Of a stretch of DNA of 64,000 nt, positions 1 to 64,000 are shown in pieces (position 1 is the stretch's first letter; each line of letters starts with the position of its first letter). Source of the stretch: Candidatus Nitrospira nitrosa (lineage in GTDB: Bacteria > Nitrospirota > Nitrospiria > Nitrospirales > Nitrospiraceae). Location: positions 1,054,001-1,118,000 of the forward strand of contig NZ_CZQA01000001.1 of the NCBI RefSeq assembly GCF_001458735.1. Reading direction: 5' to 3'. Below the pieces are notes generated by a model. It ran no database searches. It was not told the origin of the DNA and saw nothing but the letters and a program-made list of their open reading frames with translations. The position numbers and the translations under genes are program-made.

Positions 1-2
1 CC

Positions 3-2168
3 ATCCTGCTGGCGTCTGCGTCCTTCATTGGACTGACGTTGGGGGCCGGGTTACCGGAGTGGCTGGCCGCACTGACCGGCGCGACGTTGATCGCAGTGCT
101 CCTACGAAATATGGGAATGAAGCCGGTCGATCGACTGACCACGCAGATGCCCGTGTCAGCAATTGGATGGAATCTGATCGTGCTCGGCGGTTTTGTGGGC
201 TTTTGGATCGACCTCTTGTGGGTCTCCGGTGATCTACTTCCAGCCGGGCTACACTTCTTGATGATTCTGATGGTCATCAAGCTCTTCAACCTCCGACTTC
301 GCCGCGACTATCTGCATCTCTATGCGATCAGTCTGGTCGCAATGCTCGCCTCAGGATCTCTCACGACGGATCTGTGGTTCATCCCGATTTTTTCGATCTA
401 TCTTCTCGCCGGAGTCTGGACCCTTCTTCTGTTTCAGTTGACCAAGACGTCGGAGGTCAGTGGCAATGCCTGGATGCCCGCGTCTATCCGACCTGAGAGT
501 CATGAAGGAGGCCACCGGGTTTCCCCGCGACTTTTTTGGATAGCGAATGGGTTGGCCTTTGGGGCCTTCCTCATAACCGTGATCATCTTCTTCACCATCC
601 CACGGGTCAACGCGGGGATTTACCAGAAAGGATTTGGGGAAAATCTTCGCATGTCTGGGTTTTCCGATAAGGTGAACTTAGGTGCGATCGGATCCATCAA
701 GCGGGACCCCAGTATCGTGATGCGAGTCGAGTTGCCCAGGAGCCCGCTTCATGATGCCAGACCACTCTATATTCGAGGGATGTCTTTCGATCGGTACGAT
801 GGCAAGGTGTGGACGAATCAACTGAGCTATCGACGGAGTCTCATCGAGGAAAGCCCTGGTACCTTCACGTTTCGGGGAAAACGAACGGTCTCGCGGTCTC
901 AGCTTGGTGAGGCGATCCAACAGAAAATTCTTCTTGAGCCACTGGATACGACGGTGTTGTTTGCCGCACCGTTTATCGAAAGCGTAACAGGGATGTTCCC
1001 CAGTCTCTTCTTTGACGCAACCGGTGCGGTCTATTTACCCTTTCCGAGTTCGTCCCGAATCGAATATACCGTCGTGTCTCGTTCTAATGTGCTGGTCCCG
1101 GCGGATCTCGGGTCCGAGTCCGGGGTTTATCCCGAATCGGTGGTCAGGCAGTATTTGCAACTTCCCTTTCAGTCGGATCGCATCAAGACATTGGCGGGAG
1201 AAGTGACGGAGAGGCAACAGGGCCCATATGAAAAGGTTACGGCGATTCAAGCGTATTTAACCCGTAACTACCGTTACAGTCTGGATGCACCGCTTGCCGA
1301 GCAGCAGCAACCGCTCGAAGAATTTCTTTTCGCGAGAAAGACCGGGTACTGCGAGCACTACGCCACAGCGATGGTCATTATGCTTCGAACCATTGGAATT
1401 CCCGCTCGTCTGGTGACAGGCTTCATGGCCACGGAATGGAACGAATACGGAGATTACTACGTCGTCAGACAGCAGGACGCCCATGCGTGGGTCGAAGTGT
1501 ATCTGCCGCATTCCGGGTGGATCAGGATGGATCCAACTCCCACCGAAGACAATCCAACGGCTGGAGGCTCGGTATGGAAAGTTCTTGGACCCATCGTGGA
1601 TAACATCAAGCTCCAATGGAACCGATTGTTCGTACAGTATAGCGCAGCCGATCAACTGGCCGTGGTTCGGGAATTAAAAGCCGAAGGGATGTCGGTCCGA
1701 AACAAAGCGCTGGATTCTATGACTGCCCTGTTCGGCGTCTTCATGACGCTTTTGAGTGGGGTCGTGACCCACGATCTATCTCAGGTCAGGATTGGGCTTC
1801 TGGGAGAGTTTCTTGGCTTCGCAGTGATAAGTCTAGCCATCCTTTTCTGGTTACGTAGGAGGCGACCGTGGGCAGCCTGGAGTCCCTGGAAAAAGGATCA
1901 GGACAATGAACTGGTCATCGCGCAATACTACCGTCGCATGCGTACCTATCTGGCCGGGCAGGGTTTTTCAAGCTCTACGGCTATCGCACCACTTGAGTTG
2001 GTCGAGATCACTCAAGCTCGCTGGCGGGAAGCCCATTTTGCGGTGGCGTCGATTACAGAGCTGTATTGCCGGACCAGGTTCGGTCATATTCCGCTTACTC
2101 ATGAGGACTTGAAGCGTGCGGAAGACCACCTCCATCGCCTACTGGAACTAAGGAAAGCGCCTCTGTGA
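3..2168 (+). CDS. TgpA-like membrane transglutaminase (DUF3488 + transglutaminase core), 5' partial
   Basis: The frame is open to the left edge, so the gene begins before the window; TTG at 39 is only the first start-like codon. About the first 190 visible residues are hydrophobic membrane segments, as in the DUF3488 region. A large periplasmic part follows with a transglutaminase-like core: a Cys in TGYCEHYATA, a His in QDAHAWVEVY and an Asp in MDPTP form the expected Cys-His-Asp triad. One more membrane helix and a cytoplasmic tail end the protein. TgpA-family proteins are inner-membrane enzymes whose physiological substrate is mostly unknown. The next gene on this strand starts about 700 bp away, so this is the 3' end of an operon lying to the left. 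Family assignment is firm, function is not. Confidence 0.85.
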   Translation: MLLASASFIGLTLGAGLPEWLAALTGATLIAVLLRNMGMKPVDRLTTQMPVSAIGWNLIVLGGFVGFWIDLLWVSGDLLPAGLHFLMILMVIKLFNLRLRRDYLHLYAISLVAMLASGSLTTDLWFIPIFSIYLLAGVWTLLLFQLTKTSEVSGNAWMPASIRPESHEGGHRVSPRLFWIANGLAFGAFLITVIIFFTIPRVNAGIYQKGFGENLRMSGFSDKVNLGAIGSIKRDPSIVMRVELPRSPLHDARPLYIRGMSFDRYDGKVWTNQLSYRRSLIEESPGTFTFRGKRTVSRSQLGEAIQQKILLEPLDTTVLFAAPFIESVTGMFPSLFFDATGAVYLPFPSSSRIEYTVVSRSNVLVPADLGSESGVYPESVVRQYLQLPFQSDRIKTLAGEVTERQQGPYEKVTAIQAYLTRNYRYSLDAPLAEQQQPLEEFLFARKTGYCEHYATAMVIMLRTIGIPARLVTGFMATEWNEYGDYYVVRQQDAHAWVEVYLPHSGWIRMDPTPTEDNPTAGGSVWKVLGPIVDNIKLQWNRLFVQYSAADQLAVVRELKAEGMSVRNKALDSMTALFGVFMTLLSGVVTHDLSQVRIGLLGEFLGFAVISLAILFWLRRRRPWAAWSPWKKDQDNELVIAQYYRRMRTYLAGQGFSSSTAIAPLELVEITQARWREAHFAVASITELYCRTRFGHIPLTHEDLKRAEDHLHRLLELRKAPL

Positions 2169-2264
2169 CGCTCTAAGCCCCGGCAAGACCTAGATCGCGA
2201 TCCCATCGGCGGACAAGCACAAGCCTAAATTCTAGGGCAGGGGAGGGATTGTCTGGAAAGATGT

Positions 2265-2339
2265 TGGAGCGGGAAAAGGGATTTGAACCCTCGACCCTCG
2301 CCTTGGCAAGGCGATGCTCTACCACTGAGCTATTCCCGC
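2265..2339 (-). tRNA. tRNA-Gly(GCC)
   Basis: On the minus strand the sequence folds as a complete cloverleaf. The 7-bp acceptor GCGGGAA pairs with TTCCCGC, the D-arm contains AGCTCAGTGGTAGAGC, and the anticodon loop TTGCCAA carries anticodon GCC. The T-arm contains GGTTCAAATCC. The 3' CCA is encoded at 2265-2267. It lies alone between the transglutaminase-like gene and the nxr locus. Confidence 0.97.
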
Positions 2340-2399
2340 TCGCGAACGACCAAGGCCGGAGTGTACTGACCTCTCCAGTGACTGTCAAGCCACGAATCC

Positions 2400-2860
2400 T
2401 ACGCAATGCGCTAGAGCAAATCTAGTTCGGCAACTCATTAAGTCGTTACGAATATGTAACATAACAAAGCGTGGCGTAATAAATTGATAAACAAGCCAAT
2501 TTATAATCTATTTATTAGCTACTTATGCAATCTATCACCTCTGCTTTTCAGAGTGATTGCTACGCAGGCTACTCATTTCAACTGCGATGTAATGATAGGG
2601 CATCGTCGTTCAATTTATTCAATAAATATTAATATTATTAAATAGTTAAATATATTTTCTTTGAATAGAAACGTGCTTCCGTTTTATTGGTTCGAATCTT
2701 GCTGGCAATCGAATTGAGGCGTTTGAGCGGGTAGTGGAATGCGTGTTTCCCATTTTCAAAATTACGTCCGAGTCAAATCGCCATTGAAATTGGAAGAATA
2801 AAGGGCATCGTTTAATAAAGAGCTTCGTTCAAGTTCACATCATGTGAGGAGGTATTCACA
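2400..2860. other. A/T-rich intergenic region upstream of nxrA
   Basis: This stretch has no convincing gene and is much richer in A and T than the flanking coding DNA, especially at about 2450-2530 and 2610-2680. It holds an inverted repeat GTTAC-N6-GTAAC at 2445-2460, a sigma54-type promoter match at 2688-2703 and the nxrA ribosome binding site at 2846-2852. The composition suggests a bendable promoter region for a highly expressed gene; that last point is inference. Confidence 0.6.
2688..2703 (+). promoter_or_regulatory. Candidate sigma54 (-24/-12) promoter of nxrA
   Basis: Read against TGGCACG-N4-TTGCW, the site has TGG at -24, C and G at the last two -24 positions, then TTGCT at -12. The invariant GG-N10-GC spacing is exact (GG 2689-2690, GC 2701-2702). 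The start point would be near 2714, giving a leader of about 147 nt. It is a sequence match only; a sigma70 promoter elsewhere in the A/T-rich region is not excluded. Confidence 0.5.
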
Positions 2861-5800
2861 ATGTTCTTGTCACGTCGACAATTTCTAAAGGTCTCTGTCG
2901 GTACGGTTGCAGCTGCAGCCGTGGCGGACAAGGTCCTGGCATTGACGGCGCTCCAACCGGTGATCGAGGTCGGAAATCCACTGGGTGATTATCCGGACCG
3001 GTCATGGGAGCGTGTTTACCACGACCAATATCGTTATGATTCATCCTTTACGTGGGTCTGCTCTCCCAATGACACCCATGCCTGTCGCGTTCGGGCCTTT
3101 GTCCGAAACGGCGTCGTCATGCGTGTCGAGCAGAACTATGACCATCAAACCTATGAAGATCTCTATGGGAACCGTGGGACCTTCGCGCATAACCCGCGCA
3201 TGTGCTTGAAGGGTTTTACGTTCCATCGTCGTGTATACGGTCCTTACCGACTCAAGGGCCCGCTCATGCGAAAGGGCTGGAAGCAGTGGATGGACGATGG
3301 ATCGCCCGAGCTGACGCCTGACACCAAGCGCAAGTATAAATTCGACAGCCGTTTTTTGGACGATATGCTCCGTGTCTCCTGGGACACAGCGTTTACCTAT
3401 GCTGCTAAGGCCATGATCATTATTGCGACACGCTACTCCGGCGAGGCTGGAGCTAGAAGGTTGCGCGAGCAGGGCTATGCGCCTGAGATGATCGAAATGA
3501 TGAAGGGGGCTGGTACGCGGTGCTTTAAGCATCGTGCCGGTATGCCTGTTCTCGGTATCATTGGTAAAATGGGCAACACCCGTATGAACGGCGGGATCAA
3601 TGCGCTGTTGGATACCTGGATTCGGAAAGTCAGTCCGGAGCAAGCGCAGGGTGGTCGTTACTGGTCGAATTACACCTGGCATGGAGATCAGAACCCATCA
3701 CAGCCGTTCTGGTCCGGTGTTCAGGGGTCGGATATCGATCTCGCGGACATGCGCTTTTCCAAGCTGAATACCAGCTGGGGGAAGAACTTCGTTGAAAATA
3801 AGATGCCGGAAGCTCACTGGAAGCTGGAGTGCATTGAGCGTGGTGCACGCGTGGTTGTCATTACGCCGGAATACAATCCTACGGCCTATCGAGCCGACTA
3901 CTGGATGCCTCTCCGTCCACAGTCCGACGGCGCTCTCTTCATGGGAGCCATGAAAATCATCATCGACGAAAATATGCACGACGTTGACTTCCTGAAACAG
4001 TTTACTGATGCTCCGATCTTGGTGCGCACGGATACTCTTCAGTACCTGGATCCTCGGGACGTCGTAGCTGATTATAAGTTCCCTGATTTCTCTAAGAGCT
4101 ATTCAGGTCGGATTCAAGCTCTGAAGCCGCAAGATGTCGAACGGCTTGGCGGCATGATGGTGTGGGATTTGAACAAGAAGCAGGCAGTCCCGCTCCATCG
4201 TGAACAGGTTGGATGGCACTATATCAATAGCGGAATCGATGCAGCCCTCAACGGGACCTACCGGGTCAAGTTGCTCAACGGTCGTGAAGTTGATGCGATG
4301 CCGGTCTGGCAGATGTACCTGGTGCATTTCCAAGACTACGATTTGGATACCACGCATCAAATCTGCCGAACTCCGAAGGATCTCATTGTACGTTGGGCAC
4401 GCGACTCGGGCACGATCAAGCCGGCCGCGATTCACAACGGAGAAGGTGTGACGCACTATTTCCACATGACGCCGAATGGTCGTGCGGCGGCCATGGTGCT
4501 CATCATAACCGGTAACGTCGGCAAGTTCGGCACTGGGCAGCATACCTGGGCTGGTAACTATAAGGCGGGTTGCTGGACGGCTACACCATGGTCCGGCGCT
4601 GGCTTATCAGTTCACACGGGTGAAGATCCATTCAACATTACGCTGGATCCGAATGCCCACGGGAAAGAAATCAAGACCAAGTCCTACTACTACGGCGAAG
4701 AGGTTGGGTATTGGAACCACGGCGATACGGCTTTGATTGTCAATACTCCGAAGTATGGGCGTAAGGTGTTCACCGGTAAAACGCACATGCCGACCCCCAG
4801 TAAATTCCGCTGGGTCGTGAACGTCAACGTGCTCAACAACGCCAAGCACCACTACGACATGGTGCGCAACGTCGATCCGAACATCGAAACTCTGATCACG
4901 CAGGACATCGAAATGACGTCAGACGTGAATCATAACGACATTGCCTTTGCCTGCAACTCTTGGATGGAATTTACCTATCCGGAGATGACGATCACGGTCT
5001 CCAACCCATGGGTCCAAATTTGGAAGGGTGGAATCAGACCGTTGTACGACACTCGAAACGACCTCGATACCTTTGCCGGGGTTGCGGCAAAACTGTCCGA
5101 GATGACCGGCGACAAGCGCATGAAGGACTACTTCGCCATGGTCTACGCCAACCGCGTGGACGTCTATGCGCAGCGCATGCTCGATGCATCCAGCACCTTC
5201 TACGGCTACTCCGCAGATGTCATGTTGAAGTCGGAAAAGGGCTGGATGGTCATGGTCCGGACCTACCCGCGGCATCCGTTCTGGGAGGAAACCAACGAGT
5301 CCAAGCCCATGTGGACCCGCAGCGGTCGGTACGAGAATTACCGTATCGAACCGGAAGCAATCGAGTACGGAGAGAACTTCATCTCCCATCGTGAGGGACC
5401 GGAGGCAACGCCATACCTCCCGAACGCGATCTTCACGACCAATCCGTATTGCCGTCCGGATGACTATGGTATTCCCATCACGGCGCAGCACCATGACGAT
5501 AAGACTGTTCGTAACATCAAGTTGTCATGGCATGAAATTGTGCGGCATTCAAACCCGTTGTGGGAGAAGGGCTATCAGTTCTACTGCGTGACGCCAAAGA
5601 CGCGGCACCGAGTTCATAGCCAATGGTCGGTGAACGACTGGGTGCAGATCTATGAGTCGAACTTCGGTGATCCCTATCGCATGGACAAACGGACGCCGGG
5701 AGTCGGCGAACACCAGATTCACATCAACCCACAGGCGGCGAAGGACCGTGGCATCAACGACGGTGACTATGTCTACGTCGATGGGAACCCGGTGGATCGT

Positions 5801-6298
5801 CCCTATCGTGGATGGAAACCGAGCGATCCGTACTACAAAGTAGCTCGACTCATGATCCGGGCCAAGTACAACCCGGCTTATCCGTATCACGTGACCATGG
5901 CAAAACATGCGCCGTATGTCTCCACGCCAAAGTCGGTCAAAGGACACGAGACCAGACCAGATGGACGGGCCATTGCCATCGACACGGGGTATCAGTCGAA
6001 TTTCCGGTATGGCGCCCAACAGTCCTTTACCAGAAACTGGCTCATGCCGATGCACCAGACTGACTCACTTCCTGGCAAACACGCAATTGCCTGGAAGTTT
6101 AAATGGGGCTATCAGGTCGATCACCACGCGATCAACACGGTGCCGAAGGAATGTCTCATCCGGATCACCAAGGCGGAGGACGGCGGGATCGGGGCTCGTG
6201 GTCCCTGGGAACCGGTGCGCACCGGATTTACGCCGGGCCAAGAGAACGAGTTCATGATTAAGTGGCTGAAAGGTGAGCACATTAAGATTAAGGTCTAA
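2861..6298 (+). CDS. nxrA: Nitrite oxidoreductase alpha subunit NxrA
   Basis: Catalytic molybdenum subunit that oxidises nitrite to nitrate; in Nitrospira this type II DMSO-reductase-family enzyme faces the periplasm. The N terminus has a twin-arginine signal (SRRQFLK, residues 4-10) followed by an Ala-rich hydrophobic stretch. The proximal Fe-S site reads C67-x3-D71-x3-C75 with C115, so an Asp stands where relatives have Cys. A WHGD segment near residue 276 lies where NarG carries its Mo-binding Asp. The length of 1145 aa fits Nitrospira NxrA. The start is set by GAGGAGG at 2846-2852. The gene is followed by nxrB after 88 nt containing a hairpin. The spacing, the A/T-rich upstream region and the sigma54-like site suggest dedicated regulation. 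Identity is very secure; which nxr copy of the genome this is cannot be told. Confidence 0.97.
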   Translation: MFLSRRQFLKVSVGTVAAAAVADKVLALTALQPVIEVGNPLGDYPDRSWERVYHDQYRYDSSFTWVCSPNDTHACRVRAFVRNGVVMRVEQNYDHQTYEDLYGNRGTFAHNPRMCLKGFTFHRRVYGPYRLKGPLMRKGWKQWMDDGSPELTPDTKRKYKFDSRFLDDMLRVSWDTAFTYAAKAMIIIATRYSGEAGARRLREQGYAPEMIEMMKGAGTRCFKHRAGMPVLGIIGKMGNTRMNGGINALLDTWIRKVSPEQAQGGRYWSNYTWHGDQNPSQPFWSGVQGSDIDLADMRFSKLNTSWGKNFVENKMPEAHWKLECIERGARVVVITPEYNPTAYRADYWMPLRPQSDGALFMGAMKIIIDENMHDVDFLKQFTDAPILVRTDTLQYLDPRDVVADYKFPDFSKSYSGRIQALKPQDVERLGGMMVWDLNKKQAVPLHREQVGWHYINSGIDAALNGTYRVKLLNGREVDAMPVWQMYLVHFQDYDLDTTHQICRTPKDLIVRWARDSGTIKPAAIHNGEGVTHYFHMTPNGRAAAMVLIITGNVGKFGTGQHTWAGNYKAGCWTATPWSGAGLSVHTGEDPFNITLDPNAHGKEIKTKSYYYGEEVGYWNHGDTALIVNTPKYGRKVFTGKTHMPTPSKFRWVVNVNVLNNAKHHYDMVRNVDPNIETLITQDIEMTSDVNHNDIAFACNSWMEFTYPEMTITVSNPWVQIWKGGIRPLYDTRNDLDTFAGVAAKLSEMTGDKRMKDYFAMVYANRVDVYAQRMLDASSTFYGYSADVMLKSEKGWMVMVRTYPRHPFWEETNESKPMWTRSGRYENYRIEPEAIEYGENFISHREGPEATPYLPNAIFTTNPYCRPDDYGIPITAQHHDDKTVRNIKLSWHEIVRHSNPLWEKGYQFYCVTPKTRHRVHSQWSVNDWVQIYESNFGDPYRMDKRTPGVGEHQIHINPQAAKDRGINDGDYVYVDGNPVDRPYRGWKPSDPYYKVARLMIRAKYNPAYPYHVTMAKHAPYVSTPKSVKGHETRPDGRAIAIDTGYQSNFRYGAQQSFTRNWLMPMHQTDSLPGKHAIAWKFKWGYQVDHHAINTVPKECLIRITKAEDGGIGARGPWEPVRTGFTPGQENEFMIKWLKGEHIKIKV

Positions 6299-6315
6299 AT
6301 GCTATTGGCGTACCG

Positions 6316-6346
6316 GTCAGCCCTTGCCCAATCGGTGAGGGCTGAC
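6316..6346 (+). promoter_or_regulatory. Intercistronic hairpin between nxrA and nxrB
   Basis: GTCAGCCCT (6316-6324) pairs perfectly with AGGGCTGAC (6338-6346) across a 13-nt loop. No T-run follows, so it does not look like an intrinsic terminator. It could stabilise or process the nxrAB mRNA and so tune the A:B ratio; that role is inference. Confidence 0.6.
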
Positions 6347-6386
6347 GAAGTTCGACAAGAGCCTATGATGAATCACGGAGGAAACC

Positions 6387-7676
6387 ATGCCTGAAGTCTA
6401 TAACTGGCAGCTGGGACGAAAGATGTTGTATCCCTACGAGGAGCGGCATCCGAAGTGGCAGTTTGCCTTTGTCTTCAATATCAACCGCTGCTTAGCGTGC
6501 CAAACCTGTAGTATGGCCGATAAGTCGACCTGGCTCTTCTCGAAGGGGCAGGAGTACATGTGGTGGAACAACGTGGAGACCAAGCCCTATGGGGGGTATC
6601 CCCAGTTCTACGACATCAAGATCACCCAGCTGATTGAGCAGGTCAATCCCGGCGGACAGGTCTGGAACGTCCGGGTGGGACGCAAACACCATGCGCCGTA
6701 CGGGGTGTTTGAGGGGATGACCATTTTCGACGCGGGTGCCAAGGTGGGGCAAGCGGCGATCGGGTACATTCCAACCGACCAAGAATGGCGGTTTGTGAAC
6801 ATCTATGAGGACACCGCCACCTCCATGCGCGCGCTGGTGGAAGGTATCGACAAGACCGGGTTCTCACGGGATGAACCCTGGAAGATGACCGGCAGCAGCT
6901 TGCCGGAACATGAGACCTTCTTCTTCTACTTACAGCGGATCTGCAATCACTGTACGTATCCGGGCTGTTTAGCGGCCTGCCCGCGGAAAGCGATCTATAA
7001 GCGTCCTGAGGACGGGATCGTCCTGATCGACCAGAATCGATGCCGGGGGTACAAAAAGTGTGTGGAACAGTGTCCGTACAAGAAGCCCATGTATCGAGGG
7101 ACGACCCGGGTCAGTGAAAAGTGTATCGCCTGCTATCCTCGGATCGAAGGCAAAGATCCGTTGACCGGGGGAGAACCGATGGAAACCCGGTGTATGGCGG
7201 CCTGTGTCGGCAAGATCCGGATGCAGAGTTTGATGCGGATCGGCGAGGATGGGCTGTGGGCGGAGGATCGGTGGCACCCGCTGTACTACACGATTCGGGT
7301 CGAGCAGGTGGCCTTGCCGTTGTACCCCCAGTGGGGGACGGAGCCCAACGGCTATTACATTCCACCGCGGCATTCCCCGCGCGGGTATGCCCGCCAGATG
7401 TTTGGGCCTGGTGTGGACAATGCCATTGAAAAGTACCTGGTTCCAAGCCGGGAGCTCCTCGCGGTGCTCCAGCTCTGGCGAGCCAGTCAGCAGATCGTCT
7501 TCCGGTACGATGTGATTCCTGGGCCGAAAGTGTTCGAGACCCAGATTCACGGCAAGCGCTTTGAGATGTACAACGACACGGTCCTGGGCTTCAATAAGTC
7601 CGGGAAAGAAGTGGCCAGGATTCAGGTGGAAGAGCCGATCTACATTCGGCCGGCCGAACGGGTGACCTGGCTGTAA
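6387..7676 (+). CDS. nxrB: Nitrite oxidoreductase beta subunit NxrB
   Basis: Iron-sulfur electron-transfer subunit passing electrons from NxrA towards cytochrome c. Cysteine motifs for the clusters are visible in order: CLACQTC (35-41), CNHCTYPGCLAAC (186-198), CRGYKKCVEQC (219-229), CIAC (246-249) and C269/C273 in the CMAAC segment, as in NarH-type beta subunits. The 429-aa length equals that of known Nitrospira NxrB. There is no signal peptide, so it presumably leaves the cell folded with the Tat-signal-bearing NxrA. A GGAGG-like ribosome site lies just before the ATG. A strong terminator follows the gene, so nxrAB ends here with no gamma subunit adjacent. nxrB is a widely used Nitrospira marker gene. 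Confidence 0.97.
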   Translation: MPEVYNWQLGRKMLYPYEERHPKWQFAFVFNINRCLACQTCSMADKSTWLFSKGQEYMWWNNVETKPYGGYPQFYDIKITQLIEQVNPGGQVWNVRVGRKHHAPYGVFEGMTIFDAGAKVGQAAIGYIPTDQEWRFVNIYEDTATSMRALVEGIDKTGFSRDEPWKMTGSSLPEHETFFFYLQRICNHCTYPGCLAACPRKAIYKRPEDGIVLIDQNRCRGYKKCVEQCPYKKPMYRGTTRVSEKCIACYPRIEGKDPLTGGEPMETRCMAACVGKIRMQSLMRIGEDGLWAEDRWHPLYYTIRVEQVALPLYPQWGTEPNGYYIPPRHSPRGYARQMFGPGVDNAIEKYLVPSRELLAVLQLWRASQQIVFRYDVIPGPKVFETQIHGKRFEMYNDTVLGFNKSGKEVARIQVEEPIYIRPAERVTWL

Positions 7677-7702
7677 GTCGGTACGGACGAGACCGGTAGA
7701 AC

Positions 7703-7746
7703 GAGGGGTGGGGTTCCGAAGAAGGGCTCCGCCCCTCTTACTTTTC
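7703..7746 (+). terminator. Rho-independent terminator after nxrB
   Basis: GAGGGGTGGGG (7703-7713) pairs with CTCCGCCCCTC (7727-7737) to give an 11-bp stem with two G-U pairs. It is followed by a T-rich TTACTTTT tract. It lies 27 nt after the nxrB stop and closes the nxrAB transcription unit. Confidence 0.75.
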
Positions 7747-7982
7747 AATCGGTGTTTCTCCTGAGAAAGGGCGCCGATGGGCGGTCATTCTCAATCACAT
7801 ACCAAGTCCACCTCGTTGATACGGCCATCTCACCGCCAGAACTAGAGCCTGATTCCCCTTGTCTGATCAGTCTTTCGACTCAGCCCTCCCTGAATCTTCT
7901 GCACACTTGACGGCATGCAGGACCTCCAGTAAAGTTTTTTCTAGATTATCATTGTGCCTTCCAACCCCGGAGTTACTTCAGC

Positions 7983-8312
7983 GTGACCGTGAAACAGCAG
8001 GAAACGGTTCCCTTTGCTGCTCAAGCTATTCCCTTCAAGGAGTTACTCGCTACGGGCGAGCTACCCGATGGATATCTCACCGGTGAATATATCGCCCAGC
8101 AATTCGTTGAACGACTCGTTCACTATATTCTCAGTGTTCCATCAGGGAGTTATACCATGGGTGAACTCAGTCAACTTCTGGAGCAGCTAGACCCTCGTGC
8201 GCAGGTTTTCTTTTTTAAAAAATTGAAGGAGACCAGTCCCGAGTGCTTAAAAGACTTTGCACCTCTCTATTATGGTTTTATGAACGAATTTGAATCACTA
8301 CTCTTCACCTAG
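7983..8312 (+). CDS. Small conserved-looking protein downstream of nxrB, unknown function
   Basis: 109 residues starting at GTG. The protein is mostly helical and acidic, with an LLEQLDPRAQVFFFKKLKE segment in the middle and a hydrophobic C-terminal end (FESLLFT). It has no signal peptide, no membrane helix and no recognisable motif. It is separated from nxrB by a terminator and about 235 bp of non-coding DNA, so it is probably transcribed on its own. Codon use and amino-acid composition look like real protein, but I do not recognise the family. The start is uncertain, because no strong ribosome site precedes the GTG. Confidence 0.6.
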   Translation: MTVKQQETVPFAAQAIPFKELLATGELPDGYLTGEYIAQQFVERLVHYILSVPSGSYTMGELSQLLEQLDPRAQVFFFKKLKETSPECLKDFAPLYYGFMNEFESLLFT

Positions 8313-8584
8313 GCGCAATACCACTCACCTACTTCATCATCCAAGCACTCAGCCGATAGTGAACATTGTGGCGATGTAATCCTCTTGGATAGCTTCGTCA
8401 CTATCTCACCGCTCCATCCTGCAGGAGTGCCCTAACGAGCAGATTCACACTTGCGATGAGCATTTGTTCTGTTCATCATACAAAGGGCCACTCTATGTAG
8501 CAAAATTGCGCAAAATCATACAGGAACGGACCGCGGTCATGGTGGGAGGAGGCCTCACAGATTCGAATGGGACAAAAATTCTCC

Positions 8585-8612
8585 TTGTTGTACTCGTAAT
8601 CTGATGTATAAT
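8585..8612 (+). promoter_or_regulatory. sigma70-type promoter for the 8642 gene
   Basis: TTGTTG (8585-8590), a 16-bp spacer and a perfect TATAAT (8607-8612) precede the gene starting at 8642, giving a leader of roughly 20 nt that includes its ribosome site. Confidence 0.6.
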
Positions 8613-8641
8613 TGCTCCTCATCTACTGGAAAAGGAGTGTT

Positions 8642-9010
8642 ATGAATCCATCCCTACAACGTGCGGTCACCAGCTTCTATAACCTGATCTATGAGGCACA
8701 AACTTTTGCCACTGCAATGGCACGGATCGATACTGCGGAGCAGGAGCACTATGCCGGCCGTATTGAGGGTCTGAATTGGGTCCTAGATCGTTGCCAAGAA
8801 CTTGAGGAGATGGATGCTAACCTCACGCCATCCTCGCTTCAGCGTATCTTGGGCGAAGTGAAGTCCGATCTGGAACATGAATTATCAGTTCAAAGGCGGG
8901 AAAAGGGCCGCAGGGCAGATGGACGTGAAGAGGCTCTCAACTTTGTTGCGGATTACCTTTCGAGTCTGATTACTGCGACTGAGATCGAGTCTGCTAAAAC
9001 TCCCGCCTAG
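8642..9010 (+). CDS. Small helical protein, unknown function
   Basis: 122 residues. The ATG at 8642 is chosen over the earlier in-frame codon at 8612 because AAAGGAG lies directly upstream and the TATAAT box overlaps the longer version. The protein is predicted almost wholly helical, with charged heptad-like stretches in the middle (RILGEVKSDLEHELSVQRRE) and a possible coiled coil. It has no cysteine motif, signal or membrane segment. It stands alone between non-coding regions. I do not recognise a family. A real gene is well supported by the promoter, ribosome site and composition. Confidence 0.65.
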   Translation: MNPSLQRAVTSFYNLIYEAQTFATAMARIDTAEQEHYAGRIEGLNWVLDRCQELEEMDANLTPSSLQRILGEVKSDLEHELSVQRREKGRRADGREEALNFVADYLSSLITATEIESAKTPA

Positions 9011-9190
9011 GACAAACGTTCCTTCTGAACGGGGCATGCATCAGCTCAGCGATGTTGACTGGGGGCCCCGTTAAGTCCTGTGCCTTAGTTCTGACATGTT
9101 GCCAACGGATCCTCATCAGCGAGTTCGGTCAGGGCGCGGATGAACCCGTAATAACTTGACCCTGCAGCACGAATCTCAATAAAATGGGCT

Positions 9191-9478
9191 ATGTTTCAAA
9201 CACCTCGTAAGCCAGGGATGCCCTGGGTCCCAGGTCGCCCCCAGCCTCCACGAAGTCGGCCTCGTTCTTCACCGACGGGTCAGCAGGATCAGTTTGGTTC
9301 CTTGAACGCCTCGCTTCTCTACTGTCCCCGTTGCCGAGTTGCAACACCAACCAGAGAGCGACTGCTTCTCGTTCTTCCCAGCGGAAATCTTTACGAATAT
9401 CTTTGTGCGCAGTGTGGGACCTCCACCGGGTCAAAGACTGAGAATCCTGAAAGACCCGTTCACATTGTCGCACCCTGA
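9191..9478 (+). CDS. Small zinc-ribbon-like protein
   Basis: 95 residues. The first 35 are Pro/Arg-rich and look disordered. The second half has a CPRC knuckle near residue 45 and a CAQC knuckle near residue 72, separated by a short beta-hairpin-like stretch (ERLLLVLPSGNLYEYL), which is the layout of a single zinc ribbon. No catalytic residues are evident. Such ribbons often bind nucleic acid or act as protein adaptors; the role here is unknown. The neighbours are unrelated small genes. The ribosome site is weak, so the exact start is uncertain. Confidence 0.55.
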   Translation: MFQTPRKPGMPWVPGRPQPPRSRPRSSPTGQQDQFGSLNASLLYCPRCRVATPTRERLLLVLPSGNLYEYLCAQCGTSTGSKTENPERPVHIVAP

Positions 9479-9731
9479 TCCCTGCAATCCTGCAGCAAGG
9501 CTCACTTGGCAAAGGGCTTAGCCACGAGCTTACAGCCATCGATCATTTGTAAGATCGATTCCTAGGCAGCAGCGGTGTGCAGAGACTAAGTCTACGCGCG
9601 TGGGAGGGGTGATGAATGCAAAGCCGCATGGGCGACAGCCCTTTCATGATTTCAGCAGGCCTGTTTTTAGTAGTATGGTGACGATCCGGGAGGGTATGAA
9701 CCCAGAAGTAAAATATTCAGTAGAGAGACCG

Positions 9732-9992
9732 TCACTGAATCTGCGACAGGGGGATTCCTTCTTCAATCAGCATCACCGGGATATGATCGCGGATGGGATA
9801 CAGAAGCGTTCCGTCTTCGCGGATTAACCCCGCCTCAAAGGGTTCGGTAACTGGTCGGTTGCCCTTATTTTTCAATTCACCTCGAGTGACCGATGTATTC
9901 AGCGCAATGATGACGGAGTCGTCTGCGGCCGTCACTTTTTGTTTTGTCTCAGGGCAACAGAGGATCGCCAGCAGATCCGGATTGATATTCAT
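9732..9992 (-). CDS. Trm112-like / UPF0434 family protein
   Basis: 86 residues beginning MNINPDLLAILCCPETK. The CCPxTK knuckle and the C-terminal LLYPIRDHIPVMLIEEG segment are typical of the Trm112/UPF0434 (YcaR-like) family, small proteins often acting as partners of methyltransferases. The ATG at 9992 is preferred to the longer start at 10025 because GGGGAGG precedes it at good spacing and the Trm112 pattern begins there. It lies alone on the minus strand, pointing away from the DUF502 gene. There is a Cys pair at the N terminus but no second pair, so zinc binding may be partial. Confidence 0.8.
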   Translation of the reverse strand: MNINPDLLAILCCPETKQKVTAADDSVIIALNTSVTRGELKNKGNRPVTEPFEAGLIREDGTLLYPIRDHIPVMLIEEGIPLSQIQ

Positions 9993-10124
9993 AGACTCTA
10001 TCCTCCCCACAGTTGACACATGCACGATCCTGTATCATGCCACCAAGTACGATGAAGTCTCAAGAGCTCTCCAGCACTGAAGAAATCTGGTAGACTACCA
10101 AAAACTGGTGGTCGGGAACGGAAC

Positions 10125-10739
10125 ATGGTGAAAGCCTTCTGGAAAACCTGTGTGGCTGGGCTCATTCTCATTCTGCCGGCCTGGGCCACGCTGCTGATCC
10201 TGTCGACCCTTTTTACCGCCCTTGATAGTGTGGTAGGCCGATATCTGGTCTACCCTTTTCCTGGCCTTGGCCTCCTGCTCTTAGTGCTTCTGCTCATTCT
10301 CGTCGGAGTCATCGGCGATCATATGATCTCTCGTGGCTTGTTCGAAAGAGTGGAACGGCGGATTGAACAGATCCCGCTCGTGCAAAGTATTTACCTCACG
10401 TTAAAAGGCATGACGGACCTCGTCAATTTTCGCTCCCGATTTGGGCAGAGCCGGGTCGTCGCATTTCCATTTCCGCGTGATGGATGTTGGGCCTTAGGAT
10501 TTGTCATGGGTACAGCCCCCCCGGCCCTTCAAGTAGACCAGTCCCATACACTTGTGATGGTATTTGTTCCGACTGCCATTCATCCATTTACGGGGTATTT
10601 GGCGTTTATTCCGGACATCGCCCTCAAACCAATTAATCTGCCCTTCGAGGAGGCCATGAAGATGGAATTCTCGGCTGGATTTTACAGACCACGGGCCGGA
10701 TGGCTTACCCCGTCCCCGGCCATCCTCCCAAGATCATGA
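10125..10739 (+). CDS. DUF502 family inner-membrane protein
   Basis: 204 residues. Two strong hydrophobic helices at about 10-33 and 45-67 are followed by the DUF502 signature region: a GLFERVERRIEQIPLVQSIYLTLKG stretch (split here as GLFERVERR and IPLVQSIY) and the G-x-V-x2-F-x-P core. Members are two-helix membrane proteins of unknown role found in many bacteria. The stop overlaps the start of the next gene (ATGA at 10736-10739), so the two are translationally coupled. Confidence 0.85.
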   Translation: MVKAFWKTCVAGLILILPAWATLLILSTLFTALDSVVGRYLVYPFPGLGLLLLVLLLILVGVIGDHMISRGLFERVERRIEQIPLVQSIYLTLKGMTDLVNFRSRFGQSRVVAFPFPRDGCWALGFVMGTAPPALQVDQSHTLVMVFVPTAIHPFTGYLAFIPDIALKPINLPFEEAMKMEFSAGFYRPRAGWLTPSPAILPRS

Positions 10740-11236
10740 ATCTCAATGTGTTCAACATTAGGCCAGCCACCGTGGCCGATGTGCAGACAATTGTCGATTT
10801 CAATGCGGCCATGGCTCTCGAAACGGAACAACGTAGACTGGATCGCGATCGGCTCCAAGACGGTGCACTCGCACTCTTGGCACATCCTCAGTATGGCTTT
10901 TACGTTGTGGCGGAAACTCCCGTTGAGACCATTCCCACCGCTGTCGGTCAACTCATGATCACCTTTGAGTGGAGTGATTGGCGCAACGGGCTCTTTTGGT
11001 GGGTTCAGAGCGTCTATGTTACACCGGAGTGGCGTCGACGTGGTGTCTATCGAGCCATGCATGAGCACATTGCCACCCGAGCCAAGGGAGATCCACAAGT
11101 TTGTGGGATTCGTCTCTATGTTGAACACCAGAATCAGCACGCCCAAACTGTCTATCGACGTGTGGGACTCAGTCCCTCTGCCTATACGGTTTATGAACAA
11201 GATTTCATACTGGGCCATCAGCGACCGAATCCCTGA
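10736..11236 (+). CDS. GNAT family N-acetyltransferase
   Basis: 166 residues from the ATG at 10736, chosen because it overlaps the DUF502 stop. The acetyl-CoA binding motif A is clear in VQSVYVTPEWRRRGVYRAM (beta4 followed by R-x2-G-x-G/Y type turn). The C-terminal motif NQHAQTVYRRVGL resembles the usual N-x-x-A-x-x-x-Y-x-x-x-G-F segment. These enzymes move an acetyl group from acetyl-CoA to an amine; the acceptor cannot be read from sequence. It is coupled to a membrane protein upstream and two lipoproteins downstream. Confidence 0.85.
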   Translation: MNLNVFNIRPATVADVQTIVDFNAAMALETEQRRLDRDRLQDGALALLAHPQYGFYVVAETPVETIPTAVGQLMITFEWSDWRNGLFWWVQSVYVTPEWRRRGVYRAMHEHIATRAKGDPQVCGIRLYVEHQNQHAQTVYRRVGLSPSAYTVYEQDFILGHQRPNP

Positions 11237-11251
11237 AAAGGAGTACTCGAT

Positions 11252-11638
11252 ATGAAGATCGTTCAATCTGTCTATACTCTGCTGGTCCTTACCATACTCA
11301 TACAAGGCTGCGCCTTCAGTAGAGGGACGCTCGGAGACGACATCAAATCAGACACCGTCGCAGCGCTTCAAAAGGGAATCACCACAAAGGATGAAGTCAT
11401 TCGCCTGTTGGGCGCTCCAGATCGGTTGCTCCCACTCAATGGTCGAGACGTTTTTCAGTACTACCGATATGATGCCAAGGCCGGGAGCCTCCTGTTGATC
11501 ATTCTCAACTTTTCGCGCCTTTCCATTAAAAGTGACGACCTCTTCGTGATCCTCAACCGTGAGGGGATCGTCGAAGATGTGATCGCATCGAAACGCACGG
11601 AGGCACTAGCCTTCCGATTCTGGCCATTTGGGGAGTGA
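11252..11638 (+). CDS. Lipoprotein with SmpA/OmlA (BamE)-like repeat
   Basis: 128 residues. A lipoprotein signal is visible: basic N terminus, hydrophobic stretch, then a lipobox ILIQGC with Cys20. After it comes the segment KGITTKDEVIRLLGAPDR, the characteristic helix-G-x-P pattern of the SmpA/OmlA fold found in BamE and related outer-membrane lipoproteins, followed by a beta-strand-rich tail. It probably sits on the outer membrane facing the periplasm. The next gene codes for a second lipoprotein with a similar pattern, and starts 1 nt after this stop. Confidence 0.75.
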   Translation: MKIVQSVYTLLVLTILIQGCAFSRGTLGDDIKSDTVAALQKGITTKDEVIRLLGAPDRLLPLNGRDVFQYYRYDAKAGSLLLIILNFSRLSIKSDDLFVILNREGIVEDVIASKRTEALAFRFWPFGE

Positions 11639-11639
11639 T

Positions 11640-12068
11640 ATGAGAAGTATCATCAGTCGAATGGTCCCGCTTGTACTGGGGGCCCTGGTCTCTCTGGCCC
11701 TACTGGGTTGTAACGTGATTCGTGTTTCGTTCAATACTTCCCTTGGTCCGGAGGATGTCACCTTCATTGTACCTGGCAAGACCACCTTGTCCGAGGTGGT
11801 CGCCAAACTTGGGGCGCCCCACTCCATCATCGATTCTGATACGGGGGTTGTGGCTACATACCGATTTTTCGATGTGAAATACTCACGGGTCAATTTTGGT
11901 TGGTTGGCAAAGCCTTGGACCCCGGTCGATCCTGATTTGATCTTTTCTCGCACGGGACTTGGCGTTGACGCGTTCCAAATCTTGTGCGACTCCCGGTGGG
12001 TCGTGTTACATCAAGAGTTTCAGCGGCACCTCATCAGACCGCCCTTCTATCCCTATCCATTTCAGTAG
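11640..12068 (+). CDS. Second SmpA/OmlA-like lipoprotein
   Basis: 142 residues from the ATG at 11640, which lies one base after the preceding stop and behind GGGGAG. Signal peptide and lipobox LALLGC are clear. The segment GKTTLSEVVAKLGAPHSI matches the G-x-T-x5-V-x2-L-G-x-P pattern of its upstream neighbour, so the pair probably arose by duplication or act together. The C-terminal part is unlike the neighbour and unrecognised. Likely envelope assembly or maintenance role, by family analogy only. Confidence 0.7.
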   Translation: MRSIISRMVPLVLGALVSLALLGCNVIRVSFNTSLGPEDVTFIVPGKTTLSEVVAKLGAPHSIIDSDTGVVATYRFFDVKYSRVNFGWLAKPWTPVDPDLIFSRTGLGVDAFQILCDSRWVVLHQEFQRHLIRPPFYPYPFQ

Positions 12069-12138
12069 TCAGGACTCTCAGTCTCCCGTGAATTACTACG
12101 TGGCACTAGCGGCGGCAGACTCGCTATAATGATAAACT

Positions 12139-12993
12139 ATGAGTCAGGGAACCACAGATCCCGCTCCGTGCTCCACGCATGACAACCCCTCTTCGTCCTA
12201 TATCCCAGCCGACAAAGATACCGAGTTTCTCCAACGGGATGAGTTACGTCCCATTCGGATCGGGCTCGAACTGCTGAAGCCAGAACTCATCCAAAAAGAA
12301 GAACAGATCAAGTCCACCATCGTCGTCTTCGGGAGCGCTAGGCTGCACGAGCCGGCGGCTGCTACACAGACGCTGCGGCAGGCAGAAGAGAAAGCTGCTA
12401 GGGCTCCTGCAGATCGGACGCTCCAACAACAACTGGCCATCGCCAAACGTCAACTTGAGCTTGCGAAATACTATGACGTGGCCAGAGACTTTGCGCGGCT
12501 GGTCTCGTCGACCTGCCAGGTCGATGGGCATTGCGACTATGTCGTAGTGACGGGCGGTGGTCCCGGCATTATGGAAGCAGCCAACCGTGGGGCGGCAGAT
12601 GTGAATGCCAAGTCGATAGGACTCAACATCACGTTGCCGCACGAGCAGTACCCAAATCCCTACATTACCCCTCGACTCAGTTTTCAATTTCGCTATTTTG
12701 CGATCAGGAAAATGCATTTTCTCATCCGTGCCAAGGCCCTCGTAGCGTTTCCCGGAGGATTCGGCACTCTCGATGAACTGTTTGAGACACTGACCCTGCT
12801 CCAAACGGGTAAGACGGACAAGGTCATCGTGATCCTCGTCGGGCGGGACTTCTGGGAGAGACTGATCAATTGGCAATTGCTTGTTGAGTACGGACTGATT
12901 TCACAGACGGACCTGGATCTCTTTCACTATACGGAAACGGCTCAGGAAGCCTGGGACTTGATCGCACGCCACAATGGAGTACCCCCTACATGA
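12139..12993 (+). CDS. LOG family protein (TIGR00730-type Rossmann fold)
   Basis: 284 residues. The family motifs GGGPGIMEAANRGA and PGGFGTLDELFE are both present. These are the nucleotide-binding and catalytic motifs of LOG (Lonely Guy) phosphoribohydrolases, which release a base from nucleoside 5'-monophosphates. A charged stretch of about 35 residues (near 60-110) is inserted between the first Rossmann strand (TIVVFGSAR) and the rest, longer than in minimal LOG proteins. The stop overlaps the next start (ATGA at 12990), so it is coupled to the beta-CASP nuclease. True substrate unknown. Confidence 0.85.
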   Translation: MSQGTTDPAPCSTHDNPSSSYIPADKDTEFLQRDELRPIRIGLELLKPELIQKEEQIKSTIVVFGSARLHEPAAATQTLRQAEEKAARAPADRTLQQQLAIAKRQLELAKYYDVARDFARLVSSTCQVDGHCDYVVVTGGGPGIMEAANRGAADVNAKSIGLNITLPHEQYPNPYITPRLSFQFRYFAIRKMHFLIRAKALVAFPGGFGTLDELFETLTLLQTGKTDKVIVILVGRDFWERLINWQLLVEYGLISQTDLDLFHYTETAQEAWDLIARHNGVPPT

Positions 12994-14387
12994 AACTCTC
13001 ATTCTACGGCGCAGCTCGCTCAGTGACAGGAAGCCGACATCTGTTAGAAGTGCCAGGGTTTCGAGTCCTGCTCGACTGTGGCCTGTTTCAGGGACGGCGA
13101 GAAGAAGCGTTTCGGCGAAACCGAGAATTCGGGTTCGATCCGAAGTCGTTGGGGGCGATCCTTCTGTCGCATGCCCACATCGACCACTCCGGAGCGTTAC
13201 CTGTGTTGCCGAGAAAGGGATTTTCGGGGAAGGTTTACCTCACCAGAGCCTCTGCCGACCTCGCCGGGATCATGCTCGAAGATTCGGCTCGCGTGCAAGA
13301 GAACGACTGCCGCTATGTGAATAAGCAGGAAAAGCGACGGGGAAAAGCGTGTGTACAGGCGCTCTATGACGGCGATGATGTGCGAAAAATCCTGAAGCGG
13401 TTTGAGGGCAGCCGATATGGAGACCAGCTGAAAATTGCGCCTCGCCTGACGGCCTCCTTTCACGACGCAGGCCACATCCTGGGATCTGCCGCTGTCCGTG
13501 TGAAATACACCGCTCGCGGCAATAGCACGACGATCCTGTTCAGCGGGGACTTAGGGCGATCTCATATGCCAATCCTGCGAGACCCCGAGCCACCGCCTTC
13601 CTGCGATGTCCTGATCCTGGAATCCACTTACGGTGACCGCTTGCACGAGCAGGCTGGGGAAGAGATGAAGAAGAAGGCGCAGGACCTGATCGCCCATGCG
13701 CGTGAACACAAGAGCAAAATCATTGTGCCGGCGTTTGCCGTGGGGCGCACGCAGGAACTGGTTATGAGGATCAAAGAGCTGGTCGGAGAAGGCCGGGTCG
13801 AGCCGATTCCCATCTATATCGATTCTCCGTTGGCGGACAAGGCCACGGAAGTCTTCAAACGTCACCCAGAGTGCTATGACGAGGAAACCATGAAGACCTT
13901 TTCCTCGGGCGGGGATGTTTTTGCCTCCCGCTACATCCATTTCGTCTCCTCTCCGGAAGAGAGTAAGCGCCTTAATGCCATGCGCGGTCCCTGCGTCATC
14001 ATTTCTTCCTCCGGTATGTGCGAGGGGGGACGGGTCATTCACCATCTCAAACATGCCATTCAGGACGAGGCGAACGTCATCGTCTTTGTCGGCTTTCAAG
14101 CCGAACATACCCTCGGGCGCAAACTGGTCGAGGGGTGGGACGTGGTGCCAATCTTTGGGGTTCCGACCAAACGCCGCGCGCAAATCATGAAGTTCAACGG
14201 CCTCTCCGCCCATGCTGATCGCAATGATCTGCTCGCCTATGTGCGAGCGATCGATCCACTGCCGAGTACGATCTTCATCGTCCATGGCGAAGAGAAGCAG
14301 GCCCTTTCGCTGGGGGCGGCAATCCAGGCAGACCATCCGAAGATTGATGTGCGGATCCCGCACCAGGGCAGCACGCATGAAATGTAG
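12990..14387 (+). CDS. Metallo-beta-lactamase fold beta-CASP RNA nuclease
   Basis: 465 residues. The zinc motif HAHIDHSG lies near residue 60 and further MBL ligands follow (HDAGHILGS near 158, FSGDLGRS near 184). A beta-CASP insert follows, and the C-terminal RMBL-like part carries the FNGLSAHADRNDL motif. This is the layout of CPSF-73-like bacterial RNA nucleases. It is presumably cytoplasmic and acts in RNA processing or decay. It overlaps the LOG gene by 4 nt and the downstream peptidase gene by 11 nt, making a tight three-gene operon. Confidence 0.9.
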   Translation: MKLSFYGAARSVTGSRHLLEVPGFRVLLDCGLFQGRREEAFRRNREFGFDPKSLGAILLSHAHIDHSGALPVLPRKGFSGKVYLTRASADLAGIMLEDSARVQENDCRYVNKQEKRRGKACVQALYDGDDVRKILKRFEGSRYGDQLKIAPRLTASFHDAGHILGSAAVRVKYTARGNSTTILFSGDLGRSHMPILRDPEPPPSCDVLILESTYGDRLHEQAGEEMKKKAQDLIAHAREHKSKIIVPAFAVGRTQELVMRIKELVGEGRVEPIPIYIDSPLADKATEVFKRHPECYDEETMKTFSSGGDVFASRYIHFVSSPEESKRLNAMRGPCVIISSSGMCEGGRVIHHLKHAIQDEANVIVFVGFQAEHTLGRKLVEGWDVVPIFGVPTKRRAQIMKFNGLSAHADRNDLLAYVRAIDPLPSTIFIVHGEEKQALSLGAAIQADHPKIDVRIPHQGSTHEM

Positions 14388-15588
14388 TTCTGGGCGCGCG
14401 GCACGGGTAATGCTGTTGTCCTGGATCGCCGCGCTACTTGCGGGGTGCCTCTCCGTGTCGGCGGCTGAACCCGACCAACCGCGCCAACGGATTCGGGACA
14501 TGGGCGTCGTGATCGGGCAGTATCAGCCTGGTCCACTCAATGCCATCACTGATGTGGCAGGAGTAAGGGTCGGGCATACCACACTCATCTCCGGGGAAGG
14601 GAAATTGGTTCCGGGGCAGGGGCCTGTACGCACAGGCGTCACCGTCGTCATTCCGCGTGACGACGTGTGGCACAAGAAAGTGCCGGCTGGATTCTTCGTC
14701 CTCAACGGTACCGGAGAAATGACGGGCCTCTCGTGGGTAGCGGAGTCAGGCTTTCTCGAATACCCCATCGCCCTCACAAACACGTTGAATATCCCCCGTG
14801 TTGAGAACGGAGTCATGAGCTGGATGATCAGGCAGTATCCAGCCATCGGCATCGAAGACGACACGCTTACGCCGGTCGTGGCGGAATGTGACGACGGACG
14901 GTTGAACGACATCCAAGGCCGCCATGTGTCTGAACAGGATGTGATGACCGCATTAGATGGCGCCAGCAGAGGCCCAGTGACAGAAGGCACGGTCGGAGCC
15001 GGCACGGGCATGGTCTCCTATGGATTCAAGGGAGGCATCGGCACGTCGTCGAGAATATTGCCAGATAAAGATGGGGGTTACCAAGTCGGCATACTGGTCA
15101 ATGCCAACCATGGCCGCAGACCGGAACTCAGCATCGGTGGTGTGCCAGTGGGGAAACTCTATGACCCTCCCCCTCAGGGACAACAACAGTCTCAGGCGCT
15201 CTCACCCGGCCAGAGCGAAGGGTCCATTATTGTGATCATTGCCACCGATGCACCCCTCGATAGCCGACAGTTGACGAGACTGGCCAAGCGTGCCGCACTC
15301 GGCCTCGCTCGCACGGGTTCTACGGCGCGTCACAGCAGCGGCGACTTCATGCTGGCCTTTTCCACCTCGAATGTGATTCCCCATTATCCGAAAGAACCCA
15401 CCTACAATCTCACGCACCTTGCCGACAGTCATATCAATCCACTCATCACCGCCACGGTCGAGGCTACGGAAGAAGCGATCCTCAACGCCCTCACCATGGC
15501 GACGTCGGTCACGGGCCGTGATGGGCGTCGGATTGAAGCGCTCGACCTCACCCGCCTTAAGGAGATCTTACAGCCGATTCAGCGTTAG
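14377..15588 (+). CDS. P1 family peptidase (DmpA/BapA-like), secreted
   Basis: 403 residues from the ATG at 14377, which overlaps the preceding stop; ATG 14410 is an alternative. A signal peptide (MLLSWIAALLAGCLSVSAA) shows export, and its Cys could make it a lipoprotein. The protein matches the P1 (DmpA) family: IRDMGVVIGQYQPGPLNAITDVAGVRVGH near the N terminus (core GxxNAITDVxGVxVGH) and a GS-IIV site near the middle where these precursors self-cleave to expose the catalytic Ser. The RHSSGDFMLAF segment is also conserved. P1 enzymes cleave N-terminal residues, including beta- and D-amino acids, from small peptides. Confidence 0.88.
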   Translation: MKCSSGRAARVMLLSWIAALLAGCLSVSAAEPDQPRQRIRDMGVVIGQYQPGPLNAITDVAGVRVGHTTLISGEGKLVPGQGPVRTGVTVVIPRDDVWHKKVPAGFFVLNGTGEMTGLSWVAESGFLEYPIALTNTLNIPRVENGVMSWMIRQYPAIGIEDDTLTPVVAECDDGRLNDIQGRHVSEQDVMTALDGASRGPVTEGTVGAGTGMVSYGFKGGIGTSSRILPDKDGGYQVGILVNANHGRRPELSIGGVPVGKLYDPPPQGQQQSQALSPGQSEGSIIVIIATDAPLDSRQLTRLAKRAALGLARTGSTARHSSGDFMLAFSTSNVIPHYPKEPTYNLTHLADSHINPLITATVEATEEAILNALTMATSVTGRDGRRIEALDLTRLKEILQPIQR

Positions 15589-15693
15589 TCAGCATCTTGA
15601 CTGGTTAAACACGGTCCTGCATCACCGTGCTTGCATTTGCGGGACCCTCCTGGCTATTCTTCCGATCAGCTGTGAATGAAGGAGACGAGCTCA

Positions 15694-15921
15694 ATGGGCG
15701 ACTACCAAATCGGCGGCGGGTTACAACTCCTGACGGCGGTGCAAAAGACAGAGGCCTTCGCGGAGTTTCTGAAAGCGCGGATGATTCATGCGCTGGAGAC
15801 CGAGGATCCGACGGAACTCCACTACCTGCTTGCGCAAGTCGACGACTACCATTCGTATCTCTGGCGCTACTATAAAAAGCTCGCGCAAGTCCGAGCCCAG
15901 CGGATGGATCCCGGAGTCTGA
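15694..15921 (+). CDS. Small helical protein, unknown function
   Basis: 75 residues from the ATG at 15694, preceded by AAGGAG. The sequence is helical with many charged residues and a Tyr/Trp-rich centre (DDYHSYLWRYYKKL). No signal, membrane helix or cysteine. It sits between the P1 peptidase and the FIST gene on the same strand. The ribosome site, spacing and composition support a real gene; the family is not recognised. Confidence 0.6.
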   Translation: MGDYQIGGGLQLLTAVQKTEAFAEFLKARMIHALETEDPTELHYLLAQVDDYHSYLWRYYKKLAQVRAQRMDPGV

Positions 15922-15998
15922 CGTCTGGACCGTTCCGGGGCCGTGCCAGCAATTCACAGATCCTGTTTCCATTCTGCTCTACACCGTGAGGCTTTTTC

Positions 15999-17165
15999 AT
16001 GCAGTTTGCCGTCGCGCTTTCAAGACAGGTCGAGACAGACGCGGCCGCATTAGAGGTCGCCGCAGGGATTCGTGCGCAGCTGGCCGGAACTCCCATTGAT
16101 CTTGCGTGTGTCTTCTTCTCCGCTCACCATGCAGAGGGACTCGATCGGCTCGTACCGGTGCTGACCGGAACGCTTCGTCCCAAACTGCTCCTCGGCTGCA
16201 GTGGCGAAGGTGTGATTGCTGGTGCAGAGGAACTGGAGACCATGCCGGCGATCACCGTCTGGGCGGCGGTGCTTCCTGATGTTGACCTTCATCCGGTACA
16301 CTCCTCCTTTTCTCCGACGCAAGATCAATTCCACCTCACGGGATGGCCTGATCCGGGCATCGACGATGGGACTTTTCTCCTCGTTGCCGATCCTTTCACC
16401 ACACCCATCCAAGATATCTTGGGCATCTTGGACGATCGATACCCTGGCGCCATGGCGATTGGTGGCCTTGCCGGTGGCGGACAAGAGGTGGGGATGAATC
16501 GGCTCGTGCTCAACGATCAGGTCTTTGACGGGGGGCTCGTGGGCGTGCGTCTCTCCGGAGCCATCGATATTCGTCCGGTGATCTCGCAGGGCTGTCGTAT
16601 GATCGGTGAACGGTTTGTGGTGACCAAGGCCGAACGAAATCTGATTCATGAACTCGGAGGCGAGCCGGCGTTAGATCGACTGCAAGCGGCCTTTGACTCG
16701 TTACCGGAAGATGCCAAGCAGAAGGCCAATCGCGCGCTTCATCTCGGCATCGTCATCGACGAACAACGAAACCGGTTCGAGCGCGGAGACTTTCTCATCC
16801 GCAATCTACTCGGTGCCGACCGGGCCACAGGTGCCGTGGCGATCGGCGAAATGGTGCAAGAGGGCCAAACGGTGCAGTTCCAACTGCGTGATGCCGCGTC
16901 GGCCAGCGACGAGTTCAACTTGCTGCTCGAGGCCGATCACGCGCGTCATCGCCATCCTCCGCTCGGCGCCCTCATGTTCAGTTGCTGCGGACGCGGTCAA
17001 GGACTCTTCGGAACACCCAACCATGACGCAGGGACAGCATTGGCACGGTTAGGATCGATTCCGCTCGCCGGGTTCTTTGCGCAGGGAGAAATCGGGCCGG
17101 TCGGTGGCCGAAACTTTCTCCACGGGTACACTGCGAGTCTGGCACTATTCGCAGAACGAGATTGA
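15999..17165 (+). CDS. FIST-domain sensory protein
   Basis: 388 residues. The N-terminal FIST domain (about 20-215) contains LLGCSGEGVIAGAEELE, and the FIST_C domain (about 225-365) contains NFLLRNLLG-type FLIRNLLGAD and the SCCGRGQGLFG segment with GFFAQGEIGPVGG near the end. FIST domains bind small ligands, probably amino acids or related compounds, and are usually fused to or encoded near signalling proteins. Here the protein has no output domain and no signalling gene lies directly beside it, so its partner is unknown. Confidence 0.88.
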   Translation: MQFAVALSRQVETDAAALEVAAGIRAQLAGTPIDLACVFFSAHHAEGLDRLVPVLTGTLRPKLLLGCSGEGVIAGAEELETMPAITVWAAVLPDVDLHPVHSSFSPTQDQFHLTGWPDPGIDDGTFLLVADPFTTPIQDILGILDDRYPGAMAIGGLAGGGQEVGMNRLVLNDQVFDGGLVGVRLSGAIDIRPVISQGCRMIGERFVVTKAERNLIHELGGEPALDRLQAAFDSLPEDAKQKANRALHLGIVIDEQRNRFERGDFLIRNLLGADRATGAVAIGEMVQEGQTVQFQLRDAASASDEFNLLLEADHARHRHPPLGALMFSCCGRGQGLFGTPNHDAGTALARLGSIPLAGFFAQGEIGPVGGRNFLHGYTASLALFAERD

Positions 17166-17169
17166 TAGG

Positions 17170-17191
17170 CCAGCTGGGTTGACCCAGCTGG
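17170..17191 (+). terminator. Perfect hairpin between FIST and FKBP genes
   Basis: CCAGCTGGGT (17170-17179) and ACCCAGCTGG (17182-17191) form a 10-bp perfect stem with a 2-nt loop, starting just after the FIST stop. There is no T-run, so it may be a factor-dependent end or an mRNA-stabilising structure rather than a classic terminator. Confidence 0.4.
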
Positions 17192-17226
17192 GCCGACCAT
17201 GCCATACAGTGTGAGGAGGACATCGT

Positions 17227-17655
17227 ATGAAATCACCCTATCTTTCATCACTCATTGCGATGGTCGTGCTGACGCTATCATTGGGAGTAGGAGGTTCCAT
17301 GGCCGAGAATAATCAGGAAGTCACAACGCCTTCGGGGCTGAAATATGTCGATCAAGTGGTTGGCACGGGAGAGGTGGCCGTTGCGGGTAAAACAGCGAAC
17401 GTACACTACACCGGCTGGCTTGAAAACGGGAAAAAGTTTGATAGCTCCGTCGATCGCGGGCAGCCCTTCTCATTTCCGCTTGGTGCCGGGCGCGTCATCA
17501 AGGGTTGGGATGAAGGGGTTCAGGGGATGAAAGTAGGAGGCAAGCGCAAGCTCACCATCCCATCCGATTTAGGCTACGGCTCACGTGGTGCCGGTGGAGT
17601 GATTCCACCCAATGCCACATTAGTGTTTGATGTTGAGCTCCTTGGAATCCGTTGA
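17227..17655 (+). CDS. FKBP-type peptidyl-prolyl isomerase, periplasmic
   Basis: 142 residues. A signal peptide of about 27 residues precedes a single FKBP domain with the usual blocks: [38 protein letters not shown] and [14 protein letters not shown]. The enzyme catalyses cis-trans isomerisation of prolyl bonds during folding of exported proteins. GAGGAGG precedes the ATG. The gene is monocistronic, with a hairpin upstream and about 90 bp before gcvT. Confidence 0.93.
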
Positions 17656-17747
17656 GCACCGGCAGGTGTATCAGGTCAGAACATCATCACGTCCAGGTTT
17701 TAAGAATCCTGTGACGCGACGGACCTAGTGGCTTTCGACTGATTATT

Positions 17748-18854
17748 ATGAAACAGACCCCTCTTGTTGCACAACATCGAGCCGCCGGGGCTAAACTTGT
17801 CGACTTCGCGGGATGGGAGATGCCCATTCAGTATAGCGGCGTGGTGGATGAGTATCATACCGTCCGCGGTCAGGCCGGTCTTTTTGACGTGAGTCACATG
17901 GGCCGGATCAGCGTATCCGGTCCGGGCTCCGTCGGGTTTCTCCAGTATGTCACCACCAACGATGTCTCCAAGGTTTCAGTCCGTTCCTCGCAGTATTCGA
18001 TGGTCTGCAAGCCCAATGGCGGCATCCAGGACGACATCTTTATCTATCATGTCAAGCCGTACGAGTTTCTGGTCTGTGTCAACGCCTCGAATCGTGAGAA
18101 GATCGTGGCCTGGCTCTTGGAAAAAGTCGCCCATGTACAGGGGTGCAAAGTCAGGGATCGTTCAACAGAGTTGGCACAGATTGCCGTACAAGGCCCCATC
18201 TCGCGAGACATCTTGATCGGCGCTGGCGTTGGCGAGGTTGTGGACCTCAAGGTTCGACAGTGCACGGAGGTGACCGCATTTGGCGGCACAGCCGTTGTAT
18301 CACGGACCGGGTACACGGGGGAATTGGGGTATGAACTGTACCTTTCTGCTGACCTTGCTGAATCGGCATGGGCGCAGCTGATGAAAGTCGGTCAACCACG
18401 AGGCCTCAAGCCGGCAGGGTTAGGCGCGCGTGATTTGCTCAGACTGGATATGGGCTATCTCTTGTACGGAAACGACATCAGCGAAGAGATCAGTCCGCTC
18501 GAAGCAGGTGCGGACTGGGTCGTCAATTTTGATAAGGGTGAGTTCGTCGGTCGCGCCGCGCTGTTGTCTCAACGGACGCAGGGACTGGCGCGCCGATTGG
18601 TGGGGTTTGAATTGCTTGAAAAGGCTGTCCCACGCCATGGCTTTATCATTCTTTCCACCGGTGCACAGCCTCAGCCTATCGGCAAAGTGACGAGTGGCAA
18701 TCTTTCACCATTCCTACAAAAAGGGATTGGTTTGGGCTATGTGTCGCCTCCCTACGCTGAACCGGGGACAAGGATGCTGATCGACATCCGAGGGAAAGCG
18801 GTTCCTGTCCAGGTGGTCAAGCCACCGTTCTATAAGAGGACGAAGAGCGTATAG
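17748..18854 (+). CDS. gcvT: Aminomethyltransferase GcvT (glycine cleavage T protein)
   Basis: 368 residues, normal length for GcvT. Conserved blocks include GWEMPIQYSGVVDEYHTVRGQAGLFDVSHMGR at the N terminus (folate-domain region), SRTGYTGELGYELY in the middle, and AGLGARDLLRLDMGYLLYG with DFDKGEFVG-type VNFDKGEFVGRAAL later. The enzyme transfers the methylene of glycine to tetrahydrofolate and releases ammonia. No gcvH or gcvP lies nearby, so the complex genes are scattered, or the protein serves another folate role. It is followed by a Nudix gene after 57 bp. Confidence 0.93.
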   Translation: MKQTPLVAQHRAAGAKLVDFAGWEMPIQYSGVVDEYHTVRGQAGLFDVSHMGRISVSGPGSVGFLQYVTTNDVSKVSVRSSQYSMVCKPNGGIQDDIFIYHVKPYEFLVCVNASNREKIVAWLLEKVAHVQGCKVRDRSTELAQIAVQGPISRDILIGAGVGEVVDLKVRQCTEVTAFGGTAVVSRTGYTGELGYELYLSADLAESAWAQLMKVGQPRGLKPAGLGARDLLRLDMGYLLYGNDISEEISPLEAGADWVVNFDKGEFVGRAALLSQRTQGLARRLVGFELLEKAVPRHGFIILSTGAQPQPIGKVTSGNLSPFLQKGIGLGYVSPPYAEPGTRMLIDIRGKAVPVQVVKPPFYKRTKSV

Positions 18855-18911
18855 CGAATAGCAATAGCGGGATGGTCTCGACCGCAATTGCCTTCATTCG
18901 TGCTATAGGCT

Positions 18912-19442
18912 ATGAGCGCCCTACCCATGACACGGAATATTTACACAGGAAAAGTCATCACGCTCAATGTGGACACCGTGCAGTTGCCGAACGGCGTCAC
19001 GGTTGATCTTGAAACGATTCGCCATCCTGGGGCTGCTGCAGTGGTACCCGTCAAAGCCGATGGTACGGTCGTGTTGGTCCGGCAGTTCCGTCATGCCGCC
19101 GGCGGATTCATTTACGAAATTCCCGCCGGGAAGCTCGCTCCAGGCGAAGAGCCATTACAGTGTGCCGCACGAGAACTTGAAGAGGAAGTCGGCTATCGAG
19201 CCTCCACCTTTGAGCTGCTCTCCAGTATCTTCACGGCTCCGGGATTCGCCGATGAAGTGATTCATGTCTATCGCGCAACCGGCCTCACGAAGGGACGACA
19301 GCAACTGGATCGCGATGAAGTGTTGGATGTGATCGAGATGCCGCTTTCAGAAGCGATCACGAAAATTGCGGATGGGACCATTCGTGATGCTAAAACTATC
19401 GTGGGGTTACAGGCTGTTTATATCAAGGCGCAGCGCCGATGA
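18912..19442 (+). CDS. Nudix hydrolase, ADP-ribose pyrophosphatase-like
   Basis: 176 residues. A perfect Nudix box is present, G-x5-E-x7-REL-x-EE-x-G (from GKLAPGEE to EEEVGY, about residues 76-98). The preceding VLVRQFRHAAGGFIYEIPAGK strand is typical of the ADP-ribose/NDP-sugar subgroup (core VRQFRH...EIPAGK). It hydrolyses nucleoside diphosphates linked to other moieties. ATG 18927 is an alternative start. Same strand as gcvT, possibly cotranscribed. Confidence 0.9.
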   Translation: MSALPMTRNIYTGKVITLNVDTVQLPNGVTVDLETIRHPGAAAVVPVKADGTVVLVRQFRHAAGGFIYEIPAGKLAPGEEPLQCAARELEEEVGYRASTFELLSSIFTAPGFADEVIHVYRATGLTKGRQQLDRDEVLDVIEMPLSEAITKIADGTIRDAKTIVGLQAVYIKAQRR

Positions 19443-19824
19443 GCTGTAATGGCATGACCTGGTAGCTCTCCCTCCTCTCGTCCATTTTCCAATCTCCGAA
19501 GATACTGAAGCAATCTCCCTTTACAATCAGCTGGTTCCGAAAATCCACCTACTGTGAAGCCGGATTCCTTCCCTTCCTGTAGCAAGACAGACTCTATTAT
19601 CGCGATGGTAAGCCGTTCCTTACCGCATGCTCATGGACCACATTCACACTGCAGGATGAATCATGCTATGTTTCGCCGTTCACATATACCAGGAACACAG
19701 GGGATCACCCTGGACAGGCTCCGGACGAAACGGCTGAACCGGTCGATCGGGGAAGGATTGTACCAAGCGCCTCACGGCTTGATTTGCTGAACAACGCCCA
19801 TAAGCGGGAAGGAGAACGGTGCCC
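19443..19824. other. Intergenic gap between Nudix gene and fabI
   Basis: No convincing gene is seen in these 380 bases; open frames here are short, lack ribosome sites and have unnatural composition. The fabI ribosome site (GGAG at 19811-19814) is at its right end. Confidence 0.5.
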
Positions 19825-20604
19825 ATGTTGCTCACAGGAAAAAAAGGACTCATCATCGGTGTGGCCAATAAACACAGCATCGCCTGGGCCATTGCCCAAT
19901 CTACTGCCGGACAAGGCGCCCAACTATTCTTTAACTATCAAAATGAACGCTTGAAACAGAATGTCGAAGAGCTGACGGCTACGTTGCCGGGCGCCAAGGC
20001 CTTTCCCTGTGATGTGAGTAATGACAATGAGATTACGGCTCTGATGCAGCAGGTGCAAAAAGAGTTCGGCCAAATCGATTTTCTTGTCCACTCGCTTGCC
20101 TTCGCGCCACGCGAAGAGCTGACCGGGCAATTTATCAACACCAGTCGGCAGGGGTTCGCGATGGCGCTCGACATCAGTGCGTATTCTCTGATTGCCGTTG
20201 CACGAGCCGCCTTGCCGTTGATGACCGCCGGGGGATCCATTGTGACATTGACCTATCTCGGCAGTGAGCGCGTCGTGCCCCACTACAATGTCATGGGTGT
20301 CGCCAAAGCCGCTCTCGAATCAGCCGTTCGCTATCTGGCCTACGATCTTGGGCCCCTGAATATTCGGGTTAATGCGATCTCTGCCGGCCCGATCAAGACA
20401 TTGGCAGCTCGGGGCGTCTCGGGTATTACAAAGATGGTCGACCATCACAAGGAAGTGTCTCCCCTCCGGCGGCCAACCGAACAGGGTGATGTTGGGGATA
20501 CAGCGTTGTTCTTGGTGAGCTCACTAGGCCGGGGAATCAGCGGTGAAGTGATTTATGTGGACGGAGGATTCAATATTCTTGGGATGGTCGCTCCGAGTGA
20601 GTAG
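19825..20604 (+). CDS. fabI: Enoyl-[acyl-carrier-protein] reductase FabI
   Basis: 259 residues from the ATG at 19825, preferred over GTG 19819 because GGAG at 19811-19814 is then correctly spaced. This is the NADH-dependent short-chain dehydrogenase of fatty-acid elongation. Diagnostic points are GKKGLIIGVANKHSIAW at the N-terminal nucleotide site, and the active-site segment YLGSERVVPHYNVMGVAKAALE with the Tyr-x6-Lys pair. The ISAGPIKTLAARGVSG loop follows. It stands alone on this strand. Confidence 0.96.
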   Translation: MLLTGKKGLIIGVANKHSIAWAIAQSTAGQGAQLFFNYQNERLKQNVEELTATLPGAKAFPCDVSNDNEITALMQQVQKEFGQIDFLVHSLAFAPREELTGQFINTSRQGFAMALDISAYSLIAVARAALPLMTAGGSIVTLTYLGSERVVPHYNVMGVAKAALESAVRYLAYDLGPLNIRVNAISAGPIKTLAARGVSGITKMVDHHKEVSPLRRPTEQGDVGDTALFLVSSLGRGISGEVIYVDGGFNILGMVAPSE

Positions 20605-20860
20605 CGCAGTGACGATCGTGATGCTCTGACTCTGAGGACCGACAAAGCATAAAGGGTGCTCCGGTCTCCGGATCAGCGAGGAAGAACTATAACTCCTCCA
20701 TAAACAGCTCATTTCTGTTCAAGCCGTGAAGCATTGTGGATGTTGAAGTTCATATTATCAATGAGTTAAAGGTGCTATAGGCTATAGCCCAGTGGCATTG
20801 GGCTTGCTACTCTCACATCCGTTTCCCTGGCGGGGCAGTACATCACAGGAATCACATTGT

Positions 20861-21520
20861 ATGAAGATTTTGTCGAAGGGGCTTATCGTCCTTATCGCGA
20901 GTGGAGCATGGCTGCTCCCCCTGACAGCTATGAGTCAACCCCCAGAGGGAACACTGTCAAAACAGGCGCTAGAGCAATGCAATCAAGGGAGACTGGCGAA
21001 CGATCGAGACACACGCCTGGCCCATTTTCAGCAGGGTCAGCGGTTAGGGGAACAGGCGGTAGCGGCAGATGAAGGAAACGCTGATGCTCACTTTGCATTG
21101 TTCTGCAATCTAGGAGAATTGCTCCGTCTCGACGGTGAATCGCTCACGTCGGTCTTCGGGCTCCGCCGGATGATGAGGGAGTTGGATCGAACACTTGAGA
21201 TCGTTCCCACCCATCTTGAAGCCCTTTCGGCTAAAGGGACGTTATTGGTTAAACTCCCCAGCCTATTGGGTGGAGATATGAAAAAAGGCGAGCGACTCTT
21301 GCAACAGGTCATTGATCAGGCTCCCAAGTCGGTCAACGCACGCCTCGCCCTTGCGAGAGTACGCTGTGAACGGGGACAGCATGACGAAGCCGCTACATTG
21401 GCCACCGTCGCCCTCGTCATTGCTCAGAAACAGAACCAGATGGACTTCATTCCGGAGGCGCAAGCGGTCCTCCAGCAGGCCAAGACCAGCGCGGCGAAGG
21501 GCAAGGATCAGCGGTCATAG
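20861..21520 (+). CDS. Periplasmic TPR-like protein
   Basis: 219 residues from ATG 20861. The N terminus is a signal peptide (KILSKGLIVLIASGAWLLPLTA). The mature part is helical with TPR-like repeats: one around ADEGNADAHFALFCNLGELLR, one around LEIVPTHLEALSAKGTLL and one around DQAPKSVNARLALARVRCERGQHDEAA. TPR proteins are scaffolds, here probably in the periplasm. Upstream, the DNA is non-coding from the fabI stop. No partner gene is evident. Confidence 0.75.
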   Translation: MKILSKGLIVLIASGAWLLPLTAMSQPPEGTLSKQALEQCNQGRLANDRDTRLAHFQQGQRLGEQAVAADEGNADAHFALFCNLGELLRLDGESLTSVFGLRRMMRELDRTLEIVPTHLEALSAKGTLLVKLPSLLGGDMKKGERLLQQVIDQAPKSVNARLALARVRCERGQHDEAATLATVALVIAQKQNQMDFIPEAQAVLQQAKTSAAKGKDQRS

Positions 21521-21933
21521 CTCTTGATGAAATGGATTCTCTCCCTACTTCTGCCTATTTCAATCTGCGTTCGACTCCCACAAATTTTCGCGAGCATACC
21601 TCATCGCCCTAGAAAGTCTTGCATCAATCCGTGGGCCCCGCTCCCGCACGTTACCCACGGTAGCCAGGAGAAGAAGGGGGGACATTAGCATAGGGCAGAG
21701 GAAACCTCTTGAATAGGGAGGTGTCCGGTTTCCCAGCAGCAGGATTATAGCGGTGTGTTCTGCAAGCTCTCTCGAAGCAGTGGGGCGTGCAAGATTGTCG
21801 CTATCAGACAGACTATGAGCAAAGAAATCTAGTAAGTTTGTTAGCTGGCATTTCTTGTGTCATTCCCCTAGTGTATAATGAGCCTTCCTCACTAGCCAAG
21901 TAGTTGTCGGAAGAGTTGTGATGGGAGAAACAG
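21521..21933. other. Intergenic gap with a hairpin at 21629-21660
   Basis: No gene is recognised. CCGTGGG (21629-21635) pairs with CCCACGG (21654-21660) around an 18-nt loop, about 110 bp after the TPR gene stop; there is no T-run. The rest shows nothing that can be named. Confidence 0.4.
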
Positions 21934-22590
21934 ATGACTCTCCATCCTGCCGTTGGAAGAGACAAGAAAGACCAAGGTGAATCGATCGGCACTCGTCAGT
22001 GCGCCGATCAGGACAAGGCACGGGTTGAAACAACGGCGCAACGTCTTGAACAGGCGCCCGGTCCAATGGGACACAAGAAAGCCGCGTCTCCGTTATTGCT
22101 TGTGAAGCAGTATGGGATCGCATTCGGCAGTATCGTCACCGCCATCCTCCTCCGCTTTATCGCGGAACCCTATATCGGCGATTCGCTGCCGTTTGTGACG
22201 TTTCTCCTTGCTGTTGTCGTCACGACATGGTGGGGAGGAGTAGGCCCGTCTCTCATGGCGCTGATTTTAGGCGGACTGCTGTGGAATTGGTTTTTTGTCA
22301 ATCCACGTTACGCCTTCGGCATGGGCAACCATGTGGATCAAGCGGGAATGGCAATCTATCTGACTACAGGGGCGGCAGTAATTTGGTATGTTCAAATATG
22401 GCGATGGGCATGGAAGCAAAGCGAAGGAACGGGGAAAAGTTATATCGTGAAAGCGCATGGGGACGTTCCTCAAGCCCTTCAGTTCAGGCATAGATATCCT
22501 AATGGACAAATTGGTGTTGATGGCATGAATGAATCCGCGACAACAACGTCGTATCCACTCCTACCCCACACGAGTAAACTCCCGAGATGA
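21934..22590 (+). CDS. DUF4118 (KdpD-type) membrane protein without kinase
   Basis: 218 residues. The first 50 are charged and probably disordered. Then come three to four membrane helices (about 60-150) matching the DUF4118 membrane module of KdpD-type sensors: YGIAFGSIVTAILLRF, SLPFVTFLLAVVVTTWWGGVGPSL and the GLLWNWFFVNP segment. No histidine-kinase domain follows, so this is an orphan sensor membrane domain. The role is unknown; it might be a membrane partner of a separate kinase. ATG at 22066 is a possible shorter start. Confidence 0.8.
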   Translation: MTLHPAVGRDKKDQGESIGTRQCADQDKARVETTAQRLEQAPGPMGHKKAASPLLLVKQYGIAFGSIVTAILLRFIAEPYIGDSLPFVTFLLAVVVTTWWGGVGPSLMALILGGLLWNWFFVNPRYAFGMGNHVDQAGMAIYLTTGAAVIWYVQIWRWAWKQSEGTGKSYIVKAHGDVPQALQFRHRYPNGQIGVDGMNESATTTSYPLLPHTSKLPR

Positions 22591-22652
22591 GGCGTCCGTT
22601 GCTAGGGAAAGAGCGCACAGTTCGCGGTTATACGCCTCAGATCAATAAGCGG

Positions 22653-23063
22653 TCAGTCTAATACTCTCCTCAAAGCCTTAAGCCGTCCTTGCCGTTTCTT
22701 TGACTCAATGCGCCTATTTCGAGATCCTTTGGTCGGTCTGGTCGGTTTACGCTTCTTGCGTGGAATAGCGACCTGTTGAATGAGTGTTCTCAAACGGGTG
22801 AGAGCATCCGCGCGATTCTGCTCCTGTGTCCTATATTGCTGGGCCTTAATAGTGAGTACGCCATCGGCTGAGATCCGGTGATCGTGAAGGTTCAACAGAG
22901 CCTCTTTATAGAACGGCGGTAACGATGAGCTGCGAATATCAAACCGAAGATGGATGGCGGTGGACACCTTATTAACGTTCTGTCCTCCCGCGCCTTGCGA
23001 TCGCACGGCATGGATTTCGATCTCGTGATCAGAAATCGCCAGAGTCGAGGAAATATGCAGCAT
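22653..23063 (-). CDS. arfB: Ribosome rescue peptidyl-tRNA hydrolase ArfB
   Basis: 136 residues. The catalytic GGQ is present in GAGGQNVNKVSTAIHLRFD near residue 27, as in class I release factors. The C-terminal tail is strongly basic (RKKRKPTRPTKGSRNRR onward), which in ArfB (YaeJ) enters the mRNA channel of stalled ribosomes. The enzyme releases nascent chains from stalled ribosomes without a stop codon. Monocistronic, convergent with the DUF4118 gene. Confidence 0.93.
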   Translation of the reverse strand: MLHISSTLAISDHEIEIHAVRSQGAGGQNVNKVSTAIHLRFDIRSSSLPPFYKEALLNLHDHRISADGVLTIKAQQYRTQEQNRADALTRLRTLIQQVAIPRKKRKPTRPTKGSRNRRIESKKRQGRLKALRRVLD

Positions 23064-23182
23064 GCTGAGTAGCTAGCATACTTGCGGCGTCGGTGCAACG
23101 TGCAGCATCTTAAGTCATCCTGCTAAGAGTGGTTGCGAAGGCGCAGTGGACGCAAAACACAGCCCACCACGCGGTGATGATC

Positions 23183-24154
23183 TTAGTCGACGTGTAGCTT
23201 CTTGTGAATTTCCACGGTGCGGAAATTGGTGTTTTGGGTGATACGGTTATTGTTCAATGCAAAAAACTTCTGGAGTTGTTGAATCTGGCTCGGCGCTACC
23301 TTCAGTGGCTCGGACATCACATACCAGCTCACTCCTTCACTGCATGGCGGCGTCGTCAAGGATCCTGCATAGGTAAAGACAGACTCGTTTTCTGTCGGAA
23401 TCAACTTTGCCGGATCTAACGGGAGTCCGGAACCACCTGTATTATAGGTGTCGTGCTCTTGTGGAGTATTCTCGATGATGTTCATCAAAATGGGGTTCTC
23501 CGCAACGGAGCCATGTGATCCGTCTAGGAAGATTCCCAGCACGGCAAGTTTGCCGTCCTCACGTTGATGGACGAAATGCAGCTCCCCACTGTACTGGTGT
23601 CCGGCGGGATACTGGCCTTTTATGACACGGTGTTCACTGGGCGTGTGAAAGTGGAACTGAACGAGCGGATACACATCCTTTCCGATGAGCAGTTTACCGG
23701 GGTAGCCGGCTGAGAAAGAGACTTGTACTGCATGGCCTGTGTTCCTGAAAACATAGGCGTTGCCTTGGTCCTTCCCGATCGCCGCCCCTTCCGAGGTACT
23801 GACGGACTGAGTATACCGCACCGCTAGAGAATCGGCACGGTGCTCGGGTTCAGCGGCTGGGTTGTTGTCGGAATTCTTCGTGATGGGGTTAAGGCTGAGT
23901 GGAATCGGATTGGAGGTCAAGTTGATGGCGATCGGTGATTGATGAGACCCAATCGCGCACTCGGCATAGGGAAACTTAAATGCGGCTGAATTTGAGCTCG
24001 AGAGTCCCTCAACGGTGGCCCAGAACGTTCCATCATACCCCTGACCACCTTCCTGAGTCAGCGTGGAGTGGTCCCAATTACTTGCATGGGCTGGGCTCGA
24101 CAATACGATCGACAGGATGCTGAGCGCGATAACTTTTATCGAATATGTCTTCAT
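23183..24154 (-). CDS. Alpha-carbonic anhydrase 1, secreted
   Basis: 323 residues with a signal peptide ending near SSPAHAS. It interconverts CO2 and bicarbonate in the periplasm. Alpha-class signatures are QFHFHTPSEH with the first two zinc His, a third zinc His in ELHFVHQRE, the SPIAINL block and LTTPPCSEGVSWYV. The N-terminal half has an insert of roughly 50 residues between SPIAINLTSNPIPL and the zinc motif that the second copy lacks. GAGG precedes the ATG. It shares about the same domain order with the gene at 28852-29769, so the two are paralogues. Together with SulP and DAB genes it suggests periplasmic CO2/HCO3- management. Confidence 0.93.
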   Translation of the reverse strand: MKTYSIKVIALSILSIVLSSPAHASNWDHSTLTQEGGQGYDGTFWATVEGLSSSNSAAFKFPYAECAIGSHQSPIAINLTSNPIPLSLNPITKNSDNNPAAEPEHRADSLAVRYTQSVSTSEGAAIGKDQGNAYVFRNTGHAVQVSFSAGYPGKLLIGKDVYPLVQFHFHTPSEHRVIKGQYPAGHQYSGELHFVHQREDGKLAVLGIFLDGSHGSVAENPILMNIIENTPQEHDTYNTGGSGLPLDPAKLIPTENESVFTYAGSLTTPPCSEGVSWYVMSEPLKVAPSQIQQLQKFFALNNNRITQNTNFRTVEIHKKLHVD

Positions 24155-25063
24155 AGGATTTTACCTCGTCATGGTGACGTGATGAAGCGCGTGTGTTCAG
24201 AGAACATACAAACCCTTCAATGGTTTCCCCCTGGGCAGACCCAAGGCGCTATCATGGATAAACTGTCGTACGTTGTGCTCAACTCGAGATCCATGGAGAG
24301 AGGAGCATCGTGCTTGCGCGGCACACTGATGCACATCCCCGTGTCAACAAGTGTGTATCCGACAATCAGGGGCAGAGGATCCTGGCAGTATCGTACCCAT
24401 ATAAGAAGTTGGCAGTTGAGGGGAAGAGAGAGGCGACAGATTTTTAGGGGAAAATGGATAGATGGTGAGATGACATAAGAGAAAGAAGAACACGATACCA
24501 TTCATTACAACCCTCCTTGGTTAATCGTGAACATCGCAGCGTACCAGTTAATGGATCGCCTACCGACTATCGCATCAATAATGTTTCATGAACTGTAGCC
24601 ATAGCTCATCCTGCTGATAAACGAGGAGCGATTACGGCTTCTCGCCTTTAAGCAAACCATCTGCCAGACTACTTTGACGTTGCCCGTAAACAAAATTCGG
24701 TACAGACACTAGGAATGTCTGAATGTTAAAGTACCCGTTGATTTTGCAAAGGAATTACAGAAACAGTTTCTGCAGCTGCTAAGAAAAAGAGAGAAAAGGA
24801 CGGTTGCTTTTTGAGAGCTGCGGAGAAATCTGGTGCAGAATCGCACGCCAATACCTGTGCGGATATCCATCAAGCTCTGTGCAACAGGATGCCCATAAGG
24901 GCTGTGTGATAAGAGCCGCAGGCACTGGGCCGTGGGTCATCCTTTACCGTTATGTCATTTTGTTCTGTCCATGAGAAGCTGGTCTTAGGGCATGCCTCCG
25001 GGAGGTAAAGTCGAGCCGGTTCTCTCACTGGATAAAACTCAAGAATTCAGATGAAGGAGGAAT
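24155..25063. other. Long intergenic region before the DUF2490 locus
   Basis: Over 900 bp without a convincing gene. Open frames at 24068-24478 (plus) and 24217-24501 (minus) lack ribosome sites and look non-coding. A GTGCT...GGCAC palindrome-like site at 24310-24324 is near the motif described elsewhere but has a 5-nt spacer. Nothing else can be named. Confidence 0.5.
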
Positions 25064-25376
25064 CATGCAGCCGGTAGTAGTCAATCATCGCGGGAGTCAA
25101 TGTAAGTGGGGGCTGAGAGTTGCAATCGTGGCCTTTGGATGGAGTCTCTTGGCTGGAGGCGAAGCCTTTGCCCAGTCCCCTACAACATGTTAGCCAGGAC
25201 TTTCGCTTGTGGTCACCCATTTTTATGACAGCGAAGCTTCCAAACTCGCTTCTGGCCCATTTGGAAGCCCAACCTCGTTTTGTAGATCTGGATGAGAACG
25301 GCCACATCGATCAGCTGAAGGACAGTCTTGGGCGAGGCAGTTACCTCTACTCTCAGGCCAACCAGCACGTATCCTG
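25064..25376 (+). pseudogene. Frameshifted, truncated DUF2490-like gene
   Basis: An ATG at 25064 behind GAAGGAGG opens a frame coding a signal-peptide-like N terminus (LRVAIVAFGWSLLAGGEAFAQ) that stops at 25192. A second frame, running to 25377, continues with DFRLWSPIFMTAKLPNSLLAHLEAQPRF, which closely follows DFRLWAPVYLTVNLPNRFLAYMEVNTR (compared in short pieces) of the intact gene downstream. A further frame change seems to follow near 25350, where LRP appears out of frame. The strong ribosome site shows it was once expressed. This is a decayed partial duplicate of the 25473 gene. Confidence 0.75.
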
Positions 25377-25410
25377 AGGCGAGGAAGACGTAGGGGGCTA
25401 TCGTTTGGTT

Positions 25411-25436
25411 CGGGACAATCCTGCGGGATTATCCCG
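25411..25436 (+). promoter_or_regulatory. Hairpin just upstream of the DUF2490 gene
   Basis: CGGGACAATCC and GGATTATCCCG can pair over 11 positions with one mismatch and a 4-nt loop. It lies about 35 nt before the intact gene. It may be a leader structure or the end of the decayed copy's transcript. Confidence 0.35.
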
Positions 25437-25472
25437 ATACGTACAACCTAATGACTTGTGTGAGGAGGCACA

Positions 25473-26267
25473 ATGCAGAGTGACACGCAAAATCATCGAA
25501 TGTCTTGGTGGGGATGGCTGTTGGCAATAAGCGTGCTGGCCTGGAACCTGATCGGGAACGGCATAACGCCAGTGCAGGCATATGAACAATTGGGACCCAA
25601 TACAAAGTCGGACTTCCGGCTTTGGGCACCCGTTTATCTAACCGTCAATCTTCCCAACCGGTTTCTTGCCTATATGGAGGTCAATACTCGCATTGGGGAT
25701 GACGTCACTAATATTGATCAGCTGCTCCTTCGTCCAGCTATTGGCTATAAGCTGACAGACAACTTGTCCATCTGGCAGGGCTATGCCTGGGTTGGAAACT
25801 TTAATCAGCCGCACACTCCACCGCAGCCGTCCTTCATCGGGGAAAACCGCATCTTTCAGCAGGCGCTTTACAAACGGACTTTCTCAAACGTGAAGTTCTT
25901 AAGCCGCACCCGATTGGAAGAACGATGGATCGATCACGCTGCAGGCACTGCTGTGCGGTTCCGGGAACTACTCCGCGCGGATATTCCCATTCCGCAAGCT
26001 GAGGATTGGGCGTTCGTCGTCTTCGACGAAATTTTCATCAACCTCAATGCGGTCGGCACATTTGACGAGTTTCGACAAGGCCAAACCAAAGGGCCCGGTG
26101 CAGGAATCGACCAAAATCGATTCTTTCTTGGTATCAACAAGACTTTCAACGAGCACCTGAATGTCGATCTTGGCTATCAAAACCAGTTTCTCAATCAACG
26201 GCAGCTTCCTGGCAATGTTAACCTCATCAACCATGTATTTCTCATCCAATTTTGGATCACGCTGTAA
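25473..26267 (+). CDS. DUF2490-type outer-membrane beta-barrel protein
   Basis: 264 residues. A signal peptide (WWGWLLAISVLAWNLIGNGITPVQA) is followed by alternating hydrophobic strands typical of a small outer-membrane barrel. DUF2490-like blocks are DFRLWAPVYL, GYKLTDNLSIWQGYAW, TRLEERWIDH and a C-terminal strand that ends in a hydrophobic run. GGAGG precedes the ATG. Function in the family is unknown. A frameshifted partial copy lies directly upstream, and a carbonic anhydrase and SulP gene flank the locus. Confidence 0.75.
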   Translation: MQSDTQNHRMSWWGWLLAISVLAWNLIGNGITPVQAYEQLGPNTKSDFRLWAPVYLTVNLPNRFLAYMEVNTRIGDDVTNIDQLLLRPAIGYKLTDNLSIWQGYAWVGNFNQPHTPPQPSFIGENRIFQQALYKRTFSNVKFLSRTRLEERWIDHAAGTAVRFRELLRADIPIPQAEDWAFVVFDEIFINLNAVGTFDEFRQGQTKGPGAGIDQNRFFLGINKTFNEHLNVDLGYQNQFLNQRQLPGNVNLINHVFLIQFWITL

Positions 26268-26498
26268 TCGGATTCCCATCGTATAAGGCTGGTCGGGAAC
26301 ACGGTTGGCCGGCCACGATGTGACAGACGCCTATCCGAGGGGGAAGGGTTCCCTCAGTAGGTATCGAATAGGTGCATGAAAACACCTTACGTCAGAATTC
26401 ATGGGCGCATCAATCAAGTCTTGGGAAGTGGTGGTGTCTGGCGACAACGGCGAATTTCGTGTGAGCGATACGACAACATGAAGCCGATTATCCGCAGA

Positions 26499-26528
26499 CC
26501 GACGGCTGGCCATAAGGTCAGCCGTCGG
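26499..26528. terminator. Hairpin between convergent genes
   Basis: CCGACGGCTG (26499-26508) and CAGCCGTCGG (26519-26528) form a perfect 10-bp stem with a 10-nt loop. It lies between the plus-strand DUF2490 gene and the minus-strand gene ending at 26559, where a two-way terminator is expected. T-runs are weak. Confidence 0.5.
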
Positions 26529-26558
26529 ATGTCCCTTGATTGACGTAGGAGAGGAGGC

Positions 26559-26783
26559 CTACAGAAGTTCAGGAAGGCGGTCGATGATCCGAAGTCTCAG
26601 GTCCTGGCCAAGTTGGATCTGGACCATCTTAGTCGAAAGCTTCTCGCGCATCTGCCGGATTTCCTCAGCAGTGAATTGCACCTGCCCTCCGCATTGCTCG
26701 ACTAGATGATAGATAAGCAAGGAGGTGAGGAGCTGTGCGTCCTCATCACTGGCATGACGGCTTAAGTTGAGGATCTGTGACAT
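26559..26783 (-). CDS. Small helical protein, unknown function
   Basis: 74 residues from ATG 26783, preceded by GGAG at about 11 nt (the alternative ATG at 26795 is too close to it). The protein is helical and charged, with the stretch EEIRQMREKLSTKMVQIQ and a C-terminal DLRLRIIDRLPELL. No signal, no cysteine motif. The family is not recognised. Divergently placed from the SulP gene, whose regulatory region lies immediately upstream. Confidence 0.55.
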   Translation of the reverse strand: MSQILNLSRHASDEDAQLLTSLLIYHLVEQCGGQVQFTAEEIRQMREKLSTKMVQIQLGQDLRLRIIDRLPELL

Positions 26784-26919
26784 GCTGGGGCTCATCTCCG
26801 ATTGATGTCCGGTACTTATCGCCGAGCCAGCGAGGCTTCCACAATGCCACAGAGGTAGGGGCTAGCGAGAAGGTTGTGAATTGTCCAATGTCATCTCCCC
26901 CTCAAGATAATGTCTTATC

Positions 26920-26976
26920 GTGCACCGGCACACACGCCGTGCGCTAATACACAGTCGCCAATGCGCATACACGCAC
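26920..26976 (+). promoter_or_regulatory. Tandem GTGYR-N4-YRCAC sites upstream of sulP1
   Basis: Two exact copies of the palindromic 14-bp motif start 19 bp apart: GTGCA-CCGG-CACAC at 26920-26933 and GTGCG-CTAA-TACAC at 26939-26952. A one-mismatch copy, GCGCA-TACA-CGCAC, is at 26963-26976, 24 bp after the second. They lie 74-130 bp upstream of the sigma54-like site at 27049, where activator-binding sites would be expected. Confidence 0.6.
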
Positions 26977-27048
26977 ACTGATCTTTCGTTATCTCGCGAG
27001 CATGAATATTGTTAAATAATTACAATATCTTAAGTGTGCAAGACATTT

Positions 27049-27064
27049 CGGTCCCATTGTTGCT
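27049..27064 (+). promoter_or_regulatory. Candidate sigma54 promoter of sulP1
   Basis: GG (27050-27051), exactly 10 nt, then GC (27062-27063) within TTGCT. The -24 half is otherwise weak (CGGTCCC against TGGCACG). Predicted start near 27075, 37 nt before the ATG. Confidence 0.5.
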
Positions 27065-27111
27065 GTAGTGCCAACCAAATGGATTGACGAGTTATGTTTG
27101 GGGGGTAAGCC

Positions 27112-28455
27112 ATGGACGGCACTATAAGTTCTCTTCCTGCAGGTCAAGGTTCCACCTATCAAGAGTCACTACCCGGGGTATCTCTAACTGAGTCAGCTGC
27201 GTTCCAGGTTGAGTATGCGGGTCGAGATATTGCGGCAGGATTGATCACTGGCGTCATGGCCATTCCCCTCTCTGTTGGGATCGCCATGATGTCCGATTAT
27301 CCCATCAAAGTCGGCCTTGCCACCGTAGCCTTTGCTTGCCTGATTGGGTGGGTGAACGCCTGGATCCGCCCGGGCAACTATATCGGGTGTCCTGGTATTG
27401 CCGCGGGATTGGCGCCGGTATTGGCGATGGGAGTGACGAGTTTTGGAATGGAAAACATGGCCTTTGTAATCTTCCTGACGGCCGTCATGCAGGCGGTCAT
27501 CTGGAAATTCAACTGGCAGCGATACATCCTGCGGGCCGTACCAGCCTACCTTGTGGAAGGACTCCTTGCGGGTATCGGCTTAAAGATTGCGCTGAAATTC
27601 TTTGACTTTACCTACGAGCTTCCCGCTGAATTAGTCACTGTGGATACGTTCTTTAATGGGGCACGCATTCAGATGATGCTCATTTCCTTGGCTGGACTTG
27701 CGGGATTTGTCTATCTGTTCACCAAGTTTCGATACATTCAACCGGCGGTTCCGTATTTCGTCATTATTACAGCAGGTGTGATGCTTGCTCAATTCATTCA
27801 CGTACCTATGTTGCACGTGGAAGATGTCCCCTTATCCTTGGCGCTTCCTATCCCCCACTTCGACAGTGCACTGACCTGGGTTTATGCAGTTGGTTTTGCA
27901 GCGATGTTGGCGATCATCGACGTGATTGAGCAAGTCATGAGCAATGCCGCTATTCAGAAGATCGATCCGCTTAGGCGAGCGTGCAATAGTAATAACAGCT
28001 TGTTAGCCATTTGGATCGCCAATATTGGATCAAGCGTCTTCGGGGGCATGACGAACTTAGACGGGTTGGCCAAGAGCACCACCAATCGATTGGCCGGTGC
28101 TTACACAAAGTTTTCCGTTCTGATTGTCGGCTTCGTGGTGACCTTCTTCGTGATCAATCCTGAATATCTGGAGTTACTACCGAAGTTTGCGGTAGCCATC
28201 GTTATGATGTTTACCGGATGGAAAATGATCGCAGGCCTCATGCATGTGACTCACCATGGCCCATATGCCATGGTGTTAGCCATTCTGACGGGCGCCCTAG
28301 TGTACAAAGTAGGAATATTTGAAGGTCTCCTGATTGCGATGGCCGTGCATGGGGCCGTGCATTACCTGGTCTATACCCAGATCAATAAACAGCCTGCCAA
28401 AGAAGTGATCAGCAACTACTTTATAGGTCTGAAGAATATTGAGACACAGTTCTGA
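27112..28455 (+). CDS. SulP family anion transporter without STAS domain (candidate bicarbonate transporter)
   Basis: 447 residues made almost wholly of membrane helices. The first membrane block DIAAGLITGVMAIPLSVGIAMMSDYPIKVGL is typical of SulP (shown in its conserved core AGLxxGxxAIPLSxGIA). There is no C-terminal STAS domain; the protein ends about 20 residues after the last helix. SulP proteins exchange or import sulfate, bicarbonate and other anions. The location between two carbonic anhydrase genes and the absence of sulfur-assimilation genes favour bicarbonate, but the substrate is inferred. Upstream tandem palindromes and a sigma54-like promoter suggest activator-dependent expression. 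Confidence 0.85.
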   Translation: MDGTISSLPAGQGSTYQESLPGVSLTESAAFQVEYAGRDIAAGLITGVMAIPLSVGIAMMSDYPIKVGLATVAFACLIGWVNAWIRPGNYIGCPGIAAGLAPVLAMGVTSFGMENMAFVIFLTAVMQAVIWKFNWQRYILRAVPAYLVEGLLAGIGLKIALKFFDFTYELPAELVTVDTFFNGARIQMMLISLAGLAGFVYLFTKFRYIQPAVPYFVIITAGVMLAQFIHVPMLHVEDVPLSLALPIPHFDSALTWVYAVGFAAMLAIIDVIEQVMSNAAIQKIDPLRRACNSNNSLLAIWIANIGSSVFGGMTNLDGLAKSTTNRLAGAYTKFSVLIVGFVVTFFVINPEYLELLPKFAVAIVMMFTGWKMIAGLMHVTHHGPYAMVLAILTGALVYKVGIFEGLLIAMAVHGAVHYLVYTQINKQPAKEVISNYFIGLKNIETQF

Positions 28456-28521
28456 CAGGGAGTTATCAGGACGCCTTAATTGATAATAGACCTCACACGG
28501 CAGAATCCTCCGCCGAATCCT

Positions 28522-28543
28522 CCCCGCCTCACATGAGGTGGGG
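28522..28543 (+). terminator. Hairpin after sulP1
   Basis: CCCCGCCTC (28522-28530) pairs with GAGGTGGGG (28535-28543) with one G-U pair and an ACAT loop, about 65 nt after the sulP1 stop. No clear T-run follows. The remaining bases up to the carbonic anhydrase gene at 28852 show no gene. Confidence 0.45.
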
Positions 28544-28851
28544 GTCTCGCTCTAGATTCCCTTCACATACACGTGTGAGAAAACGGTTTCGAGAGGGTGC
28601 CCCCGCCATCCATTTATCGCACTTCTTATCAAATTCTCATCTAGATCTCATACGATTCATATATTCATCAGTTAAGAATGTATCAGTTCATTTAGAGAAG
28701 GGCCGATCTATTCCCCGCACTCAGCAGCTTACGGGCAGGGTTATGCGGATCGGGAGGCCCACCCATACACCATCAAAGGTTAAAGGACTGATGCTTCATC
28801 CCCGGGAGACATTGTGTATGTTTCAGAGCGCCGACTCAACGGCCCACCGAG

Positions 28852-29769
28852 TCACTTCTTCGTCGCGTTCGCTGTATTTGTACCTTGGAAATTCGACTCC
28901 AGCACGAAGCGTTTATGCAACGGTTGGATCGGTCGCACATTATCGTGTCCCACGAGGGTGCGGAACTTCTTAATCTGTTCGGCGGAGACTTCGATGGAGT
29001 CCTGCATAACTATCCAGGCAACGCCTTCAGAGCAGGGTGGGGTGGTAAAGGATCCGGAATAGAGGTAGTAAGACTTTCGTTCAGGAAGGAGGTTGATCGG
29101 ATTCACGGCATGATTACGATCATCGTTTATTTCGCCGGCCTTGGCAGGGGCATGTTCCAGAAAGGCCTCGAAAAATGGATTGTGCTTCCCCTCCTCCATG
29201 AAAACGGCGACCACCGCGGTCTCATGCCGCTCGTTGTGATGCACCAGATGCAGCTCCATCGGGTAGTGCCGATGATCAATGGTGTGTTCGCTCGGAGTAT
29301 GGAAATGAAACTGTTCAAGCAGGTAGAGGTCATCATCGAACACGATAGTGCTGTCCTTATCAAACTGGAGTGGCGTCTGCCCATGCTTAGGGTACCGCGA
29401 CTGGACCGTTTCCGAAAGCGGTTCAACTTCTTGCAACGTATGTCCGTTGTTGACTACATGGAACGGAGCGTCTCGATAAGAAAATTGGACGTCGTCGAGC
29501 GTCGTCTTTCGGGTGCGTAACAGATCAATCGGTGATTGGTTCATGCCCTTCTCACAGAGGGAAGAATCCGGCCCAAGCTTTCCCCAATGAAGCGGTCCAT
29601 GATCTCCGTCATAGCCCCATGTGCCATGCCCGGATTCTCCTGCATGCAGAAGAGACGGAAGCGACAAGACAAGGGTTATCGTTAAGCCACGAATCACGGT
29701 TCTCGTCACAGACTTGTTGAGCGATAGGGGAACTGGGACTGCTGGGTTCCACAATGCGAATGACTCCAT
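28852..29769 (-). CDS. Alpha-carbonic anhydrase 2, secreted
   Basis: 305 residues. The N terminus has a signal peptide (ITLVLSLPSLLHAGES) preceded by about 25 extra residues; GGGAGG before ATG 29769 supports that start. The mature protein has all alpha-class blocks: WGYDGDHGPLHWGKL, NQSPIDL, QFHFHTPSEH (two zinc His), MELHLVHH (third zinc His) and FTTPPCSEGVAW. Length after signal removal is usual for bacterial alpha enzymes, without the insert seen in copy 1. It faces SulP1 tail to tail. Role: CO2/HCO3- equilibration outside the cytoplasmic membrane. Confidence 0.94.
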   Translation of the reverse strand: MESFALWNPAVPVPLSLNKSVTRTVIRGLTITLVLSLPSLLHAGESGHGTWGYDGDHGPLHWGKLGPDSSLCEKGMNQSPIDLLRTRKTTLDDVQFSYRDAPFHVVNNGHTLQEVEPLSETVQSRYPKHGQTPLQFDKDSTIVFDDDLYLLEQFHFHTPSEHTIDHRHYPMELHLVHHNERHETAVVAVFMEEGKHNPFFEAFLEHAPAKAGEINDDRNHAVNPINLLPERKSYYLYSGSFTTPPCSEGVAWIVMQDSIEVSAEQIKKFRTLVGHDNVRPIQPLHKRFVLESNFQGTNTANATKK

Positions 29770-29899
29770 GATCTATTCCTCCCTTAACCAAGGTATTACT
29801 TATCTGTGACAGCTTTGATCTATCTACAACTAGGTATAAAACCTAAAACGAGACGGTCGTTTTCGGATGGGCGCAGTTCTCTCTACTACCGTATACAAC

Positions 29900-29937
29900 G
29901 AGCGATGCCGCACAATGTACACAGTGCGATTTCTAAA
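29900..29937 (+). promoter_or_regulatory. GTGYR-N4-YRCAC-like site plus half-site
   Basis: GAGCG-ATGC-CGCAC (29900-29913) matches the motif with one mismatch. Exactly 24 bp on, GTGCG (29924-29928) gives a half-site. Together they lie 98-135 bp upstream of the sigma54-like site at 30034, and also upstream of the divergent carbonic anhydrase 2 gene. Confidence 0.45.
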
Positions 29938-30033
29938 AATCAAGGGGGGTCTCATCAAATACCTCTCTTACCATTGTCGTTAAATTCTCATATAAAACCA
30001 ATTGTTTAGGCATTGGAAACTTCCTCGAAGGTA

Positions 30034-30049
30034 GGGTGCGTATCTTGCT
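30034..30049 (+). promoter_or_regulatory. Candidate sigma54 promoter upstream of the SPFH lipoprotein
   Basis: GG (30035-30036), 10 nt, GC (30047-30048) within TTGCT; the last two bases of the -24 box (CG) also match. The start point would be near 30060, leaving a leader of about 250 nt to the gene at 30313. Confidence 0.45.
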
Positions 30050-30312
30050 CAAGGTAGAGCTATCAGTGTTTTGTGAGAGAAGTTCGCGAGCAGGTAATAG
30101 CCTTCATGATGGCTGTTCGAATCAGCGGGTAAAAGCCACTGTCCGGTTCGTCAGTGGACGAAGCTCGGCTATCGACGATAGTCGTAATGAAAGCGCAGTT
30201 GAAGCGCACGAAAACGTGACCTTCATTAATGACCGGCAGTTGCCGTCGCTGCACAGAGCTGGAATCTCGCGAGGGTAAGTTGGTAGTCAGGCTCGGGTGA
30301 GAAAGAGGAACC

Positions 30313-31008
30313 ATGCATCATTTGATGAAAGCAATGCTTCTTGTCGCAGTATTGCTCGTCCTCCAGGCCTGTGGGACCACGGTCCACCAAGGTCAACGCG
30401 GTGTACGCTCCAATTTACTAACCGGTGGACAAACTAACGAAACACTCAAGAGCGGATTCTATTGGCGTGCGCCATGGAACCAAATCGATGTCTACAACGT
30501 GAAATGGCGCAGTTATGTCGAGACTGCTGAGGCCCTAAGCTCAGACGGACTGCCGGTCATCATCAAGACCATCATACTTATAAGACCGACTCCCGACGAA
30601 TTGCCTATCCTGGCCAAGAACATCGGACCTGATTTTTATCCTCGTGTTGCCAAACCAGAGCTGCTGGCCGCTGTCCGGAGTGCTGTTTCCAAGTATCCCA
30701 TGGTTACTGTCCTGGAGCACAGTTCTGAAATCGCAAACATGGTCGAGGCGGTCATGGTGAACAAACTGAAAGCTCGTCATCTCCAGGTAGCAAGCGTTGC
30801 CATGCTGGCGGATATCGAACTGGTCAAAGTCGGGCCGGTCGCCGTCGAGTACAGGCAAGCTAAGGAGCAGGAGAGGGAACCAAAAGAGTTTGAGCTCATC
30901 ACCGCTGAGGCGGAGAATGCTCGTCGTCGTGCTATAGGTGAGAACCATTCTCTTCGCATTCGGTCCGACGAGTGGAGCCGAAAGACTGGTCATTTGCTCA
31001 ACCGGTAA
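30313..31008 (+). CDS. SPFH/band-7 domain lipoprotein
   Basis: 231 residues. A lipoprotein signal with lipobox LVLQAC (Cys around residue 20) precedes an SPFH-like domain: GQRGVRSNLLTGG, then SGFYWRAPWNQIDVYNVKWRS, and later AVRSAVSKYPMVTVLEHSSEI. Prohibitin-type SPFH proteins form membrane-bound oligomers that scaffold other proteins. The usual long coiled coil is short here, because the frame ends soon after the AEAENARRRAIGE helix; the last 20 residues look atypical, so a late frameshift is possible. GAGG precedes the ATG. Preceded by a sigma54-like promoter. Confidence 0.75.
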   Translation: MHHLMKAMLLVAVLLVLQACGTTVHQGQRGVRSNLLTGGQTNETLKSGFYWRAPWNQIDVYNVKWRSYVETAEALSSDGLPVIIKTIILIRPTPDELPILAKNIGPDFYPRVAKPELLAAVRSAVSKYPMVTVLEHSSEIANMVEAVMVNKLKARHLQVASVAMLADIELVKVGPVAVEYRQAKEQEREPKEFELITAEAENARRRAIGENHSLRIRSDEWSRKTGHLLNR

Positions 31009-31605
31009 GGCCAAGGTAGGAGAAATCAACACTCGGACGCTGATCCCCGAGTAAATCCAGTTTTATCACTCCCATAGTTTAAGGGTTAATGGGAAAATCT
31101 TAAAAACGAATACCAGTTTAACCAGGGAGCGGGTACCACATATTCCTAGGAAGAGGACGTTAGACACTCATCGAGTATGCGCATTGGCTATCCATAAGAT
31201 CAACGATAGGTTTCCAAATGGATACATGTCGAGAGCGACAGAGGAGCAACGGACCTTCTCTCGTAAAGAAAATATAGGGGAGCCCTTATCCACAGGTGGG
31301 TAAGGTGATGACAGTAAGGAACTAACAGATTAATGGTCAGGCAAGCTGCTTACGGTGTACTCGAAATCTGCCGAATCATGGTGTGCCGCATAATCTTGAA
31401 TTATTCCGCATCCAGGATGAGCGGCCGCAGGAATCACTTGAAGGTCTCCTAAGTGCGATGGCAACGCATGACCCGATCTCAATAGGCAGGTCAAGAAGCA
31501 ACTGGTGACAGCCATCGTCAATAAACGATTAACTTTATGTGAAAGGGTGCCGCGTACAAATTACGACCCTCTTCTGTGGTGTAAAAAGACTCTGCAGAAG
31601 ATCAG
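31009..31605. other. Intergenic region, nothing recognised
   Basis: About 600 bp between the SPFH lipoprotein and the convergent outer-membrane gene. Short open frames lack ribosome sites. No clear terminator or repeat was found. Confidence 0.5.
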
Positions 31606-32601
31606 CTAGAACCGATGGATAACCCCCACGCCGACATTCGTATTGTGGTCGACACGCTGAAAGGCGTTCACCCCACGATTCGCCCTCTGAACACTTAACG
31701 TCAGGGCAGTCTGATCCGTCAACTGGTAGAGGAGCCTTCCAGTTCCTTGATAAATGTTCTCATGTTGTCCGTTTCGTTCATCGTCCGGGAGTCCGCTCGT
31801 CCAATTGTTCCGCTCATAGTGGAAGTCGAGCTCTACCTCCAGGTGCGGCATCAGTTCAGCATCCAAACCAGCTGCGAAGAAGTGATGGACATATGAGTTA
31901 TCTTCTTCAGGTTCAATGGCATGGCGACCGCTACCCATTCCGCGCTCATACTGATATCCAGCGAAAAGCCGTAGATGCTCTGATGCATGCCAATAGAGAT
32001 GGGGACCAATCGTCCAAAACGTGGTATTACGCCGGGCAAAGGCGTCATTGTAGAGTCGTTTACCCACTCGGCCTTGAAGCCTGATCTCCCAATGCTCGGA
32101 GAGTCGCTGTTCAAGCCTGATATACCCCACATGGGAGGTCACCCGCTCTCTTGCCTCTACCTCTGGTTCCGCTCGGCTGACTTCACTGGTCCCGAGTAAT
32201 TGATCCGGGGCTCCGAAATAACGAAGTCGGATGGCTGTATTGGGATTGAATGCGTGCAAAGCTTCGATGGCAACGCTCGCCTGGTTCCATTCGGGATTAA
32301 CGGCAAAAATAAACCCCTGAGGTTTGATCGAAAAGACGGTTCGGCCAAGCCCTGTCGTGATCGATTTGGAAACCAGGAAGCCTGGCTCGAAGACCATATC
32401 GGAGCCAAGCCCTGTGCGAGTCACGTCTAGGACTGGTTGGGATGGATCACCATCGAGGCCAGAGCGCCGGGTAGCCGAAAACAGCGCTACGTCATCCGTA
32501 TAGAAAATTGTCCCACTTCCCGAAACCGACCATTCGGCCAAGGCCTGAGTCGTCTCGGCCAGTGAAAACATCACGATCAGGAACAGAGCCCTCAACCACA
32601 T
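31606..32601 (-). CDS. Outer-membrane beta-barrel protein, unknown function
   Basis: 331 residues. A signal peptide ends near TTQALAE. The rest alternates hydrophobic and polar residues in strands separated by short turns, for example IRLRYFGAPDQLLG, YIRLEQRLSEHWEIRLQGRVGKR (conserved in short pieces), LRLFAGYQYERG and TGRLLYQLTDQTALTLSVQ. The last residue is Phe (VIHRF), the usual outer-membrane assembly signal. It resembles surface porin-like or DUF560/OmpW-size barrels, but I do not recognise the family. Monocistronic and divergent from the RND operon, with a 1-kb regulatory gap. Confidence 0.7.
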   Translation of the reverse strand: MWLRALFLIVMFSLAETTQALAEWSVSGSGTIFYTDDVALFSATRRSGLDGDPSQPVLDVTRTGLGSDMVFEPGFLVSKSITTGLGRTVFSIKPQGFIFAVNPEWNQASVAIEALHAFNPNTAIRLRYFGAPDQLLGTSEVSRAEPEVEARERVTSHVGYIRLEQRLSEHWEIRLQGRVGKRLYNDAFARRNTTFWTIGPHLYWHASEHLRLFAGYQYERGMGSGRHAIEPEEDNSYVHHFFAAGLDAELMPHLEVELDFHYERNNWTSGLPDDERNGQHENIYQGTGRLLYQLTDQTALTLSVQRANRGVNAFQRVDHNTNVGVGVIHRF

Positions 32602-33160
32602 AACGGCTTTTCCTTTCCATTGCTTTTTCTAGGAAGAGTGACCGGCTTGTCAGCCCTACCGGTTCAAGCCAGTTTTAAGAGGCTGCTTTAAAACGGTTTC
32701 TACTGAACTGGGTAGCTTGGGCGTTGAAGGCGGAATGACAGGACACCCTGGAATGGTGGGCGGAACCACGTAACAAGTCCAACCCACCGGCTAAATAATC
32801 AAAGGCAATAAACGCTACCGGGCAGGAACTCTGCCTCAGCCTTCAACGGTACTTACCTAAACCAACAGGACTACGGTTAGGAACAAGACCCTCAACAGCA
32901 TCGCACTTCCTTTCTTCCACCACAGTGAATGTCCGCGCGTGCCGCACAGATTACCGATAGCGTCATTCGTCAATCCCTTGGCTATTCATGCTCTGTGAAC
33001 CTGTGTGGTGAGGGAGCGGTTGAGAAGGAGCCGGAACCGGCAGGGGAAGCACAACATTGTTCAGTTCCATTTGAAATGTTCCAGACTCTGTAGTTTCCAC
33101 CACTCACGCATTGAACGATGCCTACTATGCCAAAAGCGTCAAATAGGAATCAATAAAAAT

Positions 33161-33315
33161 GAGCTGTTTCGCACTTCTCGCGCAGTGCGCCAACGCACTT
33201 TTTACAATCGATGTGCGATAGCGAACAGGGCAATGTACCTGCAAAAGAGAAAAATGGATGCATTGCCAACATCATTTCCGGCATTACGCACCGTCACGTC
33301 TGTGCGAATTCGCTC
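33161..33315 (+). promoter_or_regulatory. Cluster of GTGYR-N4-YRCAC sites upstream of the RND operon
   Basis: One exact site, GTGCG-CCAA-CGCAC, is at 33185-33198. Weaker copies are at 33161-33174 (two mismatches, 24 bp before), 33213-33226 (GTGCG-ATAG-CGAAC, one mismatch) and 33302-33315 (GTGCG-AATT-CGCTC, one mismatch). The nearest copy is about 134 bp upstream of the sigma54-like -24 box at 33449. Confidence 0.5.
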
Positions 33316-33447
33316 CTTTGCTCTTAGCGCACAGGATGCCGAGAAAGCCAAGCATAGCCTTAGATCGAGAAGAGTGGATGGGGATCACCATTGTAAACGT
33401 TTGGATTTATTCAAAAAGGTCACAAACGTTCATGGGGCCGGTCTGCT

Positions 33448-33463
33448 AGGCAAACACTTTGCA
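33448..33463 (+). promoter_or_regulatory. Candidate sigma54 promoter of the RND operon
   Basis: AGGCA at -24 and TTGCA at -12 with exact GG-N10-GC spacing (GG 33449-33450, GC 33461-33462). Predicted start near 33474, giving a leader of about 167 nt before the ATG at 33641. Confidence 0.5.
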
Positions 33464-33640
33464 CAGGACATAGGCAAATGCTGAAGATGTCATAAAAGAA
33501 GAGATTTGAAACGCAGTGGGATTCTGTGGCGAGCAATACGTTATGGCACCGACACCCTCAGGGACAACGGCTCCCCGACGCACCGGCAACGGGCAGCCAC
33601 ACAAGACAACACCATCCGAGCCTGCTGAAGGTATGACCCT

Positions 33641-36600
33641 ATGAATAAACTCGTCCAAATTGCCTTAAAAAAACCCTACACCTTTGTGGTTCTGGCCATC
33701 CTCATTGTCGTGTTTGGAGTCATGACAGTTATCCATGCCCCGACCGACGTCTTCCCCAATATCCAGATGCCCGTCAGTTCGGTCGTCTGGCTCTATGATG
33801 GGTTGATGCCGCAGGAAACCGAGGGGCGGGTCACGCGAGTGTTCGAACAAATGTTGACCCAGACGGTGGAAGGCATCAAGACCATCGTGAGTACGTCGTA
33901 CTTCGGCCACTCCATTATCAATATCTTTCTCCAGGATGGAGTCGACCTAGCCGGGAGCGAGGCCGATATCGTGGGTATCTCGCAAACGTCAGTCAAAGCG
34001 CTTCCGCCGGATGTCGCTGCACCCATGGTGATGCGGCTGTTTCCCTCTCAAGTGCCGGTCGCCGTCTTGCAAGTTGAGTCTGAAGTAGAAACGCCGGCAG
34101 AGCTCTATAACTTATGTGTGATGCGGATTCGCCCCATGCTCGTCACGATCCCCGGTGCGATCCTGCCGCACCCTTACGGTGGTCAGGACATGCAGGTCAT
34201 GATCAACGTTGATCAAGACAAATTGCGGGCTCGTCACCTCACCACAGAGGATGTGCACCAAGCGATTGAGAAACAGAATCTCGTGCTGCCGGGCGGTGAT
34301 ATGAAGATCAAGGAGACCGACTGGCTGGTGCTGACGAACGCCTCTCCGCTCAAGATTGAAGAGTTCGACGACATTCCGATCAAGCGGGAAGGAAACTCCT
34401 TCATCCATCTCCGCGATGTCGCCACGGTCCGTCTGGCTGGGCGGGTACAAACGAACTCCGTGTTGGTCGACGGGAAGCAGGCCGTCATTGTCGTCGTCAT
34501 GAAGAGCAGTGAAGCGTCGACTATCGATATCGTGGACGGTATCCGAAAAATGATTCCGCGTATTCAGGAGGTGGTGCCTGCTGATGTAAAAGTGAGTTTG
34601 CTGAGCGATTCCTCGGTCTTTGTGCGGGATGCCATCGCAGACGTGGTCCATGAAATGGTGATTGCCGCGGCCCTCGTGGGCTTCATCGTCTTGCTCATGC
34701 TCGGCTCATGGCGGCCCACCGTCATCGTGCTGACTTCGATTCCGCTCTCCATTCTCAGTTCCATTATCTGTCTCCATCTCCTTGAGCAATCCATCAATAT
34801 CATGACACTCGGTGGGCTCGCGTTGGCCGTGGGCATTCTCGTCGATAATGCGGCAGTCATGATCGAAAATATCGACACGCATCTTGCGATGGGTAAACCG
34901 TTGGAGGAGGCGATCATCGACGCGGCTAACCAGATCATTCTTCCGACGTTCGTGGCCACACTAGCTATCTCCATAGTCTGGGTTCCGTTATTCCACTTAA
35001 CCGGTATTGCCGGATGGATCTTCCCGGCCATGGCCGAGGCGGTCGTTTTCGCGATGCTGGCTTCCTTTATTCTGACGTACACCCTGGTCCCGACCATGGC
35101 GAAGTATGTACTGAAGGCTCACCATGCGAGTGGGCCAGGGGGCGGGGTGTTTGCGCGTTTCCAGCATGGATTTCAAGAAGCGTTCGAACGCTTCCGGGAT
35201 CGATACACTGTGCTGCTTGAGCAAGCGGTGGCGCATCGGGTGGGCTTCGTGGCGATCTCTGTAGCGGTTTCACTCGTATCTCTTGTGTTGTTTGCGTTCG
35301 AAGGGCAGGAGTTTTTCCCTCAGATCAAAGGGGGATTGTTACAGATGCACATGCGGGCGCCTCTCGGCCTACGCATTGAGGCCGCAGGTCGAGTGGCTTC
35401 ACTCGTCTCGAACGACATTCGGGAGATGTTGCCGGGTAATGTGGATGCGGTCGTCAGCAATTGCGGCCTCCCGGTCGGCGCCCACAACCTCGCCTTTATT
35501 CCAACTCCGACGATCGGCACTCAGGATTGTGATCTCACCATCACGCTGAAGGATGAAAAGTCTCCGGTCTGGGACATTCGGAATACGCTCCGTAAAGGAT
35601 TGTCAGAACGCTATCCAGGAACAGAATTCACATTTCAGCCGGCCGACCTGAGCGATAAGATTTTGAACTTCGGCTCTCTCGCACCGATCGACCTGCAAAT
35701 TAACGGCCCTGATCTCTATGCCAATTATGAGTACGCCCAAAAATTGGCCGGGAAATTCCGGCAAATTCCGGGAGCTGCCGATGTCTATATCTATCAGACG
35801 ATGTTTCAGCCGACCATTCTGGTTGAAGGGGACCGAAGATTCGCGCTTGGCCTGAATCTGAACCAACGAGATTTCGGCTTCAATATGCTCTTGGCAACAG
35901 CCGGCAGCCAGCAAATCGACCAGAAATATTGGCTTGATCGCTCGACCCAACAGTCCTATCGGCTCAATGTCTATACGCCCCAGCCACAGCTGGCGAGCAT
36001 CGGAGATCTCCAGACCATCCCGGTAGCCCCAGAAGAGCGGGAAGCGTCAGACGGTGGGGAAGCGAAGCTGCATTTGCTCGGCAATGTCACCAAGCTGTCC
36101 TTGATCGGCACGCCAGGTGTCGTGACCCATCGCAATCTCCTCCCCATGATTGATGTGTTGGTATCGGCGGAGGGACGAGATCTCGGCGGGGTTTTGGAGG
36201 ATGTGAAGCATATTGCAGAAAGCATGAAGGCCGAACTGCCGCGCGGTGCGGAAGTAGAAGTCCATGGCCAAGCCGAGGTCATGCACGACGCCTTTGTCGA
36301 ACTCGGCGGTGGTCTGCTTATTGCGATTGTGCTGGTGTATCTCTTGATCGTCGTCAATTTCCAATCCTGGCTCGACCCCTTCATTATCGTCACGGCTTTG
36401 GTGGGCGCCTTCGCTGGTATCGCATGGTCGCTGTTCGTGACTCACACCTATATTTCCGTACCGGCCTTGACAGGCGCGATCATGACGATGGGTACGGCGA
36501 CGGCCAATTCAATTCTTCTTGTTTCATACGCCCGTGAAAGGCTTGCAGTTCACGGTGATGCGCTGCGAGCTGCGGTTGAGGCGGGGAAGGGCCGTATCCG

Positions 36601-36796
36601 CCCGGTGCTTATGACCGCTGCCGCGATGATTTTCGGTATGCTCCCAATGGCTATGGCTAATTCTCAGAACGCACCGCTGGGTCGAGCCGTCATGGGCGGC
36701 TTAACAGTTGCAACTCTGTTCACCCTGTTTTTCGTGCCCTGCATCTACGCCATCATTTATCACCGTCGAACGGTTCTCCAAAAGGAGCATGCCTAA
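33641..36796 (+). CDS. RND efflux transporter, inner-membrane permease
   Basis: 1051 residues, normal for RND pumps. Twelve membrane helices in two halves, each preceded by a large periplasmic loop. The helix-4 signature GGLALAVGILVDNAAVMIEN carries the proton-relay Asp, with Asn where many HAE pumps have a second Asp. The N terminus (ALKKPYTFVVLAILIVVFG) and VFPNIQMPVSSVVW block are typical. Substrate cannot be told from sequence. It is the first gene of a permease-adaptor-outer-membrane-channel operon, an order with the permease leading. Upstream palindromes and a sigma54-like promoter suggest activated expression. Confidence 0.92.
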   Translation: MNKLVQIALKKPYTFVVLAILIVVFGVMTVIHAPTDVFPNIQMPVSSVVWLYDGLMPQETEGRVTRVFEQMLTQTVEGIKTIVSTSYFGHSIINIFLQDGVDLAGSEADIVGISQTSVKALPPDVAAPMVMRLFPSQVPVAVLQVESEVETPAELYNLCVMRIRPMLVTIPGAILPHPYGGQDMQVMINVDQDKLRARHLTTEDVHQAIEKQNLVLPGGDMKIKETDWLVLTNASPLKIEEFDDIPIKREGNSFIHLRDVATVRLAGRVQTNSVLVDGKQAVIVVVMKSSEASTIDIVDGIRKMIPRIQEVVPADVKVSLLSDSSVFVRDAIADVVHEMVIAAALVGFIVLLMLGSWRPTVIVLTSIPLSILSSIICLHLLEQSINIMTLGGLALAVGILVDNAAVMIENIDTHLAMGKPLEEAIIDAANQIILPTFVATLAISIVWVPLFHLTGIAGWIFPAMAEAVVFAMLASFILTYTLVPTMAKYVLKAHHASGPGGGVFARFQHGFQEAFERFRDRYTVLLEQAVAHRVGFVAISVAVSLVSLVLFAFEGQEFFPQIKGGLLQMHMRAPLGLRIEAAGRVASLVSNDIREMLPGNVDAVVSNCGLPVGAHNLAFIPTPTIGTQDCDLTITLKDEKSPVWDIRNTLRKGLSERYPGTEFTFQPADLSDKILNFGSLAPIDLQINGPDLYANYEYAQKLAGKFRQIPGAADVYIYQTMFQPTILVEGDRRFALGLNLNQRDFGFNMLLATAGSQQIDQKYWLDRSTQQSYRLNVYTPQPQLASIGDLQTIPVAPEEREASDGGEAKLHLLGNVTKLSLIGTPGVVTHRNLLPMIDVLVSAEGRDLGGVLEDVKHIAESMKAELPRGAEVEVHGQAEVMHDAFVELGGGLLIAIVLVYLLIVVNFQSWLDPFIIVTALVGAFAGIAWSLFVTHTYISVPALTGAIMTMGTATANSILLVSYARERLAVHGDALRAAVEAGKGRIRPVLMTAAAMIFGMLPMAMANSQNAPLGRAVMGGLTVATLFTLFFVPCIYAIIYHRRTVLQKEHA

Positions 36797-36797
36797 T

Positions 36798-38000
36798 ATG
36801 AATAAGCTAGGTGGAAAAGTCCTTCTCATACTTGTCATCGTTGGGTTTCTTGCCATCCTATTTTACCGTATCAATGAGGGCCAGCACGAAGCGGTTGCTC
36901 TACAGAAGAGCGCGGTGGAAACCGGCATTACCCCAGTGGCCCTCACCCGGGCCAAGGTGGTAGACCCAAGCGAGTCGATTACGCTTCCCGGAAATATCGT
37001 GGGTTGGTACGAAGCGCCTATCTACGCGCGTGTCGAAGGCTATGTGCAGGCTTGGCACAAGGACTATGGAGACATCGTCAAGAAAGGCGATGTGCTTGCC
37101 GAAATCACCACGCCGGATCTCGATGCCGAGTATAGACAGGCACATGCTGATCTCGAATCCGAGCGTGCGAGAAATGCCTTGGCTCAACTGACCGCCCAAC
37201 GCTACGTCGCGATGCGAGAACACCAGGCGCTCTCTGAACAAGCCATCTCTGTCCAGCTTGCCGAGGCCCAGGCGGCGGCTGCGAAGGTCAAGGCCGCCGA
37301 ACAAAAGGTGAAGAACATCGAGGCCTTCATCGGCTTTAAAAAGATCACGGCCCCGTTCGACGGAGTCGTCACTCAACGAAACATCAATGTCGGTGACCTG
37401 GTGAGTAAGGAGGGGAATCTCAGCGGAACCGATTCCAAGAATAACCTTTTTACTGTAGCCGAGGTAGATAAGCTCCGTCTCTTTGTGAACGTGCCGGAGA
37501 CCTTCGGGCCTTTCCTCGCCTCTGGCTTGACGGCCAACGTGACGGTTCCCCAACTTCCCAGTCGTCATTTTAATTTCAAGTTTCTCACCGTCGCGAAGGG
37601 GTTTGATGTGAACACCCGCACGGCGGTGACGGTCTTCACCATCGACAATAAGGATCGGGCCCTCTGGCCAGGTTCCTATGCCAGCGTTCACCTCACCGCC
37701 CCGGTTGACAGAAAAGTCATGACCATACCGACGAGTGCACTAGTGTTCCAAGAACACGGGACCCAAGTGGCTGTGGTGGTAGACGAGGACCGTCTCCATT
37801 TCCAACCAATTACGGTTGCCAAGATCTATGACAATTTCATCGAAGTGTCCGAAGGGCTCAGCGTGAGCGATCGGATCGTCAACAACCCCAGTGCAGCATT
37901 GCTCGAAGGTGACAAGGTACGGGTCGTCACTCCGGTAGCCGGCTATGATGTCGTGGGTACCCAAGCCAAGGCACCGGAGCCGACGGACTCAAAACACTGA
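36798..38000 (+). CDS. RND efflux periplasmic adaptor (membrane fusion protein)
   Basis: 400 residues from ATG 36798, chosen over ATG 36789 because AAGGAG is then well spaced. An N-terminal membrane anchor (VLLILVIVGFLAILFY) is followed by the HlyD/AcrA-type lipoyl half-motif GYVQAWHKDYGDIVKKGDVLAEI, a helical hairpin rich in Ala/Glu (residues about 110-180) and the second lipoyl half ITAPFDGVVTQRNINVGDLV (in pieces). A beta-barrel domain closes it. It bridges the permease to the outer-membrane channel. Confidence 0.92.
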   Translation: MNKLGGKVLLILVIVGFLAILFYRINEGQHEAVALQKSAVETGITPVALTRAKVVDPSESITLPGNIVGWYEAPIYARVEGYVQAWHKDYGDIVKKGDVLAEITTPDLDAEYRQAHADLESERARNALAQLTAQRYVAMREHQALSEQAISVQLAEAQAAAAKVKAAEQKVKNIEAFIGFKKITAPFDGVVTQRNINVGDLVSKEGNLSGTDSKNNLFTVAEVDKLRLFVNVPETFGPFLASGLTANVTVPQLPSRHFNFKFLTVAKGFDVNTRTAVTVFTIDNKDRALWPGSYASVHLTAPVDRKVMTIPTSALVFQEHGTQVAVVVDEDRLHFQPITVAKIYDNFIEVSEGLSVSDRIVNNPSAALLEGDKVRVVTPVAGYDVVGTQAKAPEPTDSKH

Positions 38001-38028
38001 CCCTCAACAACATAACGGCAGTTATCTT

Positions 38029-39681
38029 ATGAAAAATCAAAGTTATCGCCATCCGTTTGCCAACGAACAGACCCTGACGCGCGTAGTTCTTTCTTGGTTT
38101 GGGAGCAGTACTGTCCTGCTGGCGATCTTGAGTCTGCCAGCCTGTGGCTGGTTTCCGGCCGTCAACCTTGCGCCGAAGTATGAGCCGCCTCAATACGTCG
38201 TTCCGGATTCTTGGCAGGGGGCGAGTCCCTTTGTCGTAGCCAAACCGTCCGATGAAGCACTTCGTCCGGATTGGTGGAAACTGTACGACGATCCGGTGCT
38301 CGATCGGCTCATTGACCAGGCCCTGGCGGCCAACCCTGATCTGCAGGCAGCCGCCGAACGGTTTGTCCAAGCTCGGGATATTATGATGGCGGCGAGGTCC
38401 GAGTATTTCCCACGGCTCGGCCTTGAGATGGGGGCTTCTCACAATAGGCAATCGTTCGATCGGTTATTCCGTCCAGAGAACAGTCCACTTCAATCCAGCA
38501 CCGTGGAACCAGGAGGCATCGCGTCCTGGGAACCTGATTTTTGGTCGCGCCTCCGGAATGCCGCTCAGGCAGAGATCTACCGCGCAGAAGAGCGCGCGGC
38601 GGAATATGGCCTTGCTAGGCTCAGTCTGCAGGCCGAGATAGCGGCAAATTACTTTACGGTCCGTGGCTTCGATGCACAGACGGCAATTTACAAGCAGTCC
38701 ATTGATCTCTATAAAGACACGCTCAATGTCGTCAAGACCCAGTTTGCCGGCAAGATTGCCTCGGCACTTGATGTGGCTCGTGTCGAGTCATTGCTCTACG
38801 GAACAGAGTCGCGATTGGCGAGAATCGAAGGCCAACGCCAAATCGCCGAACAAGCCATCGCCGTTTTGATCAACTTGACGCCGGATAGCTTCAAGCTCGA
38901 ACCATTGGATGAACTTCGAGTTGCCAAATTCGGCATACCCACCACGCTCCCAGCTACCTTGCTGGAGCGCCGGCCGGATGTAGCCATGATGGAGCGGCGC
39001 ATGGCGGAAGCGAACCGCGTCATTGGGATTGCGAGAGCGGCTTTTTTCCCAAATGTTTCGTTCAGGCTCAGCGGGGGATTTGAAGAGAAGGGCCTAGACC
39101 TCATTAAAATTGCCAACAGTTTCTGGTCATATGGGGCGGCCTTTGAGTTGCCACTATTCCAGAGTGGGTATCGTCGAGCCCAATTGCAACAGTCTTGGTC
39201 TGCCTATCGTGAAACAGAAGATCTGTACCGCATGACCGTCCTAAAGGCCTTTCGGGAGGTTGCGAACAACTTGACTATGACGAACCGATTAACGGTGGCA
39301 GCAGATCGGCAAGATGCAGCCGTCGGGGCGAATTTCAAAACGCAAAATCTTACGATGCAGCTCTATCGTGGCGGCTTGGCCAACAGTTTAGAAGTGATTT
39401 ATGCCCAGCTTGCCACGCTGGAGGCTCGTATCAGCTCGGTTGAGGTTAAAACGGAACTGCTGAAGTCATCCGTTGAGCTCGTCCGTGCGTTTGGCGGCGG
39501 ATGGAATCGAAATCAATTACCGACTGATGACCAGATTCAGCCGTTTGGCCTGCTCCAATACTCCGACCTCGATAAGCCCAATCCAGTGGGGGGGATCGAC
39601 GTCAATGTTGGTGAAGCGGCGAAGCCCTACAACGATCTGACAGCTCCCAAGGCTCCGACGACATCCGGGAGCAAGCCGTGA
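38029..39681 (+). CDS. RND efflux outer-membrane channel (NodT/OprM family)
   Basis: 550 residues from ATG 38029. A signal region ends with LSLPAC, a plausible lipobox. The mature start NLAPKYEPPQYVVPDSW matches the NodT/OprM family start (P-Y-x-P-P-x2-P-x-W type), and two OEP repeats of long helices follow (about 90-280 and 300-500). The protein forms the exit duct of the pump. A Pro-rich, charged C-terminal tail of about 45 residues after the second repeat is longer than usual. Third gene of the operon; gap of 28 nt after the adaptor gene. Confidence 0.92.
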   Translation: MKNQSYRHPFANEQTLTRVVLSWFGSSTVLLAILSLPACGWFPAVNLAPKYEPPQYVVPDSWQGASPFVVAKPSDEALRPDWWKLYDDPVLDRLIDQALAANPDLQAAAERFVQARDIMMAARSEYFPRLGLEMGASHNRQSFDRLFRPENSPLQSSTVEPGGIASWEPDFWSRLRNAAQAEIYRAEERAAEYGLARLSLQAEIAANYFTVRGFDAQTAIYKQSIDLYKDTLNVVKTQFAGKIASALDVARVESLLYGTESRLARIEGQRQIAEQAIAVLINLTPDSFKLEPLDELRVAKFGIPTTLPATLLERRPDVAMMERRMAEANRVIGIARAAFFPNVSFRLSGGFEEKGLDLIKIANSFWSYGAAFELPLFQSGYRRAQLQQSWSAYRETEDLYRMTVLKAFREVANNLTMTNRLTVAADRQDAAVGANFKTQNLTMQLYRGGLANSLEVIYAQLATLEARISSVEVKTELLKSSVELVRAFGGGWNRNQLPTDDQIQPFGLLQYSDLDKPNPVGGIDVNVGEAAKPYNDLTAPKAPTTSGSKP

Positions 39682-39773
39682 ATGCACTATCGTGTTATGT
39701 GATAACTGGTGGCCTGGTCATGAGGCCGAGATTCGGAAAGGGGACTATTTCACACCCGGACAAAGCTGTGGTG

Positions 39774-39802
39774 CACGTATGTCGCAGGCAACCACATACG
39801 TG
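39774..39802 (+). promoter_or_regulatory. Perfect 9-bp inverted repeat before the DUF3365 gene
   Basis: CACGTATGT (39774-39782) and ACATACGTG (39794-39802) are perfectly inverted around 11 nt, ending 22 bp before the start codon. It could be an operator or a leader hairpin covering the ribosome site; there is no T-run. Confidence 0.45.
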
Positions 39803-39824
39803 AAGTCTGGGAGAAACGAGTAAC

Positions 39825-40412
39825 ATGACGAAGATGAAATGGCTTGTGGGGCTTGTCGTGATCCCGCTTATTGTCCCGTCTTGGTTTCCGATGCAGGGAT
39901 GGGCGGCGGACATACGTGGTTTGTCTCCGGAAGTGGTTGCAGACTATATTCATGCAGTTGTGGAAAGCCATCGGGCGTTCTACACGGCTCATGTCGTGGC
40001 CTCCCTGGAGGAGCAGGACGCAGCCAAGGCAAGTGGTGAATGGCGCGATCAGAAAAAAGCCATCCCATTGCCTGTTCAGATCGTGAATGAGACCAGCCAA
40101 ATGTTCACGACTCAATCCACGGGACTTCGATACCAATTGATCAGTCTGTGGCCGATTAATCGGAAAAATAGTCCCCGTGACCAGATCGATAAGACCAGTC
40201 TGGAAACCGTCAGGGCCAAACCAGAACGTCCGGTTACACGTACCGTCAAGATCGATGGTCAGTCATATTTTCGCGCCATTTATGCCGATATCGCGCTCAG
40301 TCCAACCTGTGTGGCCTGTCATAACAGCCATCCGGATAGTCCGAAAAAGGATTACCAAATTGGTGACGTGATGGGTGGCTTAGTCATCGAGTTTCCAGTG
40401 GGCAGTCGGTAA
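39825..40412 (+). CDS. DUF3365 (Tll0287-like) c-type heme protein, periplasmic
   Basis: 195 residues. Signal peptide of about 27 residues (VVIPLIVPSWFPMQGWAA). One c-type heme motif CVACH at residues 162-166 is preceded by the family's sensor-like fold: SLWPINRKNSPRD and SYFRAIYADIALSPTC. DUF3365/Tll0287 proteins bind heme in a PAS-like pocket and are thought to sense redox or gas ligands. It follows the RND operon on the same strand after about 140 bp, with its own inverted repeat. In a nitrite oxidiser it could sense oxygen, NO or redox state; that is inference. Confidence 0.85.
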   Translation: MTKMKWLVGLVVIPLIVPSWFPMQGWAADIRGLSPEVVADYIHAVVESHRAFYTAHVVASLEEQDAAKASGEWRDQKKAIPLPVQIVNETSQMFTTQSTGLRYQLISLWPINRKNSPRDQIDKTSLETVRAKPERPVTRTVKIDGQSYFRAIYADIALSPTCVACHNSHPDSPKKDYQIGDVMGGLVIEFPVGSR

Positions 40413-41192
40413 ATCACCCTGGAGAATCCTGGCGGGGGTGCCGCATTGTCGGTTTTCAAGTGAACCAAGCCTGCGATACCCTCCGCTAATTCGATCCCCT
40501 TGAACAAGTGAGGGTTCGAATTCCAGTAATCAGATCCAATGACTCGGTCATGGCATCATGGTGTATCCAAGAATCCTCAGTAGTCCGCGTGTCCCCTAAG
40601 CGAGTTTGCATTATATATTGATGAATGATGTGCGGAGTGCCTCCCTATTTTTGTTTGAAATGCGTCGTGCGTCAATGGCAATTTGATCTCAACGACAAAA
40701 TCGGGATTCGTCATCTGCTGATCGTTACCAGATTTAGATATGAATGCAGGTTAGAACATTGGCAGGCAAACGAACGTTGAATAATCACCGACCAGCAGCC
40801 CACCGTTTGTCACATCGGCAGTAGATGTAGCGTTCCCTCCACGAAGGAACAGAGATCTCACTGATACGCTAGAGATCACGACGAGCCGTACCCGACACCA
40901 GGTAGTTCGGGGCCGAGGCCTAACCGACCACCCTGGTGAAGAAGCCATTCATCCATTTGGCAAATAAGCACGGGGGCTGGCTGACACTAGGGGCGCTTCT
41001 GAGTTGATACGCGCCTAATGAAGTTTGTTAGGGTGTGGTAAAGCCAGCAGAGTGGCCGGGAGCACAACCACTTCGCTCATTGCCGATCTAGGCTGTCTGG
41101 CGGCAAGGCCATTAACCCGATCAGCCCAGTAATGCCTCCACGGGAATACCGGCGAGCGGAAAGTTACCATCAGAGATCAATCCCCATGGGCA
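40413..41192. other. Intergenic region, nothing recognised
   Basis: About 780 bp between convergent genes. No open frame with a ribosome site and natural composition was seen, and no repeat or clear terminator. Confidence 0.5.
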
Positions 41193-41498
41193 TCAAATCA
41201 CTTCCCGACAAGGAAAGGAAAACAGTTTGAAGGGGATCGGTCGCCCTTGTGTATTCTGTAGCCGCTCTGCGTGAAACGTCTTCAAGTCGCTGATGGTTTG
41301 GTCAACTTGCGTATCTGGGAGTACGGCAAAGATGATGGAGTTTCTTCCGGGATAGAAGAATGACCCGACTACATTTCCGGTCTCTCCTTTTCCCGTAGCA
41401 TTCTCGATAACAGTATAATGATCAATACCACTTTTACGCATCATTTCTTCGAGATCACCCGTCATTGATGAACGATACACGATTAATAGTGCAACCAT
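41193..41498 (-). CDS. PII-like small regulatory protein
   Basis: 101 residues. The pattern VALLIVYRSS ... SGIDHYTVIENATGKGETGNVV ... SIIFAVLPDTQVDQTISDLKTF follows the beta-alpha-beta-beta-alpha-beta order of PII-like trimeric proteins, including a Gly-Lys-Gly turn after the second strand. The long uridylylated T-loop of GlnB is missing. It is similar in layout to the PII-like protein at 50180-50524. AAGGA precedes the ATG. It lies downstream of a lipoprotein gene on the same strand and may share its promoter. The ligand and target are unknown. Confidence 0.6.
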   Translation of the reverse strand: MVALLIVYRSSMTGDLEEMMRKSGIDHYTVIENATGKGETGNVVGSFFYPGRNSIIFAVLPDTQVDQTISDLKTFHAERLQNTQGRPIPFKLFSFPCREVI

Positions 41499-41685
41499 AA
41501 ATAGTCCTTATCCTCTAGAAAGTGAATTCCGTTATGATTTGCTCCAATCAATAGGCCAACCTCGCCGTGAAATCTGAAGCAATTGGAAATTTAGATTCAG
41601 ACACACCCAGGGCACCACACCTCTTTTCATCATATCTGTACGCTCATCAACGCGAGAACGGAGCTTGCTGAAATCCTACATTCCA

Positions 41686-42354
41686 TTATGGTGGTGAGGT
41701 CAATTCCGTTCCTTGCGTTCTAAACGTTAATAACAACGGGCTCGTTGTGGATGAACTCAGCTCCGTCACCATTGGATGCACTAGTCGATCACTCACGAAG
41801 GTTTGAAGATCGTTCTCGGCAAGGGCGTGCTGATCAATGACATGGCGAACAATGGATCCATCAAAGAAGCCCGCTTTCGTACGGAGTTCCCACATCCCAA
41901 GGTAAGTACAGGCTTGCGAACTGACAGTAAACGTCGCTGGTAACGCTGCTTGCCAGATCCCCAATGCCGTATCGAAGCTCAACGCTGTGAGCTCGTAAGA
42001 ACCGGTTGGCAATTTCACCGCGAAGGGTCCGTCCTTGGGGAGAGAATCGATTACGAATTCCTTTCCCGACTTCTGATCCTTCAGTCGCCACTGCATGTGG
42101 AATGAAGTACGAAACAGTTGCCTTGGAGACGTGAACGCGTCGCCATTACTGTCGGTGATGTGGATACGGCCAAGTACCAAACCCTCGTCAGGTCTTAGTG
42201 AATCGTTCGTCCCCGGCGTCATCGGTGTGAGCACAGCCGCACAACCCAGCACGACATTCAACATGAGAAATAGGGGAACCAACGCAATCCCACCTATGCA
42301 ACTCGCTTGTGTTCTTCGGTCTCTCCGTTCTGTCCTAGTCGCCAGGCGTAACAT
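41686..42354 (-). CDS. Lipoprotein, unknown function
   Basis: 222 residues. A long basic N terminus and hydrophobic stretch lead to a lipobox LNVVLGC near residue 38. The mature part is beta-rich: LVLGRIHITDSNGD, then KLPTGSYELTALSFDTALGIWQA, a pattern resembling small carboxypeptidase-regulatory-like or surface beta-sandwich domains. The family is not recognised. The upstream region has a good sigma54-like promoter and a GTGCG palindrome, and the PII-like gene follows 187 bp downstream. Confidence 0.65.
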   Translation of the reverse strand: MLRLATRTERRDRRTQASCIGGIALVPLFLMLNVVLGCAAVLTPMTPGTNDSLRPDEGLVLGRIHITDSNGDAFTSPRQLFRTSFHMQWRLKDQKSGKEFVIDSLPKDGPFAVKLPTGSYELTALSFDTALGIWQAALPATFTVSSQACTYLGMWELRTKAGFFDGSIVRHVIDQHALAENDLQTFVSDRLVHPMVTELSSSTTSPLLLTFRTQGTELTSPP

Positions 42355-42490
42355 GATAAACCCTCTCTTTCCTCAGAAAATCGTTGCTACAGTACAGACG
42401 AATTTCTGTTCGAGGGATCGTCCGCCACGGGAGGTCGGACGACCAGTTGCTTTTATTTTCTCTCGAGAGCCCCGGTATTGACTGAGAGGG

Positions 42491-42506
42491 AGCAAGAAGT
42501 GAGCCG
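42491..42506 (-). promoter_or_regulatory. Candidate sigma54 promoter of the 41686-42354 lipoprotein
   Basis: On the minus strand CGGCTCA at -24 and TTGCT at -12, with exact GG-N10-GC spacing (plus-strand CC 42504-42505, GC 42492-42493). Predicted start near 42480, leader about 125 nt. Confidence 0.5.
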
Positions 42507-42644
42507 CTCAACCGAATAGTCTTTACGCGTCGATCATACTGATTTGAATGACAAAGGTTTGGATATATCGATGGATGATGAATCAGTATGTCCCGAATCA
42601 ATCAGTATCATTGCGTCCCAACTGTCAGGTGCACAGTGCGTTGA

Positions 42645-42658
42645 GTGCGCATGCGCTC
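42645..42658 (-). promoter_or_regulatory. GTGYR-N4-YRCAC-like site
   Basis: GTGCG-CATG-CGCTC, one mismatch from the motif, 140-153 bp upstream of the sigma54-like site on the minus strand. A GTGCG...TGCAC pair with a 5-nt spacer at 42716-42730 may be a second, irregular site. Confidence 0.4.
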
Positions 42659-42839
42659 AGTCAGATGCTTTTGTTTATTGCATTCTTGCCTCATGCGGTT
42701 AGGTTCGAGCTCCTTGTGCGCTGCCTGCACAGTAATGGCGGCATCATCGGAATGAGTGTAGAAGGAAAGGAGCTTACGGGTGATCTCAGTAGAGTTCACT
42801 CAGCATCGGCAGCAGGAAACCTGCCTGGCGTATCGAGGC

Positions 42840-43070
42840 CCTAGCGAGGGTAAATTGAGGGTGTTGCAATACAGCAACCGCAGAAATACAGCTTATTCCG
42901 ATGATAATCCTGCTGTACTCAGAGCATATTTCAATGGAACTAGGGGATTACCTTACGTGAGAAGGTAGAATACTTGAAGCCGAGCATCCTATGATGAACC
43001 GTAAAATGTATACAATTGTTATGTCTATTGAAATTGACCCAAGCAGACTCATTTGACGGGACCACATTAC
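42840..43070. other. Intergenic region, nothing recognised
   Basis: Non-coding DNA in the middle of the 1.07-kb divergent gap between the lipoprotein and sulP2 genes; its flanks carry the regulatory sites listed separately. No gene or repeat was seen here. Confidence 0.4.
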
Positions 43071-43108
43071 GAGCGTATTCGCACTCATGGCGCGGTGCGT
43101 TTTAGCAC
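43071..43108 (+). promoter_or_regulatory. Paired GTGYR-N4-YRCAC-like sites upstream of sulP2
   Basis: GAGCG-TATT-CGCAC (43071-43084) and GTGCG-TTTT-AGCAC (43095-43108) each differ from the motif by one base and start 24 bp apart. They lie 137-174 bp upstream of the sigma54-like -24 box. Confidence 0.5.
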
Positions 43109-43243
43109 ATTAATGATGCCCACGGTGTTATGGAATCCGTAAACCATCATGGTGATCATGAATTCGTCTCGGACCTTCTGAATTGAGCGCACCTAACGAT
43201 GGGATCAGGGAGGTAGTCCACTTTGAGCTGGAATAGTGGACCC

Positions 43244-43259
43244 TGGCATTACATATGCT
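43244..43259 (+). promoter_or_regulatory. Candidate sigma54 promoter of sulP2
   Basis: TGGCA at -24, exact GG-N10-GC spacing (GG 43245-43246, GC 43257-43258) and ATGCT at -12. Predicted start near 43270, leaving a leader of about 160 nt before the TTG start of sulP2. Confidence 0.55.
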
Positions 43260-43429
43260 TTTGTTAAGAAGAGAGGGAGAGGGACTGTCCTCATTCGTGG
43301 CGAGAGTGGGCTCTGGGCTGTAATTTCGGTGAAAGGAAAATCCACAAGTTCTATTACAAAATTAATGGACAGTCTCAGACGGAGTGGAGAAGCTCCAAGT
43401 GTTGCCTCATATAAGGGAGAAATAGTCCA

Positions 43430-45190
43430 TTGGAAAAGACCCTACACCCGAGAAGCGAAAAACCGCCAAACGGGATTCCTGGCCTAAAATATTGGCGCTA
43501 TGATCTTCTCGCGGGGTTACAGGTCTCGTTACTGGCCTTACCACTATCACTTGGTATCGCACTCGCTTCGGGAGCTCCACCCGTAGCAGCGATGATATCG
43601 GCCATCATTGCGGGCTTCGCCTTTCCGTTGCTCGGAGGGACGTATATCACGATTGGTGGGCCAGCGGTGGGTCTAGCGCCTGCGTCCCTGGCCGGAATAT
43701 TTATCCTAGGGCAAGGAAATGTGGACGCGGGATATCCTCTCTTTCTTGTGGCCGTCTGTCTCTCCGGAGCCATTCAGGTCCTCCTGAGTAGATTCGACAT
43801 CGGTCGCCTAGCAATGTATTTCCCGAGTTCTGTGCTGCAAGGGATGTTAATGGCTATTGGTATACTCATTATCATCCAACAAACTCCTGCTCTCCTTGGG
43901 CACTCAGGCTTTTCTTATACGAGGGACATTTCAGAAGCCCTCCATCGTCTCCCTGAACAAATCTCAGACCTTAATGTCCATGTGTCTAGTATCGGAGTCA
44001 TCGGACTCATTATTCTCTTCCTCCTCAACAGTTCCCTCTTCAATAAGTATCCGTGGGTTAGGACCCAATCCCCACTGCTGGTGGTTTTATGGGGGGTAGT
44101 GGCTGGATCGGCGATGCAGATACCTAACGAGAACCTGATCTCTGTCCCGAATGAGATCTTGACCCAAGGAGTTCAGTTTCCACAATTCGCCGCTGTGTGG
44201 GCACGGCCGGAATTATGGTTTGCTCTCTTCACAACGGTTATCATCCTGACACTGATCAATGCCACTGAGTCACTTGCGACGATTCGTGCGATCGATAAGA
44301 TTGATCCCTTCAAGAGGAGGTCGAATCCTAATGCCACTCTGTGTACGGTGGGCGTATCTACCATGCTTTCAGGGCTCGCCGGAGGACTCATGATCATCCC
44401 CGGTGGAATCAAAAGCACGGCAAACGTCTTTGCTGGGGGAAGAACGTTGTGGGCGAACGCATACTATGCCGGGTTTATGGCAATGTTCCTATGGATTGGG
44501 CCCGAACTGATCAATCGGATTCCTGTCACGGTCTTGGCCGCCTTACTCATTTTCATTGGCTGGCGACTCTGCGCTCCAATCGTCTTCTTCCGTTTGTGGG
44601 CGATCGGGAGAGAGCAGATCCTGATTGCCGGGGCTTGCGTGATAGGGACCATCGTCACATCCAACCTCTTGTTGGGCGTGCTACTCGGAGTTGCGGCGAA
44701 GATTATGCTTCTGTGTCGCGATGTGTTAGTGGGGTTGACTCTGGACCGACGATTCCGCGCCGTCCAGAACGAATCCCTCCCATCTGCCCTCATGGGTTCC
44801 ATCAAGGAACTGTTCCGTGATCCCGTCATTCGAATCGGGGATGGTCGTGCGGGGCCGGAAAGTACGCTTGTGGTGACGGAATCAGGTGGGCATATGAAAC
44901 ATCCGTATAAGATTTACCTTTCATCGGTTAGCTGCATGAACGTCATGAAGCTTGAGGAGCGACTTGAGCTTCTCTTGACACAGACGCAGGCACAACACAC
45001 GTTTCTCCTTATCTTTCGAGGGTATGTCGTCGACCATACGGCGATGGAGTATGTGCATTATTTCAGGGAGCGCTGTCGTCAGACCGGTCATAGGTGCATT
45101 ATTCTGGGTAATGAACGGTTTGTTGCCCATTCAAAACACGCACTGGCCTATCGAGTGACGCAGATGCATGACAGCATGGCGTATGTGTGA
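43430..45190 (+). CDS. SulP family anion transporter with C-terminal STAS-like domain
   Basis: 586 residues starting at TTG 43430; a stop at 43412 and GGGAG at 43415-43419 leave no better start. The membrane part (about 25-430) has the SulP core AGLQVSLLALPLSLGIALASGAPP and GGTYITIGGPAVGLAP (short pieces). The last 110 residues (VRIGDGRAGPESTLVVTE on) look like a divergent STAS domain ending in the FRERCRQTGHRCIILG strand-helix. It is a paralogue of the 27112 gene, with the extra domain. Substrate inferred as bicarbonate or another anion. The two-component genes follow on the same strand. Confidence 0.82.
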   Translation: MEKTLHPRSEKPPNGIPGLKYWRYDLLAGLQVSLLALPLSLGIALASGAPPVAAMISAIIAGFAFPLLGGTYITIGGPAVGLAPASLAGIFILGQGNVDAGYPLFLVAVCLSGAIQVLLSRFDIGRLAMYFPSSVLQGMLMAIGILIIIQQTPALLGHSGFSYTRDISEALHRLPEQISDLNVHVSSIGVIGLIILFLLNSSLFNKYPWVRTQSPLLVVLWGVVAGSAMQIPNENLISVPNEILTQGVQFPQFAAVWARPELWFALFTTVIILTLINATESLATIRAIDKIDPFKRRSNPNATLCTVGVSTMLSGLAGGLMIIPGGIKSTANVFAGGRTLWANAYYAGFMAMFLWIGPELINRIPVTVLAALLIFIGWRLCAPIVFFRLWAIGREQILIAGACVIGTIVTSNLLLGVLLGVAAKIMLLCRDVLVGLTLDRRFRAVQNESLPSALMGSIKELFRDPVIRIGDGRAGPESTLVVTESGGHMKHPYKIYLSSVSCMNVMKLEERLELLLTQTQAQHTFLLIFRGYVVDHTAMEYVHYFRERCRQTGHRCIILGNERFVAHSKHALAYRVTQMHDSMAYV

Positions 45191-45402
45191 GACGACGAGA
45201 GCGATTCTGAAATGGTTCGGGCTTAGGGCACTGGGTGGAGAACCAGCGACTCATTGGATGTCCATGCGGCTAGGGACCTGGGAATTAGCTGAGCAGAGAG
45301 ATGCCACGACCCAAACTCGAAACGCTCAGTCTTGGGAAGGAGAGAGACACGCGAGGCATTATATTCCGCCAGCGGATTACCCTGGAAAAGGAACATCACC
45401 TG

Positions 45403-46572
45403 ATGCAGGCCAGTATTTTCGTTGTCGATGACCAGCCTGCCTTTCGTGCTGCGCTGGAGAAACTCCTATCTCGTATGCAACATCGGGTACGGGCCTTCCA
45501 ATCCGGCGAGGAACTCCTTGCCGCTGTTGAGCATGACCCCCCGGACATGATCCTTCTGGACCTCAAAATGCCTGGGTTAGATGGCATCCAAGTTCTAGAG
45601 GCGCTTCGATTAAAAACGAGGGAGACACTCGTAGTCCTGTTGACAGCGTACGGAACAGTAGAGGACGCCGTCGAAGCCATGAAGCTCGGGGCCTTTGATT
45701 TTCTCATTAAGACGATTGATTTGGACGATGTTGAACGCGTGGTCAATCGGGCAGTCGAACATATTCAATTGCGGCGGCGGGTGTTCTATGACCATCAACA
45801 TCAAGCTGAACAATACAACCTCGGTGACCTCATTGCAGAAAGCCCCGCAATGAAGGCGATGGTTGGGCAACTACAGCACCTGGTGCAACTACCCAATGTG
45901 CCCGTCCTGTTAATGGGAGAGACCGGAACCGGAAAAGAGTATTTGGCCAAGGTCATTCACCATAGCAGCGCACGCGGGAAAGGTCCGTTCGTGAAGATTA
46001 GCTGTACGACGCTTTCTCCTCAGCGGTTTGAGCGAGACTTGTTCGGATATGAACGAGGGGCGTTCGCCGGGGCAGAGCGGAGGAAGCTGGGCTTGTTGGA
46101 TCAGGTGGATACCGGCACCCTGTTTATTGATGAAATCGGCGATCTCGACTTGTCCATGCAGGGGAAAGTTGTTGGAATCGTGCAGGACCAATCCTATCGG
46201 AGACTGGGTGGAACCGAGGATATCGTGGGAGATTTTCGTGTGATTGCGTCGTCGTATCGTGATCTCAAGACGGAAGTTGCGGCAGGGCGATTTCGGGAGG
46301 ATCTCTTCTATCGCCTCAACGTCGTGCCGCTTGTTGTGCCGCAGCTCAGAAATCGTAGAGAGGACATCATACCGCTCGCCAAGCTGTTTATGACGAAGTA
46401 TGGCGTGGAGCTTGGAAAGGAGGTTACCGATATCGATCCTCGAGCCGGTAAGACCCTTCAGCAGTATGAATTCCCTGGCAATGTGCGTGAACTGCAAAAC
46501 ATGATAGAACGAGCAATGATGTTGTCTGTCGGTCGAACCTTGACTCCCGGTGACCTCCCTGGTGCTTATTAG
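45403..46572 (+). CDS. Degenerate sigma54-type response regulator lacking the DNA-binding domain
   Basis: 389 residues from ATG 45403. Receiver domain (1-120) with acidic pair D9-D10, phospho-acceptor D53 and Lys in FLIKTID near 103. AAA+ domain (140-375) with Walker A GETGTGKE (172-179) and Walker B FIDE near 241-244. The sigma54-contact loop reads GAFAGA (219-224) instead of GAFTGA, and the usual ATNR segment is ASSYRD. The frame ends right after the AAA+ lid, so no helix-turn-helix is present. It aligns without gaps to the intact regulator at 48600 through this region. I infer it cannot activate transcription itself and may act as a phosphate sink or mixed-oligomer modulator. Confidence 0.85.
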   Translation: MQASIFVVDDQPAFRAALEKLLSRMQHRVRAFQSGEELLAAVEHDPPDMILLDLKMPGLDGIQVLEALRLKTRETLVVLLTAYGTVEDAVEAMKLGAFDFLIKTIDLDDVERVVNRAVEHIQLRRRVFYDHQHQAEQYNLGDLIAESPAMKAMVGQLQHLVQLPNVPVLLMGETGTGKEYLAKVIHHSSARGKGPFVKISCTTLSPQRFERDLFGYERGAFAGAERRKLGLLDQVDTGTLFIDEIGDLDLSMQGKVVGIVQDQSYRRLGGTEDIVGDFRVIASSYRDLKTEVAAGRFREDLFYRLNVVPLVVPQLRNRREDIIPLAKLFMTKYGVELGKEVTDIDPRAGKTLQQYEFPGNVRELQNMIERAMMLSVGRTLTPGDLPGAY

Positions 46573-46670
46573 GTTTTGACGGTTGTCGAGGCTTCGCTGG
46601 ATATGTGCCTGCAAGAAGGTTGGTTGCACGGTCTTTCGTATGAACCCGTGGCGGGAGAATAGTCACGCAC

Positions 46671-48596
46671 ATGCAAATCCTTTACAAGTTCCTCAATAAT
46701 CTTCCTATTCTTCCCAAGCTCCTTCTTATTCCTGCGGTTCCGTTGCTCTTCCTTCTCCTGTTAGGCGCGATGCTCTCGATGGACGTTCTCACGTTTTTCC
46801 ACGACGAAGAACGCCTGAACGAGCGCTATCTCCTTCAGAAGACGGCGGCTGAGTACATGCGATCAGTGGCCGATCTGGAGACGGCATTTCTCGGATATGC
46901 AATCACACGTGACAACAACTACTTCGAAGGATTTAAACAAAGACAAGCGACTCTCTATGCTTTCGAACGAGAACTGGTCGGCAAACTTCCAGAAGAAGAA
47001 GACCTGCAATTCAAGCAACTGCAAAGAGTGGTCTCCAAATCGGTTGAGGAAAAGGAAGAATTTGTTGGGGCGATTAAGGCGGGATCCTCAGCAGAGGCTA
47101 TTCGGTATATTCAAGAGGGGAAAAGTCGAGAAGTCATGGTTGAGATTCGCACCTGGATGAGACGCTTTGAGGAAATGGAACAGCAAACGACGCAACGGGA
47201 ACTGTCTGCGTTGAACTACGATCAGATCCGAACTATCTTTATCATATTGACCGGTGGAGTCGTGACCCTCGCGCTCATTACTCTGGGCCTCGCCGCCATC
47301 GCCAAATCAATCGTGGCTCCGCTCGTCCAACTATCTAAGGCCGTGAGCTCGGAAACGGGGGAAGCGATTCCCAACATTCCCGCGCTAGAGCGCAGAGACG
47401 AAATCGGGGAGCTGACAAAGGTTATGGGAGTGATGAGCGAACGGATTCGTCAAGATGTGGAAGAACTCCAACACTCCGAGTATTCACTCAGGAAGTTGAA
47501 TGCATCCTTGTCCGCCTCGGAAGCGAAGTATCGAGGATTGGTGGATCACGCCCCCGTCGGCATCGTCATCACGAAAGGCGTGAAGGTCACCTTCAGCAAT
47601 CGATACAATCAGCAGTTAGCAGGCCTTGACCCTGAGAAGGAGGTTGCGCCCACCACATTCCTTCAACACATTCATCCCGCCGACCGCAGTCAGGTCCTGA
47701 TGGCTTTTGCCCAGGCGGTAGCGGAAGGTCGACCGTGCGAAACGATTTTCCGATTTGTCCATGAAGACGGCAACGTACGCAAGATCCTCAGCCGACATGT
47801 TCCCATCATGGATTTGGACTCTTCCGATATTGTCTATGTGGGTTTCAATATTGATATTACGACCCTTGAAAGTCTACAGGTGCGATTGAGTCGGGCGGAA
47901 AACTTAGCGACACTGGGTCAGGTTGCGGCAGGCATCGCCCATGAGCTTAGAAATCCATTGGTCGGAATCGGTTCGACGGCCAAAGGGTTGTTGGATGACT
48001 TCGAGCCTACCGACACGAAGCGAAAAGAGGTCGAGGTGATCCTATCGGAAACGCGTCGGTTGGATCGAATCGTCAATGAAATCGTGGATTTTGCCCGGGT
48101 TCGCCGGATTACTCCGACCCGAGTCGATCTCATCCAACTGGTCGATGAAGTGGCAAACCTGCTGAAGCTGCAATTGGAACAGAAGCATCTCTCTGTCAAG
48201 GCAAACCTCTCACCCATGATCAGTGAAATTCATGCGGATCGTGACCAACTGAGACAAGTACTCCTGAACGTAGTGCACAACGCACTGGAGGCAACCTCCG
48301 ATGGAGGCCCTCCTATCCAAATCACGGCGGATGAGTTATTCCGAGAAGAACGGCCAGGGATTATGATTCAAATAAAAGATGCCGGACATGGAATTTCTCA
48401 GGAGCTGATTGGGCAGATCTTTCAGCCGTTCGTCACTTCTGGGAAACGTACTGGAACCGGATTGGGGCTTGCAATTTGCAGAAATATCATAGAGGCACAC
48501 GGGGGAGATATTTACGCCAGTAGTGAGATAGGAAAAGGGACAATTCTCGGTATCTGGATGCCGCTCGAGCAAGAACCGGTCTCAGCGAAGGGTTGA
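46671..48596 (+). CDS. Membrane histidine kinase (CHASE3-like, HAMP, PAS, HisKA, HATPase)
   Basis: 641 residues. Two membrane helices (about 15-37 and 187-210) enclose a helical periplasmic sensor of the CHASE3/four-helix type. Then HAMP (about 211-265), a PAS domain (about 283-400), the phospho-acceptor His424 in GIAHELRNPL, and a catalytic ATPase domain with NVVHNALEA (N box) and GTGLGLAI (G box) near the end. It is an NtrY/ZraS-like kinase. It ends 3 nt before the intact sigma54 regulator, so they are an obvious pair, and follows the degenerate regulator by 99 nt. The periplasmic signal is unknown. Confidence 0.92.
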   Translation: MQILYKFLNNLPILPKLLLIPAVPLLFLLLLGAMLSMDVLTFFHDEERLNERYLLQKTAAEYMRSVADLETAFLGYAITRDNNYFEGFKQRQATLYAFERELVGKLPEEEDLQFKQLQRVVSKSVEEKEEFVGAIKAGSSAEAIRYIQEGKSREVMVEIRTWMRRFEEMEQQTTQRELSALNYDQIRTIFIILTGGVVTLALITLGLAAIAKSIVAPLVQLSKAVSSETGEAIPNIPALERRDEIGELTKVMGVMSERIRQDVEELQHSEYSLRKLNASLSASEAKYRGLVDHAPVGIVITKGVKVTFSNRYNQQLAGLDPEKEVAPTTFLQHIHPADRSQVLMAFAQAVAEGRPCETIFRFVHEDGNVRKILSRHVPIMDLDSSDIVYVGFNIDITTLESLQVRLSRAENLATLGQVAAGIAHELRNPLVGIGSTAKGLLDDFEPTDTKRKEVEVILSETRRLDRIVNEIVDFARVRRITPTRVDLIQLVDEVANLLKLQLEQKHLSVKANLSPMISEIHADRDQLRQVLLNVVHNALEATSDGGPPIQITADELFREERPGIMIQIKDAGHGISQELIGQIFQPFVTSGKRTGTGLGLAICRNIIEAHGGDIYASSEIGKGTILGIWMPLEQEPVSAKG

Positions 48597-48599
48597 TCA

Positions 48600-49982
48600 A
48601 TGCGTGCAACAGTATTTGTGACAGACGATGAGCATGTCATTCGCACGGCGATCGTCAAGCGTCTGGCCAGACAGGGCCATGCTGCCGTCGGGTACGAATC
48701 CGGCGAGGCCTTGATGGAGGGTCTCCAGCATACGCACCCCGATCTTGTGCTTCTTGATCTCAAGATGTCCGGCATGAGCGGCCTGGAAGCGCTCAAGCAT
48801 GTCCGTCACCTCGCTCCCGCGGCCCTGGTGATCATGCTGACGGCCTATGGATCGGTGCAAGACGCTGTAGACGCGATGAAGTTGGGGGCGTATGACTTCC
48901 TGATCAAGACAGTCGATCTTGAAGGACTCGATGCCGTCACCGGTCGGGCGATCGATATGCTTCAGCTGCGGCGTCGTCTGGAAGCCGAGCTCAGCGGGCA
49001 GGCCAATCAGTTTCATCTGAGTAGTCTCGAAGCGCACAGCCCAGCGATGAAACACTTGTTGGAGCAGGTTCAAGGCGTAGCCGAGAATCCTAAGTCTTCT
49101 GTCATGCTGCTGGGTGAAACAGGGACAGGGAAAGAATTCCTGGCGAGAGTCATCCACCACAATGGGCAGAGATCAGGCGGTCCCTTTGTAGGGGTTAATT
49201 GCACCGCCATTCCTAAGGATTTGTTTGAAAGCGAGTTATTCGGGTACGAGCGAGGGGCATTTACGGGCGCCAACCAGCGCAAATTAGGCCTCCTGGAAAA
49301 GGCGGAGGGCGGCACCCTGTTTCTCGATGAAATCGGTGATTTGGATATGTCGATGCAGGCCAAGTTGCTGCGGGTGATCCAGGAGCGTTCGTTTCGGAGG
49401 CTCGGAAGCACCGACGATCTGGGCGTCGATTTCCGCCTAATTACGGCGACAAATCGAGAAATCAAAAAAGATGTAGAACATGGGCGGTTTCGGGAAGATC
49501 TCTACTTTCGACTCAATGTCGTTACATTTGAAATCCCGCCCCTTCGTAAACGAGTCGAAGATATCATTCCCCTTTGCCAGCGGACCATGGTGCGGTTTGC
49601 CCATGAGTTTGGTAAGCCGGTTCCGGAGCTTGATGCTGACACACGTTTGACTTTAGAGCGCTATCACTACCCGGGGAATATTCGGGAACTCGAGAATATT
49701 ATTGAACGGGCCATGATCTTTTGCTCCGGGCATGTATTGACGGCCGATTACCTCCCTCGTGAATTGCACGACACGGTGAAACAGACGACTAGTTCCGTAT
49801 CGGTCGGACAAGAACGACTGATCCGTATCGAAATGCAAGTCGGGAAACAAACGCTTGAGCAAATCGAGGAGTCGATTATCGAAGAAACCTTACGGCTAGC
49901 GGACTACAACAAGAGTCTCGCGGCCAAACAGCTGGGGCTCACACGGTTTTCGTTAGATCGACGGTTGAAAAAATACAACTGA
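48600..49982 (+). CDS. sigma54-dependent response regulator (NtrC family), intact
   Basis: 460 residues. Receiver (1-120) with phospho-acceptor D53; AAA+ domain with Walker A GETGTGKE (172-179), the sigma54-contact motif GAFTGA (219-224) and Walker B FLDE near 241-244. The C terminus (about 417-460) holds a Fis-type helix-turn-helix, EETLRLADYNKSLAAKQLGL (in pieces), followed by a basic end. It is coupled to the kinase gene. Such proteins bind palindromic sites 100-200 bp upstream and activate sigma54 promoters. It is my leading candidate for binding the GTGYR-N4-YRCAC sites in this island; no binding evidence exists. Confidence 0.94.
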   Translation: MRATVFVTDDEHVIRTAIVKRLARQGHAAVGYESGEALMEGLQHTHPDLVLLDLKMSGMSGLEALKHVRHLAPAALVIMLTAYGSVQDAVDAMKLGAYDFLIKTVDLEGLDAVTGRAIDMLQLRRRLEAELSGQANQFHLSSLEAHSPAMKHLLEQVQGVAENPKSSVMLLGETGTGKEFLARVIHHNGQRSGGPFVGVNCTAIPKDLFESELFGYERGAFTGANQRKLGLLEKAEGGTLFLDEIGDLDMSMQAKLLRVIQERSFRRLGSTDDLGVDFRLITATNREIKKDVEHGRFREDLYFRLNVVTFEIPPLRKRVEDIIPLCQRTMVRFAHEFGKPVPELDADTRLTLERYHYPGNIRELENIIERAMIFCSGHVLTADYLPRELHDTVKQTTSSVSVGQERLIRIEMQVGKQTLEQIEESIIEETLRLADYNKSLAAKQLGLTRFSLDRRLKKYN

Positions 49983-50179
49983 ACGGCAGCGCATGGATAT
50001 CGCAATCAGTTTTGTGCCTGTGATGTGCTTGAGCGAGTGAAGGGATTGATGCAGGGGGGGCGATCGTAACGAACGACAGCGATCGGTGACTCGTCGGATG
50101 GCACTCACCAAGGCGGGGGAGCCTTCGCTTGACTCATTACCGAGTACTAATCCAGCGCCGACCCAACCCGCGTTGTCGA

Positions 50180-50524
50180 TCAGGCCTGAGACGACTTCTT
50201 TTTGCCGAAATATTCTTGTCTGCTCACGGCGACGTCCGCGACATACATGAAGCCCGAGTGCCGCTCGAAAAGGGGCTTCAGCCCGGCCAGGATGGGTTCC
50301 ACCTTTTCTTCCGGGACGACCGTCAGGATCATTTCGAGGCTTTCTTGCTCGCTGAACATGAAATGCGCCTCCCGCACCCCATGGTGTCCTTTGCCGGAGA
50401 TATTGCCGATAATCGTGTACCCGCTGGCATGCACGCGATCCAGTAGTTCAGTCACGAACGCCCGGTGTTCGCCCGCGATGATCACACGAATTTCTTTCAT
50501 CGGATGCAAACGTAGCCCGCCCAT
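50180..50524 (-). CDS. PII-like protein of DAB locus 1
   Basis: 114 residues from ATG 50524, with AAAGGAG at good spacing. The body KEIRVIIAGEHRAF ... SGYTIIGNISGKGHHGVRE ... ESLEMILTVVPEEKVEPILAGLKPLF has the ferredoxin-like order of PII-like proteins with a Gly-Lys-Gly turn and a shortened T-loop. PII-like proteins beside bicarbonate transport genes (SbtB and carboxysome-associated PII) bind nucleotides or bicarbonate and gate transport. The gene lies 30 nt after dabA1 in the same operon, so control of this pump is the simplest role; ligand unknown. Confidence 0.75.
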   Translation of the reverse strand: MGGLRLHPMKEIRVIIAGEHRAFVTELLDRVHASGYTIIGNISGKGHHGVREAHFMFSEQESLEMILTVVPEEKVEPILAGLKPLFERHSGFMYVADVAVSRQEYFGKKKSSQA

Positions 50525-50554
50525 CGATCTACTCCTTTCCGGTCTCCAATGTGA

Positions 50555-53500
50555 TCACGATGTCACCACCGATTCTTCCTGCACGATCCGAACCCATTCC
50601 CCGTTTGGTCGATAGCGATACCAGTCTCCACCCTCTGGGTCGAGGACGATCAGGTGAACCCATTCGTTGTGATAATAATGCTGAAGAACTTCATGCCGGG
50701 CAATCAGTTTTTCGATTCCGCGCCGAGGCGCTTCGACGATTGTCAGTAACCGCATCGGCTCGTGGTACGGCATCTCCCCGTTCATCACGGTTTGTCGCGC
50801 CAATCCGAGTCGAAGATCACTCCAGGGGCCGGACATGATGCCGAACCGTCCAACCACATTGTGATAGATCTTGCTGCCGCTGCCGTACACTTCGTTATCG
50901 ACGGCAGAGAAATAGTGTTCCATGTTGATCCATTGTGCAACAACCTGAGGAGCGGTCAACAAGACCTCAAGGAAACGAGTCGTCGGGTCCTCTCGATAGT
51001 CATACGAGTGCAGAAACATCCGACCATTGAAGTCTAGTCCTTTCGTCAGTTCGCGACGACCGATCAGGAACGTGGTATTGCCGGAGAGCCCCCACTCGGG
51101 GCGAACTTGACTCCAGTCCACACTGCGCCGGCGCACATGGGCGGTGGCTTGTGATTCGTCCAGCGGCTGCTGAATCTCCGGGAATCGTCCGCATCGCTCA
51201 TGGCTCGCCAATTCCGCAGCCTCCCTGAGATCTTCCTGGAGTCGCGCAAGGTCGGCGCGATGGGTCGGAGGCACATCTTCGAGGTCGAATAATCGGACAG
51301 CGTCTGTGGTGGTATCCATCTGGCCGGCGAGGAAGTGTGTGTCGGAAGGGATATCAAGCCCGGCCTTCCGTAAACGTGCACGGACCTTGTCATGATTTGC
51401 CATCATGGCGAGGACGCGGGCATTGGGTTGTCCTTCATTCCCTCCGCACGCGCCACAGTCGAGCGCTGACTCATAGGGATTATTGTCCGATGTGCTGCCA
51501 TGTGCACAGAACAGAATGAGCCGAGCAAAGTTCTTTGTCAGTCCCATCATCCGCAAGGCGGTCTCGACGGTCAAAGTCTGCTCCTCCAGGGTGAAGCCGG
51601 TTCTGGTCAGCCGTTCCTTGTGCCGTGAGGACGCACGAGGGTTCACGTCGTACTCTCGTTGGAGTACCAGAACAAACGTGTCGAGCGCGTCTGCCTTCAA
51701 GCCGGCGACCTCTGCCTCGGCAAGGAAACTGGGATCCTGCTCGCCTCCAGCTTGAAGGGCCCGCTGGCGAAGCCCTTCGATAAGCGACGGGGTGATATGA
51801 ATACTCCGTAATCCAAGGCGCTCCTGAATCGCCACCCGTATCAGCTTTTGATGCTCGACTGTCAGCATCTCAGAGGTATCCGTCGGGGACAACTTGTTGA
51901 CGGTCAGGGTGGTCGGGAGGGAGGGCACGAATTGTCGTTGTAGCCATCTCGTGACACGCCGATAGAGCAATGGAAGAAGAGTCTTCCCGAAAATTGGAAG
52001 GCTGTAAAACCAGCCGATGGACTCGACCATGACGTAAGGGGTAATGACGTTTTCCTTCAGGTCGTGCAGCAATGTGTGGCCCGCATGGACCCACTTCGTC
52101 CAAACCTGATGTTGCGAGACCTTGTGATCCAGATAGCTTCGCGGGATCTCCCGGACTTCGTTCTTGGCTCGCATGATAACGGGGAACTGTTCCGTCTCAT
52201 GCTCTTTTCCCCAGGCGCGGTACCGGATGAAGGCGGCAAAGAAGCCGGCGAAGCCATAGGTCTCATGCGGGCCGATTGACTCCAGGTGACGACGAAATGG
52301 CTCGGATCGGACATCGATGCAATACACGGACTGTGAATAGGGGCGAAGGGGAAGCGTTGTCGGCTTCTCCGTGCGCTCCTGTTTGGACGCGGAAATGAGT
52401 TGTTCAAGCAATGGCGCATGATAGCCGGCTTCAAAGGCCTTCAGCCAAACGATTCCATGGTCCGCTTCGGGGAAAGCTTCGATCCATTCGATGACCTGTT
52501 TCAATGCCTGTGGTTCACTCTCGACCAGTTGTTCATCGAGAATCTCGAGAGATCGGCTCAGGGCGAGAAGTCGTCGAGCATTTCCACGCCGACGCGCGGC
52601 TTGGTGCCTGGGAACCACCTCCGTACGATAGCGCGTGAGTACCGTGTTCCAGCCTTGTCCTTTCCGATGGGCAAGCCGATCGACTTCTTCAGCGTAGAGC
52701 GCGGGCAGATGGCCGGCGATCCGCTGTCGTCGCAAGTAGTACTCCTCTGAATAGTCACGCATATAGGCGACGATCTCGTCGAATCGTCCTTGAATATCCA
52801 AGTACTCTCGACAGGCCGCCTGCACGAGCTCACGGGCATACCACAGGCGAATGGCGAGGAACTTCACAAGACCGACCGGGTGGGCTTGCTGCCAGGGATA
52901 GTCGCGTTCTTCTCCTCGCCATTTGATAAAGCCGGCCCACCCTGGTAGGGCGGTCAACTGGAGCGATAAATAGTCTTGTCGCAGTTCCATCGGAATGCCC
53001 AACAGGTCCAGGCTTTCCAGCAGAGTGTCTTCTGGATGATCCGGGAGTGCTGCGATCTTGCGTCGACTGTTGGTAATCCCGATGAGTGACCATTCTTGAG
53101 CGGCCAGGCGTTTCCACGACTGGTACAGTCCCTCGTCACGGTCGGACATGGCCCACGCGGCATGCCCTTCGTCAAGAAAGGCCGAGCACCACTTGATCAT
53201 TTGATCATTGATGGTTTGGACGATTGAGGTGCCAAGGGTGTCGTCACACCAGTGAGACAGGGTGAGCCACCGGCAGAGCGCGGAATGGTTGGTCTCCACG
53301 ATTTTTTTCACGCGATCGTCAAGGGAAGGAGTCTCAAGGACATGCTCCAGCTTCCCAGCAATCCGCTCAATTAGATCCCGGTCAGAATCTTCCAGCTGAT
53401 CGTCGAGTGGTTCTCGCACCGAGGAACAGATCCCTTCCGTCAGGCAAGCCCGCAAGACTTCTCCGTGGGTTATTGATCGAGATCCCAGGACGATCGTTCG

Positions 53501-53791
53501 ATCGCTTGCCAGCGGCTGCAAGGCCGCGTCCAGGTGCTCCACCCGAATGCGACCGGATGTGACGTAGGCACGATAGAGGTTGCTTGGGAGATAGCCGTCC
53601 CCATTCAAGAACTGCTTGCCGCGCCGGACCGTTTCTTCGAAGGGGAGGTATTCCAGGCTATGCAACGGATTGTGGTGGACGAATGTCCGCATCGGCCAGT
53701 ATTGCGCGATGATTTCGCCCGCAAGGCGGACGATGCCGCGGAGTTCCATCCGTTTCGACTCAAGATCCATCGATTCATTCACTGGTGCCAT
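50555..53791 (-). CDS. dabA: DabA1 (DUF2309), inorganic carbon transport subunit
   Basis: 1078 residues from ATG 53791, which overlaps the stop of the upstream gene by 13 nt; a longer GTG start at 53848 exists but is poorly supported. DUF2309 proteins are the carbonic-anhydrase-like cytoplasmic half of the DAB pump. The zinc and catalytic residues of the family are visible: Cys491 with Asp493 in YCIDVRSE, His764 in FCAHGSTS and a Cys 15 residues later in LDCGACGG. The enzyme is thought to hydrate CO2 one way, driven by the ion flux of DabB. This copy belongs to a four-gene operon: dabB1, a NuoM/N-like gene, dabA1 and a PII-like gene. Confidence 0.94.
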   Translation of the reverse strand: MAPVNESMDLESKRMELRGIVRLAGEIIAQYWPMRTFVHHNPLHSLEYLPFEETVRRGKQFLNGDGYLPSNLYRAYVTSGRIRVEHLDAALQPLASDRTIVLGSRSITHGEVLRACLTEGICSSVREPLDDQLEDSDRDLIERIAGKLEHVLETPSLDDRVKKIVETNHSALCRWLTLSHWCDDTLGTSIVQTINDQMIKWCSAFLDEGHAAWAMSDRDEGLYQSWKRLAAQEWSLIGITNSRRKIAALPDHPEDTLLESLDLLGIPMELRQDYLSLQLTALPGWAGFIKWRGEERDYPWQQAHPVGLVKFLAIRLWYARELVQAACREYLDIQGRFDEIVAYMRDYSEEYYLRRQRIAGHLPALYAEEVDRLAHRKGQGWNTVLTRYRTEVVPRHQAARRRGNARRLLALSRSLEILDEQLVESEPQALKQVIEWIEAFPEADHGIVWLKAFEAGYHAPLLEQLISASKQERTEKPTTLPLRPYSQSVYCIDVRSEPFRRHLESIGPHETYGFAGFFAAFIRYRAWGKEHETEQFPVIMRAKNEVREIPRSYLDHKVSQHQVWTKWVHAGHTLLHDLKENVITPYVMVESIGWFYSLPIFGKTLLPLLYRRVTRWLQRQFVPSLPTTLTVNKLSPTDTSEMLTVEHQKLIRVAIQERLGLRSIHITPSLIEGLRQRALQAGGEQDPSFLAEAEVAGLKADALDTFVLVLQREYDVNPRASSRHKERLTRTGFTLEEQTLTVETALRMMGLTKNFARLILFCAHGSTSDNNPYESALDCGACGGNEGQPNARVLAMMANHDKVRARLRKAGLDIPSDTHFLAGQMDTTTDAVRLFDLEDVPPTHRADLARLQEDLREAAELASHERCGRFPEIQQPLDESQATAHVRRRSVDWSQVRPEWGLSGNTTFLIGRRELTKGLDFNGRMFLHSYDYREDPTTRFLEVLLTAPQVVAQWINMEHYFSAVDNEVYGSGSKIYHNVVGRFGIMSGPWSDLRLGLARQTVMNGEMPYHEPMRLLTIVEAPRRGIEKLIARHEVLQHYYHNEWVHLIVLDPEGGDWYRYRPNGEWVRIVQEESVVTS

Positions 53792-55077
53792 GGAATCGCT
53801 CGCGAGAAAGTTCCAGCCATCGACTGAGTTGCCGTCGACGTCCACCACTCAATGGGGGCAAGTCCCAACACGGTGAGGATGACGATCGTCATGGTTAGTG
53901 CAGCCCATTCTTGTTGCACCACATCACGATATCGAAGATCACCTCGCCTGGTCCCGAACAACAATCGTTGCACCGCACTCAGGAGATACCAGGAAGCTGC
54001 CAGCCAGGCCGACAACATGATCATCAGGCCGATGAGTGAGGGAATAGGTGAGTGGAGCAGTAATCCCATCAATCCGGCGAAGACGCCGAAGGGGGGAAGC
54101 CCCATCGCGGCCAGTGCCAAAAGAGACAACAGGACGGCATAGCGCGGCATCGAGGAGGCCAATCCGCTGATCGAGGACGGATCGACGTCGTCGCCGTATC
54201 GCGTCCGAATGATTTGCCAGGCAATCAGTAGTCCGCACGTAGCAAGGCCGATGGATGCGACGAAGACGGCGGCGCGAGACGTCGCCAGGCTCGATGCTGC
54301 GGTATGCCACCAGAGCATGGAAAAGAAGGAGAGACTGGAATAAGACAGCATGAGCCGAATACGAGTTTGTGCCAGGGCCTTGACGGCGCCATACAGCCCT
54401 CCGATCAACGCAAGGAGGCCGACAATACCGGTGACCGCCGTGGGTACGGTCTGAAGGGCTGAGGCCATGACGTGCAGGCCGACGGCGGGAAGAAGAAATG
54501 CCGAGAAAGAGGGAAGATTGCCGGGCAGTCTGGTGAGCGCCGTCAAGTAGCCGATATGGAACGGCAGGAGCGGGATCAGTACTGCCGCCGTCATCAAGGC
54601 ACCAAACGACGAAAGCGAAGGGTTCGTCAGTGTGACGACCACTCCAAGTGCAGTGAGATAAAACAGGCTGATCCCCCACCATGAAATCGGCCACAAGATC
54701 GTATGGTAACGCATCAAAAGGCCGGCCATGGTCACCAATAATGCCAAGAGGAACAGCTGACTCAAGGGAGCCGGATGGGCGATGACACCGATTCCCAGTC
54801 CGAGACAGATCAAGGTCATCAGCCAGGACAGACGGTGGTCCTTCTGGACCGGCTGCCCCAAGATGGAGATCATGGCCACGACCGGGAGCAGACCAAGGAG
54901 TAAGGCGCCTTCCGGTAAGTTCGTTTTAAGTTTTAGAATCGGGGCTACCGTGATGAGGGACCAGATGATGCATGATTTCTTCAGCTGTGGCACGTCTTCC
55001 CAGAGCAGCCGACCGGCCAAGGCGCCGATGAGCGGAATGCAGGTGGCAAGCCAAGAAAAAAGAACCGCACTCGTCAT
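53779..55077 (-). CDS. NuoM/NuoN-like proton-channel subunit, extra DAB component
   Basis: 432 residues from ATG 55077, which overlaps the dabB1 stop (ATGA). About a dozen membrane helices with segments typical of the Mrp/Nuo antiporter-like family: PLLPFHIGYLTALTR, RLMLSYSSLSFFSML and the MGLPPFGVFAGLMGLL block. The usual Lys before the PFH segment and the W-L-P-x-A-H turn are not kept, so the channel is divergent. Two-gene DAB systems do not contain such a protein, and locus 2 in this window lacks it. It probably forms a second ion path or a scaffold in the complex. Confidence 0.8.
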   Translation of the reverse strand: MTSAVLFSWLATCIPLIGALAGRLLWEDVPQLKKSCIIWSLITVAPILKLKTNLPEGALLLGLLPVVAMISILGQPVQKDHRLSWLMTLICLGLGIGVIAHPAPLSQLFLLALLVTMAGLLMRYHTILWPISWWGISLFYLTALGVVVTLTNPSLSSFGALMTAAVLIPLLPFHIGYLTALTRLPGNLPSFSAFLLPAVGLHVMASALQTVPTAVTGIVGLLALIGGLYGAVKALAQTRIRLMLSYSSLSFFSMLWWHTAASSLATSRAAVFVASIGLATCGLLIAWQIIRTRYGDDVDPSSISGLASSMPRYAVLLSLLALAAMGLPPFGVFAGLMGLLLHSPIPSLIGLMIMLSAWLAASWYLLSAVQRLLFGTRRGDLRYRDVVQQEWAALTMTIVILTVLGLAPIEWWTSTATQSMAGTFSRAIPWHQ

Positions 55078-56780
55078 CGCCGCGACCACCCTTCTTCTTG
55101 TTTGTCGACCCAGTGGACGAACCGCAAGATGACTTGTCCGAGACGACCGTAACAGTCGTCGGCATACAGCCTGTTGATGAGCGCCACATATATCCAATGA
55201 CGAATCCTGTCGACCCAAGCCGGTAGCCACACGCTTCGTCCATGGGCCTTCAAGTACAAATAGACCCAGCCGAGCACGGTGAGGCCGGTCGCCCCTACGA
55301 GAAGCAGGTCGAACAGCCAGTCGGGAAGGTCGGCAGCCTTGTAATAAGAGGCAACTTCGCTGGGATTGGGATAGAGGAATGCGGTGAACGATTCCACAGC
55401 AAATAGATAGATGAAGACGACGAAGAGCAGTATCACCAGCATGGTGGACGATACTTTCCACGATGCAACTGCGCGCAATCGTGTGAGTGTCAGAATGGCT
55501 TGCGAGGAGGTGATCCAAATGAAGAAGAGAATGATGACGGTCCCATGAGACTCCAATAAGGGAATGTGCAACACCCCGTGGGTTACCAGGAGAATGAGCA
55601 AGGGGATCACCAAGCTCGTCAGAACTCCCGTCGACCAGGTGAGGTTTGACAGTTCTTCCTCCTCGTGATGGGTATGGGTTGTATGGGGGAAATGTGGCTC
55701 AACCCTGGCCTTTTGAATCACGTTTCCACAATTGAGAAAGACCGTGGCCTTAAAAAGACCATGTGCGATCAGATGGAAGACCGCCAGTGAAAATGCGCCG
55801 AGCCCGCACTCCATAATCATGTACCCCATCTGACCGATCGTCGACAGTCCCAACGTCTTCTTGATGTCGCTCTGCACCAGCATCATGGAGGCCCCCAGCA
55901 CCGCGGTCACCGTTCCAACCACCAAGGCGACGTGCAAAGTGACCGAACTCATGCCGAAGAGTGGTGCCATGCGATTGATCAGGAACCCGCCGGCATTGAT
56001 GATGCCGGCATGGAGCAAGCCGTGTACGGGTGTCGGCGCAAAGAGCGAACTCGGTAACCACAGGTGAAGGGGAAACTGTGCGGATTTCCCCATCGCGCCA
56101 ATGAACATCAGCAAGGTAATGGCGGTGGCGGCGTCGATGTCCATACCGGGCCAGAGCGCAACGGTGTGGGCGGAGGCCGTCGCGCGGGCGAACAACTCGG
56201 GAATCTCAAGCGTTCCGTACACCTGGTAGGTAAGGATAATTCCCATGAGAAAGGCCATATCGGCCACGCGCAGTACGGTGAACGTCTTGTAGGCGCCGTC
56301 CAGTGTCTGATTATGACTATGGTTGTGCGCGAGGATGTAGAGTAAGTAACTGAGCAGTTGCCAGAACAAAAACAGCATCATGAGATTCGCGCTGGAGACC
56401 ATGCAGAGCAGCACGAAGTCCGTGAGGCAAATCAGTGTCAGATACCGGCGGTAATGGCGGTCCTGATACATGTAATTCACGGAGTAGGTATAGATGATCA
56501 GGCTGACGGCGGAAATCAGTGTCATCATGACGCCGCTGAGCCGGTCGATGTAAAACCCGATGGGGATCGTGAGGGACGCAACCGTGGCAGGGTTATAGAA
56601 TTGGAGAGTAATCGGCCCCGAGACCGTCACGGCATACAGGGTGGTCGCGGCTCCCAGGCAAGCGGCCCCCATCAAAATCGCAGCAATCTTGGCGTGCGCA
56701 TAACGGGTCGAGTCTTCCGCACAGACCACGATCAGCGCCGAGACGAGGGGAAGCAAGGGGATCAGTAGAGCAGCCCACAT
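55074..56780 (-). CDS. dabB: DabB1, NuoL/ND5-like ion-conducting subunit
   Basis: 568 residues, about 15 membrane helices. The conserved core KSAQFPLHLWLPSSLFAPTPVHGLLHAG (given in pieces: Lys before PLHLWLP, then a TPV-x-LLHAG turn) and STIGQMGYMIMECGLGAF match the antiporter-like family used by DabB/MpsA. It carries the cation flux that energises DabA. A His-rich cytoplasmic loop (FPHTTHTHHEEEE) sits in the C-terminal half. First gene of DAB locus 1. A leader hairpin with T-run lies between its presumed promoter and the start. Confidence 0.92.
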   Translation of the reverse strand: MWAALLIPLLPLVSALIVVCAEDSTRYAHAKIAAILMGAACLGAATTLYAVTVSGPITLQFYNPATVASLTIPIGFYIDRLSGVMMTLISAVSLIIYTYSVNYMYQDRHYRRYLTLICLTDFVLLCMVSSANLMMLFLFWQLLSYLLYILAHNHSHNQTLDGAYKTFTVLRVADMAFLMGIILTYQVYGTLEIPELFARATASAHTVALWPGMDIDAATAITLLMFIGAMGKSAQFPLHLWLPSSLFAPTPVHGLLHAGIINAGGFLINRMAPLFGMSSVTLHVALVVGTVTAVLGASMMLVQSDIKKTLGLSTIGQMGYMIMECGLGAFSLAVFHLIAHGLFKATVFLNCGNVIQKARVEPHFPHTTHTHHEEEELSNLTWSTGVLTSLVIPLLILLVTHGVLHIPLLESHGTVIILFFIWITSSQAILTLTRLRAVASWKVSSTMLVILLFVVFIYLFAVESFTAFLYPNPSEVASYYKAADLPDWLFDLLLVGATGLTVLGWVYLYLKAHGRSVWLPAWVDRIRHWIYVALINRLYADDCYGRLGQVILRFVHWVDKQEEGWSRR

Positions 56781-56791
56781 CAGTTCAGTAT

Positions 56792-56856
56792 TACCTCAGA
56801 AAACACAAAAGCCAACCGTCCTGTGTCGACCAATGGTCGACCCAAGCAGTTGGCTT
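56792..56856 (-). promoter_or_regulatory. Attenuator-like hairpin in the dabB1 leader
   Basis: Two inverted repeats share one centre: outer AAGCCAAC/GTTGGCTT (56849-56856 and 56809-56816) and inner GTCGACC-AAT-GGTCGAC (56825-56841). On the minus strand the hairpin is followed at once by TTTTGTGTTTT, as in an intrinsic terminator, and then by the dabB1 ribosome site. This is a good transcription attenuator candidate. Confidence 0.55.
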
Positions 56857-56987
56857 GTACTGCGACCGGCCTTTCAAAATGAACTGCTGGTCGCCCTACG
56901 GCCTCCGACAAAAAAAGCCGTCTTACCTCTCCACACACAATCGTGAGAGAAGCAACACTGCCTTGTGACAAAAATGTAGCTTCATCA

Positions 56988-57014
56988 ATAATATGGGGCA
57001 ACGTATAGCGTCAA
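56988..57014 (-). promoter_or_regulatory. Candidate sigma70 promoter of DAB locus 1
   Basis: Minus-strand TTGACG (57009-57014) and TATTAT (56988-56993) with a 15-bp spacer. No sigma54 match was found upstream of dabB1. A start near 56980 would give a leader of about 200 nt that contains the attenuator-like hairpin. Confidence 0.4.
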
Positions 57015-57096
57015 GTTCGAAATGGTCGTTCAGCCCTTCCTTGTCCGGTAAGTAGGGCCGAAAGACTCAGTACTCATTCATGGAACAGACAAAAGA

Positions 57097-57293
57097 CCTA
57101 GCCCGCATTATTCATGACTCTTCTGCGGCAACCACCGATCCGCTGTTGCGACAAGCCTGCGGCCGACGGGCTCGCCCTCTAGACCTTCGACGTACTGCAT
57201 GAGTACACCTCAGGACCTCCGGGCTCCGCGCGCCGATCTCACAACGCGGCTGGGCGGTTTCGCCACGAACAGTCATGAATAATGCGGGCTAGG
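57097..57293. mobile_element. MITE-like element with 23-bp perfect terminal inverted repeats
   Basis: The left end (57097-57119, beginning CCTAGCCCGC) and the right end (57271-57293, ending GCGGGCTAGG) are perfect inverted copies of 23 bp. They enclose about 150 bp of G/C-rich, non-coding DNA. There is no transposase. Flanking bases show no clear target duplication. Size and ends fit a non-autonomous miniature element mobilised by an IS elsewhere in the genome. It sits in the divergent gap between DAB locus 1 and the MpsC-like gene. Confidence 0.65.
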
Positions 57294-57346
57294 ATTACAC
57301 TTGTTCTCACACGGGACAGGTACCTATAATCGAAAAGAATAGAGAC

Positions 57347-57691
57347 ATGGAAAATTCGATCCGTAATGCCATCATTAAGTTTGAGCAGGAGTTTCTTGGG
57401 CGTGGCCCTGACGAAGTCCGTGCGTTGGTCGCACGCGATCTGGTTGTTGTGCGGCTCAAAGGCGTCTTAACACCGGCCGAGCGCCAGCTGGCGAAGACCG
57501 CAGAGGGTATCGAAATGGTCAAGCGGCTGCGGCAGAACCTGATTGCCCAAGGGCGAGACAAGCTCTGCGAACAGATTGGTGAGATTACCGGAGCGAAGAT
57601 TCTCGGTCTCTTCACTGATATTGATGTCCAGCTCGGGGAACGAGTGTTTGTCTTTACGGTGGATCGAGAACTGCAAAACGGAGCGCGGTAG
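57347..57691 (+). CDS. DUF2294 / MpsC-like protein
   Basis: 114 residues with the DUF2294 pattern: a helical start (IRNAIIKFEQEFLGRGPDEVRALV), the strand DLVVVRLKGVLTPAER, a helix with LAKTAEGIEMVKRLRQ and the closing GLFTDIDVQLGERVFVFTVDR. In Staphylococcus this domain is MpsC, encoded with MpsA and MpsB, which are relatives of DabB and DabA in bicarbonate uptake. Here it lies between two dabAB loci, which supports a link to inorganic carbon transport. Its exact role is unknown even in the model system. It is upstream of a DUF72 gene. Confidence 0.82.
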   Translation: MENSIRNAIIKFEQEFLGRGPDEVRALVARDLVVVRLKGVLTPAERQLAKTAEGIEMVKRLRQNLIAQGRDKLCEQIGEITGAKILGLFTDIDVQLGERVFVFTVDRELQNGAR

Positions 57692-57826
57692 AAGACCACC
57701 GGATAATCGACCCGGCGGCCGCAGGGTCGAAACCTCTCATCCATCTGTCTTTCCATCACCATGTGCCGGTAACCGTGGGTCGCTTCCGGCGGAGCTGGGT
57801 GCCCCACGAATGAATGTAGCGGGGGC

Positions 57827-58738
57827 ATGATGGCATCGTTGGTCAGATTCGGCACTTCGACCTGGACCTACGAGGGGTGGAAAGGCCAGGTGTATCTCAA
57901 GGACTATTCTAAGGGCACCTTTACCAAACAGTGCCTATCGGAGTATTGGCGATTCCTGCACAACGGTTCACCACTCTTCCATACCGTGGGTAACGACTCC
58001 ACGTTCTATCGGCCACCGACGAGCCAGCAGCTTCGTGCCTACCGCGACCAGATGCCGGAGCGGGTTGAGATGTGTTTCAAAGTCTGGGAGGACATCACCG
58101 TGCCGGTCTTCGCCCAGCATCCACGGTATGGGCTAAAGGCTGGTAAGCCGAATCCTCGTTTTCTTGATGCGCAGCTGTTCAACGACCTCGTGTTGAATTC
58201 GTTTCGAGAGGCCCAGTTCCAGGACTGCACCGGCCCGTTTCTATTTGAGTTTCAACGTCATGGGCTTTCAATCGGTGAGTTCTGTTCCAGACTGGATCGT
58301 TTTTTCAGCGAACTCCCGAACGAGTTCAAATATGCCGTCGAGATCCGTAATGCCGGGATCCTTGGGCCCGAGTATCGAAAGGTGTTGGAGACTCACGGCG
58401 TTGCGCACGTGTACAACCATTGGTCCTATATGCCTGCGCTGGCTGAACAACACAAAAGGATGCGGGAGACGTTCACAGCTCCTTTCACCGTTCTTCGCCT
58501 ACTGACGCCATTAAAAATGAGTTATGCGGATGCCAAGAAACGGGCAGCGCCTTATACCAAGATTGTCGCAGAACTCCCAGAGATGCGACGAGAGACCGTG
58601 GCGATCATTCAACAATCAATCGCGCAAGCTAAGCCGGCCTATGTCTTGGTGAACAATCGGAGTGAGGGCAATGCGCCGAAAACCGTGCAAGGCCTTGTGG
58701 AGTTGTTAGGAACCACTGGGCCGGTTCCACATGAGTGA
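57827..58738 (+). CDS. DUF72 family protein
   Basis: 303 residues. DUF72 signatures are visible: RFGTSTWTYEGWKG at the N terminus, GNDSTFYRPP, FKVWEDITVPVF, the YAVEIRNAGILG strand and VYVLVNNRSEGNAPKT near the end (in pieces). The family has a TIM-barrel fold of unknown biochemical role. ATG 57827 and 57830 are both possible starts. It follows the MpsC-like gene by about 135 bp on the same strand. Confidence 0.88.
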   Translation: MMASLVRFGTSTWTYEGWKGQVYLKDYSKGTFTKQCLSEYWRFLHNGSPLFHTVGNDSTFYRPPTSQQLRAYRDQMPERVEMCFKVWEDITVPVFAQHPRYGLKAGKPNPRFLDAQLFNDLVLNSFREAQFQDCTGPFLFEFQRHGLSIGEFCSRLDRFFSELPNEFKYAVEIRNAGILGPEYRKVLETHGVAHVYNHWSYMPALAEQHKRMRETFTAPFTVLRLLTPLKMSYADAKKRAAPYTKIVAELPEMRRETVAIIQQSIAQAKPAYVLVNNRSEGNAPKTVQGLVELLGTTGPVPHE

Positions 58739-59265
58739 CAATCATTCGCAATGAGCTATGTGAATTGAACGAAGGCGTGATGGTTGATCCCACAGAATTA
58801 GTGGAGCGCGCTGTAGCTTGTGGAGAAATACCGGGTAGCATCGCGGCGATAGGGATAAATGGTATGACGGATCAATGTGTCGCCGATTAGGTGCGTGGCT
58901 CAAACAATTGAATGACGACGGTACCAGGCCTCGCTTCAGGTGCGATGTCTGTCACGATGTTTTGAGCCCTCACCATGATGACTTGCTCAATCTGCTCCCA
59001 GAGGATGTGTTGACAGGAATCGAACATGGCACGGTGAAATAGACGAAGTCACTTGGTTCTTCATGAAGGAGTCAAGCCGTAGAGCAGCCTGGTTCATTCT
59101 ACATGGCCATCTGGATTCCCTCAGATCCCCAGCGCTCTGTATTTTAGGGCAACTGAATCGACATTCGTCAGGCCTTTCCCAAGTCACCACCCGCGCGTCC
59201 TCCTGTGTATTGCATTACTAACCGGAGTATAGGAGGCAGCGTGCTTCTCCCAGGAGTCCGTGTAG
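58739..59265. other. Intergenic region, nothing recognised
   Basis: About 530 bp between the DUF72 gene and the dabB2 control region. No open frame has a ribosome site and natural composition, and no repeat was seen. Confidence 0.45.
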
Positions 59266-59317
59266 GTGTGTCAGCGCACGATGTGTGTGTCAGTACACAG
59301 TACGTGTGCCCGCACAC
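59266..59317 (+). promoter_or_regulatory. Three exact GTGYR-N4-YRCAC sites at 19-bp period upstream of dabB2
   Basis: GTGTG-TCAG-CGCAC (59266-59279), GTGTG-TCAG-TACAC (59285-59298) and GTGTG-CCCG-CACAC (59304-59317) all fit the palindrome perfectly. Their starts are exactly 19 bp apart. The array lies 112-164 bp upstream of the sigma54-like -24 box, the usual place for activator sites. Confidence 0.65.
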
Positions 59318-59428
59318 AGCGATGACTATCTCTCTCTGCCTTGAGTCCAGTGATTGAAGACCCTCTCTCCTTCAACTTAAACCGCATTATGAGACAAGAG
59401 AGAGCAGTGAAGAGTCCGACATTTCTGT

Positions 59429-59444
59429 GGGCACTCTTCTTGCT
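59429..59444 (+). promoter_or_regulatory. Candidate sigma54 promoter of DAB locus 2
   Basis: GGGCACT at -24 and TTGCT at -12, with exact GG-N10-GC spacing (GG 59430-59431, GC 59442-59443). Only two positions of TGGCACG-N4-TTGCW differ. The start near 59455 fits ATG 59483 rather than TTG 59459 as the dabB2 start. Confidence 0.6.
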
Positions 59445-59482
59445 GAATCTTAGGAGCGTTGCAGAAACCAAATCGAGGTCCC

Positions 59483-61171
59483 ATGCAATGGATTGCGGCG
59501 CTCGTCACGATCTTCTCACCGTTGATTGCGAGTTCTCTGGTCATGCTCTGCGGGTCTACTCTTGGGGAGCGTGTGGCCAGGATTGGAATAGTGGGCCTGA
59601 TTATTTCGACAGGCGCGGCACTGTTCTCGCTGTATGCGGTGGTGGAAGGTCCCTCACTTCATCTCACTCTCCCCGGTTTTCCTGATCTCATTGCGCCACA
59701 GCTATTCATCGATCGACTCTCTGGCGTAATGATGGTGCTGGTGACCGGGGTCAGTCTGGTGATCCACGTCTATTCCAGCCGGTACATGCAGGGCGATCAA
59801 GGTTACATCAAGTTCTTCAGTCTCTTGAGCCTTTTGACTTTTGTTTTATTGATGCTCGTCACCAGTGGGCACCTCCTCTGGTTATTTGTGGCCTGGCATG
59901 CCGTCACCTGGCTCTTGCGAACGCTGCTCGCATTTAACCGAGAGAGTCAGGCAGCTCGAGAAGCCGGACGCACAACGGTATGTATACAGGGATTGGGAGA
60001 TGCGGCGCTGCTGGTGAGCGTTGGATTGATCTATATGATGTTTGGCACTCTCGACCTACCGATCCTGTACCAGACGTGGAACAGCGGCGCGACTGGTCCA
60101 GTCTTTGGTGAGGGAACTCGGTGGGAGATTTCAGCCGGCACGGTCATTACATTGATCATGACCCTCTCCGTTCTGACAAAGTCGGCTCAGTTTCCGTTTC
60201 ACATCTGGTTGCCCGGTACAATCGAGGCTCCGACACCGGTCTCTGCCATGCTGCATGCTGGGATCGTCAATGCCGGTGGGTTTCTTGTGAACAGACTGGC
60301 CCCGCTGTACGGATCCTCACCCACCACACTGCATCTCCTCTTCGCCATTGGCGCGCTGACGGCTTTGATCGGGGCCTTGATCATGCTGACACAGTCCAGC
60401 ATTAAGCGAACCTTGGTCTACAGCACGATGGGACAGATGGGGTACATGATCATGGAATGCGGCTTGGGTGCATTTGCCTTAGCCGTCTTTCATCTGTGCG
60501 CTCACGGGCTCTTCAAGGCGACATTGTTCCTCAATTCTGGCACCAATATCCACAAGGCACGAACTGATTTCACCATGCCGGAATCTCATGCGGTTCGTGA
60601 AACGGCCGGCTTTGCTCTTGCACCCTGGGTGGTCGGATTACTCCTTACGCTGGTCATGCCGTTGGTGATCTTGTTACTTGCCCATGGCGCCATTCACATC
60701 CCATTGTTCGAGACCCAGGGCACCATGATTTTCCTCTTCTTCGCGTGGGTCACATCCGCCCAAGCAATTTTCAGCTTATACCGGTTGCGTTCCCCTGCCT
60801 CGTGGAAAGCGTCTGTCACGATGATCATGACAGTGGTGCTGGTCGGATTCACCTACCTCTGGGCTGGAGAATCCTTTACCCACTTTCTGTATCCGGCTTC
60901 CGGGCAAGCTGTCACATATTTTCAGGCCGCTGCATGGCATCAAGGTTTCTTTGAAACCTTCGTTGCCGTCACTTCCCTGGCCATTGTGACTGTCTGGGGA
61001 GTGTTGTACGCAAATGCCCATGGCATGAAAATGCTGTTTCCCGGCTGGTTGGAACAACTGCATCGAACGCTGTACGTGACCTTCCTCAACGCGCTGTATG
61101 TGGAGGACATCTTTCGTGCACTGAACCCGTTTGCGAGTCGTACGCGTTTCACAAAGCCTAATCGTATCTGA
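59483..61171 (+). CDS. dabB: DabB2, NuoL/ND5-like ion-conducting subunit
   Basis: 562 residues from ATG 59483, preceded by GAGG; the longer TTG start at 59459 would overlap the predicted transcription start. About 15 membrane helices. The family core is clear: Lys before SAQFPFHIWLPG, the TPVSAMLHAG turn and STMGQMGYMIMECGLGAF. It is a paralogue of dabB1 with nearly identical core blocks but without the His-rich loop. It is followed 16 nt later by dabA2, giving the plain two-gene DAB layout. Upstream activator-type sites and a sigma54-like promoter suggest inducible expression. Confidence 0.92.
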   Translation: MQWIAALVTIFSPLIASSLVMLCGSTLGERVARIGIVGLIISTGAALFSLYAVVEGPSLHLTLPGFPDLIAPQLFIDRLSGVMMVLVTGVSLVIHVYSSRYMQGDQGYIKFFSLLSLLTFVLLMLVTSGHLLWLFVAWHAVTWLLRTLLAFNRESQAAREAGRTTVCIQGLGDAALLVSVGLIYMMFGTLDLPILYQTWNSGATGPVFGEGTRWEISAGTVITLIMTLSVLTKSAQFPFHIWLPGTIEAPTPVSAMLHAGIVNAGGFLVNRLAPLYGSSPTTLHLLFAIGALTALIGALIMLTQSSIKRTLVYSTMGQMGYMIMECGLGAFALAVFHLCAHGLFKATLFLNSGTNIHKARTDFTMPESHAVRETAGFALAPWVVGLLLTLVMPLVILLLAHGAIHIPLFETQGTMIFLFFAWVTSAQAIFSLYRLRSPASWKASVTMIMTVVLVGFTYLWAGESFTHFLYPASGQAVTYFQAAAWHQGFFETFVAVTSLAIVTVWGVLYANAHGMKMLFPGWLEQLHRTLYVTFLNALYVEDIFRALNPFASRTRFTKPNRI

Positions 61172-61187
61172 ACGAGGAGTGGATCCT

Positions 61188-64000
61188 GTGACGGCACAGT
61201 GCGGAACGGATCGATTCACTGACGCACAACGAATGGAGCTGCGCTCATACGTCCAATTGGCGGGCGAGTGTGTCTCTCAGTATTGGCCCATGCGGACGTT
61301 TATTCATCACAATCCGCTCCATGGACTGGAGAGGATGCCGTTTGAACTGGCCGTGGAGCACGGAGAACGGTTGTTCGGTGGACGAGGGTATTTGAGTAAC
61401 GAGGAGTATCGCCGTCACTTCAGAGCTGGACGTATTATGAGTGAAGATCTTCAGGCAGCACTCGAGTCGATTGCTCTAGACGAGAACATTACATTTGCAG
61501 GTAAACGTTTTAGACATCAAGAAATTCTTGCGGCGCTCGTGGTGTCTGGTCTCACCGACTCAGATGGCGCCGTCGATTCTGTCGACGGCCAGCCCAGTGC
61601 GGAAGGGGTGCTCACCTGGCTTCAATCTCAGCCATGCACAGAGATCAGACTCGACAATCCCACCTCTTCGGCAGAAATATCGCATCTGTCGGCACGGGAA
61701 ACGCTCAGCGCTTGGTGCGATGCAACGTTGGGTACCGCCCTTGTCAAACGTATCAACCAGGAAATGGTGAAGTGGTGCAGCTCGTTCCTCGATGAGGGCG
61801 AGGCAGGTTGGAGCATGCCGGGGCGCGAGCAGACTTTTTACCGAGCGTGGAAGTCCCTTGCAGCCCATGATTGTACTCTGCGTCTCATCGGCATTCAGGA
61901 TGCGGCCGCCAAGATCGCCGCTCTGCCTGATCGTCCTGATGATGCCCTGCTGCAACACCTTGCACAGATGCGTATTCCCAAACAAGCGTGGGAGTCCTAT
62001 CTCTCGTCGCAGTTAACCGCCCTACCGGGATGGACAGGGTATCTCAAGTGGCGATCTCAGCAAACGGACCATCCCTATCAGGAGGTCTACCCGGTTGACC
62101 TCGTCAAATACCTGGCGGTCAGACTCTTCTATGAACGAGAACTTGTGCAGGAGGCCTGTCGGGATACCTTGGGGATAGACGGACAGGATGAGGCGATCCA
62201 CCGTTTTGTCGTAGCCTATCCACACGCGTATCGCCTGCGTCGGACTTGGGTCAACGGACAGGTGCTGACTCCATTCCAACGGCAAGTTCGGCAGATGCTG
62301 AAACCGAAGACTCGACATGCGCATCACAGTTGGGAAGAACTTGGCCTTCAGCACGAGGCCCATTGGCGTACACGCCAAGTTCACCAACGCCATCATCGGC
62401 TGGCCTCACAGCTCATGCGCCTGTCGAAGGCACTTGCGGTAGATCCGGAGGCGATCCAAACAACCACCCGGTCAGACCTGCAGACATTATACGAATGGCT
62501 GGAAGGCTGCTCATCGGCCCTGCAGTCTTCCATATGGTTGAACGCGTTCGAAGGAGGGTACAGAAGGCGAATCCTCCATGAGTTGACCGCAAGCCCCAGG
62601 CAAGGTGAGGCGGATTCTGTCTCTCCTTCATTGCGAGCCTTAGCCCAGGTCGTTTTCTGCATCGACGTGCGTGCCGAAGTGTTTCGTCGGCATTTGGAGC
62701 AGTTGGGTGGGTATGAAACATTCGGTCTTGCGGGATTCTTCGGCGTCCCGCTGGATTATCAGCCATTCGGCGCACATCAGCCTGTCGCGCACTGTCCTGT
62801 TCTGCTGAAGCCAAAGAATCGGGTCCGCGAGGTTCCACGAAGTTACCAAGGCCTTTTGGTGGAAGAACGGAAACAAGCCGAACAGTTGGCTCGCACGGCT
62901 ACTGAATTGCTGCATGACTTGAAGACCAACGTGGTGACACCCTATGTCATGGTCGAGGCGATCGGCTGGTTTTTTGGGGTTCCGCTGCTAGGCAGGACGC
63001 TCTTTCCTGCTTGGTATGCCAAGGTCAGACGATGGGCCCGACGAGTGTTCATGCCATCACTGGCCACCACCCTGACAGTGGAGACACTGCAACGGGAAGA
63101 GGCTGAGGAAATGGTCGCCACCGAACAGCGAGCGATCATTCGGGAGGTTGTCCGTCAACGGCTCGCTCTCGACGGCGCTGTGCTCTCGCCGACACTGCTC
63201 GATAAAATCAGACGAGTAGCGATCGGTGAAGCCGAAAATAGTCATGAGGACATTGTGAGGGTACTCGGCTTGACATCTGAAGCGCAGGCGGCCCTCTATC
63301 AAGAGTTACGCGATCGCCATCGGATCAGTCCAAGAGGAGTGTCCGCGTACTTAGGACGTCTCACACATACGGGATTTTCGGCGGGAGAACAAGCCTACCT
63401 TGTCGAGGCGGCCTTACGGCTCATGGGTCTCACAGCCAATTTCGCACGTGTTGTCCTGTTCTGTGCGCACGGCAGCACCTCGCAGAACAACCCATACGAA
63501 GCGGCGCTGGATTGCGGCGCCTGCGGTGGAAATCATGGATTGCCGAACGCTCGTACGATCGCGGCGATGGCCAATAAACCGACATTGCGGGAACTACTGA
63601 AAAAACGTGGGATCGTGATTCCTACGGATACACAGTTTTTGGCTGCAGAGCATGATACGACGACAGACTGTGTCCGCATCGTCGATTTGGAAGACGTTCC
63701 GGCTACTCACCGGAAAGATCTCGAGCGATTACTGCTCGATCTCGATCGAGCAGGGGGGCAGGTGTCGCTGGAACGGGCTCAAGCCTTGGCGCCACGAACT
63801 TCCCATAACGCCCGTTCGGCTCGGCAGTCAGCTAGACGAAGGAGTGAGGATTGGGCGGAAGTGAGACCTGAGTGGGGGCTGTCAAAAAACAGTTTGATTG
63901 TGATCGGCCGTCGCGCTTTGACCCAAGGCCTGAATCTAGAAGGTCGCTCGTTCCTCCATTCGTATGACTACAGGCAAGATGCGGCGGGCAAAATTCTGGA
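61188..64000 (+). CDS. dabA: DabA2 (DUF2309), 3' partial
   Basis: The frame runs open from GTG 61188 (GAGGAG upstream) to the right edge, 937 complete codons, so the C-terminal part lies outside. The N terminus RMELRSYVQLAGE and SQYWPMRTFIHHNPLHGLE follow DabA1. The zinc and catalytic residues are present: Cys491 with Asp493 in FCIDVRAE, His761 in FCAHGSTS and Cys776 in LDCGACGG, with the same 15-residue spacing as in DabA1. It forms a DAB pump with DabB2. It diverges clearly from DabA1, so the duplication is old or one copy was acquired. Confidence 0.93.
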   Translation, partial: MTAQCGTDRFTDAQRMELRSYVQLAGECVSQYWPMRTFIHHNPLHGLERMPFELAVEHGERLFGGRGYLSNEEYRRHFRAGRIMSEDLQAALESIALDENITFAGKRFRHQEILAALVVSGLTDSDGAVDSVDGQPSAEGVLTWLQSQPCTEIRLDNPTSSAEISHLSARETLSAWCDATLGTALVKRINQEMVKWCSSFLDEGEAGWSMPGREQTFYRAWKSLAAHDCTLRLIGIQDAAAKIAALPDRPDDALLQHLAQMRIPKQAWESYLSSQLTALPGWTGYLKWRSQQTDHPYQEVYPVDLVKYLAVRLFYERELVQEACRDTLGIDGQDEAIHRFVVAYPHAYRLRRTWVNGQVLTPFQRQVRQMLKPKTRHAHHSWEELGLQHEAHWRTRQVHQRHHRLASQLMRLSKALAVDPEAIQTTTRSDLQTLYEWLEGCSSALQSSIWLNAFEGGYRRRILHELTASPRQGEADSVSPSLRALAQVVFCIDVRAEVFRRHLEQLGGYETFGLAGFFGVPLDYQPFGAHQPVAHCPVLLKPKNRVREVPRSYQGLLVEERKQAEQLARTATELLHDLKTNVVTPYVMVEAIGWFFGVPLLGRTLFPAWYAKVRRWARRVFMPSLATTLTVETLQREEAEEMVATEQRAIIREVVRQRLALDGAVLSPTLLDKIRRVAIGEAENSHEDIVRVLGLTSEAQAALYQELRDRHRISPRGVSAYLGRLTHTGFSAGEQAYLVEAALRLMGLTANFARVVLFCAHGSTSQNNPYEAALDCGACGGNHGLPNARTIAAMANKPTLRELLKKRGIVIPTDTQFLAAEHDTTTDCVRIVDLEDVPATHRKDLERLLLDLDRAGGQVSLERAQALAPRTSHNARSARQSARRRSEDWAEVRPEWGLSKNSLIVIGRRALTQGLNLEGRSFLHSYDYRQDAAGKIL

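Follow-up and report, generated by a model that had tools for sequence, protein, structure and literature searches.

The stretch of 'Candidatus Nitrospira nitrosa' DNA analyzed here (the window, 64,000 nucleotides of contig NZ_CZQA01000001.1) ends within DAB locus 2, at which a DabA gene (PF10070) adjoins a gene for a DabB-type antiporter subunit, the arrangement by which we recognize a DAB pump. Three predicted activator sites and a sigma54-like −24/−12 element lie upstream of dabB2, and a comparable arrangement precedes SulP1, the second target in the window (Table 1). From our reading of the ribosome-binding site, the ATG of dabB2 at 59483 is more likely to be its start than the TTG at 59459 given in the list of open reading frames (ORFs). 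Two MpsC-family proteins flank the locus (window 57347-57691 and L041:7705-8085, minus strand), and at window 57098-57293 inverted repeat ends (CCTAGCCCGCATTATTCATGACT and its complement), separated by about 150 bp, resemble a small repeat element as judged by eye only.

Table 1. Features of the proposed regulon and its candidate regulators (window positions, or contig positions where prefixed C1)
Feature	Position	Strand	Basis or remark
Activator site 1 of dabB2 (predicted)	59266..59279	.	GTGTGTCAGCGCACG / GTGTGTCAGCGCAC
Activator site 2 of dabB2 (predicted)	59285..59298	.	GTGTGTCAGTACACA / GTGTGTCAGTACAC
Activator site 3 of dabB2 (predicted)	59304..59317	.	GTGTGCCCGCACACA / GTGTGCCCGCACAC
Sigma54-like −24/−12 element of dabB2	59429..59444	+	GGGCACTCTTCTTGCT; 1 mismatch vs TGGCACN5TTGCW
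dabB2, Proton_antipo_M subunit of DAB locus 2	59483..61171	+	Pfam; start codon is our choice
dabA2 (PF10070)	61131..64000	+	ORF continues beyond window end, to about 64484; 5′ limit provisional
Activator site 1 of SulP1 (predicted)	26920..26933	.	Pattern search
Activator site 2 of SulP1 (predicted)	26939..26952	.	19 bp from site 1
Sigma54 element of SulP1	27049..27064	+	CGGTCCCATTGTTGCT; +110 from last site
SulP1, SulP-family transporter	27112..28455	+	Sulfate_transp; no STAS match
RR1, NtrC-type regulator beside DAB locus 1	48600..49982	+	Pfam; disfavored as activator
HK2, PAS + GAF histidine kinase	C1:1124148-1126136	minus	Pfam
RR2, NtrC-type response regulator	C1:1122743-1124146	minus	Pfam: receiver (PF00072), Sigma54_activat (PF00158), Fis-type HTH (PF02954)
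Isocitrate dehydrogenase gene	C1:1120270 to about 1121286	minus	Start set after conserved leader

All three sites that an earlier note had described before dabB2 are present, at a step of exactly 19 bp, as is the sigma54-like element that it had placed after them; the first base of this element lies 125 bp from the first base of site 3. Two details of that description stand only in part. The sites are free of mismatches as GTG-N8-CAC under purine/pyrimidine rules (GTGYRNNNNYRCAC), but their inner bases are not palindromic, and the suggestion that bound dimers would share one helical face has to be qualified: 19 bp amounts to 1.8 turns (at 10.5 bp per turn) and steps across the family vary from 17 to 20 bp, which would turn neighboring dimers by about 70 degrees relative to each other. 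Taken alone, the three sites and the sigma54 element at dabB2 are weak evidence. The window contains 7 single sites versus 3.2 expected, a number reached in 9 of 100 shuffles, and its sigma54 matches with at most two mismatches show no excess (25, versus 30.6 in shuffles), such that a sigma54 match by itself is no proof.

Comparison across genomes strongly supports the predicted control of the DAB pump through activator-type sites and sigma54. The closest DabB2 relatives (G009, 61%; G014, 62%), which were picked as such before any site search, both retain two sites whose step is 18 bp, followed 123 to 125 bp further on by a sigma54-like element; the loss of the repeats from close relatives that retain the gene, which the earlier note had named as telling against its proposal, was thus not seen. 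When the region upstream of dabB is aligned for the window and five relatives, the sites and the sigma54 element are kept and the sequence between them has diverged, with the interval from site 3 to the sigma54 element some 60 bp longer in the window promoter than in those of the three nearest relatives (65 bp in theirs). Loci found through the response regulator RR2 (see below) have a strict site before the DabB2 gene in 10 of 10 cases and two or three such sites in 9 of 10; among all loci with a DabB2 gene, most of which were selected for having a pair, all 25 have at least one strict site and 24 have two or three. No strict sites occur at 18 more distant dabB loci (45 to 49% identity, L014-L031). 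In some relatives, dabB and dabA lie apart, and each has a separate array (L087, L090, L113, and L138). Although the DabB2 proteins of L094 and the window share 98.6% identity, their promoter regions (compared over window 59200-59483) are very different, a hint of recombination or replacement at the locus.

Site repetition is more than chance: 59 of 175 family genomes contain pairs with a step of 17 to 20 bp, versus none for a reversed control pattern, with the pair pattern having been written after sites had been seen in G000, G009, and G014. In the distinct promoters considered below, steps of 18 bp (24) and 19 bp (28) are joined by those of 17 bp (1) and 20 bp (6). Surroundings were assessed in 58 of the 59 pair-bearing genomes (all but G127); of the 59, 53 have a DabB2 ortholog, a DabA gene, or a SulP1 ortholog directly downstream of one or more pairs. 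In G052, G140, G185, G186, and G187, a pair falls in one common homologous stretch with no target gene nearby (G140 matches the other four at 74 to 76% over the longer part of this stretch, which in G052, the only one checked, lies inside an unrelated ORF). A wider search (steps of 21 to 50 bp) yielded 30 of 175 genomes, with control matches in three genomes, and a second class of steps at 29 to 32 bp. Single sites (29 forward and 27 reverse, versus 25 and 24 for the control) are too frequent to define the regulon. Nine site clusters without a target by rule were dropped: L078 (the nontarget stretch of G052), L097/L134 and L110/L127 (each pair one place, in fragmented SulP1 genes), L107 (SulP1 cut by a contig end), L114/L125 (one place, after the RR2 stop), and L141 (two overlapping sites before the isocitrate dehydrogenase gene).

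No more than about 175 bp past the first base of the last site, 54 of 55 distinct promoters carry the pattern GG[CT]N4TTNTTGC on the coding strand; because the pattern was derived from a matrix of these same promoters, after they had been viewed, this count is partly by construction, which is not true of the strand and distance results. On the opposite strand, it occurs in 0 of 55 promoters, and in random windows from the same loci it occurs in 166 of 20,000. From the last site to the −24 element, the median distance is 120.5 bp (range, 66 to 134 bp; 54 promoters), and the single exception comes close to the pattern (TGGCCCCGGTTTTGCT). GG-N10-GC at a narrow distance before a gene, the mark of a sigma54 promoter, is thereby present in 54 of the 55. 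A sigma54 consensus chosen beforehand places 33 of the 55 above the 95% point of random windows, and in a second, overlapping set of 44 3-kb loci the derived pattern is present in 37 of 39 target loci and 0 of 5 nontarget loci. The genome has one Sigma54_DBD gene.

SulP1 matches neither the NCBIfam BicA model nor the STAS domain at an E value of ≤0.001; it is therefore not classed as a BicA bicarbonate transporter, and its carrying of bicarbonate is putative. It also has no PDB sequence match at an E value of ≤0.01. The other transporter, SulP0, matches BicA far below the cut-off (100 of 880 bits). A carbonic anhydrase gene at 28852-29769 was rejected as a target, since it lies on the strand opposite to SulP1 and lacks a strict site in its near upstream region. 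On the minus strand of the window, a strict single site at 24833 and a one-mismatch sigma54 match at 24651-24666 lie about 500 to 680 bp upstream of another alpha carbonic anhydrase gene (23183-24154, minus), which is a possible further target; L093 has a site at the same distance. The protein encoded at L041:16926-18104 (minus), in a carbon-gene-rich region, weakly resembles carboxysome shell carbonic anhydrase (Pfam CsoSCA_cat, 2.5e-07, above the cut-off; NCBIfam, 1.3e-09, far below the cut-off).

The GTG-N8-CAC motif is also present upstream of an isocitrate dehydrogenase gene: a strict site lies between −420 and +60 in 19 of 20 upstream regions (in L126, the site is within an over-long ORF call). 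In an alignment of 14 of these 20 regions, most sequences have a degenerate site, a half site, and a strict site at a step of about 30 bp, followed in 14 of 14 by GG-N10-GC; the sigma54 patterns of the other promoters match 0 of 20, such that only this looser form, recognized by alignment, is found. That the regulated enzyme might be the only isocitrate dehydrogenase in the genome is ruled out by the presence of a monomeric one, and PF00180 detects the regulated gene plus one higher-scoring gene that is probably leuB. A strongly conserved leader stretch of the gene (CGGATGGTCCGAT..CCCTTGCTGCTTAAGGGAGG; L041:9787-9827, minus; C1 near 1121300), also present in L092, L096, L123, L129, and others, can form a hairpin that would cover the ribosome-binding site (−14.1 kcal/mol, a value without a shuffle control) and might constitute a second layer of control. 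An Rfam search of the leader gave no match, and viral contigs were scanned for it (22 loci). Just past the RR2 stop is another conserved site set with GG-N10-GC, which in relatives precedes a gene whose product, about 800 residues long, has no Pfam match and, by eye, is apparently secreted. In this genome, that gene appears to be mostly lost: the orphan promoter keeps its site set (L041:11000-11244; C1:1122499-1122743), and the gene seems to run into a PAPS-reductase-like remnant, so named from reading the sequence.

About 5 kb beyond the right edge of the window, HK2 lies directly upstream of RR2 in the same direction, as expected of a partner kinase, and in many relatives the gene order is dabB-dabA-HK2-RR2 or SulP1-HK2-RR2. 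The best 19-residue hydropathy of HK2 is only 1.46, so the kinase is probably soluble, without a membrane segment. RR2 has the three domains of an NtrC-type regulator; the GAFTGA loop of such regulators reads GSFTGA in the five RR2 orthologs aligned. Its best NCBIfam models, NtrC and AtoC, score 390.7 of 558.6 bits and 417.7 of 714 bits, far short of the curated cut-offs, and we assign it neither to AtoC nor to NtrC proper. Orthologs of RR2 (E value of ≤1e-150) are present in 61 of 175 genomes and coincide closely with paired sites (50 genomes with both, 4 with sites only, 11 with RR2 only, and 110 with neither; odds ratio, 125), a tabulation that counts the five nontarget-stretch genomes as site-less (50/9/11/105 when they are included) and for which Fisher values overstate independence, as the genomes are related. 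Seven of the 11 RR2-positive genomes without strict pairs have, in coordinate-matched loci, one strict site and the sigma54 motif at the SulP1 or DabB2 promoter. A strict site is present in 28 of 31 RR2-ortholog loci; for distant homologs (identity of at most 44%), the count is 7 of 49.

Building on the observed sites and sigma54 motifs, the conservation of both, their co-occurrence with RR2, and the identity of the targets, we propose, with a probability of roughly 0.8, a sigma54 regulon for inorganic-carbon supply in which HK2-RR2 acts at tandem sites of dabB2-dabA2, SulP1, and the isocitrate dehydrogenase gene. Binding and phosphorylation of RR2, the direction of control, and the signal are here predicted from sequence. 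At dabB2-dabA2, the three sites would serve a sigma54 promoter as its upstream activating sequence. HK2, as a probably soluble PAS-GAF kinase, would phosphorylate RR2, which would bind tandem GTG-N8-CAC sites, most often 105 to 135 bp upstream of the −24 element, and whose AAA+ ATPase would open the sigma54 polymerase complex. RR2 would act likewise at the SulP1 and isocitrate dehydrogenase genes; its further targets in relatives would be dabA genes located apart from dabB and probably the gene for the large secreted protein. Where HK2-RR2 lies downstream of a target gene, it may be autoregulated by read-through. When carbon is scarce, the regulon would raise the supply of inorganic carbon.

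The first candidate for the activator was RR1, which lies about 9 kb from the dabB2 sites, next to DAB locus 1, and whose HTH helices are similar to those of RR2, so that cross-binding is possible; moreover, four genomes have target-linked pairs and no RR2 at the threshold (G009, G105, G118, and G121, which are 76 to 95% complete). Against RR1 stands the pattern of co-occurrence, on which RR1 was dropped: RR1 (E value of ≤1e-140) is only loosely associated with paired sites (35/19/54/67 in the same order and with the same treatment of nontarget-stretch genomes; odds ratio, 2.3), none of the 52 genomes with RR1 and without RR2 has target-linked pairs, 15 genomes have pairs and RR2 without RR1, and DAB locus 1, beside RR1 itself, has no strict site upstream. 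We regard this alternative, with RR1 or another NtrC-type protein of similar HTH in the place of RR2, as improbable; RR2 of the HK2-RR2 pair is the likely activator of the array, as judged from these distributions. Window 43430-49982, next to DAB locus 1, holds SulP0, a sigma54-type regulator without an HTH match, a CHASE3 kinase, and RR1, and is a parallel control system without the GTG-N8-CAC motif. That the sites instead bind a repressor or a sigma70-dependent regulator, with the sigma54-like motif being incidental, would be compatible with the chance-level frequency of single sigma54 matches in the window, but the motif is found again in 54 of 55 promoters, always on the coding strand and within a narrow range of distances, and no sigma70-type promoter match exists within 58600-59700, which makes this reading very improbable. 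Their low complexity (GTGTGT/CACA) might also mark the sites as a chance or neutral tandem repeat; this we find scarcely credible given pairs in 59 of 175 genomes versus 0 for the control and the persistence of sites while the sequence between site and promoter diverges.

The alternative that we take most seriously, and still consider unlikely, is a real circuit answering to a noncarbon signal (pH, redox, or energy state), in which DAB and SulP serve ion or pH balance: both proteins move ions, and the PAS and GAF domains present in HK2 are of types that respond to many ligands in other proteins. The targets speak against it: two are the subunits of an established inorganic-carbon pump, another is a transporter, and another an enzyme that works in the CO2-fixing cycle; from their nature we infer that a carbon signal is the simplest common factor, and carbon limitation, the inducing condition suggested in the earlier note, fits them. 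Within the proposed inorganic-carbon regulon, HK2 might be a soluble protein that senses carbon status inside the cell (as CO2, bicarbonate, or a metabolite such as 2-oxoglutarate) and commands, via RR2 and sigma54, the whole inorganic-carbon program in rTCA-cycle nitrifiers, a tentative idea that we think somewhat likelier to fail than to hold. If it is true, the sensor would govern two uptake systems and a second isocitrate dehydrogenase, that is, an isozyme switch at a CO2-fixing step. The proposal names a regulator together with its operator, promoter class, and targets, links uptake to an enzyme of the fixation cycle, and gives a rule for separating a carbon-linked SulP gene from other SulP genes in the Nitrospira group. 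Because N. moscoviensis carries the system, the circuit is testable in culture.

Our search of the open-access literature found no paper on an HK2-RR2 carbon circuit and no account of how carbon uptake is regulated in rTCA-cycle nitrifiers. Sigma54-dependent regulators near nxrAB in N. moscoviensis, discussed for nitrite oxidoreductase in the main text of one study (PMC6606698), share their organism group and promoter class with the HK2-RR2 circuit, and that main text contains no bicarbonate, carbonic anhydrase, inorganic carbon, or two-component terms. Judging from the portions of three further sources considered here, isocitrate dehydrogenase ranks with the most abundant rTCA enzymes of N. 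moscoviensis, with the isozyme unspecified there (PMC8407350); a review of carbon toolkits lacks the term "two-component" and names no such regulator (PMC10880623); and BicA and a carbonic anhydrase are noted in 'Ca. N. alkalitolerans' (PMC7784846).

Among known two-component systems, NtrBC, AtoSC, and ZraSR resemble HK2-RR2 in their receiver, AAA+, and Fis-type HTH domains, their tandem upstream sites, and their GG-N10-GC promoters, but HK2-RR2 differs in its predicted GTG-N8-CAC operator with a step of 17 to 20 bp, its inorganic-carbon targets, and its PAS-GAF kinase, which probably has no membrane segment. LysR-type regulators (CbbR, CmpR, and CcmR) control inorganic-carbon genes; they would share with HK2-RR2 the purpose of controlling carbon uptake, whereas protein family and promoter class differ. 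DAB/MpsAB pumps, for which we know of no report of sigma54 control, likewise combine DabA (PF10070) with a Proton_antipo_M partner; the DAB loci described here differ from them in their predicted sigma54 control and, in some relatives, in the separation of dabB and dabA, each with an array of its own.
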